Assembly: GCA_017475035.1 (NCBI GenBank)
Contig: JAFVGK010000188.1
Span: forward strand, 1 to 32,521
DNA from: Blautia sp.
GTDB lineage: Bacteria > Bacillota > Clostridia > Lachnospirales > Lachnospiraceae
DNA: 32,521 nt
Direction: 5' to 3'
The position numbers were made by a program, and so were the translations under genes. This document shows positions 1 through 32,521 of the stretch, piece after piece. The notes beneath the pieces are model-generated. The model did not search any database and had not been told where the DNA came from. It was given only the letters and a program-made list of their open reading frames with translations. Numbering within the stretch: the stretch's first letter is position 1; each line of letters starts with the position of its first letter.

Positions 1-707
1 GCTTCTGACCTTTCTTTATACTTCCTGCCGGAAACCTTCAGGCCATCGGACTGCAGCTGCACCGTATAAAACATCTCCGGCACAAAGTTCCGGATCGACT
101 GTTCCCGTTCCACCAGCATGGCCAGCGTAGGCGTCATGACCCTGCCGACATTCATGGTGGATCCATACAGGCAGGAATAAAGCCGGGTAGCGTTCATTCC
201 GACGATCCAATCGGCACGTTCCCGGCATAAGGCTGCTTCATATAATGCATCATAATCTGCGGAAGGCCTGAGACTGGCAAAGCCTTCCTGAATTGCGGAG
301 TCTTCCATGGAAGAGATCCACAGGCGGTCAAACAGCTTTTTGCAATGTGCCTGGTGATAGACAAGCCGGAAGATCAGCTCACCCTCTCTTCCGGCATCAG
401 TTGCGCAGCACAGCCGGTCCACATCGTTTCGTTCCATCAGCTTCTTCAGGATCCCAAACTGCTTCTTTGTAGAAGACGAGACCGCATATCTCCAGTGATC
501 CGGAAGGATCGGCAGGTCCTCCCTCCGCCATTTTTTATACTTCTCATCGTAGCTTTCCGGAGGCTCCAGTTCGACCAGGTGACCGACGCACCAGCTGACG
601 ATCCAACCATTTCCTTCAAAATATCCGTCCTTTCGGGCGGATGCTTTCAATACCTTTGCCAGAGAAGCCGCCACAGACGGCTTCTCCGCGATCACCAAGC
701 GGCTCAC
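1..707 (-). CDS. topB: DNA topoisomerase III, N-terminal part (cut by window edge)
   Basis: Type IA topoisomerase that relaxes or decatenates single-stranded DNA; element-borne copies are thought to help plasmid or ICE replication and transfer. The reading frame from a GTG at 707 gives a Toprim start (VIAEKPSVAASL), the acidic Toprim motif DAGREGEL near residue 105, and the conserved NVGRVMTPTLAMLVERE segment near residue 197. About 235 residues are visible of the 600-700 usual for TopB; the active-site tyrosine region lies beyond base 1. GTG is chosen because an AGGAGG site lies 6-8 bases upstream and it overlaps the stop of the preceding RadC/ArdC gene as GTGA, so translation is probably coupled. 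Family assignment is secure; topB rather than topA follows from the short N-terminus and the ICE context. Confidence 0.93.
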   Translation of the reverse strand, partial: MSRLVIAEKPSVAASLAKVLKASARKDGYFEGNGWIVSWCVGHLVELEPPESYDEKYKKWRREDLPILPDHWRYAVSSSTKKQFGILKKLMERNDVDRLCCATDAGREGELIFRLVYHQAHCKKLFDRLWISSMEDSAIQEGFASLRPSADYDALYEAALCRERADWIVGMNATRLYSCLYGSTMNVGRVMTPTLAMLVEREQSIRNFVPEMFYTVQLQSDGLKVSGRKYKERSE

Positions 708-2353
708 AGGCACTCCTCCTTTCCCTTACTGACTGCAGGCTTCTGCGTCTTCGGCATTTCCTTATGAAGATTTGCCAGGATAGACGGCTTATCAATCACT
801 GAAGGTTCTGCAACTACAGAGAACTTCACCGGCACCATTGCGGCAGCCTTCTGATCAATCTCATCCACTGCCCGCAGCTGTTCTAACTTCTGCAGTTCCT
901 GCAGATGCCCTTCGATCTCCGAGATCATTTCACTGGCGGTCGCCTGGATCCTTCCAAGAGACGCCTTCAGTTCAGCAGTCTCCTTACCGGAGGACCACCC
1001 GGCGATATAGCCGAAGGAATAATCCGAGAAATCCAGCTTCAGCTCCGGATGCTCTGCAGACAGAGCTGTTCCTACCACAAAGGCAACACTTTCTGCTTCC
1101 ACTTCCATGCTGCGGCGGCTGAGTCTTTCTTCCACCGGTTTTTCTTTTTCATGGGAGTGCATGCGTTCATGGCTCATCTCATGGATCAGCGTCTTTACCG
1201 TCTGCATCTGGCTCATGCCTTCCTGCAGCGCGATCCGGTGATCCTCTGTGTGGTAATAGCCCTTTGCACCGGACGGAATATCCTCAAAAGCGATCGGCAC
1301 CGGGCAGGTTGCTTTCAGCGCATCGAACAAGGCTTCATAGCCTTCGACACCGCCAAATAGTTCATTGACGCCGATGGACGGAAGTTCTTTTCCTTCTGTC
1401 TGGCTGATATCAAATACCGTCGCAACCTTGAAGGCAGGCCTCTCCACTTCAATGATTTCCTTCAACGGATTGCCCTGGGCATCCATCTGCGGTTTTCCTG
1501 TCTTCGGATCCAGGGCGTCCCGTTCCTGCTTCACCTTATACGGAGAAGGCGCAATGATCTGAATCCCTTTTTCACCCTTCTTTACATGCCGGTCATGATC
1601 CTTCTGCCAGGCTGTATATCCGGCAACCAGCGTGGCTCCTGGCTTCTGCATGGCGATCAGGATCGTATTATTCAGGGAATAGCTGTGAAACTTCGCCATT
1701 GTGGAAAGATAGGCCCTGTAGTTATCACTCTCAAAGATCTGGTGCACGCCCTGCTCCAGCTTATCGGTGATCTGTTTGATCTTCTCCTGGCGCTGCTCTG
1801 GCGTCGTATGGTAGGAACCTCTCTTCTCGGAAACAACAGGATCAGCGACTGTCTGAAACGTGATATCCGCAGGATCTCTGGCAAACATCTGCGTCCCGAT
1901 CGGCATTACGCTGTTTTCCTTGAAGGAGTAATACTGATTGCCGTTGCCGATGATAATGTGATCCAGAAGCGGCATCTCTGCCATGGCAAACAGTTTGCTC
2001 ATCCGGTCCGTGATCTCAATATCCTCCTGCGAAGGTGTCAGATTTCCGGACGGATGATTATGAAACAGCATCGTGGCACTCGCATTCGAGAGCACAGCGC
2101 TCTTTAAGATCTCCCTGGGATGAGCAAGGGACGCATTCAGCGTCCCTGTACTCACGATATTCATATTGATCGGGGAAAGATCATTCCGGAGATTCACGAT
2201 GCAGAACGCTTCCCGGTCGTACTGCCGCAGCATGTCAGCGATGACTTTTACGGCAGCCTCCGGGGATCTGAGCGGTTCTGAGCTGTAAAGCGGCGGCTCC
2301 TTTACCATGCGGATCGCCACCCGGTCCAGCTTATACGGTTTCCTCGAACTCAT
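704..2353 (-). CDS. RadC (JAB) domain fused to ArdC-like antirestriction/metallopeptidase domain
   Basis: A 549-aa two-part protein. Residues 25-155 are a RadC-type JAMM/JAB domain with H98-x-H100, S108 and D111 in the expected spacing (HNHPSGNLTPSQED). Residues 185-320 match the ssDNA-binding N domain of ArdC-like proteins (NNTILIAMQKPGATLVAGY, GYTAWQ, KKGEKGIQI), followed by a zincin-like peptidase with HEMSH at 391-395 and a downstream acidic helix (VEAESVAF) that could give the third zinc ligand. ArdC-like proteins protect incoming single-stranded DNA from restriction; what the RadC part cuts here is unknown. The ATG at 2353 is preferred over the in-frame codon at 2371 because GGAGG lies 5 bases before it. 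It overlaps the 68-aa gene upstream by 23 bases and topB downstream by 4, so it belongs to the same transcript. Confidence 0.9.
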   Translation of the reverse strand: MSSRKPYKLDRVAIRMVKEPPLYSSEPLRSPEAAVKVIADMLRQYDREAFCIVNLRNDLSPINMNIVSTGTLNASLAHPREILKSAVLSNASATMLFHNHPSGNLTPSQEDIEITDRMSKLFAMAEMPLLDHIIIGNGNQYYSFKENSVMPIGTQMFARDPADITFQTVADPVVSEKRGSYHTTPEQRQEKIKQITDKLEQGVHQIFESDNYRAYLSTMAKFHSYSLNNTILIAMQKPGATLVAGYTAWQKDHDRHVKKGEKGIQIIAPSPYKVKQERDALDPKTGKPQMDAQGNPLKEIIEVERPAFKVATVFDISQTEGKELPSIGVNELFGGVEGYEALFDALKATCPVPIAFEDIPSGAKGYYHTEDHRIALQEGMSQMQTVKTLIHEMSHERMHSHEKEKPVEERLSRRSMEVEAESVAFVVGTALSAEHPELKLDFSDYSFGYIAGWSSGKETAELKASLGRIQATASEMISEIEGHLQELQKLEQLRAVDEIDQKAAAMVPVKFSVVAEPSVIDKPSILANLHKEMPKTQKPAVSKGKEECL

Positions 2354-2537
2354 CCTTTCCTCCAATCTCAACGGAGATCATATATTCCTGATCTCCCATC
2401 TGGTCCATCGTTTCCCGAAGGCTGCCGGCAGTACTGAAAGCCGGCATCCCGCCTTCGCCTTTGTTCACACGGATCCCAAGCGCATTGGCATAGGCCTGCA
2501 TTCTGGCACCTCTCATCTCTTCAAACTTCATCATCAC
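2331..2537 (-). CDS. conserved 68-aa ICE protein of unknown function
   Basis: Small, mildly acidic, soluble protein with no signal peptide or membrane segment and no motif I can name. It is judged real from its position: its ATG overlaps the DUF5688 stop as ATGA at 2534-2537, and its end overlaps the RadC/ArdC start by 23 bases, so it is held between two well-supported genes in a tight operon. Three Met codons open the frame, so the start may be up to two codons later. Similar short genes occur between these two families in Clostridia elements (family knowledge, not checked). Confidence 0.75.
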   Translation of the reverse strand: MMMKFEEMRGARMQAYANALGIRVNKGEGGMPAFSTAGSLRETMDQMGDQEYMISVEIGGKDEFEETV

Positions 2538-3316
2538 AGTACTTCCTCCTTTCTAGCTCTGGCCGCACGGGCATGCATAGGCTGCGGTCTTACGGCATCA
2601 CTCTTTTCCTTCAGTGCCTGCAGGACGGACGGTCTTTCTGTCTGCCGCTCTGCTTTTCTGGCATCATACTTCTCCGCCAGCTCGAACACTCTGTCCTTGC
2701 CGTCATAGTGATAGACATTATCGGAGAGCTGATCCTCCGGGCTGACTTCTGCCGCATTGATGCTGCGGACCATTGCCGTCAGCTCATGTCTGTCCATGGT
2801 CCCGTTATCCTGCAGAAACAGCAGCTCATGGATCGAAGACGGCAGGATAAAGAAGCTGCCACCAAGCTTTTCCGCTGCTTCATCCAGGAATCCCGGATAG
2901 GCAAGCACGCCTGCACCACGGTTCATGGATTCCATGGTTGCCACATAGAGTGTCGGCTGACCCGGATCCGGTCCCGGCACCGGAAAGCCTCCCATCATGT
3001 CACCGAGCACTTCCTGCATGGAACGAAGCGATGCCGGATGGGTGTGCGGTGCATTCTCCAGTGCATCCTGCTTGATCTGATCGGCAGTCACGCCGAATCC
3101 GTCCAGGATCGCCTGGTTCACTCTGGTGGACATCATCATGCCGCTCTCCGAATGAAGATCCAGCCGGAACACGACCGCCATATCCTCTACCTTTTCGTGA
3201 GGAACGGTAGAAAGCATGGCCTCGTTTCCTTTCTGCGGGATCAGCTCCGGGAAGAGCATTTCCTTTGCCTGTTCATAGCTGATGCTGCGGTTGCCGATTC
3301 TTAATGCATTGCTCAT
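2534..3316 (-). CDS. DUF5688 family mobile-element protein
   Basis: 260-aa cytosolic protein. The core GAGVLAYPGFLDEAAEKLGG followed by FILPSSIHELLFL (residues 133-166) is the signature of DUF5688, a family of unknown function common in Clostridia conjugative elements. A basic, Gln/Arg-rich C-terminal tail follows. The ATG at 3316 has AGGAGG 8 bases upstream. It heads the short operon DUF5688, 68-aa protein, RadC/ArdC, TopB, and a terminator hairpin (3344-3379) lies only about 28 bases before its start, so its transcript must either start between or read through that hairpin. Confidence 0.82.
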   Translation of the reverse strand: MSNALRIGNRSISYEQAKEMLFPELIPQKGNEAMLSTVPHEKVEDMAVVFRLDLHSESGMMMSTRVNQAILDGFGVTADQIKQDALENAPHTHPASLRSMQEVLGDMMGGFPVPGPDPGQPTLYVATMESMNRGAGVLAYPGFLDEAAEKLGGSFFILPSSIHELLFLQDNGTMDRHELTAMVRSINAAEVSPEDQLSDNVYHYDGKDRVFELAEKYDARKAERQTERPSVLQALKEKSDAVRPQPMHARAARARKEEVL

Positions 3317-3343
3317 ATACGTTTACCTCCTGTTCTTGAGCAT

Positions 3344-3379
3344 AAAAAATCAGCCTCCCACTGGATGTGAAAGACTGAT
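3344..3379 (-). terminator. rho-independent terminator/attenuator before the DUF5688 gene
   Basis: On the minus strand an 11-bp stem (arms 3369-3379 and 3349-3359, some G-U pairs) with a 9-base loop is followed by six T. It ends transcripts from the hydrolase cargo operon (last stop 3448) and lies directly before the ribosome site of DUF5688. Confidence 0.75.
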
Positions 3380-3447
3380 ATGTATCATCAGCTATGAATT
3401 TTTCAGTTCGGCAAACCTGAAGTTGTAAGGATCGCATCAAATTCGAG

Positions 3448-4431
3448 TCATTCCGATTTGTAAGCTTTAAAATCCTGGTAATGATCATTCGTGGAGAGTT
3501 CAGGAGATTCCCCGAAGAACGCAGTCCCTGCATCTTCATCGCTCATCAGATAGAAGCGGAACCAGGCTGTCATATAGGCGTCGAATTGCAAATGGGAATC
3601 GCCGTGGTCTACGTTCGTTTTGCGTACATAGACCTTATCGATATCCGGCAGTAACCCGAAGTTCTCCTCAAGGCTCCACAGAGGACAGATGCCCTGCAGG
3701 ATTCCCGCCTTCTCGTCCGACTCCTGGCCGGCGGAGGTTGCCGTTCCGGCGTCAAATGCTTGCGTTCCCGCAGTCAGCAGCGTCGGAACGTTTACCTTCG
3801 AAATATCATATTCCCAGCCGTCCTTATACACCTTGGTATGATATGACGACGTTGCGCTGACGGCGTACACCGTTTTGATCATGTCAGCGTGAAGCTGGAC
3901 CGTTGCCATGTTGAATACAGCCGGTCCGCCTTGAGAATGGCCGCCAATACCAAGGTTGTCCAGGTCGATTTTCTGGTACAGTACAATGTTGGGATTATCG
4001 TTTTCTTTGATCAGCAGATCGATACCAGCATTCAGGGATTCGCCCGTCCTTGTATTCTCATCGTCATTGGAAACGACGATGAATCCCCAGGAGGAAAGGT
4101 GCGTCAGGAAAGAGGTGTAAGTATCCGACTTGCTGCCGGTGCCGTTTGCCCATAAAACGACTGGGAATTTTCTCGTTTCCTTTTCTAACTCGGTCGGATA
4201 ATGGATCACAAATCTGCCGATTTGAGCGTTGTCGGATTTGAACTCAATGCTGGTAACCTCGCTTGAACCCATCGGCGTGTATTTCTTTTCAATTACGCCC
4301 ACGGGACTCGTGTATTCGTAGTATTTTTCGTTTTTGTCTTTTGCCATCCTCCCCAACGCGGCAATGACCACTATAACGAGAACGACAATGACCAACACTA
4401 CGATGAGCAGAGCCTTTACAAACTTTTTCAT
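3448..4431 (-). CDS. membrane-anchored alpha/beta hydrolase (chlorophyllase/PETase-like fold)
   Basis: 327-aa serine hydrolase. Residues 5-28 form one hydrophobic helix after MKK, giving an N-terminal membrane anchor or uncleaved signal, so the enzyme likely works outside the membrane. The core has the beta-strand FPVVLWANGTGS (oxyanion region), the nucleophile elbow GHSQGG near residue 168-173, a likely acid in the TAGTQAFDAG segment, and a candidate catalytic His in NVDHGDSH. This order matches the chlorophyllase-like/dienelactone-hydrolase group; the substrate cannot be told. Its ATG overlaps the stop of the second hydrolase (ATGA, 4428-4431), so the two are co-translated. With the 46-aa peptide and TetR gene it forms an island absent from the expected backbone of this ICE family. 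Confidence 0.85.
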   Translation of the reverse strand: MKKFVKALLIVVLVIVVLVIVVIAALGRMAKDKNEKYYEYTSPVGVIEKKYTPMGSSEVTSIEFKSDNAQIGRFVIHYPTELEKETRKFPVVLWANGTGSKSDTYTSFLTHLSSWGFIVVSNDDENTRTGESLNAGIDLLIKENDNPNIVLYQKIDLDNLGIGGHSQGGPAVFNMATVQLHADMIKTVYAVSATSSYHTKVYKDGWEYDISKVNVPTLLTAGTQAFDAGTATSAGQESDEKAGILQGICPLWSLEENFGLLPDIDKVYVRKTNVDHGDSHLQFDAYMTAWFRFYLMSDEDAGTAFFGESPELSTNDHYQDFKAYKSE

Positions 4432-5429
4432 TTCCTTTCTCCTGTCCCTACCGGCATATATCTATCAAGATATTCCGAAATAGTCTCCGTCCATTGCCGC
4501 TGGATATCGTTGTCATTCTGCAAACCGTGCCCGGAATGTGGAAGTTCGAAGTACTTGTAGTCAACTCCGCTCTCCTCAAGGGCTGCCTTCAGTCGCAGCG
4601 ACGCCAGGAACGGCTGAACCTTGTCCTGCGTTCCATAGGCGACAACCGTAGGGACTGGATTGTTCCAGACCCACTCGGCGGCAGCAATGGCATGCATCTT
4701 GTCCAGATAAGAACCGTCCTGCATTTCTTCCGGAGTAATGCTTTCGCCGCTCATCACACTGAAGAGTGCAGCCCCAGCTATTCTGGATTCGTCCGTATCA
4801 TAACCGATACCGAAGATCCCCCAGTCTTCCGCCACAAAACTGGATGGGCCGACTCCTCCGTAGGTGAATACGACAGGCACAGGCGCATCTTTTCCATCAC
4901 GATAAGCATAGATCATGGCAAGGCAATGCCCTGCAGAGCCTCCGGCAACGGTCATTTTGTCGATATGATAGCCAGCTGCTTCAGCTGCCTCGACAACTTT
5001 CGGCATCGCTGCTTTGATTTCGTTTGACTGGCTCAGAACGCTTGCTGTGTTCGTCTCTGTACGAAGCGTGTAGTTAATCCCGGCAGCCACATAACCTTTA
5101 GAGCAAAGCCATGCCAGCGTATCTTTATCATCAGTCTTATCTCCAGATGTAAATCCACCTGCATGAAGGTAGACGACCAGGCCGTATGAATCCTTTGAGC
5201 TATCCTTCGGCAGATATAGATCGAATTTGTTGGCATCTCTGTCACCATAGGGCAGATCAGACTGAAGCGTTCCGACATCATCGCTCCATTTGACGCTGTA
5301 TTCCTTTGTCCAGGAAGGCTGAATAGCAAATTTTGAGCGAACTCCTGCTCCGAAGGCGAGGATAAATACCAGAATTCCGATTCCTGCAGGCACGGCTTTT
5401 ACCTTCTTTTCTTTTCTGTTTCTGCTCAT
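4428..5429 (-). CDS. secreted/anchored alpha/beta hydrolase, esterase-lipase (HSL/BD-FAE-like)
   Basis: 333-aa hydrolase with a basic start and a hydrophobic helix at residues 13-28 (anchor or signal). YLHAGGFTSGDK near residue 107 is the HGG-type oxyanion motif with Ala in the middle, GGSAGH near residue 165 is the nucleophile elbow, GTQDKV near 270 carries the probable Asp, and LPHSGHGL near 300 the catalytic His, so the triad looks complete. The family includes acyl esterases and carbohydrate acetyl-esterases; the substrate is unknown. The start ATG overlaps the 46-aa gene stop (ATGA at 5426-5429) and a GGAGG site lies upstream. Part of the divergent operon controlled from 5567-5680. Confidence 0.87.
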   Translation of the reverse strand: MSRNRKEKKVKAVPAGIGILVFILAFGAGVRSKFAIQPSWTKEYSVKWSDDVGTLQSDLPYGDRDANKFDLYLPKDSSKDSYGLVVYLHAGGFTSGDKTDDKDTLAWLCSKGYVAAGINYTLRTETNTASVLSQSNEIKAAMPKVVEAAEAAGYHIDKMTVAGGSAGHCLAMIYAYRDGKDAPVPVVFTYGGVGPSSFVAEDWGIFGIGYDTDESRIAGAALFSVMSGESITPEEMQDGSYLDKMHAIAAAEWVWNNPVPTVVAYGTQDKVQPFLASLRLKAALEESGVDYKYFELPHSGHGLQNDNDIQRQWTETISEYLDRYMPVGTGERK

Positions 5430-5566
5430 TGGAAATTCCCTCCAAACAGTGTGCCACCCAGCAGCATATTCATGACAGCTCTGACCGCGAGTCTGCCAAG
5501 TACGAATGCCACAGCGACTATCACGGCGAGTATGATGATTCTCTTTGCGTTAATCGACATTTTCAT
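5426..5566 (-). CDS. 46-aa single-span membrane peptide, first gene of hydrolase operon
   Basis: Short protein: MKMSINAKR then a hydrophobic helix (residues 9-30), then a glycine-rich end. The ATG at 5566 is preferred to the longer frame because AAGGAGG stands 3 bases before it, and the upstream codons run through the promoter region. Its stop overlaps the next hydrolase start as ATGA. It has no recognisable family; a role as membrane partner of the two hydrolases is only inference from coupling. Confidence 0.7.
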   Translation of the reverse strand: MKMSINAKRIIILAVIVAVAFVLGRLAVRAVMNMLLGGTLFGGNFQ

Positions 5567-5582
5567 TGTCCTCCTTATGGTA

Positions 5583-5666
5583 TTGACAACAGCTTCAACG
5601 AACGCTATTATCGATGTATCGTTTGTTCCGGCGTAACGATTATAACAGGAAGAAATGAAATAACAA
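5583..5666. promoter_or_regulatory. face-to-face promoters and inverted-repeat operator between TetR and hydrolase operon
   Basis: Plus-strand promoter for tetR: TTGACA at 5583-5588, 17-base spacer, TATTAT at 5606-5611. Minus-strand promoter for the hydrolase operon: -35 TTGTTA (reverse strand, 5661-5666), 16-base spacer, extended -10 TGTTATAAT with TATAAT at 5639-5644. The two start points would lie near 5618 and 5632, so the transcripts overlap. An inverted repeat ATCGTT (5618-5623) / AACGAT (5635-5640) with 11-base spacer covers both start points and is the best candidate TetR operator. Confidence 0.75.
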
Positions 5667-5680
5667 TAGGAGCGCACAAA

Positions 5681-6217
5681 ATGGAACAAAAGAGCCGAAA
5701 TGTATCACCGTTCAGTAATGAAGCAAGAAACGCTTATGTCATAGAACACATTACGGATGCTTTGCTGAAATTGCTGAAAGAGAAACCCATACAGGAAATA
5801 TCCATAAGTGAGATTGTGGATACTGCTGGAGTTGGCCGCACGTCTTTTTACAGAAATTATGAAACAAAGGAAGACGTAGTAAAAAAGTACATTGCTGATC
5901 TGATTGAAAAATGGGATCAGGAATATAAGGCCTCCGGCAAAAGCTCCAATGCCGAGTTGTATGGAAGCCTGTTTCAGCACTTGAAGAACTATTCTGAATT
6001 CTATCTGCTTCTAAGGGAAAGAAACCTGATGCACCTTTTCCTTGAAGTATTTCTGGAAAGAAACGGCCCTAAGTCTGAATATGAAAATATGTGGGCTTAC
6101 ACGACGGCGTTCGTCACATACGGCACTTATGGCTGGATCGAGGAATGGATCAATAGAGGAATGCAGGAATCTGCCGAAACAATGGCTAAACTTCTTTCCA
6201 CACATGGAATAAAATAA
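5681..6217 (+). CDS. TetR/AcrR family transcriptional regulator
   Basis: 178-aa repressor-type regulator. The N-terminal HTH is clear: ITDALLKLLKEKPIQEISI, then EIVDTAGVGRTSFYRNYETKED near residues 25-65, the TetR recognition-helix pattern. The C-terminal half is the ligand/dimer domain (YGTYGWIEEWINRGM typical of the TetR_C group). The start at 5681 is chosen over upstream in-frame codons because AGGAG lies 8 bases before it and the upstream part overlaps the divergent promoters. It is the only plus-strand gene in the first 31 kb, faces away from the hydrolase operon, and most likely represses both itself and that operon. Confidence 0.92.
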   Translation: MEQKSRNVSPFSNEARNAYVIEHITDALLKLLKEKPIQEISISEIVDTAGVGRTSFYRNYETKEDVVKKYIADLIEKWDQEYKASGKSSNAELYGSLFQHLKNYSEFYLLLRERNLMHLFLEVFLERNGPKSEYENMWAYTTAFVTYGTYGWIEEWINRGMQESAETMAKLLSTHGIK

Positions 6218-6221
6218 TTGT

Positions 6222-6256
6222 ACGCTCTGCTAGTTGCAAACCTGCAGGGCGTTTCT
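6222..6256 (+). terminator. rho-independent terminator after tetR
   Basis: ACGCTCTGC (6222-6230) pairs with GCAGGGCGT (6244-6252), followed by TTTCTATG; it begins 5 bases after the tetR stop. A second perfect hairpin (7-bp arms 6351-6357/6362-6368) stands at the 3' end of the converging 129-aa gene but lacks a T run on either strand. Confidence 0.65.
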
Positions 6257-6374
6257 ATGTAAGCACCGCAGGAGAAACGGCCAAGAGAAACAGCTTCGAG
6301 CTCCTTATTCTCAATAAACTAACAAAAACACTCAATCATGCCTATGTATTGGGCAGCAAATGCTGCCCATCGGA

Positions 6375-6764
6375 TCAAAGCTCCGGAATATCGTATTTCG
6401 GAACCAGATCCTTTTTGTAGAACTCGACCATGGATTTCAGCTCTCGATTGCTGACGGTCGTCTTTTCATCCTTCCAAATGTTCTTGCCGTCTTCACTCTG
6501 ACCGGCCAGATACGGCTTGGTAAGAGTTGTGTTCCCATCCGCAGGAATCTTGGCCCAGAGGCCTTTACCGTACTGATTCTCATGAACTGCCTTTGCAGGA
6601 AGCACGAAGCTTGCCCAGGGAGTATGATCGCTGCGGTCCGCATTGGGAATCACGATCTTCAGCATCTCCCGGCCGTCTTTTGCTGTGAATGGTTCCACCG
6701 TTCCTTTTCCAAAATGCAGGGTGATCTCTTCGATCTGTTCGTAGGTTCTGTTCTGTTCGCTCAT
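6375..6764 (-). CDS. conserved 129-aa ICE protein, unknown function
   Basis: Soluble, charged protein with no transmembrane segment. Motifs such as ITLHFGKGTVEPF, the stretch KIVIPNADRSDHTPWASFV and the end ELKSMVEFYKK are of the kind seen in small conserved proteins of Tn1549/CTn-type elements, but I cannot name a domain. The ATG at 6764 has AAAGGA 6-7 bases upstream and lies 29 bases after the CD1107-type gene, so it is probably the last gene of the secretion operon before the cargo island. Confidence 0.7.
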   Translation of the reverse strand: MSEQNRTYEQIEEITLHFGKGTVEPFTAKDGREMLKIVIPNADRSDHTPWASFVLPAKAVHENQYGKGLWAKIPADGNTTLTKPYLAGQSEDGKNIWKDEKTTVSNRELKSMVEFYKKDLVPKYDIPEL

Positions 6765-6792
6765 CGTTTATCCTTTCCCGGCATCTGCCGTA

Positions 6793-7848
6793 TTACATTT
6801 CCTCAGATTCATCTTCCAGGTCATCCTCTTCGGATTCCTCCGGAATATCGTATCCGTCATCGTCCTCACGATAATCCGCATCCGGATCCGGGCGTTCTGC
6901 AGATTCAGCCTGGCTCTTTTTGTTTTTCAGATAGAAGAACGCTCCACCCGCACCGCATGCGCCGATCAGAAGGATCAACCCGATTGCATAAGGCAGCTTT
7001 GACTGTTTCTGCTCTGGTTCCTTTTCTGCCGGTTCTGTAGACTGAGGTTCTGGCTGTTCTGTCTTTGCCTTCTCCGCAGCTTCCGCTGCAGCTTTCGCAG
7101 CTTCTTCTGCTGCGATCTGCTCCTTCATGGCAGCCGCTTCATCCTCATCCATCAGTGCAAAGAGATCTGCTTCATCCACCTGATTCAGGAAATGCACATT
7201 CTCATTGCCCTTCTCATCACGATCGATGATCAGGTAAAAGTAGTTACCGGCTTTCGTGACCAGTGTTATGAACTGCTTTCCTGTCCCAGTGATGCTTCCG
7301 AAGTCATCCACCAGCGTAAGATTCCCGTCCGGCGTCAGGGGAGTACTTCCAAATCCCTGCCCGAACATCTGCAGGAATGACTGCAGGTTATCCTCCGTGA
7401 GTTCAAAGGTCTCGGATCCGGAAGCTGCTTCTGTATGAATGTTGAGATAGTTCTTATGAACATAGCCTGTCAGCTCCGGAATGGTAACCTTTACCCAGTC
7501 ACCTTCGATGCCAAGCACCTTCACGGTATCTCCGGGGCGCAGCTGGTCGATCACCTGGTAATCCATTCCGCCTCCGCATCTGACATTCAGCCTGGATCCG
7601 TTGGTCTGGACAGTGCCTACCTGATTAGTGGGTTCCTCTCCGTCCTTTGAGATCGTAATACGGATACCGGTACCTTGATCCTCTTCCGGTTCTTCTGTAT
7701 CAGAGCCGGTGTCTGCCGCTACATCAGCGGCTGTAACCGCAGGCACCGCAGAGTCCGTATCTGCACCTGTGTAAGCAAAAGCCGGAACGGTGAACGCTCC
7801 GGCTCCGATCATCACAGCAATCAGCGCTGTGCATATTCTCTTAATCAT
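6793..7848 (-). CDS. SH3-domain surface protein, CD1107/DUF4366 family
   Basis: 351-aa exported protein. A signal peptide (residues 1-25, cleavage near AFA-Y) is followed by an acidic Thr/Ala/Glu stretch, an SH3b domain (about 82-138: [19 protein letters not shown] to [10 protein letters not shown]), the DUF4366-type region (150-230), an Ala/Glu coiled coil (235-280), a transmembrane helix (284-307) and a very acidic cytosolic tail. This arrangement is typical of CD1107-family mobile-element proteins; the SH3b part probably binds the cell wall, so the protein may anchor the transfer channel in the envelope. It overlaps the DUF4315 gene by 8 bases. Confidence 0.88.
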
Positions 7849-8092
7849 GATCTGTTTCCTCCTCCGTGATCATATCCATTGCATTGACCGGAATACTGCC
7901 TTTCCTGAAGGCAGCCAGCACATCGGCCAGCTGTTCCGGTGTCAGATGAGCCGCATGGACCATTTCATGGATCTCGATATTGGTTTCTTCCTGGATCTGA
8001 TCCTGGGTCTCCGTGATCCGCGCCTCTACTTCCGCCTTTTTTGCAATCAGCTTCTTCAGTTCGTCTTCCAGACGTTTTCTTTTCTTTGTCAT
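7841..8092 (-). CDS. DUF4315 family protein
   Basis: 83-aa, strongly helical, charged protein. Residues 1-40 ([20 protein letters not shown]) predict a coiled coil and residues 48-65 ([16 protein letters not shown]) match the DUF4315 pattern. The family is known only from conjugative elements, nearly always next to CD1107 and CD1108 genes, as here. The ATG has GGGAG upstream; the stop overlaps the next start by 8 bases. Function unknown. Confidence 0.85.
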
Positions 8093-8106
8093 TTACTCTC
8101 CCTTCC

Positions 8107-9858
8107 TTACGGCAGCCTGCCGAAACAATAGAAATGAGCCTGCCAGTAGCTTGAATTGATCGAAGCATACTGGATCGGGTTCCCGCAGTGGATCATCATT
8201 CCGTCGCCCACATAGATGGCAACGTGGCTTGCGCCGGATGTGTTGTAGGTTCCCTGGAAGAAGATGATATCTCCCGGTTTTGCCTCGCTTCTCGGAATAA
8301 TGGAAAGCTGCTGTCTCAGCCCTTCCGCCGTGGTTCTTCCGTAATTCCAGCCATTGCCGCAGTGGTTGATCACCCAGCACACAAAGCCGGAGCAGTCGAA
8401 ACTGGTGGACGGCGAAGAACCGCCCCATACATACGGATAGCCGAGGTATTTCTCTGCTTCCTGAATCATCCTGGCAAACCGCACATCGCTGAGCGCTTCT
8501 CCCGGAATGTCATAGTCAAGGTATTCCGAGGTGGGTGTCACATTGGCATAGACGTCGCCTTCAAAGAGATAAGGCCGGTTGCCCATGGTCTCATTCAGAA
8601 CCATATAGCGCTCCCGTTCGTCATCCGTCATGCCGGAATCAAATACGGCAGCCTCCAGTGTCTTATTCTTCAAAGTCACATTCAGGATGTAATACTCATA
8701 TTCGACCTCAACTTCGTATTCATATTCCTCTTCTTCGGTTTCTCCGGTCTCCGGGTCTGTATAAGTCGTTGTGCCTGTCCGTGTCTCTGTTCTGGTCCGG
8801 ATCTCCACCTCTTCCTCCAGTTCCAGCTCATACTGCTTATCGAATAATGCCTGCAGTTCGCTCTGGACCTCTGCTCTGGTGTAATCCTCATATTTCACAG
8901 TCAGAAAAGAAGTCAGAACATAAGGATTGTGGTTGATCTCCGCCAGGTTATACCGGTATTCGTCATAACCGGAATGCGTGGATTCAATATTGTCGATCTC
9001 GCTGCGAAGCTCTGCCTCCAGTGCCTTGTAGTCTTCATTGGCACCGATGATATCCGCATCTTCAGCTGTATAGGAGCTGCCCAGCAGCGTTCCTCCGGAT
9101 CCGCCTGCCATGGAAGAACAGGAAGAAAGCTGTGTGAACAGGAAGACCAGCAAAAAGATAAAAGCTCCGCCGATCGCGATGACTCCGGCATGGCTTTTCA
9201 CGAATTCACCGGCTCTGCCGAACACCTGACTTACACGCTCTTTCAAAGACGGTTTCACAGCGTGACCGTAAGTCGCCGGATTGCTGACGGCTCCTCCTGC
9301 CTTTGCTGCGGCGTAATCCTGTTTAATGTTTTTCCGCTGCATAAACCGGGACAGCGGATTGGATTTCCCTGCAGGCTCTGCTGCCGTGCCGGTTGCTTTG
9401 GCCGCCGCGGCAGTTTTAACGCCTTCTGAGAATTCTTCCTCCACATGACGCAGCGTCTCTTTTTCTGCGCTGATCTCCGGTTTCACAGTCCGGTCATGCA
9501 GCTTGTTTCCGTACTTTTTGACCTTCTGTACGGTGCCTCTTGCAACGTCCGCTCCTGCTTCCGCTGCCTGAACGCCCCGGTTGACAGATTCGACGCCGAT
9601 ATTGTCATCTTCATCTGCTTCTGCGATCTTCCTGTGCAGCTCCTGGGATACGACCGCTGATTTCAGCTTCCCGGACTGTTTCTTTTCAATGGGTTTCTTT
9701 CCATGCCGGAGCGTCTGCTCGTTGTTCTTTGTGCCTTTGAGTTTTCGCTTTGTCCGGGTATAGCCATTTTCAGTCGGAAGGCGTTCTGTTTCCTCCGCTT
9801 TGACATCCGGCGTTTTCGCTTCCTTCATGTCATTGCGGAAATTCATCTTTTTCGCCAT
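8107..9858 (-). CDS. transfer-associated NlpC/P60 peptidoglycan hydrolase, CD1108 family
   Basis: 583-aa protein that opens the cell wall for the mating channel (VirB1-like job). A long basic, Ala-rich cytosolic part (1-222) is followed by one transmembrane helix (224-244), an unusual Glu/Tyr/Thr-rich extracellular stretch (about 330-395) and an NlpC/P60 domain (468-583) with YVWGGSSPSTSFDCSGF: Cys489 nucleophile, His545 in ASHVAIYVGDG and His557 as third residue. The start ATG at 9858 shares its A with the VirB4 stop (TAATG). Membrane topology puts the enzyme outside, consistent with the family. Confidence 0.92.
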   Translation of the reverse strand: MAKKMNFRNDMKEAKTPDVKAEETERLPTENGYTRTKRKLKGTKNNEQTLRHGKKPIEKKQSGKLKSAVVSQELHRKIAEADEDDNIGVESVNRGVQAAEAGADVARGTVQKVKKYGNKLHDRTVKPEISAEKETLRHVEEEFSEGVKTAAAAKATGTAAEPAGKSNPLSRFMQRKNIKQDYAAAKAGGAVSNPATYGHAVKPSLKERVSQVFGRAGEFVKSHAGVIAIGGAFIFLLVFLFTQLSSCSSMAGGSGGTLLGSSYTAEDADIIGANEDYKALEAELRSEIDNIESTHSGYDEYRYNLAEINHNPYVLTSFLTVKYEDYTRAEVQSELQALFDKQYELELEEEVEIRTRTETRTGTTTYTDPETGETEEEEYEYEVEVEYEYYILNVTLKNKTLEAAVFDSGMTDDERERYMVLNETMGNRPYLFEGDVYANVTPTSEYLDYDIPGEALSDVRFARMIQEAEKYLGYPYVWGGSSPSTSFDCSGFVCWVINHCGNGWNYGRTTAEGLRQQLSIIPRSEAKPGDIIFFQGTYNTSGASHVAIYVGDGMMIHCGNPIQYASINSSYWQAHFYCFGRLP

Positions 9859-12296
9859 TAACCAGCCTCCTTTGCCTCCGCGACTTCACCGGGCTTGGTC
9901 GTCATGATCTTGTAGAGCTCCAGATCTGTCGGGAACCGGTCCACAAACGGCAGGATCACATTTCCATAGAACAGCAGCCCTTCACCCTCACCGGAATGCG
10001 TCACATAGGAGAGCTGATGCGGTGAGATGTTCAGCTGCTTTGCCAGGATCGCTCTGTCACCGACTGCCTGGTTCAGCATGTAGATGAAATCACTGTTCTC
10101 GAAGATGTTCTCCACCTCGCGGCTGGCCAGCAGGTCCTTTACGTTCTGGGTGATGCCGGTCGGAATGCCGCCCCATTTTCTGAAACGCTTCCAGATCTCC
10201 ACGGAATAAGCTGCTGTCTGTTCTTCCTTCAGAAGCAGATGCATCTCATCCATGTAATACCTGGTGGAACGTCCTTCCTCACGGTTTTCTGTCACCCGGC
10301 CCCAGACCTGATCCTGCACGATCAGCATGCCGATCTTCTTTAACTGCTTGCCCAGCTCCTTGATGTCATAGCAGACAAGGCGGTTATTGATATCGACGTT
10401 TGTGCGGTGATTGAACAGGTTCAGAGAGCCTTTGACGTAGATTTCAAGGGCCGTCGCTACATGCCGTGCTTCCTTCTCATCCTGTTTCATCAGTTCATCG
10501 TATAGATCCTCCAGGACCGGCATGTTCTCCGGACGGGGATCATTGAAATACGACTGATAGACCTGATGCACACAGCGGTCGATGACCGTCTTTTCAATCG
10601 GCTGCAGACCTTCCTTGCCGCCAACCACCAGCTCACAGAGAGACAGGATGAAGTCAGCTTTCAATGCGATCGGGTTATCCTCTTCCGAATAGTTCATATT
10701 TATGTCCATCGGGTTAATGTACTGCGTGCTCATCGGACTGACCTTGATCACCTGGCCTCCCAGCCTCTCTACCAGCGGGGAATACTCTGCTTCCGGATCA
10801 GAAATGATAATGTCGTCATCCGTTACCAGGAAGGCATTGGCAATCTCACGCTTGGCACTGAAGGATTTACCGGAACCCGGCGTACCGAGGATCAGACCGT
10901 TGGGATTCTTCAAAAGCTTCCGGTCTACCATGATCAGGTTGTTCGACAGCGCATTCAGCCCGTAATACAGGGCTTCTCTGCCGCTCTGGAACAGTTCCTG
11001 CGTTGTAAACGGCACGAAGATCGCCGTACTGCTAGTCGTCAGACCGCGTTCGATCTCGATCAGATTTTGTGCCAGCGGCAGGCAGCTCATCAGTCCCTGC
11101 TCCTGCTGGAAGTCCAGGCGGCGCAGGTTGCAGCTGTGCTTCTGGGCAATACTGGATGCCTGGAAAATGTTATTCTCCAGTTCCTGCTTGGTACTGCCGG
11201 TATTCATGATCAGGAATGTCACCATGAACATGCGCTCATTCTGGCTCTGCAGCTCCTTCAGCAGATCCTTTGCATCGTTTCCGTAGGTCGCCAGGTCACT
11301 CGGAATGATATCCATGTCGTAACCGGCGCGGACTGCCTTCTTCTGCTCTTCGATCTTGGAACGGTCCAGCTCTGTGATCGTATGCTTCACTGTCTTGATC
11401 GCCTTGTTCTGATCAAGGGAACGGATATGCATCGTCACGATCTGGCTGGATTCCATATCCAGCAGCTCCTTCAGCAGCTGATCGGAAAGATCCGACGCCG
11501 TGATTGCCAGAAAGCTCATGGCTCCATACAGATCTCCCATCCGGAAATGCCTTCCGCCGGGGAAAGAGAAGGATGACGGCGCGATGAAGTCCTTTGCAGA
11601 AAGACCGGATTCCACCAGCCACTTCCATTCAAAGAAGAACCGGTCCTTATCTCCCATATGGAACATGTCGTGCATCAGCTTCAGCCGTTCCTTGCCGTTC
11701 AGCACCTTTGTCACAACGCCAAGCCTGCGGAAGTTGTTCAGGATATCCGTCTGGATATGGATCAGCCTCGGCTTTGCCTGCTTCATGGATTCTGCTTCTA
11801 TGCCGAAGGTCAGATATTTGGTCTTGGTCAGACCGTTATTGCCCTGCGCCAGCTGCGTGCGAAGCATCTTGCTGTATTCCTCACGGACATCATTGAATCC
11901 GTCGTTCTTCAGCGGGATCCGGATACTTTTCTCAAAGTCCGCTGCATCGGTGCTCAGGTTCATAAACGACAGCTCAAAATTCACGGAGCTGTCGAAGAAG
12001 TTCAGGAAACCGCACCATTCATCAAAGATGGCTGTCTTATCCTCCTGCTGGGCAAGCTGATAATTGATGTCCTGAAACTGAATTGTCTTGGAATAGTAGT
12101 TCGAGCCGGTACGGCAGATGCCGTCCTGGAACATGCGCTGAAACGGAATCGACTGCTGCGCGGTGCGCGGAACGCCATCATCCTTCCGGGCCTTCGCAAC
12201 GATCGCCTCCACCTTCTTACGGTCTTTTTTGCTGAGAGACTTTGGAAGATTCAGCGCGGCGCTTTCCTTTGGCTTTTCTCTCTTCATGGAGAACAA
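9858..12296 (-). CDS. virB4: VirB4-like conjugation ATPase
   Basis: 812-aa cytosolic ATPase that powers the type IV secretion channel. Walker A GTPGSGKS is at 471-478, Walker B YMDEMH at 681-686, and SDPEAEYSPLV (499-509) and ITQNVKDLL follow the VirB4/TraE pattern. The N-terminal 430 residues are the VirB4 N domain. The start is a TTG at 12296: AGGAGG is correctly spaced from it, whereas the ATG three codons later is too far away. It overlaps the PrgI gene by 80 bases, which keeps the two translated together; PrgI-VirB4 adjacency is usual in Gram-positive systems. Confidence 0.95.
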   Translation of the reverse strand: MFSMKREKPKESAALNLPKSLSKKDRKKVEAIVAKARKDDGVPRTAQQSIPFQRMFQDGICRTGSNYYSKTIQFQDINYQLAQQEDKTAIFDEWCGFLNFFDSSVNFELSFMNLSTDAADFEKSIRIPLKNDGFNDVREEYSKMLRTQLAQGNNGLTKTKYLTFGIEAESMKQAKPRLIHIQTDILNNFRRLGVVTKVLNGKERLKLMHDMFHMGDKDRFFFEWKWLVESGLSAKDFIAPSSFSFPGGRHFRMGDLYGAMSFLAITASDLSDQLLKELLDMESSQIVTMHIRSLDQNKAIKTVKHTITELDRSKIEEQKKAVRAGYDMDIIPSDLATYGNDAKDLLKELQSQNERMFMVTFLIMNTGSTKQELENNIFQASSIAQKHSCNLRRLDFQQEQGLMSCLPLAQNLIEIERGLTTSSTAIFVPFTTQELFQSGREALYYGLNALSNNLIMVDRKLLKNPNGLILGTPGSGKSFSAKREIANAFLVTDDDIIISDPEAEYSPLVERLGGQVIKVSPMSTQYINPMDINMNYSEEDNPIALKADFILSLCELVVGGKEGLQPIEKTVIDRCVHQVYQSYFNDPRPENMPVLEDLYDELMKQDEKEARHVATALEIYVKGSLNLFNHRTNVDINNRLVCYDIKELGKQLKKIGMLIVQDQVWGRVTENREEGRSTRYYMDEMHLLLKEEQTAAYSVEIWKRFRKWGGIPTGITQNVKDLLASREVENIFENSDFIYMLNQAVGDRAILAKQLNISPHQLSYVTHSGEGEGLLFYGNVILPFVDRFPTDLELYKIMTTKPGEVAEAKEAG

Positions 12297-12651
12297 TCTC
12301 GTCCACCTCCTTTTCTGCCTCGTACTGACGGATCAGCACCGAGTAATAGTTGTTTGTCACATAGGGTCTTTCCTTGGGCCTTCGGAACTTGGCCTCAAAG
12401 AAATGATCCAGGATCACCTCCAGCGGCATGCCGTCCTTCTCATACATGGCGAGAAAGAAAAACGGCAGCATCACACCGATCATGGTCAGAGCTGCCAGAC
12501 TCACATTTCCGCCTCTTTTCACCAGGAAGAACAGCGGTACGCCGACTGCTGCCGCAATGGAAAAGCAGATCAGCTGCCGCTTTGTCAGGTTGAAAAATAT
12601 CTTTGATTTGACCTTGCTCAAATCTCTTGGAACAGATATATACGCTGCCAT
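12217..12651 (-). CDS. PrgI family membrane protein of the transfer channel
   Basis: 144-aa protein with the PrgI/VirB3-like layout: N-terminal ISVPRDLSKVKSKIFFNLT, two transmembrane helices at about 28-47 and 51-68, then a charged cytosolic part ending in a Lys/Arg/Ser tail. AAGGAGG stands 4-5 bases before the ATG, 9 bases after the VirB6 stop. The C-terminal 26 codons are shared with the VirB4 start in another frame. VirB3-like proteins join VirB4 to the membrane, agreeing with the overlap. Confidence 0.9.
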   Translation of the reverse strand: MAAYISVPRDLSKVKSKIFFNLTKRQLICFSIAAAVGVPLFFLVKRGGNVSLAALTMIGVMLPFFFLAMYEKDGMPLEVILDHFFEAKFRRPKERPYVTNNYYSVLIRQYEAEKEVDEIVLHEERKAKGKRRAESSKVSQQKRP

Positions 12652-12660
12652 AAAACCTCC

Positions 12661-13527
12661 TTAATGCGCATTGAATACGGACTTGGCCAGTGTTCCTGTC
12701 TTGAACAGCGTAAAGCACAGCAGCACGGTATAGCCCATGACGCCCCAGAGTGCAGTCAGAATGTTGCCGGAGAATGAGATGCCTTGGATCAGCACCGCAT
12801 AGATGCCGACACAGATCATGATGAGAAATCCCTGGAAGCCCAGTGCAAACAGCGACCGGAGGTAATTCTGTCCGATCTGACTCTGTTCCCGGTTCCCGAA
12901 TGTTGAGAACGGAATCGGTGCGAGACTGGTCATCAGGTAGATCTCGATCATTCGTCCGTATACGATGATGAAAATGATAAGAGACATGACCTTCATGCCG
13001 ATGCCGAGGATCAGGACTTCCATATAGGTTCCGATCAGTGGCCCGATCTCCATGCCTTCCAGTGTGGCCTGCATACTGCTGAGAGATGATCCGTCCACAG
13101 AAGTGCTGCCGCCGATGATTCCTCCGGCAGAGGAGATCACATGCTGGGCGACATCAAATACCGCCATCGTGATATTGAATGTGTTGGTGATCAGCAGAAC
13201 TGCCACGAAGGTCTTGAACACCCACTTGAAGAAGATCCATGTTTCAAAGTTTGCCAGGTTATTGTGATCAATAATCAGCTGAATCAGCTCATAGCAGGCT
13301 ATGAATGTCAGAATCAGCCCCGCTATAGGGATGATCACGGATTCTGATACATTCCGTATCATGGCAAACACCCCCGGCGAGAAGTTCACCGGGGATGTGC
13401 CGACCTGGGCTGCGACATCCGAAACCTGCTGGTTCACGGAATCAAACATCCCGGAAAGGCTTTCCATGATACCGCTAACGAGCATTTCTTTCAGCCACTC
13501 TGTGATTTTCTGAAATATCGTGTCCAT
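12661..13527 (-). CDS. VirB6/TrbL-like polytopic channel protein (CD1112 family)
   Basis: 288-aa inner-membrane protein with about six hydrophobic segments (near residues 62-85, 103-125, 165-195, 200-218, 230-252, 258-280). The loop VAQHVISSAGGIIGG and TSLAPIPFSTFGNREQSQIG are typical of the VirB6/TrbL family in Firmicutes elements, which form the membrane pore. GGAGG lies 12 bases before the ATG, 22 bases after Maff2. Position between Maff2 and PrgI is the standard order. Confidence 0.92.
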   Translation of the reverse strand: MDTIFQKITEWLKEMLVSGIMESLSGMFDSVNQQVSDVAAQVGTSPVNFSPGVFAMIRNVSESVIIPIAGLILTFIACYELIQLIIDHNNLANFETWIFFKWVFKTFVAVLLITNTFNITMAVFDVAQHVISSAGGIIGGSTSVDGSSLSSMQATLEGMEIGPLIGTYMEVLILGIGMKVMSLIIFIIVYGRMIEIYLMTSLAPIPFSTFGNREQSQIGQNYLRSLFALGFQGFLIMICVGIYAVLIQGISFSGNILTALWGVMGYTVLLCFTLFKTGTLAKSVFNAH

Positions 13528-13548
13528 TTAGCGGTTTTTCCTCCGTGA

Positions 13549-13764
13549 TCAGCCGAACAGGCCTGTGAGAAGCGGGACGAGCGTAGTACCGATCAGGGCG
13601 ACACCGCCGCCTGCCATCAGCTGTTTCATGCCCTGGGACTTAGCGCCCGGATTGTCGTTGCCGTAACCTTCCATGAGGTTGATCACGCCCCAGATACCGA
13701 GGCCTGCACCGAGTGCGATAACGAGTGTCTGAAGTACGCCTACTGCGCTATTGAAAAATGCCAT
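13549..13764 (-). CDS. Maff2 family membrane protein
   Basis: 71-aa protein with two hydrophobic helices (about 8-30 and 49-70) separated by the conserved linker MEGYGNDNPGAKSQG, which marks the Maff2/VirB2-like family; it may be the pilin-like subunit of the channel. The ATG at 13764 fits family length but its ribosome site is weak. The frame stays open upstream to a GTG at 13923, adding 53 basic, non-membrane residues unlike the family; GTG would sit 12 bases from a perfect AAGGAGG. Either start is possible; family length favours the short form. Confidence 0.85.
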   Translation of the reverse strand: MAFFNSAVGVLQTLVIALGAGLGIWGVINLMEGYGNDNPGAKSQGMKQLMAGGGVALIGTTLVPLLTGLFG

Positions 13765-13873
13765 ATTCTTTTCCGAAACCATCGGGATCTTTATCCTGGG
13801 CAGCTGCGCCGGTATCCGGCGTCCCTGGTTTCTTTCCTCCATTCTTTTCTTTGTCTGCAGCTGCCAATGGGTG

Positions 13874-13930
13874 TTACCTGCCGCGATTTCTTTGATCGGG
13901 AGCTCTTGGCCTGTAAAAAGCACTGTCCAT
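13874..13930 (-). CDS. possible 18-aa leader ORF upstream of Maff2
   Basis: An ATG at 13930 has an ideal AAGGAGG five bases upstream and is read for 18 codons (rich in Arg, Pro) before TAA. It lies between the terminator hairpin at 13947-13981 and Maff2, in another frame from the Maff2 extension. It could be a leader peptide or the ruined start of a lost gene; no homology is known to me. Confidence 0.35.
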   Translation of the reverse strand: MDSAFYRPRAPDQRNRGR

Positions 13931-13946
13931 TTGTGCCTCCTTCTGA

Positions 13947-13981
13947 CATAAAGAAAGCCCTCTGCTTTGAAACAGAAGGCT
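13947..13981 (-). terminator. rho-independent terminator/attenuator between virD4 and Maff2
   Basis: Minus-strand stem AGCCTTCTG (13973-13981) with CAGAGGGCT (13956-13964), 8-base loop, then TTTCTTT. It stands 25 bases after the VirD4 stop and immediately before the ribosome site at 13936-13942, although Maff2, VirB6, PrgI and VirB4 downstream must be expressed with VirD4. Confidence 0.78.
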
Positions 13982-14006
13982 CATGTCCATGGACGTTATT
14001 GATTTG

Positions 14007-15827
14007 TCAGCTCACTTCATCCGGCTTTATGACCGTGTACCGGTCCTCGGGTTTCAGGGTAAGCTTGTGATTCAGGAACTTCTCAATGTCGAATGCATTC
14101 TTTTTATCCGCATCGGAAGTCAAAGGATAATTGGGATGCTTCGTCAGATCATATTTCTCTGACAGGAACGGTCTGACGCCGCGCAGCTGCAGGATGCATT
14201 TGCTGCCATCCAGCACCGCAAGTTCATCGACTGAGAGCAGGTCATGACCGAGCTTTTGATAATTCAGGGAGTGGCTCTGTTCTCTGCCCCTGCTCTCACC
14301 GGTATTGAAGGTATCGATCGTTTCTTTACCGAGAGAATGGTTCAGATCCTTCAGCGTGGTCGGTTCACTGCCGCCCAGGAAGATCTGAGAATCGCAATTG
14401 CCGATGATGGTATCCGCGTTGTCCTTATAGATTGCCTTGAGCTGTGATTTTGCCTGCAGCACCAGACAAGCGGAGATCTCACGGCTTCGGATCGTGGCGA
14501 TCAGCTTCTCCAGATTCGGGATCTGGCCGATGTTCGCGCACTCATCGATGAGGCACCGGACATGCACCGGCAGCCTGCCGTTGTACACGTCGTCCGCCTT
14601 CTCGCACAGCAGATTGAAGAGCTGTGTGTAGATCATGGAAATCAGGAAATTGAAGGTTGCATCGGTATCTGACATGATCAGAAACAATGCTGTCTTCCGA
14701 TCTCCCAGCTTATCCAGCTCCAGTTCGTCATACATCGTGATGTCCCGGACCTCCTGAATATCGAACGGAGCAAGGCGTGCACCGCAGCTCACGAGTATGG
14801 ATTTTAAAGTTTTGCCGGCAGCCATCTTGAACTTGACATATTGGCGTACGGCAAAGTGATTCGGGTTCTTTTTCTTCAGCTCCTCAAACATCACATCCAC
14901 GGGATTCTGATAGTCCTCATCATCCTCGCGGACATCCATACTGTTCAGCATTTCCAGGAGTGTTGCGAAATTCTGCTCATTCTCCGGAGCTTCGTAATGG
15001 ATATATCCGATCAGCGCCGTATATAGAAGCGTCTCTGCCTTGGTCCAGAACTCATCACCTGCTTTGCCATCGCCCTTGGTGTTGGCAATCAGTGCGGTCA
15101 CGAGCTTCAGGATATCCTTCTCGGAATGAATGTAGGAAAACGGATTGTAATGCTGCGACTTCTTGAAATTGATCGTATTGAAGACCTTGATCACATACGG
15201 CTCATAAAGAGGATTCCCATGTTTGTCTTTAACGGGATTCCCCTTTGCATCCAGCACCGGAGCACCGCGCTCCAGGGCTTTTCCGCATTCTATAAGGACA
15301 CTGGCTTTCGGATCGGTTATGACGTAGGAGCTGTGCATCTGAAGCAGGTTCGGCTTCAGCCAGAATCTCGTTTTACCGGAACCGGATCCGCCGACGATCA
15401 GCACGTTCTTATTCCTGGCATAGGCCGGATTCTTCGGCCGGTTGCTCATCATCAGCCATTCCGTTCTCGTCAGGATCACATTTCTCTGAAAGACCGGATC
15501 CTCATACGGCTCAATGTCCTTGTGCGTTCCCCAGCGGGCTGATCCGTATTCCATATTGTGACGGTACTTCTTCGCATTCTTCCCTCGCATATACACCGCC
15601 AGATAGAAGACCAGAGCACAGATGACTCCGATCATCAGGTCGAACGGATGAAAGCTGGGAAGCGGATTGGCGAAAGCGGTCTGCAGTGTCGTCATCAGTG
15701 TGAGAACCTTCCTGGAAGGATCCACACCTTCTGTCAGCCGCCATGCCTCTCCGAAGTTTGTTGCCAGCAATCCTGCCACCGCATATGGGATATGCAGGAT
15801 GATTTTCTTTTTGATCGCGCTGCTCAT
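14007..15827 (-). CDS. virD4: VirD4/TraG-type coupling protein
   Basis: 606-aa membrane ATPase that brings the relaxase-DNA complex to the channel. Two N-terminal transmembrane helices (about 8-24 and 63-80), Walker A GGSGSGKT at 146-153, Walker B-type LIDECANIGQIPNLEKLIAT, and the late motif LVLQAKSQLKAIY are all present and full length. The ATG at 15827 overlaps the PcfB stop by one base (TGATG); a GTG one codon earlier (GTGA overlap) is an alternative. PcfB-VirD4 coupling is the normal arrangement in Gram-positive elements. Confidence 0.95.
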   Translation of the reverse strand: MSSAIKKKIILHIPYAVAGLLATNFGEAWRLTEGVDPSRKVLTLMTTLQTAFANPLPSFHPFDLMIGVICALVFYLAVYMRGKNAKKYRHNMEYGSARWGTHKDIEPYEDPVFQRNVILTRTEWLMMSNRPKNPAYARNKNVLIVGGSGSGKTRFWLKPNLLQMHSSYVITDPKASVLIECGKALERGAPVLDAKGNPVKDKHGNPLYEPYVIKVFNTINFKKSQHYNPFSYIHSEKDILKLVTALIANTKGDGKAGDEFWTKAETLLYTALIGYIHYEAPENEQNFATLLEMLNSMDVREDDEDYQNPVDVMFEELKKKNPNHFAVRQYVKFKMAAGKTLKSILVSCGARLAPFDIQEVRDITMYDELELDKLGDRKTALFLIMSDTDATFNFLISMIYTQLFNLLCEKADDVYNGRLPVHVRCLIDECANIGQIPNLEKLIATIRSREISACLVLQAKSQLKAIYKDNADTIIGNCDSQIFLGGSEPTTLKDLNHSLGKETIDTFNTGESRGREQSHSLNYQKLGHDLLSVDELAVLDGSKCILQLRGVRPFLSEKYDLTKHPNYPLTSDADKKNAFDIEKFLNHKLTLKPEDRYTVIKPDEVS

Positions 15828-16309
15828 CACAGGCTGATATCGTCGTGTTCTTTGTTTCTGACCTTGGACGGCAGGGAAGCAACCAGATCCTTCAGCTTTG
15901 TCAGCTGTTTCAGGATGCTCGGCTTTTTCTGTGCATTCAGCTGTTTTGCCGTCAGGGATTCTGCAATCTGCTGTAATGCGTCCTGGTCTCTTGCCTTAAA
16001 GAACACGGTATATTGCGGCGGATCCACTGTTTTATCTCTGGTAACAGCGAAATCCACACCGTACTTTCTGGCTTCCTGCTCAAACTCACGGATGCTGGCA
16101 TCTCCGATAGGCATGCGCGATACGCCTTGATTTTGGCCGATCAGCTCCTTCACCGACTGTTTTCCATGAATCCCCTGAACCACCTTCTGTCTGGAAACAT
16201 TGTTTCTGTGGTTCAGATACATCCGGATCCCGGTAACAATCGTCCGGGCTGACAGCCGCGTTGTCGTAATGGCCAGGTTTACTGTCCTGTTTTCAACTTC
16301 TTCCTGCAC
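15827..16309 (-). CDS. PcfB family protein
   Basis: 160-aa cytosolic protein. The N-terminal TVNLAITTTRLSARTIVTGI and the segment GKQSVKELIGQNQGVSRMPI are typical of PcfB, and the middle VDFAVTRDKTVDPPQYTVFFKARD predicts a small alpha/beta fold. PcfB-type proteins are thought to recruit the relaxosome to the coupling protein; the next gene is VirD4. Start is a GTG at 16309; it overlaps the 49-aa gene by 31 bases in another frame. Confidence 0.88.
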   Translation of the reverse strand: MQEEVENRTVNLAITTTRLSARTIVTGIRMYLNHRNNVSRQKVVQGIHGKQSVKELIGQNQGVSRMPIGDASIREFEQEARKYGVDFAVTRDKTVDPPQYTVFFKARDQDALQQIAESLTAKQLNAQKKPSILKQLTKLKDLVASLPSKVRNKEHDDISL

Positions 16310-16428
16310 GGCTTAGTCACCACCCTTTCCTGATATTTCTGCATGCGTCTGACCATGTTGTTCTGCCGGTTCATCTCCTGCTTGATGAAAGAGGACTTTG
16401 CCACAGTATTTCTATTTTTCTTCTTCAT
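16279..16428 (-). CDS. 49-aa very basic small protein, overlapping both neighbours
   Basis: A reading frame from ATG at 16428 to TAA at 16279 begins MKKKNRNTVAKSSFIKQEM and ends in a Lys/Arg-rich tail; the protein is almost entirely polar and helical, with a large positive charge. GGAGG lies 6 bases before the ATG. It overlaps the 145-aa gene by 17 bases and PcfB by 31 bases, filling what would otherwise be a 100-base gap in a tightly packed operon. The charge suggests nucleic-acid contact, but this is inference. Confidence 0.7.
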   Translation of the reverse strand: MKKKNRNTVAKSSFIKQEMNRQNNMVRRMQKYQERVVTKPCRKKLKTGQ

Positions 16429-16849
16429 CGTCGGCCTCCATATCTGTCAGATCCAGAACCGGGAATCCAAAGCCGTCCATCCATACTCTCTGCATCCTGC
16501 CGAACAGTTCCAGGCAAGTCTCTGCCATCTCTTCAGAACTCATGTCTGCATATTCGTCATCCCGGTTCAGCCGGTAAGCAACACCGGTCCCCATCAGATA
16601 GACCCTCTTGCCGATATGAAGCAGCTCTGATGCCGGACAGCTGAGATAAATGTTCTTCGTATCCAGGGAAAAGATGATCTCAGAATCATCACAGAAGATC
16701 TCTTCCAGTTTTGAATCACACTCCAGGATCATCTTGATGCCCATCTGCGGATGGATCGAAAGCATCCGGATCGAGCCGGTATCATTTGGCTCTGAAAACA
16801 TCCGGTCGATATTGTCTTTGTTGAAACTGTTTTTATATTTCCTGTTCAT
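16412..16849 (-). CDS. 145-aa conserved ICE protein of unknown function
   Basis: Soluble acidic protein; the middle has alternating strands (MLSIHPQMGIKMILECDS, IIFSLDTKNIYLSCPASE) and the end is Asp/Glu-rich. No known domain recognised. The ATG at 16849 (MNRKYKNSF) is chosen rather than the longer in-frame start at 16954, because GGAGG lies 8 bases before it and the longer form would run through the terminator hairpin and the end of ParB. It sits between ParB and the transfer genes. Confidence 0.72.
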   Translation of the reverse strand: MNRKYKNSFNKDNIDRMFSEPNDTGSIRMLSIHPQMGIKMILECDSKLEEIFCDDSEIIFSLDTKNIYLSCPASELLHIGKRVYLMGTGVAYRLNRDDEYADMSSEEMAETCLELFGRMQRVWMDGFGFPVLDLTDMEADDEEEK

Positions 16850-16874
16850 TGCTGCGTCCTCCATACGCTGAAAT

Positions 16875-16917
16875 AAAAAAACGGCCATCTCTTTGCATTG
16901 CTGCATTGAAATGACCG
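16875..16917 (-). terminator. rho-independent terminator after parB, before the 145-aa gene
   Basis: Minus-strand 10-bp stem (arms 16908-16917 and 16882-16891) with a 16-base loop and a run of seven T. It starts directly after the ParB stop codon and ends 26 bases before the ATG of the next gene of the same strand. Confidence 0.75.
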
Positions 16918-17829
16918 CTACCGTTCCTGTTCTCTTTGTCTTTTCTTCTGCCACTGTTCCAGCAGCCGGATGATCGTATCCTCCATCTGCTTCGGCGTGT
17001 AGGACTTGGGGAAATACTTCCGGATCACATCATGGGATATCGTGATCTTGCTCATATCGTCTTTCTTGATTTCGTCCATGACCGCGCACATCACATCCAG
17101 CGTGCACTTGTTTTCCTGGCTGTACTTCTTGATCCGCTGTGCCTGGGAGAGTGAAGGCGTTGTCTGTGCATAATCCATCGCCTCAAGGAAAAGCTTTTGT
17201 TCTTCAGGCCGCAGATAAGAGAGTTCCACCGCCGGATTGAAAGCCAGCTTCTTCTGATCGACCATATCCAGAAGCTCCGGGATCAGGTATGTCAGACGGA
17301 TGAAACGCTGAATTTGTCGTGAACTTTCATTCATTTCAGCCGCCATTGAATCTCGTGAGTGCTTTTGGCCAACTTGGCCAAAGGTTTTTCCTTGATGATT
17401 TATCGCCTCCAGCTTCATCCTGTAGGCAAACGCCCTCTCACTGGGAAGCAGCTCTTCACGCTGCAGGTTGCTGTCTACCATCAGGATCGTGGCTGCGTCG
17501 TCATCCATCTCCCGAACAATCACCGGCATGGTCTCTTTTCCGGCAAGCTCAGATGCATGGTGTCTGCGGTGTCCTGCGATCAGCTCATAGCCGCCTTCTG
17601 GAGAAGGTCTTGCGATTGCCGGAACCATCACGCCATATTGCCGGATGCTCTCCACCGTCTTCTGCATTGCTTCATCATCCAGCACTTTGAAGGGATGGTC
17701 CTTGAACGGATGCAGCTCTGACAGTGGGATTTCCTGTACCTTCTCAGCTGACTGATCAGCTCTGCTTTCTTCCGTCGAGAAGATATCATCGTAGCTGCTC
17801 AATCTGATGTTTGCGCCTTTTTTCGGCAT
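16918..17829 (-). CDS. parB: ParB/Spo0J-like partition protein
   Basis: 303-aa DNA-binding partition protein. The ParB/Sulfiredoxin-fold N domain runs from about 35 to 125 with ELIAGHRRHHASELAGK (CTP/DNA-contact box) near 85-101, followed by the NLQREELLPSERAFAYRMK helix-turn-helix region (115-190, including SRDSMAAEMNESSRQIQRFI) and a C-terminal charged tail for dimerisation. It overlaps ParA by 44 bases; AGGAGG lies 9 bases before its ATG inside parA. With ParA it would segregate the element while it exists as a circle. Confidence 0.93.
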   Translation of the reverse strand: MPKKGANIRLSSYDDIFSTEESRADQSAEKVQEIPLSELHPFKDHPFKVLDDEAMQKTVESIRQYGVMVPAIARPSPEGGYELIAGHRRHHASELAGKETMPVIVREMDDDAATILMVDSNLQREELLPSERAFAYRMKLEAINHQGKTFGQVGQKHSRDSMAAEMNESSRQIQRFIRLTYLIPELLDMVDQKKLAFNPAVELSYLRPEEQKLFLEAMDYAQTTPSLSQAQRIKKYSQENKCTLDVMCAVMDEIKKDDMSKITISHDVIRKYFPKSYTPKQMEDTIIRLLEQWQKKRQREQER

Positions 17830-18613
17830 TGGCCTGCACCTCCTTTGTCAGTTTCTGATATGCCACTGCGACCTTGCCTCTGGGATCATGCAGGAAGATG
17901 CTTTTCCCTTCGGAACTGATCTCCGCCGCCCGCACAGAACGAGGAATCTCGGTCTCAAAGACTTTGATATGCCCGCCGTAGGTATCACGGATCAGTGCGG
18001 CAATCTCTTTGGCGTAGTTTGTCCGGCTGTCTACCATCGTCAGCAGGATTCCTTCGATCCTGAGCTTCGGATTGATCTGCCGTTTGACCTTGTTGATGGT
18101 CTGCAGCAGCTGCTCCAGTCCTTTTGCAGACAGGTAATTGGCCTGCACAGGGATCAGTGTGGTATCTGCCGCCGCCAGTGCGTTGACTGTCAGCATCCCC
18201 AGGCTCGGCATACAGTCCAGAAGCACATAGTCATAATCCTTCTTGACCGGCTCCAGGAACTGCTTCAGGATCCGTTCCCGGTTCATCGTGTTGACTAAGG
18301 CGACCTCTAGACCTGCCAGCGAAATATTTGCCGGTATCAGATCAACGCCTTCCTGCTGATGAAGAATGCCCTCCCCGGGCTGAATCGGATCTTCGTTGAT
18401 CGTCTTGTTCAGAAGATCAAACAGCGTAGTCTCCAGATCATCCGGCCTTGGATATCCCAGGCTGATGCTGAGAGATCCCTGCGGATCCGTATCGACCAGC
18501 AATACCTTTTTCCCTTCACGGGCCAGACCGATGCCCAGGTTCTCCGCCGTTGTTGTCTTTGCCGTGCCGCCCTTTTGATTGACGACACAGATCACTGTTG
18601 GCTTGTCTTTCAT
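17786..18613 (-). CDS. parA: ParA/Soj family partition ATPase
   Basis: 275-aa Walker-type ATPase. The deviant Walker A box KGGTAKTTT is at residues 14-22, Walker A' DTDPQGSLS at 42-50, and Walker B VLLDCMPSLGMLT near 130. Complete length, no N-terminal HTH extension, so it is a small ParA (type Ib/Soj-like). The ATG overlaps the RepA stop (ATGA at 18610-18613) and the end overlaps ParB, giving a three-gene RepA-ParA-ParB unit. Confidence 0.95.
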   Translation of the reverse strand: MKDKPTVICVVNQKGGTAKTTTAENLGIGLAREGKKVLLVDTDPQGSLSISLGYPRPDDLETTLFDLLNKTINEDPIQPGEGILHQQEGVDLIPANISLAGLEVALVNTMNRERILKQFLEPVKKDYDYVLLDCMPSLGMLTVNALAAADTTLIPVQANYLSAKGLEQLLQTINKVKRQINPKLRIEGILLTMVDSRTNYAKEIAALIRDTYGGHIKVFETEIPRSVRAAEISSEGKSIFLHDPRGKVAVAYQKLTKEVQANAEKRRKHQIEQLR

Positions 18614-19548
18614 GCGTCCTCCTCTCTCCAGCCGTACAAGTCATGATTCACTTTTGCCTGATAATAGTGGTCAATGGTAATCGGCGCATTGTACAGCGTT
18701 GTAAGCATATATGCCTTGATGTTCCGGATGTCCGTTGTGTTGTCATGGATGCAGTCCAGAACATATTGGATATGTCCATAGTCCAGTTTCATGAACCGGC
18801 TCTTCACAACCTCGGCAGGCCTGTCCTCTCCGGCGCAGCGAATGGTCTTTGCTGTGCTGCATACGGTATCGACCAGCAGTTCCAGGATTTCATCAATGCG
18901 TCCGTGATCATAGGGATAGCTCTGCTTCAGGTCATCGATATACAGATGCTCTCTGAAATATCTCTCATAAGATCTGCGCTCATCCATCTCATCCCTTCCC
19001 ATCCCATCAACGGATACGGTGATCTTTGCGGAACCCGGACCCGGATAGATAGGATTGGTCTTGTTATATTCAGGTTTATTAAAATCAGTATTATTTCCGT
19101 GTGATTTCCACATGTCCAAAGATGTGGTTTTCACATCCCCAGAAGTGTGATTTTCACATGTCTTGAAATGTGATTCCGAATCATTCTGTGGACAGCTTGT
19201 GGAAAACTTCAGGACGTAGATTAGAGACGGCTTCCCAAGTCCCTGACGCTTTCTCTTGATCAGGCCGGTTTTGTTTTCCAGTTCCGAAAGCAGCTTGCAT
19301 GCCTTCTGGTTGCCGCAATGCAGATCGGCCATGATGTCCTCCACCGTGTAGATGATGTAGACACGGTTCAGGGAATCGAGCCATTGATTGCGGATCGACA
19401 GCTGCAGCCGGTCGAGCATCAGCCCATACAGCAGCTTGGCTTCCGTGCTGGTTTCCTGGAACTCATCCCCGGTGATCAGTCTTTTCGGGATACGGTAGAA
19501 CGAATACTGCTCTGCGTCATCCGGACCGTAAAAATAATCAAAACTCAT
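18610..19548 (-). CDS. repA: replication initiator protein, RepA_N family
   Basis: 312-aa initiator. The N-terminal winged-helix domain is evident in YSFYRIPKRLITGDEFQ, TEAKLLYGLMLDRLQLS and the EDIMADLHCGNQKACKLLSE helix-turn-helix (residues 1-115), the classic RepA_N start. A variable linker (130-180) is encoded by 23-bp DNA direct repeats, and a C-terminal DnaD-like part (200-312) follows. The ATG at 19548 is chosen because GGAGG lies 6 bases before it; the longer frame runs into the terminator at 19575-19625. RepA_N replicons usually carry their origin inside rep, which fits the iterons here. Confidence 0.92.
   Translation of the reverse strand: MSFDYFYGPDDAEQYSFYRIPKRLITGDEFQETSTEAKLLYGLMLDRLQLSIRNQWLDSLNRVYIIYTVEDIMADLHCGNQKACKLLSELENKTGLIKRKRQGLGKPSLIYVLKFSTSCPQNDSESHFKTCENHTSGDVKTTSLDMWKSHGNNTDFNKPEYNKTNPIYPGPGSAKITVSVDGMGRDEMDERRSYERYFREHLYIDDLKQSYPYDHGRIDEILELLVDTVCSTAKTIRCAGEDRPAEVVKSRFMKLDYGHIQYVLDCIHDNTTDIRNIKAYMLTTLYNAPITIDHYYQAKVNHDLYGWREEDA
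19100..19190. repeat. 23-bp iterons inside repA, candidate replication origin
   Basis: TGTG begins at 19100, 19123, 19146 and 19169, an exact 23-base period. The first three units share TGTGrTTTyCACAT and the fourth is partial (TGTGATTCCGAATC). Each of the first units contains a near-palindrome of the ATGTGATTTTCACAT type. The period is not a multiple of three, so this is not a protein repeat. A DnaA-box-like TTTTCCACA (minus strand, 19198-19206, one mismatch to TTATCCACA) lies next to it. Confidence 0.72.
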
Positions 19549-19574
19549 ATCGCTCCTCCGTATGTATCGGCAAT

Positions 19575-19625
19575 AAAAAAAGACGCTTACCTGTATCCCC
19601 GAAGGGAAAAACAAATAAACGTCTT
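19575..19625 (-). terminator. long-loop terminator/attenuator in the repA leader
   Basis: Minus-strand 10-bp stem (19616-19625 with 19580-19589) encloses a smaller TCCC-TTCG-GGGA hairpin (19596-19607) and is followed by six T. It lies 35 bases after the sirtuin stop and ends about 26 bases before the repA ATG. No promoter was recognised between the hairpin and repA. Confidence 0.7.
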
Positions 19626-19660
19626 ACTGCCTGTACTTGCTATTCAGTTGTTTTCAGTGC

Positions 19661-20584
19661 TTACAGCTTCATCAGGATCTCCCGGATGTCTCCGTTGATG
19701 CAGATGGATCTGTTTATGATTTCATCCGGTGCGTAGGCCTCGCCGTAATTCAGGCAGGCATATGTCGCATCCGGCCACTGGTTTACGATCTTCCAGAACT
19801 GGAACTTAATAATACTTGGCGTGTTCATGCCGACTGCTGCTTCCAGGAACAGAACCTTCAGATTCTCATGTCTGCGAAGGAATTCCGAATACCTCTCTGC
19901 AGCCTGATGCCATCCTTCATCCTCCACGAACTTGTCATCGGATCTCAGATTCATAGTCATCGGCTCCCCGTCATCCGGGCAGTATGGAATCAGCTCTGTG
20001 GGGATCCGCATGGAGATCTCTCTGCCTTCGGGAATGATCAGCTCATTGTTCTCACCAATCTCAAATCCCTGAGCTAGGATCATCTTCCGCATGATCTCTT
20101 CGTTCTCATAGGTCTTATGTGCGGATGCGCCATGCGGATTGGAGCTTTGCAGCAGTCCGTAGTCGCCCTGCGTATAGAAGAGCCGCTTCTTGTCAAAGCC
20201 GGACCGCTGGAAGCAGTGATCCACATTAGTTGTGATCACGAAGTAGTCCTTGTCCTTCACCAGATTATACAGCCGTTCGTAGGTGTCATTCGGGATCGGC
20301 ATATAACGGTTGATCCAGATGTATCTGCTCCAGTATGCCCACATCTCTTCCGGAGGACACTCCAGCACGTAGAAGCCGCCGGAATACATATCGCTGAAAT
20401 GATACTTCAACGCAAAGTCGGAGAAGTACTTGTCGAACCTCTCACCGGTATAAATGAATCCGGCGGAGGTCGAAAGCCCTGCACCTGCTCCGATGACGAC
20501 AGCATCTGCCTCATCAATCACCTTGCGCAGCTTTGCGATCCCATCCGGGGTCTCTGTCTTTGGTAATCTTCTTCCAAACATCAT
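19661..20584 (-). CDS. SirTM-like sirtuin (Sir2 fold), copy 2
   Basis: 307-aa NAD-binding sirtuin. GAGAGLSTSAGF (near 35-46) is the Rossmann NAD motif and TTNVDHCFQRSGF replaces the usual TQNIDxLH. The catalytic HG of deacetylases is QG here (FYTQGDYGLLQ), as in class M sirtuins (SirTM) that ADP-ribosylate lipoyl carrier proteins. The zinc-ribbon cysteine pairs are missing; one Cys remains in IPYCPDDGEP. Starts at 20584 or the next ATG; GGAGG is 5 bases upstream, and it overlaps the first paralogue by ATGA. Probably an ADP-ribosyltransferase, not a deacetylase; the target is unknown. Confidence 0.88.
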   Translation of the reverse strand: MMFGRRLPKTETPDGIAKLRKVIDEADAVVIGAGAGLSTSAGFIYTGERFDKYFSDFALKYHFSDMYSGGFYVLECPPEEMWAYWSRYIWINRYMPIPNDTYERLYNLVKDKDYFVITTNVDHCFQRSGFDKKRLFYTQGDYGLLQSSNPHGASAHKTYENEEIMRKMILAQGFEIGENNELIIPEGREISMRIPTELIPYCPDDGEPMTMNLRSDDKFVEDEGWHQAAERYSEFLRRHENLKVLFLEAAVGMNTPSIIKFQFWKIVNQWPDATYACLNYGEAYAPDEIINRSICINGDIREILMKL

Positions 20585-21537
20585 GCGCACCTCCGGAGCC
20601 TCTCAGAATCCGTGATCCTTGACAGCTCCTTCATAAAATATCCATTCTCAGGGTAAAATCTGCTGTTTTTGGCCATTTTCGGCCGAATGGGATTCAATAC
20701 ATAAAACACCGGTGTGTTTGCTCCTACCCCAATTTCAAAAAACAGGGTATGCAAATTTTCGTGTCTGCGAATGAAATCAGAGTAAGCTGCGGAAGCCCTG
20801 TGCCATCCTTCATCCTCCACAAAGGAATCGTCAGCTCGGAGATTCATCGTAACCGCAGATCCATCGTCCATACACTTAGGTATCAGTTCAGCAGGAATCT
20901 TCATGACTACGCTGCTTTGAGGAATTTTAAATACACCTTCCGCATCTTTAACAAAGCCCTGCGCCTCCATTGCCTGCATGACCCATTCTTCATTATCGTA
21001 GGTTTTCCGGATTGACGGATTGACACTCTGAAACAAACCATAGTCGCCCTGTGTATAGAATAGGCGTTTTTTATCAAATCCCGCTCGCTGGAACTGATGA
21101 TCCACGTTGGTGGTGATGACAAAGTAATCCTTGCCGCGCACAAGCTCAAAAAGTTTCTGATAGACTGGCTTTGGCGCTTCAATGTAGCGGTTGTAGTAAA
21201 TATGCCGCGCCCACCATGCCCAGCGGGTCTCATCATCCGGAAAAGGATAGAAGCCTCCGGAGTACATGTCGCTGATGCCAAACCGGGCTGCAAAGTCGCC
21301 AAAGTAACGCTCGAAACGTTCTCCGGAATACGTGAATCCTGCTGCGGTGGATAATCCCGCTCCTGCGCCAATCACGATGGCGTCTGCATTTTCCATCTCG
21401 AACCGGAGTCTCGCAATCTGCTCCTGCCTGCCGCCGTCGCCATAGGAGACACCGTTGCGAAAAGCGTGGACGGATGACAGCCCTTTCCGGATTGTCTCCT
21501 GATATCCGTCCGGTCTGTTATTGTAAAAGCTCTTCAT
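20581..21537 (-). CDS. SirTM-like sirtuin (Sir2 fold), copy 1
   Basis: 318-aa paralogue of the next gene, clearly similar throughout (GAGAGLSTAAGFTYSGERF, TTNVDHQFQRAGF, FYTQGDYGLFQ, VTMNLRADDSFVEDEGWH) but with about 40 extra N-terminal residues. Gln replaces the catalytic His and the zinc cysteines are gone except one. The start at 21537 (MKSFYNNRP) overlaps the end of a macrodomain remnant by 20 bases, the arrangement expected when a macrodomain hydrolase gene precedes sirTM. The intact macrodomain partner is missing here, so if the enzyme is active, reversal must come from elsewhere in the genome. Confidence 0.88.
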   Translation of the reverse strand: MKSFYNNRPDGYQETIRKGLSSVHAFRNGVSYGDGGRQEQIARLRFEMENADAIVIGAGAGLSTAAGFTYSGERFERYFGDFAARFGISDMYSGGFYPFPDDETRWAWWARHIYYNRYIEAPKPVYQKLFELVRGKDYFVITTNVDHQFQRAGFDKKRLFYTQGDYGLFQSVNPSIRKTYDNEEWVMQAMEAQGFVKDAEGVFKIPQSSVVMKIPAELIPKCMDDGSAVTMNLRADDSFVEDEGWHRASAAYSDFIRRHENLHTLFFEIGVGANTPVFYVLNPIRPKMAKNSRFYPENGYFMKELSRITDSERLRRCA

Positions 21538-21655
21538 AGTATTCCCTGTCCTCATCCTTAAAGACATTGAAGATTACTCTCTCCATTTCGCTGTCGTGCT
21601 CTGAAAGCCATTCTGTCACTGTCTTCACTGCGATCTGAGCTGCGCGTCTGTTTGG
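21518..21655 (-). pseudogene. 3' remnant of macrodomain protein-ADP-ribose hydrolase
   Basis: Frame ending at TAA 21518-21520 reads PNRRAAQIAVKTVTEWLSEH and then VIFNVFKDEDREYYEELLQ, the last roughly 45 residues of the macrodomain family (C-terminal helix and strand). Everything before, including the ADP-ribose-binding loops, is lost. The break near 21655 joins it out of frame to the start of a PNPOx-like gene. Confidence 0.75.
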
Positions 21656-21758
21656 GAATGGCTGCCGTAACAGGAAGGCCTTCATCGTCCACAGTCGCCA
21701 CTATGGTCGTGTGTATTTCATTTACAAGATAGCGGAAATAGGTTTCTGCGTTCGTCAT
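21655..21758 (-). pseudogene. 5' remnant of a PNPOx-like flavoprotein gene
   Basis: From ATG 21758 (AAGGA 7 bases upstream) the frame gives MTNAETYFRYLVNEIHTTIV then ATVDDEGLPVTAAI, the typical first 34 residues of pyridoxamine-phosphate-oxidase-like FMN proteins. The rest of the split-barrel domain is deleted and the frame continues out of frame into the macrodomain remnant until 21558. Confidence 0.72.
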
Positions 21759-21890
21759 CGTTATTCCTTTCAGCAATGATCTGATTCTTTTATATACGAG
21801 CATTGTGAATCCGGTTAAAACAAGGCCTTTCAGCAAGTTGAACGGGAACGCATTGTACAGAACAACATCCAGCTTCGTTTTGATGAATGA
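21759..21890 (-). pseudogene. C-terminal fragment of an ECF-type transporter S component
   Basis: Directly after the stop of the flavodoxin-like gene the same frame reads FIKTKLDVVLYNAFPFNLLK then GLVLTGFTMLVYKRIRSLLK, a last membrane helix of the kind that ends vitamin (ECF) S components. There is no start, no stop, and it runs on in frame into the PNPOx remnant, so it is a deletion product. Confidence 0.5.
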
Positions 21891-22175
21891 TCAGGCAAGC
21901 AGCCAGTCCACCATCTCGTCAGCGGCCTTCAGTTCTTCCGGCTTCTCCATGATGCTGCCGGGAACGTTCGCATCACCGGCTACATGGGCTTTGTAGTCGC
22001 GGAATCCGGCGGTAGCAAAGCTCTTCAGATTGGTCTCCACCATCTGCGTGTACACATCGACCGGGCCGAAACCGGCAAAGAAGTATCCGCCGAGCTTCTT
22101 GTCCTTACGTCCTGCCATGGAGAAATCGGGCTGGGTGAAGTCCATGAAGGAGTAGGTACGGTCGATCTTCTTCAT
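21891..22175 (-). CDS. flavodoxin-like protein, probably N-terminally truncated
   Basis: 94-aa ORF whose pattern (DKKLGGYFFAGFGPVDVYTQ, then KPEELKAADEMVDWLLA) resembles the C-terminal half of flavodoxin/FMN-reductase proteins; the N-terminal phosphate loop is missing. The ATG at 22175 lacks a convincing ribosome site and follows the Rrf2 stop by 6 bases in the same frame, so it may be translated only by re-initiation, or be a remnant left by deletion. Rrf2 regulators beside flavoproteins are common. Confidence 0.5.
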   Translation of the reverse strand: MKKIDRTYSFMDFTQPDFSMAGRKDKKLGGYFFAGFGPVDVYTQMVETNLKSFATAGFRDYKAHVAGDANVPGSIMEKPEELKAADEMVDWLLA

Positions 22176-22181
22176 GATAGA

Positions 22182-22640
22182 TTAGTTCTTTTCTTCATTC
22201 GATTCATTATTGACTGCCTGCCTCGTGTCTTCCACGATATCGGCAAGCGTTGTGGATCTGAGTTTCTCTTCCATAGCTTTCTGCGCATCAATGAGACGCT
22301 GATTCAACACCTTATGGATGTTTCTGCCCACAGGGCAGTCCGGATTCGGCTGTTCATGGAAATGGAAAAGGCCCTCCTCCGTATCTACACTGCCAACGGC
22401 TTTGTAGATGTCGTAAAGCGTGATCTCATCAAGCCGCTTTGTGAGCTCTGCGCCGCTGCTGCCACGCTGCGTCTGCACAATACCGGCTTCCCGTAACTGT
22501 GAAATGACCGTGCGGACGATGACAGGATTCACCCCTATGCTTCCCGCTAGAAATTCACTGTTCACACGATCCATATCCTTGAAGTAGTCAATAGCCGTGA
22601 TGATGTGAACCCCGATTGTAAATTTGCTTCCGATCTGCAT
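22182..22640 (-). CDS. Rrf2 family transcriptional regulator
   Basis: 152-aa winged-helix regulator. KFTIGVHIITAIDYF and NSEFLAGSIGVNPVIVRTVI are the Rrf2 start and recognition helix; QLREAGIVQTQRGSSGAELTK is the wing. The iron-sulfur cysteine triad of IscR/NsrR is absent (only one Cys in NPDCPVG), so it is of the YwnA/redox-thiol or ligand type. GGAGG precedes its ATG, and a consensus promoter with a perfect inverted repeat lies upstream, pointing to autoregulation of the Rrf2-flavodoxin unit. Confidence 0.9.
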   Translation of the reverse strand: MQIGSKFTIGVHIITAIDYFKDMDRVNSEFLAGSIGVNPVIVRTVISQLREAGIVQTQRGSSGAELTKRLDEITLYDIYKAVGSVDTEEGLFHFHEQPNPDCPVGRNIHKVLNQRLIDAQKAMEEKLRSTTLADIVEDTRQAVNNESNEEKN

Positions 22641-22660
22641 TTTTCACCTCCGCACAAGTT

Positions 22661-22706
22661 TATCAGCTGATAGTTGTAATATATCAAATTACAACTAAGT
22701 TGTCAA
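22661..22706 (-). promoter_or_regulatory. rrf2 promoter with overlapping operators
   Basis: On the minus strand, TTGACA (22701-22706), a 17-base spacer and TATATT (22678-22683). The perfect inverted repeat AGTTGTAAT-7-ATTACAACT (22672-22696) covers spacer and -10, and a perfect 12-base palindrome TATCAGCTGATA (22661-22672) follows. This is a strong candidate Rrf2 binding region. Confidence 0.8.
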
Positions 22707-22775
22707 TGTCTCTATTACATCTTTTTGCAAAAAAGATAGTTCTCACCAATAGAAAGAATGGAATGTACTTTTCCA

Positions 22776-22862
22776 AAGGCTCGAACGAACCCTTTTTGCC
22801 CGAAAAACGAGCCCTCTCCATTATGCCGCTGCTACCCGTATCAAAGACGTAGTGCAGTTTTC
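22776..22862. repeat. dispersed direct repeat, copy 1 (about 87 bp)
   Basis: Shares GGCTCGAACGAaCC, a T run, GCCC, CCCTCTCCATTATGCCG and TATCAAAGACGTAGTGCAG to the end GTTTTC with copies 2 and 3. It lacks the left 45 bases of the other two and is more diverged. Confidence 0.8.
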
Positions 22863-23063
22863 TATCAAGACGCTGTCTTTGATACAAATGTGAAAGACAG
22901 CCTCTGTCGCAAAGAGACCGGAAATATAAAGAAATCAAGGGCTTTCACGATTCTGCCGATCAGCCAGACAGAGCTATGAAGGCCCTTGATGCTCTATTCT
23001 GTTGTCATTGTTCACGCTGCGGCGCTGGGGAAACTTACCCTCCTGTGCACCGCCGGCCGGCAA

Positions 23064-23135
23064 ATAATTAAAATGTAGTCGTATAATTAAATTGTGCGGG
23101 AATAATTAAATTGTGTGGCAAATCATTAAAAGGTC
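23064..23135. repeat. four 19/20-bp A/T-rich tandem repeats, possible IS end
   Basis: ATAATTAAA occurs at 23064, 23083 and 23102 (period 19) with a fourth related ATCATTAAA at 23122, each followed by a G/T-rich half. IS21-family elements carry such multiple terminal repeats, so this may be the leftover end of one; no transposase remains. Confidence 0.5.
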
Positions 23136-23158
23136 CAATCCGCCCGGTCGCTCAATCT

Positions 23159-23671
23159 TCATCCTTTATTCAGGGTATGGATTATTTGAAGTCCGTCGGA
23201 TTCCAGTCCTTTTACCTTCCCCCAAAGATAATGGCCGGGTACAAGTGATAGAAGTAAAATAATCAGATTACAAAAGAGAGGGTAATTCAAAAACCATTCA
23301 ACAGCGCTGTCAGAGAAAAAATCTGATTGAAAAGACAGCCCTGAGAGTCTGAGAATCAAAAGTCCCGCGACCAATAGAAGCGAAACAGCGGGACCGCCCG
23401 AAAGAGTCATTATCATCTTTGTTCTTGAGTCAATCTTCCTTTCCGAAGGGGTAAAAAAGCCATCGAAAACGAGCAGATTCACCGTCACCTTTTTCGTATT
23501 AAGCAGCGGTTTTCCCCATCCGACCCGCACATGCCAATGCTTGTCTCTTGTTGCAAGCATATAACCTATGGCATGGCCAAGTTCATGCAAAAGGGTCGAG
23601 AGGAAAGTCAAAATCCATAAAGCAGCCAGAAAAACAAGCAGTTCTATTATGGCCTCTATAATCATCGGCAT
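23159..23671 (-). CDS. M50-like membrane metalloprotease
   Basis: 170-aa membrane protein. Helix 1 (about 5-40) contains LLHELGHAIGYML, the HExxH zinc site inside the membrane typical of site-2 proteases. Further helices lie near 85-110 and 125-150, and a late SDG replaces the usual NxxPxxxxDG, giving the Asp third ligand near residue 161. It is shorter than most family members. No partner substrate is seen; it lies downstream of a truncated TIGR04076 gene. Confidence 0.75.
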   Translation of the reverse strand: MPMIIEAIIELLVFLAALWILTFLSTLLHELGHAIGYMLATRDKHWHVRVGWGKPLLNTKKVTVNLLVFDGFFTPSERKIDSRTKMIMTLSGGPAVSLLLVAGLLILRLSGLSFQSDFFSDSAVEWFLNYPLFCNLIILLLSLVPGHYLWGKVKGLESDGLQIIHTLNKG

Positions 23672-23701
23672 TGCATTTTCCCCCCCAAATCCCGGTTTTG
23701 T

Positions 23702-23950
23702 TCAGCCTGTATAGGCATCCTCGGATGTATTCCTGAAGTTCTGTTTCGACAGCCACTCTCGCTCCTCGTCATTCTCAGGGATATCGATGCGCTCGATCTT
23801 GAAGATGACCGGCCTCGTACCATCGTTACAGCAAGTGATCATCATGCGGTCGTCATTGGTCCAGCCCTTCATGATGGAACCACCCTGCAGTGCCGTGTAA
23901 ACATATCGGCTGACGGCATCCCACGCTTCCCCGCAGAACTTGCCATTCAT
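23702..23950 (-). pseudogene. truncated duplicate of TIGR04076 family gene
   Basis: Encodes 82 residues nearly identical to residues 55-136 of the complete gene at 27934-28344 (NGKFCGEAWDAVSRYVYTAL, ending EDAYTG). The first 54 codons are gone: homology stops exactly at the Met of MNGKF and the sequence beyond 23950 is unrelated. The DNA is diverged at many third positions, so the copy is not recent. Confidence 0.85.
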
Positions 23951-24464
23951 TTACATATTCCAAGTACTTCACCCACCCATGAAGCAGAAGACCTTGAAAA
24001 CTTTTTAGGCTTTCGGGATGCCCCCACACCTAAAGCTGATATTTACCGCAACCAGCAAGATCGCCCACACCAAAAAGAGCATCCCCCACACCCAAAGAAA
24101 GTTTGACCACAGATGAAGAGTACACCACCACAGCAGATCGAGCAGTCTTCATCTATGGCTCCGCCAACAAAGCCTTCAATAAAAGAAATGTGTATACCTC
24201 TCAATGAATTGATGAATGCCTGCCCACAGTTTTACCCACAGCCCACACCATACTGGGCATGCCCCACACAAAACTTGGAGTACCCCACACCTGAGAGCAT
24301 ACGGTCCACACCAAAAAGGTCCTTAACCCACAAACGAAAAGTGTACCGCCATAGCAGATCAAAACCTTCATCTACGCCTCCGACAACGAATCCCTTCAAA
24401 TATAAAAGCGTATACAACCAAGTCCGCTTATCAATTTTGCGAATGCCTGACTTCTTTCCAACCT
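23951..24464. other. gene-free stretch with CCCACACC motifs and a diverged 130-bp duplication
   Basis: No supported gene. CCCACACC or close variants recur on the plus strand at 24023, 24064, 24085, 24242, 24263, 24284 and 24305, with related CCCACAG/CCCACAA between. Two diverged copies of a block start at about 24063 and 24303 (CCACACCAAAAAG, then GCAGATC, CTTCATCTA, CTCCG, AAAG, TGTATAC). Open frames across it look accidental, as repeats keep them open. Confidence 0.6.
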
Positions 24465-24551
24465 TCAGATTTTCCCATAGCTTTCCACCGCGTATTCCTG
24501 ATCAAACAGTATATTCATTATCTCCACGACCTCCTTTTCACGACTGACCAT
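24465..24551 (-). pseudogene. fragment of Rpn/PD-(D/E)XK nuclease 3' region, copy 1
   Basis: 28 residues, MVSREKEVVEIMNILFDQEY and a short tail, match the segment before the C-terminal tail of Rpn-family (PD-(D/E)XK transposase-like) proteins. About 55 bases are repeated nearly exactly at 24733-24787. Confidence 0.6.
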
Positions 24552-24560
24552 GAAACACTC

Positions 24561-24830
24561 TTACGCTGGAGCTAATTCTTTCCATGAAGCTTCCACATAC
24601 CATTCTGCATCAGAAGAGTCAAGCTTATATGTTTCTGCAATATTCTGTATAACATCTTCTTTTGGAATTCCAAACTTTTGAGCTATATTGACCGCTGCAG
24701 CAATCTCCCTGCTCATCATCCGCCTCTCCATCGCGTATTCCTGGTCAAACAGTATATTCATTATCTCCACGACCTCCTTCTCCCGGCTGGTGAGGTAATC
24801 TTTTAAAACTCCCTCATCCTTGCAAATCCC
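24561..24830 (-). pseudogene. C-terminal fragment of Rpn family nuclease/transposase, copy 2
   Basis: The frame is open from 24830 and gives KDEGVLKDYLTSREKEVVEI, MNILFDQEYAMERRMMSREI and a helical C-terminus ending WKELAPA. This is the end of a recombination-promoting (Rpn/PDDEXK_2) protein; the catalytic N-terminal part is absent. An ATG at 24770 could still start a 69-aa peptide, but it lacks its own promoter. Confidence 0.65.
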
Positions 24831-24873
24831 TTATGATGAAAAAGGGGAATTCGACTGCTATATTGAAACAGTA

Positions 24874-25227
24874 TTAACCTGGAAACAAACGAATGAAATC
24901 AAAAACAATTGGCAGACTTACACTTCCGATATTTCGGGATACAAGATAAAGGTCGAGTTGTTCACCGAGATAACCGATGTTTTGCAGATAACCGTCTTTC
25001 TTTTCGCTGTAAAGCAGAACGCAGTATTCTCCTCCTCGTTTGCAGTTAGTCTCCTTTTCGGAAACTATGCGAATGGCGGTTTTGATTTCGGGATTCAGGG
25101 GAGTTAACTCTGAATATGCATTTTGTATATCGTTGAGTTCACATTCATCGATTTATTCGTTTCCAACATTTCTGAAAATATGAAACGACTTTCTTTTAAA
25201 TATCATTTCATAAAAGATGTTGTTCAA
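24874..25227 (-). pseudogene. nitroreductase family pseudogene (internal stop, truncated end)
   Basis: From a TTG at 25227 with GGAGGTGA upstream the frame reads NNIFYEMIFKRKSFHIFRNV-GNE, then TAA at 25153-25155, then continues in frame IDECELNDIQNAYSELTPLN, EIKTAIRIVSEKETNCKRGG, EYCVLLYSEKKDGYLQNIGY and GEQLDLYLVSRNIG before diverging and stopping at 24874. This is the N-terminal half of a nitroreductase-fold protein, inactivated by a nonsense codon and a 3' deletion. Confidence 0.75.
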
Positions 25228-25252
25228 TGAAATCACCTCCCCAAATACCGAT

Positions 25253-25315
25253 TTATTCGTCTTCAACTACAATTCCGTCATCAGGATTCAGCGAAATAAG
25301 TGTTACTTTTGCCAT
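25253..25315 (-). CDS. possible 20-aa peptide after the chromate transporters
   Basis: ATG at 25315, nine bases after the ChrA stop, with AGAGGTGG nearby; reads MAKVTLISLNPDDGIVVEDE. Its last codons (GTTGAAGACGAATAA) resemble the 3' end of the degenerate 58-aa family gene at 27746, so it may be a fused leftover. Confidence 0.3.
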   Translation of the reverse strand: MAKVTLISLNPDDGIVVEDE

Positions 25316-25324
25316 AACCACCTC

Positions 25325-25888
25325 TTATAATTCATAAACAATTAATCCTGCTAAAGCCGATATTCCAATCAGCCCAATCGGTGAAATACCATTCTTCAGG
25401 ACTTTTCTTGAACCGAAGTATACGGTTCCAAGAACAATCGTCATAATAACTGCAGTTGTATCGACTGATACTGCACCATAACTTCCTACACTGTGCTGGA
25501 GGATCATAAAGATACCCGTTGCCAGAATAATGCCGATAATGCACGGTTTCAATCCTCTCAGAACAGCTTGCACATATGGGTTCTTCAGCAGTTTTTTCAA
25601 AAGAATCATAATCAGCAGAATTGTGATAAACGAAGGAAGCACTACAGCTGCTGTGGCAATAAGAGCACCCCAGAAGCCTGCCTGTGAACTGCCCACATAC
25701 GTTGCCAGATTAACCATGATGGGTCCCGGCGTACTTTCACTGACTGCAATCATGTATGTAAGCATTTCATCCTCGATCCAGCCGTACGAGAGTACCATAT
25801 CTCTGATCAGAGGAATTGCGCCATACGCGCCGCCGAAGGCAAACAGTCCCACCTTCAGAAAGCCGATAAGCAAATCGAAGTAGATCAT
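25325..25888 (-). CDS. chromate transporter family (half-size), second subunit
   Basis: 187-aa membrane protein with six hydrophobic stretches, of the short CHR type that acts in pairs. LIGFLKVGLFAFGGAYGAIP and SESTPGPIMVNLATYVG are the two CHR family signatures. It overlaps the first subunit as ATGA (25885-25888). Members export chromate or related oxyanions; in gut anaerobes the true substrate is uncertain. Confidence 0.92.
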   Translation of the reverse strand: MIYFDLLIGFLKVGLFAFGGAYGAIPLIRDMVLSYGWIEDEMLTYMIAVSESTPGPIMVNLATYVGSSQAGFWGALIATAAVVLPSFITILLIMILLKKLLKNPYVQAVLRGLKPCIIGIILATGIFMILQHSVGSYGAVSVDTTAVIMTIVLGTVYFGSRKVLKNGISPIGLIGISALAGLIVYEL

Positions 25889-26460
25889 TTCGCCGCACCT
25901 ACCTTTCCGGTATTCTCCTTGATCAGGAATATGGCAACGCTAATGACCGCCGCAATCAACATCAAGGTGATGGAGGATATTCGCAGAGCAAAGATGTCGA
26001 TCACCAGCATGGCACTAAATGCGCAGATCATAATGGTGAGTGGTATTGGCTTTTTCTGCATCTTTTTGATCATCTTAATTGCAGCATCAAGGATCATTAA
26101 TCCTACAGCAATCTTGATTCCCATGAAAGCATGAGCTATCCACATAATCTCCAGAAAATTGTCCAGAAACATGGAAATCAGGAATATGATACAGAATGAG
26201 GGAAGCACCATGCCGATTGTCGCTGCGACAGCTCCAGTTAAGCCTTTCTGTTTATAACCGACGAAGGTGGCGCAATTGATGGCAATCGGACCCGGTGTGG
26301 ATTCTGCGATTACTGTGACATTCATCATCTCATCATGAGTAATCCATTGTTTTTTCTCCACACAGGAATTCTCTATCAAAGAAATCATGGCATATCCGCC
26401 GCCAAAGGTGAAAAGCCCGATCTTGGCAAACGTCAGAAAAAGATCAAGCATGATATTCAT
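25885..26460 (-). CDS. chromate transporter family (half-size), first subunit
   Basis: 191-aa paralogue of the next gene: LFLTFAKIGLFTFGGGYAMI and AESTPGPIAINCATFVGYKQ are the CHR signatures, with about six membrane helices. Its ATG is 3 bases after the stop of the DUF134/NifX-like gene, and the ribosome site is weak, so translation is probably coupled. Together with the following subunit it would form a heterodimeric transporter. Confidence 0.92.
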   Translation of the reverse strand: MNIMLDLFLTFAKIGLFTFGGGYAMISLIENSCVEKKQWITHDEMMNVTVIAESTPGPIAINCATFVGYKQKGLTGAVAATIGMVLPSFCIIFLISMFLDNFLEIMWIAHAFMGIKIAVGLMILDAAIKMIKKMQKKPIPLTIMICAFSAMLVIDIFALRISSITLMLIAAVISVAIFLIKENTGKVGAAK

Positions 26461-26463
26461 ACA

Positions 26464-27192
26464 TTAATTCCCATAGCAGTGATGGTCTGCACAGTGATCG
26501 TGTCTGCAATCACCATCGTGATGATGCCCATGATGATTGCAGTGAGCATCCGGGTCATATTTCAGTGTTCCTGCGGCAAGAGCTTTTGCAGCCTCGTCAG
26601 CCAATCCCTGAACACCAGCATAGAGTTTAATCCCTGCATCAGCCAGTGCCATCTGAGCACCCCTACCGATGCCGCCACAGATCAGCGCATCCACATGTGC
26701 TGCCTGCAGGAAGCCGGCCAGTGCACCATGTCCACTTCCATTGGTGTCTACAACCTGTTCTCCTATGATCTTGCCATCCTCTGCATCATATAATTTGAAT
26801 TGTTCGGAATGTCCGAAGTGCTGATAAACTTCCCCGCTTTCATAAGTAACTGCGATCCTCATTGTGTTACTTCCTTTCTCCATAATGATTTGATGAAGCT
26901 CAACAGGCTCAAATTCACAGCATCCTCCTGTGATCAGCAGCCGTTTTCCATGAACAAGAGCATCTGCGACCTTTTTTCTCGCGCTGTCATAGATTGCTGT
27001 GACTGTTGTGCGAGCGATATTCATTCTGGCCGCACAGGCTTCCTGCGTAAGTCCTTCATCATCCAGAAGACGTAAGGCCTCAAACTCATCTACGGTCATC
27101 TGCACACTTTCTGCAGCTGTTATATCGTCAGGCGAGAAACTGCGATAAACCGGCAGTCGCTCTATTCTGCGGCATCTGATAGGTCTTGGCAT
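26464..27192 (-). CDS. DUF134 HTH regulator fused to NifX/NifB-like domain with His-rich tail
   Basis: 242-aa protein. Residues 1-105 are DUF134 (MPRPIRCRRIERLPVYRSF, DEFEALRLLDDEGLTQEACA, ARMNIARTTVTAIYDSARKK), a sigma-70-r4-like HTH. Residues 112-215 are a dinitrogenase Fe-Mo-cofactor-type domain (RIAVTYESGEVYQHFGHSEQ, GGIGRGAQMALADAGIKL). The tail is rich in His, Asp and Cys and probably binds metal. The ATG at 27192 has AAGGAGG. It is first in the operon with the chromate-type transporters and probably controls them in response to metal or oxyanion; this is inference. Confidence 0.9.
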   Translation of the reverse strand: MPRPIRCRRIERLPVYRSFSPDDITAAESVQMTVDEFEALRLLDDEGLTQEACAARMNIARTTVTAIYDSARKKVADALVHGKRLLITGGCCEFEPVELHQIIMEKGSNTMRIAVTYESGEVYQHFGHSEQFKLYDAEDGKIIGEQVVDTNGSGHGALAGFLQAAHVDALICGGIGRGAQMALADAGIKLYAGVQGLADEAAKALAAGTLKYDPDAHCNHHGHHHDGDCRHDHCADHHCYGN

Positions 27193-27206
27193 AAGCCCTC
27201 CTTTCC

Positions 27207-27252
27207 GACATATGTCAAAAACTATTATACATACGTTTGTGACATAAGTCAA
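27207..27252 (-). promoter_or_regulatory. promoter and palindromic operators of the DUF134-chromate operon
   Basis: Minus strand: TTGACT (27247-27252), 17-base spacer, TATAAT (27224-27229). GACTTATGTC (27241-27250) at the -35 and the perfect palindrome GACATATGTC (27207-27216) after the -10 flank the start point, a good arrangement for autorepression by the HTH protein. Confidence 0.8.
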
Positions 27253-27270
27253 TAACTCGACACATAAAAA

Positions 27271-27402
27271 ATAGACGGGTCCACACCCGACTCATAATCT
27301 TTCTGTTAACAATAGGAGGGCTCGAACGAGCCTTTTTTGCCCAAAAACAAACCCTCTCCATTATGCCGCCTGAATCCGTATCAAAGACGTAGTGCAGTTT
27401 TC
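27271..27402. repeat. dispersed direct repeat, copy 2 (about 132 bp)
   Basis: Long copy. Contains CGGGT-CCAC-ACCCG (minus-strand terminator with T run toward 27265), GTTAAC, the perfect hairpin GGCTCG-AA-CGAGCC followed by TTTTTT (plus-strand terminator), CCCTCTCCATTATGCCG and the common end GTAGTGCAGTTTTC. About 85-90% identical to copy 3 by eye. Confidence 0.85.
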
Positions 27403-27745
27403 AGTAAGAGTACCGCCCAGTTTCGGATCCACCTTACATACATCTTATTCACAGTATACTACACCATCCCCTGCATTGGAATTGGTTGTTTTTGTAGTTT
27501 ATTACTGTACAGCATTGAAGCGGCTGCTTCCTGTAAAGCCCTGCGAAAAGGGAGAACTTTGTCTTCTTTTTCGCAGGGCACTTTCATCATCCTTCTTCAA
27601 TCGCTGCATCAATAAGACGCGTTTTCACATTTCTCCAATACGCGCTGATTGCTTTAATCGTTACTAAAACGGCTGCAGTTATGTCAGTTTTTTCTTATTC
27701 ATACCTATCCCTTTTTTTCTCAAAGTTATCAAACTCCGATTTTGT
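27403..27745. other. gene-free stretch with a strong hairpin and a 33-codon coding remnant
   Basis: A 12-base-arm hairpin (GCCCTGCGAAAA near 27537 pairing with TTTTTCGCAGGGC ending 27578) lacks a long T run. On the minus strand, 27587-27690 reads DITAAVLVTIKAISAYWRNV then KTRLIDAAIEEG and stop, without a start: probably the end of a lost gene of unknown family. Confidence 0.5.
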
Positions 27746-27921
27746 TTATTCGTCTTCGACTGCTATGTCGAAAAGACCCTCATTCTTGAACTTGGCCAGT
27801 ATCTCCAGCGTGTGGATACCGATCTTCTCCAGACCAGCGCAGACGATGCGGAGGCCGTCCGGTGTCAGTATCCGGCCATATGTCAGTCTGATGCTGTTGC
27901 TTCTTTCGATATCTGCTTCAC
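27746..27921 (-). pseudogene. degenerate copy of the 58-aa small-protein gene
   Basis: One frame reads GRILTPDGLRIVCAGLEKIG then IHTLEILAKFKNEGLF and IAVEDE, closely matching the intact gene at 31856-32032. The likely GTG start (27921, KQISKE) is in a different frame and stops after 12 codons, so the 5' part is frameshifted. It follows the TIGR04076 stop by 12 bases. Confidence 0.6.
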
Positions 27922-27933
27922 GGCTACCTCCGA

Positions 27934-28344
27934 TTAACCTGTATAGGCATCTTCAGCGCTATTTGAAAAGTCCTGTTTTGTCAGCCACTCTGCTTCCTCA
28001 TCGTTCTCCGGTATATCAATCCGTTCGATCTTGAAGATGACCGGTCTCGTGCCATCATTACAGCAGGCGATCATCATGCGGTCATCGTTGGTCCAGCCCT
28101 TCATGATGGAGCCTCCCTGGAGCGCGGTGTAAACATAGCGGCTGACAGCATCCCAGGCTTCACCACAGAACTTCCCGTTCATCAAGTGGTAAAAATCGTC
28201 CTGCTGAGGTGTACGCTTAAGAATGAAAGTGTCACCAGCATTAAAGAAAGGACAAGGGCCGGATTTAGGATCGGCCAGATACTCCTTCTGATAGTTGGCA
28301 AAACACTTTGTTTCCAGAACGGTTATCCTGCATTCGTACTTCAT
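27934..28344 (-). CDS. TIGR04076 family protein
   Basis: 136-aa small cytosolic protein. MKYECRITVLETKCFANYQK, PCPFFNAGDTFIL, CGEAWDAVSRYVYTALQGG and CCNDGTRPVIFKIERIDIP fit TIGR04076, a family of unknown function with several conserved cysteines, common in anaerobes. GGAGG overlapping the MATE stop precedes the ATG, so it is co-transcribed with the MATE gene. A 5'-truncated duplicate lies at 23702-23950. Confidence 0.85.
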   Translation of the reverse strand: MKYECRITVLETKCFANYQKEYLADPKSGPCPFFNAGDTFILKRTPQQDDFYHLMNGKFCGEAWDAVSRYVYTALQGGSIMKGWTNDDRMMIACCNDGTRPVIFKIERIDIPENDEEAEWLTKQDFSNSAEDAYTG

Positions 28345-28349
28345 TTGTC

Positions 28350-29717
28350 TTATCCTCCGTCTTTCAAATTCTCACTATTGGATTTAAACTGTTTTTTCCA
28401 CCAAACAGCAAAACAGGCAAAACACATCATGATCTGAAGAAAAGTCGAGCACGGAGTGGCCAATCCCACATAGAACAAAGAGACAGGCGTCTGTCTGCTC
28501 ATAATAAATGCCACGGGGATTCGCATCAAAAACGCTCCGGCTATGCCCTGCAGCATGACAAACCTTGTGTATTCCATCCCGTTGAAGAAACCGATGAAGC
28601 AGAACAGGAAGCAGGTCAGCAGGCAGTCGATTGCATAGGCTTTCAGGTACTCGGCGGAAGACCAGATCACTTCTGCGTCATTGGCAAACAGGGTCGACAG
28701 CGCATCTCCATGGAAAAAAGAAACGAAAAACATGAGTACGCCAAAGCATGTCGATACCCCAATGGCGCTCCACAAGCCCTGTACAGCTCTCTTTGGCTTT
28801 CCCGCTCCCCGGTTTTGTGCCACAAACGCAGACATGGACTGCATAAAAGCCGCCGGAACAAGCATGATAAAGCCGCACACCTTTTCTGCCACGCCCACTC
28901 CGGCAGAAACGATCAGGCCGAGAGAATTTACAATGGCCAGCAGAACCAGAAAGGAAATGCCAACTAAAAGATCCTGTAAGGCGATCGGGGTGCCCAGTTG
29001 AAGAATTTTTCTGACGTATCTGCCGTCCCAGCAGACTGATTCTTTGCTGAAAGTAAAAGGAAGTGTTTGCTTCCGAATAAGTCTCAGGGAGATAAGTACA
29101 CTGATCAGTTGGGCCAGAACCGTAGCGATAGCCGCGCCTCGCGTTCCCATGTGAAACCCGGCAACAAGCAATAGGTCTCCTGATATATTGCATAAGCAGG
29201 CAATCGCAACTGTGACAAGTGGCGTACGCGAATCCCCAAGGCCGCGAAAAATACTCCCAATCAAATTATAGGCGATAATGACAACCGTTCCTAAGCCACA
29301 TATACGGATATAACTTTCTGTCCTGGAAAAAGCCTCTTCTGGTGCCTGCATAATAGCTGCGAGCTGCGGCGAAAACAGGGTGATCAGTGCCGTCGCCACT
29401 ATTCCGATTACCGTAAAGAGCAAGATGCCGCTTCCCGCAATCCGGCCACTCTTTTCAGGCTGACCCATCCCTATTTTTTCTCCGATCAAAATGGTCATCC
29501 CCATTGCGAGGGAACTGATCAGGCTGGTGATCGTTAAGGTTATCTGAGAGCCGGTGGCAACTGCAGATACATCAGCGGCAGAGGCAAATTTGCCTACGAT
29601 CATCAGATCTACCGCACCATACATGGACTGTAAGAAAAGGGCAAGAAAAACCGGCCCAACAAATCTCAATAATGACGGAATGATATTTCCCTTTGTAAAA
29701 TCAATGTGGTCTTCCAT
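28350..29717 (-). CDS. MATE family efflux transporter
   Basis: 455-aa polytopic membrane protein with about twelve hydrophobic segments. FTKGNIIPSLLRFVGPVFLA and YGAVDLMIVGKFASAADVSA are the MATE N-terminal pattern, repeated in the second half (PIALQDLLVGISFLVL, SAFVAQNRGAGKPKRA). It exports cationic drugs or metabolites using an ion gradient. The ATG at 29717 (MEDHIDF) is preferred to an upstream in-frame codon, since the longer form would translate the terminator hairpin at 29741-29774. It is preceded by a 160-base leader with attenuator features and followed at 6 bases by the TIGR04076 gene. Confidence 0.93.
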   Translation of the reverse strand: MEDHIDFTKGNIIPSLLRFVGPVFLALFLQSMYGAVDLMIVGKFASAADVSAVATGSQITLTITSLISSLAMGMTILIGEKIGMGQPEKSGRIAGSGILLFTVIGIVATALITLFSPQLAAIMQAPEEAFSRTESYIRICGLGTVVIIAYNLIGSIFRGLGDSRTPLVTVAIACLCNISGDLLLVAGFHMGTRGAAIATVLAQLISVLISLRLIRKQTLPFTFSKESVCWDGRYVRKILQLGTPIALQDLLVGISFLVLLAIVNSLGLIVSAGVGVAEKVCGFIMLVPAAFMQSMSAFVAQNRGAGKPKRAVQGLWSAIGVSTCFGVLMFFVSFFHGDALSTLFANDAEVIWSSAEYLKAYAIDCLLTCFLFCFIGFFNGMEYTRFVMLQGIAGAFLMRIPVAFIMSRQTPVSLFYVGLATPCSTFLQIMMCFACFAVWWKKQFKSNSENLKDGG

Positions 29718-29740
29718 CTTTTTTCTCTCTTCCCGACGAC

Positions 29741-29904
29741 AAAAAAGCCCGGTTATTTTCGCAATAACCGAGCTCACCCGACATCTTCCATTCGAGCAGG
29801 ATCAAAAGATCCGTAGCATTACGATGCTCGCTCCTCCGATGACAGCTATTCTGTTTGTACAGTATCAGCTTAACAATTATAGCATAGACAGATAACAAAG
29901 TAAA
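29741..29904 (-). promoter_or_regulatory. MATE leader: promoter, short leader ORF and attenuator terminator
   Basis: Minus strand: -35 TTTACT (29899-29904), 17-base spacer, extended -10 TGCTATAAT (TATAAT at 29876-29881). Then GGAGGAG (29831-29837), a 5-codon ORF MLRIF (29802-29819), hairpins GCAT-CGTA-ATGC (29816-29827), GGATC-TTTT-GATCC (29799-29812) and outer stem CGAGCA/TGCTCG (29825-29830/29793-29798). A 12-bp terminator stem follows (29763-29774/29746-29757) with T run 29741-29746, ending 23 bases before the ATG. Looks like transcription attenuation by a leader peptide or an unnamed riboswitch. Confidence 0.7.
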
Positions 29905-29930
29905 TTCCGATTTATACCTGTGCAATAATA

Positions 29931-30068
29931 TAGCCGGATCCACACCCGACTTCATAATCTTTCTGTTAACTTCTCAATAAGAGGGCTCGAACTAGCCTTT
30001 TTTGCCCAAAAACAAGCACTCTCCATTACGCCGCCTGAATCCGTATCAAAGACGTAGTGCAGTTTTCA
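29931..30068. repeat. dispersed direct repeat, copy 3 (about 138 bp)
   Basis: Same order of elements as copy 2 (TCCACACCCGACT, CATAATCTTTCTGTTAAC, GGCTCGAACtAGCC, T run, TATCAAAGACGTAGTGCAG, GTTTTC). Its right end lies exactly within a former hsdM gene, between the codons for GRVY and the following Asp-Pro. Confidence 0.85.
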
Positions 30069-30280
30069 TACACACGCCCATTGAACGGCTGGAGGATTTC
30101 CACGATAGTTCGGACAACGCAGGACGGTGTATAAAATTGTCCGGCATTTTTTTCTTCTTCGATCAGGTAGGCGTTCTGGCTGGAACCATTCATGATGGAA
30201 TAATCATCACCGTGGAAGCTCTCCAGTTCCCAGTCAATATAGCCGACCCAGCTGACATTTCCCTTTACATGCTTTCTCAT
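30026..30280 (-). pseudogene. FprA flavodiiron - HsdM chimeric remnant
   Basis: The 84-aa ORF starts like an A-type flavoprotein/flavodiiron NO or oxygen reductase (KGNVSWVGYIDWELESFHGD, YSIMNGSSQNAYLIEEEK), switches at residue 45 to a type I restriction methylase (GQFYTPSCVVRTIVEILQPF-NGRVY, just before the catalytic-region CCGSGG that should follow), and ends in repeat copy 3, which supplies a tail ENCTTSLIRIQAA and stop. It is a double deletion product; AAGGA upstream means it may still be translated behind the ferredoxin gene. Confidence 0.8.
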
Positions 30281-30289
30281 GCGATTTCC

Positions 30290-31006
30290 TTAGTCTAAGA
30301 TATTACCGTCGCGGGAGATCGTAACGACCTGCCACGGGATGAATTTACCGCTGTTTCTGAGTGCGTTTTCCGCCGCTCTCTGGAGGCCGCCGCAGCAGGG
30401 AACCTCCATGCGGATGATGGTCACGCTCTTTATATCGTTATTCCGAATGATCTCCGTTAACTTGTCCGTGTAATCTACTGCATCCAGCTTGGGGCATCCG
30501 ATGATCGTGACTTTACCGCGCATGAAATCCTCATGCATGTTAGCGTAAGCATAAGCTGTACAGTCCGCCGCGATCAGCAGCTTCGCTCCGTCAAAGAAGG
30601 GAGCCTGTGTCGGCACCAGTTTGATCTGGCAGGGCCACTGGGCTAATCTGGAAACCGGCTTTCCGGTGATTACCGGAGTGTTATCAGCCTCATTCTGTGC
30701 GAACTGCATCATTCTTGATCCGGGGCAGCCTCCCTCGTGGTGTTCGTGATTCATTTCGTTCATCGTCTTTCTCTCCTTCGCTGCTTTTACTGCTGATTCA
30801 TCGTATTCAGGAGCCTCACGCTCTTCAAAAGTGATCGCACCGGTCGGACATCCCGGCAGGCAGTCACCGAAGCCATCACAGAAGTTCTCCCGCATGAGCT
30901 TCGCCTTTCCATCTACGATGTCGATTGCACCCTCGTGGCAAGCTTCCGCGCAGAGACCGCAGCCATCGCACTTTTCCTCATCTATGTTTATAATTTTACG
31001 AATCAT
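30290..31006 (-). CDS. ferredoxin-type iron-sulfur protein with C-terminal Cys domain
   Basis: 238-aa cytosolic redox protein. Cluster 1 is complete (C13, C16, C19, C23 in CDGCGLCAEAC). Cluster 2 has Phe in place of the second Cys (C43, F46, C49, C53 in CDGFGDCLPGC). A His-rich linker (MNEMNHEHHEGGCPG) follows, then a domain with DCTAYAYANMHEDFMRGKVT, IIGCPKLD and RMEVPCCGG. Such proteins sit next to hybrid-cluster or FprA proteins and Crp/Fnr regulators in anaerobes, and here an FprA remnant follows at 10 bases, so a role in NO or oxygen stress is likely (inference). GGGAGGAGG precedes the ATG. Confidence 0.85.
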   Translation of the reverse strand: MIRKIINIDEEKCDGCGLCAEACHEGAIDIVDGKAKLMRENFCDGFGDCLPGCPTGAITFEEREAPEYDESAVKAAKERKTMNEMNHEHHEGGCPGSRMMQFAQNEADNTPVITGKPVSRLAQWPCQIKLVPTQAPFFDGAKLLIAADCTAYAYANMHEDFMRGKVTIIGCPKLDAVDYTDKLTEIIRNNDIKSVTIIRMEVPCCGGLQRAAENALRNSGKFIPWQVVTISRDGNILD

Positions 31007-31036
31007 TGTAGTTTCCTCCTCCCTTGTTCTGATGCA

Positions 31037-31105
31037 ATTATACTAATGAAAAAACGAAATTTCTGTATCTACAGATACACCACAAAAGATTTTTCTGTGT
31101 ATAAT
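31037..31105. promoter_or_regulatory. divergent promoters sharing one Crp/Fnr-type palindrome
   Basis: Perfect palindrome TGTATCT-AC-AGATACA at 31064-31079, centre 31071.5. Minus-strand -10 TATAAT is at 31037-31042 (start near 31030), plus-strand -10 TATAAT at 31100-31105 (start near 31112). The centre lies about 41 bases upstream of both starts, the classic class II activator position for Crp/Fnr proteins, and both promoters lack a good -35 box. Confidence 0.78.
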
Positions 31106-31135
31106 AGAGGTAAGACAACAGAGAGGAGAAAAGCA

Positions 31136-31810
31136 ATGGATTACTCTGTACTTGAAAAAAGCACGCTGTTCTCAGGTGTCCCTGCAAAAGAACTGCGCGA
31201 TGATCTGGAAGCTGTCCCACATCACATTCAGTGCTATGATAAGGGCGAGACCGTGTTTCACTTAATGGGTGATGCGAACAGGATCGGTGTGATTCTGGAG
31301 GGGCGCGTGCAGGCACAAAAACCATTCCCCAACGGAAGCCAAGTCAACGTCTCTGTCCGTAATCCCGGTGAGATGATCGGACCTGCTGCTGTGTTTTCCA
31401 AGAGCCAAAAATATCCTTGTGATGTTGTATCCCTTGAACCCTCAACGATTATAGTGTTTCGCAGAGAAGATATCCTTCTGCTCTTGCAAAAGGATTTGCG
31501 TATCATGAAAAACTTTATGACAGAGCTCGCCACCGCAACCTACATGCTTCAGCAACGATTGGAACTGCTCTCTTATAGCGGGATTGCGCAGAAAGCTGCT
31601 TTTTATCTCTTGATTCAAGCGAGACAGTCCGGCAAAAATGTAATCAGAATACCTGATTCTGTATCCAACTGGGCAATGGTTATGAATGTGTCACGTTCTT
31701 CTCTGCACAGAGAACTGAAAAAGTTGGAATCGGATGGAATCATAACATATGATCCGCCAACTATCGAAATCCACGATACTGAAACATTGCAGAATGTTCT
31801 CAGCAAATAG
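31136..31810 (+). CDS. Crp/Fnr family transcriptional regulator
   Basis: 224-aa regulator. Residues 10-120 form the cyclic-nucleotide-binding-like barrel (YDKGETVFHLMGDANRIGVI, NPGEMIGPAAVFS), followed by the dimer helix (LRIMKNFMTELATATYMLQQ) and a C-terminal HTH (VSNWAMVMNVSRSSLHRELK). There is no Fnr-type N-terminal cysteine cluster. The ATG at 31136 has AGGAG 7 bases before it. It faces away from the ferredoxin gene and a palindrome placed for both promoters suggests it activates both. A terminator follows the stop. Confidence 0.93.
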   Translation: MDYSVLEKSTLFSGVPAKELRDDLEAVPHHIQCYDKGETVFHLMGDANRIGVILEGRVQAQKPFPNGSQVNVSVRNPGEMIGPAAVFSKSQKYPCDVVSLEPSTIIVFRREDILLLLQKDLRIMKNFMTELATATYMLQQRLELLSYSGIAQKAAFYLLIQARQSGKNVIRIPDSVSNWAMVMNVSRSSLHRELKKLESDGIITYDPPTIEIHDTETLQNVLSK

Positions 31811-31811
31811 G

Positions 31812-31860
31812 GAAACTCCCAGCTATCGGCTTCATCACCGACAACCGGGAGTTTCTTATT
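31812..31860 (+). terminator. terminator after the Crp/Fnr gene
   Basis: GAAACTCCC (31812-31820) pairs with GGGAGTTTC (31847-31855), with an inner TCGG/CCGA stem, then TTATT. It overlaps the stop of the converging 58-aa gene and probably works from both sides. Confidence 0.7.
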
Positions 31861-32032
31861 CCACAATTCCTTCATTCCCGAACTTGGCCAGCATCTCCAG
31901 CATATGGATGCCGATCTTCTCCAGACCGGCACAGATGAGGCGGAGCCCATCCGGTGTCAGTATCCGGCCATGCAGCTTATCGGTCTGGTACTGCTGGTAC
32001 CTTTCATATTCTTTATTTGATATCTGCTTCAT
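31856..32032 (-). CDS. 58-aa small conserved protein of unknown function
   Basis: MKQISNKEYERYQQYQTDKL opens a charged helix; LTPDGLRLICAGLEKIGIHM and LEMLAKFGNEG follow, a second amphipathic helix. No known domain recognised. GGAGG lies 5 bases before the ATG. A degenerate second copy exists at 27746-27921, so the family is repeated in this region. It follows the HEAT-like gene by 12 bases and converges on crp. Confidence 0.75.
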   Translation of the reverse strand: MKQISNKEYERYQQYQTDKLHGRILTPDGLRLICAGLEKIGIHMLEMLAKFGNEGIVE

Positions 32033-32044
32033 GATTCCCTCCGA

Positions 32045-32497
32045 TCATCGAGCTAAACTGGAATTCATCAGTATCTTTTCCGTTTCTTCCATGTCCCTTT
32101 CAATCAGCGGACGCATACTGTCTTTGTATTTGGACAAATCAGCGCTACGCAGAGCAGACAGAATTTGCGGGATATACTGCGGCCTTGCCAGTCCCACTTG
32201 AGCAAGTGCCTTCACGCATTGTCGGGCGGTGATGGGCTTTTCATCGGTGATGTGTTTCAGATAATCCGGAAGGATGAGATCGAACCGGTTTTCTTCATCC
32301 CACTGTGCGTTTGCCGCAAGGATATACAAAGCTCGATTTCTTACCAATGACTTTGGATGGTCGAGCAACGAAGCAACATCCTCAAAGTATTCATACCATT
32401 CATCTGTATCATGGCTTTCTGCAACAATTCTATCAGTAAAGGCACAGGCATATTTATCATCTTTTGATGTAAGCTTCTGTACGATGTTTTCTTTCAT
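32045..32497 (-). CDS. HEAT-like helical repeat protein
   Basis: 150-aa, all-helical soluble protein. Repeated helix pairs such as DVASLLDHPKSLVRNRALYI (about 41-60) and PITARQCVKALAQVG (about 88-102) resemble HEAT/ARM repeats, which usually bind other proteins. AGGAG lies 7 bases before the ATG. It is probably co-transcribed with the 58-aa gene. No precise function is known. Confidence 0.7.
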   Translation of the reverse strand: MKENIVQKLTSKDDKYACAFTDRIVAESHDTDEWYEYFEDVASLLDHPKSLVRNRALYILAANAQWDEENRFDLILPDYLKHITDEKPITARQCVKALAQVGLARPQYIPQILSALRSADLSKYKDSMRPLIERDMEETEKILMNSSLAR

Positions 32498-32521
32498 CCC
32501 AATGCTCCTCCCAAATCCCGA

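Follow-up and report, generated by a model that had tools for sequence, protein, structure and literature searches.

Why do two copies of a sirtuin gene lie in tandem beside the replication genes of a mobile element? The locus analyzed here, a stretch of 32,521 nt of a Blautia genome that we call the window, carries two overlapping minus-strand open reading frames (ORFs), 21567-20581 (328 aa) and 20590-19661 (309 aa), which an initial annotation had read as a doubled ADP-ribosylating writer deprived of its macrodomain eraser. We will argue instead, at a probability of roughly 0.77, that a conjugative-type element integrated at a fixed attachment site in the Asn-Thr-Pro (NTP) codons of a host sirTM gene, most likely by means of a large serine recombinase, and that it carried a sirtuin (SirTM2) of its own. 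Throughout, L denotes loci of the genomes compared, G the genomes (G000 being the window's own), and C contigs. The features of the window are as follows:

22182..22640, minus strand: Rrf2-family regulator (HypR-like), first gene of the host operon (PF02082, E 3e-29)
21877..22175, minus strand: 94-aa ORF of the decayed host operon, without a Pfam family, 98% identical to L042 924-1212
21658..21758, minus strand: remnant, N-terminus of the 207-aa protein of L042 (L042 alignment) that we take to be PNPOx-like, no library having given it a name
21518..21658, minus strand: macrodomain remnant, last ~45 codons (PRK04143 positions 216-261)
20581..21567, minus strand: SirTM1, apparently a host class M sirtuin cut at its NTP codons, plus a 42-residue tail probably derived from the element
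20688..20712, unstranded: putative attL (B-P′), consisting of core CCGG and an inverted P arm, plus-strand sequence TGGGATTCAATACATAAAACACCGG (scan of sirTM NTP sites)
19661..20590, minus strand: SirTM2, complete class M sirtuin just inside the element's putative left end (ORF, L044 comparison, structure model)
19817..19825, minus strand: NTP codons within SirTM2, its own attB-like site, at which the L031/L172 chimera switches to the window element's 3′ end
19590..19649, minus strand: leader 5′ of repA, common to L044, L167/L168, L172, and G234
18610..19548, minus strand: RepA_N/DUF6017 replication initiator (Pfam)
17786..18613, minus strand: presumably a ParA-like partition protein, named from sequence (ORF; gene order as in L044)
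16918..17829, minus strand: presumably a ParB-like partition protein, named likewise (ORF; gene order as in L044)
14007..15830, minus strand: VirD4/TraG-type coupling protein (PF02534, E 1.2e-49)
9858..12296, minus strand: VirB4-type ATPase (TraG P-loop domain; PF19044, E 3.2e-12)

Two class M sirtuins between a host operon and an element

The assignment of both proteins to class M, and the replacement of the catalytic HG by QG, stand as initially annotated: SirTM1 (E 1.9e-41) and SirTM2 (E 4.6e-53) match the Streptococcus pyogenes SirTM structure 5a3a, and both have equivalents of SpySirTM Asn118, Gln137, and Arg192 (numbered as in PMC4518038). In an alignment of 122 genes (136 unique sirTM NTP sites, less 14 without a recognizable NAD motif), the Asn is present in 121 and the Gln and Arg in all 122; an extended alignment holds 166 genes, with 5 of 40 extra loci lacking the NTP pattern. 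The reported loss of zinc ligands is also real, as two Cys pairs are missing from both proteins, and both pairs are absent from 100 of 121 scorable genes in a sample biased towards relatives of the query (1 of the 122 could not be scored). This loss is common in the window's sirTM clade, yet it is not expected of class M, as had been supposed, given that SpySirTM has a zinc domain (PMC4518038). Nor is it confirmed that both proteins keep the NAD pocket. The SirTM2 model (pLDDT 87; best PDB match 5a3a, E 1.3e-26, TMq 0.80) shows the sirtuin Rossmann fold in full, with the adenine-side part present at the C-terminus, whereas SirTM1 lacks its normal C-terminus, with residues 281-328 predicted to be disordered (pLDDT <50) and a TMq to 5a3a of 0.62.

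Upstream, only PRK04143 positions 216-261 are matched, confirming the description of a macrodomain reduced to its last 45 codons. L042 1734-1970 aligns at 90% to window 21889-21658, and a deletion appears to have brought the PNPOx-like N-terminal remnant up against what is left of the macrodomain; the corresponding window ORF has 0 families in Pfam. The Rrf2-family regulator also matches NF041852 (E 3.6e-16), under that model's cut-off. A search for a macrodomain elsewhere, as the initial annotation had proposed, found an intact one together with a third complete SirTM on contig C2 of the same assembly; linked macrodomains are likewise intact in L042 and L044. The absence in the window is not special: in L044 the same tandem comes with an intact macrodomain, and among the 80 named SirTM loci there are 13 with none in the flanks examined (at least 2 kb upstream). 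Compared with the SirTM/Zn-macrodomain pairs described in PMC4518038 and PMC11490716, the QG and Asn/Gln/Arg set, the SirTM2 fold (matching 5a3a), and the overlap of the macrodomain gene with the sirTM start (in L042, L044, and C2) are alike. One difference is an Rrf2 gene upstream, present in 28 of the 56 loci having at least 4 kb upstream. The window also differs in its absent zinc cysteines, cut SirTM1, and deleted macrodomain, and no GcvH-type protein was detected in its genome: the lipoyl carrier GcvH-L, which the initial annotation had also suggested seeking, gave 0 matches (PF01597, E 0.001) in an assembly that is 93.6% complete, with the control positive in 13 of 14 genomes.

Downstream, repA follows immediately, in agreement with the mobile-element replication genes first noted here. 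The order is RepA_N-DUF6017, ParA-like, ParB-like, VirD4, TrbL_2, VirB4-type ATPase, NlpC/P60, and CD1107-like, so that type IV secretion and coupling genes are present (VirD4, TrbL_2, VirB4-type ATPase). The replication, partition, and type IV secretion set, and its order, resemble those of elements that we take to be the Tn1549-like/RepA_N conjugative family, from which the window element differs in having its left end in sirTM, and in that no relaxase or integrase could be named in 20.7 kb of incomplete element (relaxase: none among the 30 window ORFs scanned; integrase or recombinase: none in the window, which ends inside the element). The element's right end lies beyond both the window and the contig of L044. 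SirTM2 is not universal in such elements, because the related L167/L168 and G081 have different genes 5′ of repA (hsdM-like genes occupy the spot in G081 and L167).

The break at the NTP codons and the arm beyond it

The normal C-terminus of SirTM1, ~50 residues, is replaced after NTP by an unrelated 42-residue tail. At the DNA level SirTM1 is 86% identical to L042 and then 33-40%, with the change point at +2 (0 to 3) nt from the NTP codon; against SirTM1 of L044 the identity is ~70% and then 98%, changing at −3 (−9 to 3). All change points come from codon-aligned sequences, which replaced an ungapped scan of body versus 3′ end that gave alignment artefacts. The tail and SirTM2 together show 97-98% DNA identity to L044. 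Because the bodies are only ~70% identical and the tail 98%, the SirTM1 body is host-derived, and SirTM1 looks like a gene of the host into which a mobile element, bringing its own intact copy, has cut at a fixed codon. An element end at the repA leader (19649), as suggested by L167/L168, was rejected on the grounds that the 97-98% identity of window and L044 extends to the SirTM1 NTP codon. SirTM2, about 120 bp inside the junction, is 98% identical to its L044 copy in protein and 96.8% in DNA, with 23 synonymous and 7 nonsynonymous differences; the dN/dS of 0.076 indicates purifying selection. It is predicted to be active, and may have replaced SirTM1.

The bases past the SirTM1 break form an inverted copy of a 23-bp arm (P) that elsewhere precedes displaced sirTM 3′ ends. 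In a scan of 171 sirTM NTP sites at six offsets each, the inverted arm occurs with at most 5 mismatches in 19 at only three sites, those of the window (5 of 19, against a consensus built from other genomes), L044, and L169, the next best having 9; a P′ arm thus adjoins the host gene at 20688-20712. L044 and L169 are the two further tandems found, L169 being diverged (49-72% amino acid identity), and the failure of the pair to be conserved in relatives, which would have counted against the initial annotation, did not occur. Displaced 3′ ends number nine. L137 has one, and the other eight come from 40 further sirTM loci, 6 of which contain them (L216, L224, L229 with two, L231, L238 with two, and L247; those of L216 and L231 are short partial copies), and every one is preceded by the P arm; three weak fragments (30-42% identity; L216, L240, L252) were left out of the count.

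Across the family, the P arm has 29 matches with at most 3 mismatches in 21 of 397 genomes, and a reversed-pattern control 0; 7 of these are the sites that defined the motif and 22 are new. A sirTM 3′-end copy begins within 30 nt after 22 of the 29, 16 have a listed SirTM match no more than 3.8 kb upstream in the same orientation, and 25 (18 of the 22 new) are tied to sirTM by one or both criteria, leaving 4 without such a tie, one of them exact. In a class-wide scan of 245 genomes there was 1 match, L284, which has a sirTM 3′ end behind it, and the reversed control likewise gave one, in a different genome (G442); beyond the family the motif is therefore rare, at close to background level. An exact form has 0 matches in the viral contigs scanned. 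None of the flanks of the 80 named loci (L042-L121) holds the motif, and window-type hosts and P-arm arrays are therefore found together only in the contig pair of G256, where the sister tandem L169 on C42 has a putative B-P′ end and the edge of C94 (L266) carries a P-B′ end. Such an attR (P-B′) is present in other genomes as well; the motif is absent from the G000 assembly at up to 3 mismatches, that assembly lacking the element's right end. C88, bearing the sole displaced-end-like fragment in G000, was rejected as the missing end (it breaks at a different residue).

Recombinases, cassettes, and a reading of the locus

In L284, a recombinase ORF (PF07508, PF14287, Zn_ribbon_recom; the Resolvase domain is missing from the ORF as called) ends 13 nt before P, with a displaced sirTM 3′ end after it, and in L272 a DUF4368 C-terminus lies 18 nt before P. 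Serine recombinases also adjoin sirTM in L046, L070, L075, L097, and L249 without a P motif, and one lies within 300 bp downstream of sirTM in only 4 of the 80 named loci. Two candidates for the integrase were set aside: a triplet of serine recombinases that follows sirTM in L070, considered as the general integrase, which has no P arm, and a tyrosine integrase beside sirTM in L226, which has only weak partial matches at other loci (L212, L236).

Other genomes carry small AbiE, HipA, RhuM-Fic, or DUF4143 cassettes at the same sirTM codon, ending in the P arm and usually then a displaced sirTM 3′ end. Six groups of cassettes recur from genome to genome at 84-96% DNA identity, the ten cargo proteins picked by eye for scanning belong to toxin-antitoxin or defence-candidate types, and tandem stacks occur in L229, L238, L224/L277, and L261/L279. 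Cis-mobilizable elements and accretion arrays (CIME/IME) are known; the sirTM cassettes are similarly small, without a visible recombinase, bounded by attachment sites, and stacked in tandem, but differ in having the 3′ end of the target gene copied at their start and a conserved arm at their end. Large serine recombinase elements aimed at a conserved site in a protein-coding gene, such as those surveyed in PMC10083194, share dyad-like P/P′ arms, a short core, B-P′ and P-B′ junctions, and a recombinase adjoining the attachment site (as in L284), whereas here the target is sirTM and the window element carries a complete second copy of it. The words "sirtuin" and "Sir2" are absent from the main text of that paper, and sirTM was not found as a recurrent docking site for mobile DNA in the literature searched.

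These features, read directly in the DNA (the inverted P arm and the break at NTP, the P-B′ junctions elsewhere, the serine recombinase beside one of them, and the purifying selection on SirTM2), suggest entry of an element into sirTM, because the inverted arm fits an attL (B-P′)/attR (P-B′) pair and a recombinase lies beside the arm in L284. The conjugative-type element (RepA_N, ParA/B, type IV secretion genes) would have integrated site-specifically at the NTP codons, most likely through a large serine recombinase, which probably acts in the window too; integration would cut SirTM1 after NTP, with translation running on into the element's P′ arm to give a nonsense tail, and the complete SirTM2 brought along and maintained by purifying selection could substitute for the lost enzyme. 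The cut gene (B-P′) may then recombine with the NTP site of SirTM2 (B-B′), so that the pair collapses into a single gene with the element's 3′ end, as in G010 (L031/L172), where L031 acquired the window element's 3′ end at 0 (−3 to 4) nt from NTP (63% identity before, 98% after). L134 likewise combines an L128-like body (89%) with a foreign 3′ end at −1 (−5 to 0); L170 (G028), considered as another gene cut at NTP, reads as a frameshift. A second step must be assumed, because plain serine integration yields B-P′ and not the intact genes seen at small cassettes.

The tandem could alternatively be a functional two-gene unit, conserved because a newly tailed SirTM1 works alongside SirTM2, in a regulatory role for instance. 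All three tandems (window, L044, and L169) indeed share a truncated SirTM1, overlapping stop and start, a similar tail length, and a tail open through to the SirTM2 start; however, the tail is predicted to be disordered, its start is explained by the inverted P arm, the host-derived bodies have diverged far more than the tail, and the SirTM2 of L169 is itself broken off after ~150 residues, so that we consider such a unit unlikely. We give still less credence to a doubled writer without an eraser, acting as a toxin-like, defence, or regulatory system of the element. It would accord with intact class M residues in both proteins, the deleted macrodomain, and the defence-type genes in cassettes at other sirTM loci, but SirTM1 has lost ~50 C-terminal residues, L044 retains the macrodomain beside the same tandem, and SirTM2 matches no PADLOC family at E up to 0.001; with an intact SirTM-macrodomain operon on another contig, the claim of a missing eraser is not supported.

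That sirTM paralogues exchanged sequence by ordinary homologous recombination or gene conversion, without a site-specific system and with breakpoints that happen to coincide with the best conserved codons, seems to us the least probable account. Mosaic breakpoints do lie away from NTP in 32 of 40 strict pairs (25 of them inside one group that includes Butyrivibrio genomes), but the DNA just 5′ of NTP is only 53-64% identical in the partners (L031 with SirTM2 copies, L089/L134, window/L044), too low for usual exchange, breakpoints in different hosts agree within a few nucleotides, and one conserved arm stands in front of all nine displaced ends. The left end of an inserted element is a better explanation of the tandem, and tandem sirtuins and broken copies would be insertion footprints rather than a new signalling device.

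More tentatively, at somewhat less than even odds, the sirTM genes of this bacterial family may be a dedicated landing site, with arrays building up there from whole conjugative elements and from cassettes for defence and toxin-antitoxin functions; since each newcomer would supply either a whole sirtuin or a new 3′ end for the resident one, the host's ADP-ribosylating enzyme would be repeatedly rebuilt by its parasites. Such a cassette system would be integron-like, run by serine recombinases, and its anchor would be a metabolic stress enzyme. The integration favored above gives an attachment site defined at the sequence level, comprising attB at the NTP codons, the P and P′ arms, and a candidate recombinase. 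It also shows defence and toxin-antitoxin genes gathering at a gene for an enzyme in a redox-type operon, by a mechanism through which the target enzyme is either kept or replaced. In gut and rumen Clostridia, genetic tools may thereby gain a new site of integration.

The sirtuin pair and its macrodomain partner

The window contains two overlapping minus-strand sirtuin ORFs, with a macrodomain remnant and repA next to them, and in these respects the coordinates and core of the initial annotation are correct:

21567-20581, minus strand: SirTM1, ORF of 328 aa, overlapping SirTM2
20590-19661, minus strand: SirTM2, ORF of 309 aa, overlapping SirTM1
After SirTM2, minus strand: repA (RepA_N/DUF6017), parA-like, parB-like, VirD4-type coupling protein, TrbL_2, VirB4-type ATPase, NlpC/P60, CD1107-like
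Upstream of the sirtuin pair: macrodomain remnant, the last ~45 codons, matching PRK04143 positions 216-261
Upstream of the sirtuin pair: further remnants and an Rrf2 regulator

Window positions 23000-32500 carry genes for a TIGR04076 protein, a chromate transporter pair, a DUF134/Nitro_FeMo-Co protein, a MATE transporter, and a ferredoxin-type protein.

Sequence comparison matches each sirtuin to the S. pyogenes SirTM structure, and the class M residues are present in both. SirTM1 is not intact: in alignments, its similarity to SirTM2 and to a third SirTM, encoded on contig C2 of the same assembly, ends after the Asn-Thr-Pro (NTP) codons, beyond which SirTM1 has a tail of 42 unrelated residues where the C2 protein has 51. 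AlphaFold2 models residues 281-328 of SirTM1 at pLDDT < 50, and TMq against PDB entry 5a3a falls to 0.62, compared with 0.80 for SirTM2 (model pLDDT 87), of which 5a3a is the best PDB match.

The earlier picture of a doubled ADP-ribosylating writer without its eraser also requires revision on other points. Loss of the zinc cysteines is not a class M trait, since SpySirTM coordinates zinc (PMC4518038), although many members of this clade show it (100 of 121 scorable sirTM genes). The eraser is probably not missing, because contig C2, from the same assembly (200 contigs, 5% estimated contamination), carries a complete macrodomain alongside its complete SirTM. The C2 operon (L004 4202-8089) is intact, with Zn-macrodomain and SirTM genes; its other genes, named from their sequence, we take to encode an Rrf2 regulator and a radical SAM-like protein. 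No GcvH-family protein, which the initial annotation had suggested looking for, was found in the window's own genome, and consequently neither was the extended operon's lipoylated target. Among 80 named SirTM loci, the macrodomain is intact within 1 kb upstream at 53, elsewhere in the flank at 5, and partial at 4; it is absent at 13 with at least 2 kb of upstream sequence, and at 5 with a short flank. At one locus, L093, a macrodomain match upstream of an intact sirTM (5778-6044) is limited to residues 9-64 and 231-270, which we regard as another sign of recurrent macrodomain loss.

Breaks at the Asn-Thr-Pro codons

The intact host operon was found in a Lachnospiraceae MAG (L042), whose DNA the window matches at 82-98% in pieces up to the NTP codons of SirTM1 (the Pro codon ends at window 20710), with a change point +2 (0 to 3) nt from the NTP codon. 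Relative to L042, three deletions take out most of the macrodomain; in the Rrf2-led host operon (window 21658-22800) these deletions (L042 positions 639 to 924, 1212 to 1734, and 1970 to 3164) fuse the beginning of a different reading frame to the macrodomain end. A second Lachnospiraceae MAG, L044, has an intact macrodomain and a SirTM1 gene with 71.5% overall DNA identity to that of the window, and shares with the window the tail, SirTM2, and the element backbone (92% over 6.8 kb). The change point between the two SirTM1 genes lies at -3 (-9 to 3) nt, with 70% identity before and 98% after. The SirTM2 copies are 98% identical in protein and 96.8% in DNA, with 23 synonymous and 7 non-synonymous differences (dN/dS 0.076). 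A more diverged tandem, L169 in genome G256, has a similar arrangement, with an intact macrodomain and SirTM1 cut at the same residue. Although many of these genomes are MAGs, an assembly artefact is an unlikely source of the junction, since the window and L044, which were assembled independently, both have it and a third assembly (L169) has its homologue.

The same codon marks breaks in other hosts. At L031/L172 (G010), a different host sirTM is joined at NTP to the 3' end of the sirTM from this element, together with the element's leader and decayed repA (63% identity before NTP, 98% after). At L134 the gene body is that of L128/L131 (89%), followed from NTP onward by a foreign 3' end and an ATPase gene common to L089 at 89%. 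A codon alignment of 166 SirTM genes gave 40 strict mosaic pairs, 8 of which have a narrowly placed change point at NTP; the recipients are L031, L134, and the SirTM1 genes of the window and L044. The 44 genes added to reach that total gave no further NTP mosaic. The breaks of the other 32 pairs fall elsewhere, much as ordinary recombination would be expected to give; 25 of these pairs come from a single group that includes Butyrivibrio genomes. Displaced sirTM 3' ends were also observed: in L137 a second one, which begins at the NTP codon, lies 618 bp further downstream than the first, and six more loci carry them (L216, L224, L229 twice, L231, L238 twice, and L247; the L216 and L231 copies are short and incomplete) among 40 picked non-randomly from a ranked SirTM match list. 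At L122 (12442-13767, G234:C73), a SirTM2-like gene directly continues from the 3' end of an oxidoreductase-like gene, to which it is fused without an intervening macrodomain; downstream, the element's leader is present and its backbone absent.

The P arm and a candidate attachment site

One motif, TGGTRCGCAATARAYATAACACC followed by CC or similar, precedes each of the nine displaced ends; we refer to it as the P arm (consensus built from seven of the nine). Scanning 1.716 Mb, mostly sirTM loci, with up to 4 mismatches allowed gave 11 distinct matches, none above 3 mismatches and all downstream of sirTM genes; the same scan gave none in the 80 named SirTM loci with flanks. Across 397 family genomes there were 29 matches in 21 genomes (7 defining sites and 22 new), compared with 0 for a reversed control. 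A sirTM 3'-end copy follows within 30 nt in 22 of the 29, and 16 have one of the listed SirTM matches no more than 3.8 kb upstream on the same strand; one or both ties hold for 25 of 29 overall and 18 of the 22 new matches. The four unlinked matches are L255 (0 mismatches) and L265, L267, and L269 (3 mismatches each), the latter three probably chance. The exact consensus at L255 (around position 1500, G184:C8) has no adjoining sirTM copy, and the neighbouring ORF resembles a cyclopropane synthase. The P arm is rare outside the family: a class-wide draw found it in 1 of 245 genomes, with one control match, and in that sole occurrence (L284) a sirTM 3' end once more follows the arm.

Large serine recombinases are expected to leave B-P' and P-B' junctions around a short core. 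The P arm occurs inverted, on the other strand, directly after the NTP break of three tandems: those of the window (TGGGATTCAATACATAAAACACC), L044, and L169 (TGGCGCTCAATACACATAACACC), with 5, 5, and 3 mismatches, respectively, among 19 outer bases. These are the only such sites among 171 sirTM sites at six offsets each (next best, 9 mismatches); 5 or fewer mismatches are reached by ~1 in 11,000 of 570,000 19-mers from the analysed sequence, true sites included. Because of this inverted arm, truncated SirTM1 reads as a B-P' junction and the displaced ends as P-B' junctions, with a CC|GG core.

At L284, a recombinase ORF (PF07508, Zn_ribbon_recom, DUF4368; no Resolvase domain in the ORF as called) ends 13 nt before P, and a DUF4368 C-terminus at L272 stops 18 nt short of P. 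G256 carries the B-P' tandem on contig C42 and, at the edge of a separate contig (C94), a P-B' junction, as would be predicted if they were the two ends of a single element. The window's own genome gave no P arm match, and because the element's right end and recombinase are absent from its assembly, we infer serine-recombinase integration of this copy from sequence comparison. Elsewhere, L097 has serine recombinase genes on both sides of a sirTM operon (300-2957 and 7164-9404), as if the whole operon were cargo, and two contigs listed as viral (L167 and L168) carry repA of this element type, with upstream genes that we take to be restriction-modification-like.

Cassettes between sirTM and the P arm

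Small cassettes occupy the stretch from sirTM to the P arm. Ten cargo proteins chosen by eye were assigned by Pfam to AAA_14/DUF4143 (two), AbiEi, AbiEii (three), HipA, RhuM-Fic, MazE-like, and Schlafen-type (AlbA_2 with a RecG-type C-terminus). PADLOC, run on nine of these and SirTM2, gave strong matches to AbiEi/AbiEii, PDC-S01, and PDC-S23/S05, weak matches for HipA and the Schlafen-type protein, and none for SirTM2. Six cassette groups are shared among different genomes, with 84-96% identity in DNA. In those whose right end can be seen, identity ends 2-46 bp past the P arm (L263/L273/L275 and L038/L279); in L224/L264 it extends 180 bp beyond, through the displaced end. Shared stretches start 136-440 bp after NTP, some starts being set by locus ends.

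The sirTM at these cassettes is whole, its 3' end supplied by the element, which plain integration does not give; we therefore infer a second step, in which the B-P' junction of the cut gene would recombine with the NTP site within a sirTM carried by an element, for example SirTM2. Such a step would give exactly the structure of L031.

In the literature searched, where coverage of subscription journals is thin and bioRxiv is not included, we found no description of integration into a sirtuin gene; the words sirtuin and Sir2 are absent from the main text of a large serine recombinase survey (PMC10083194). That serine recombinases enter conserved genes is already known. What appears to be new is sirTM as a putative target, together with the replacement enzyme that the element carries and the defence-type cassettes anchored at sirTM.
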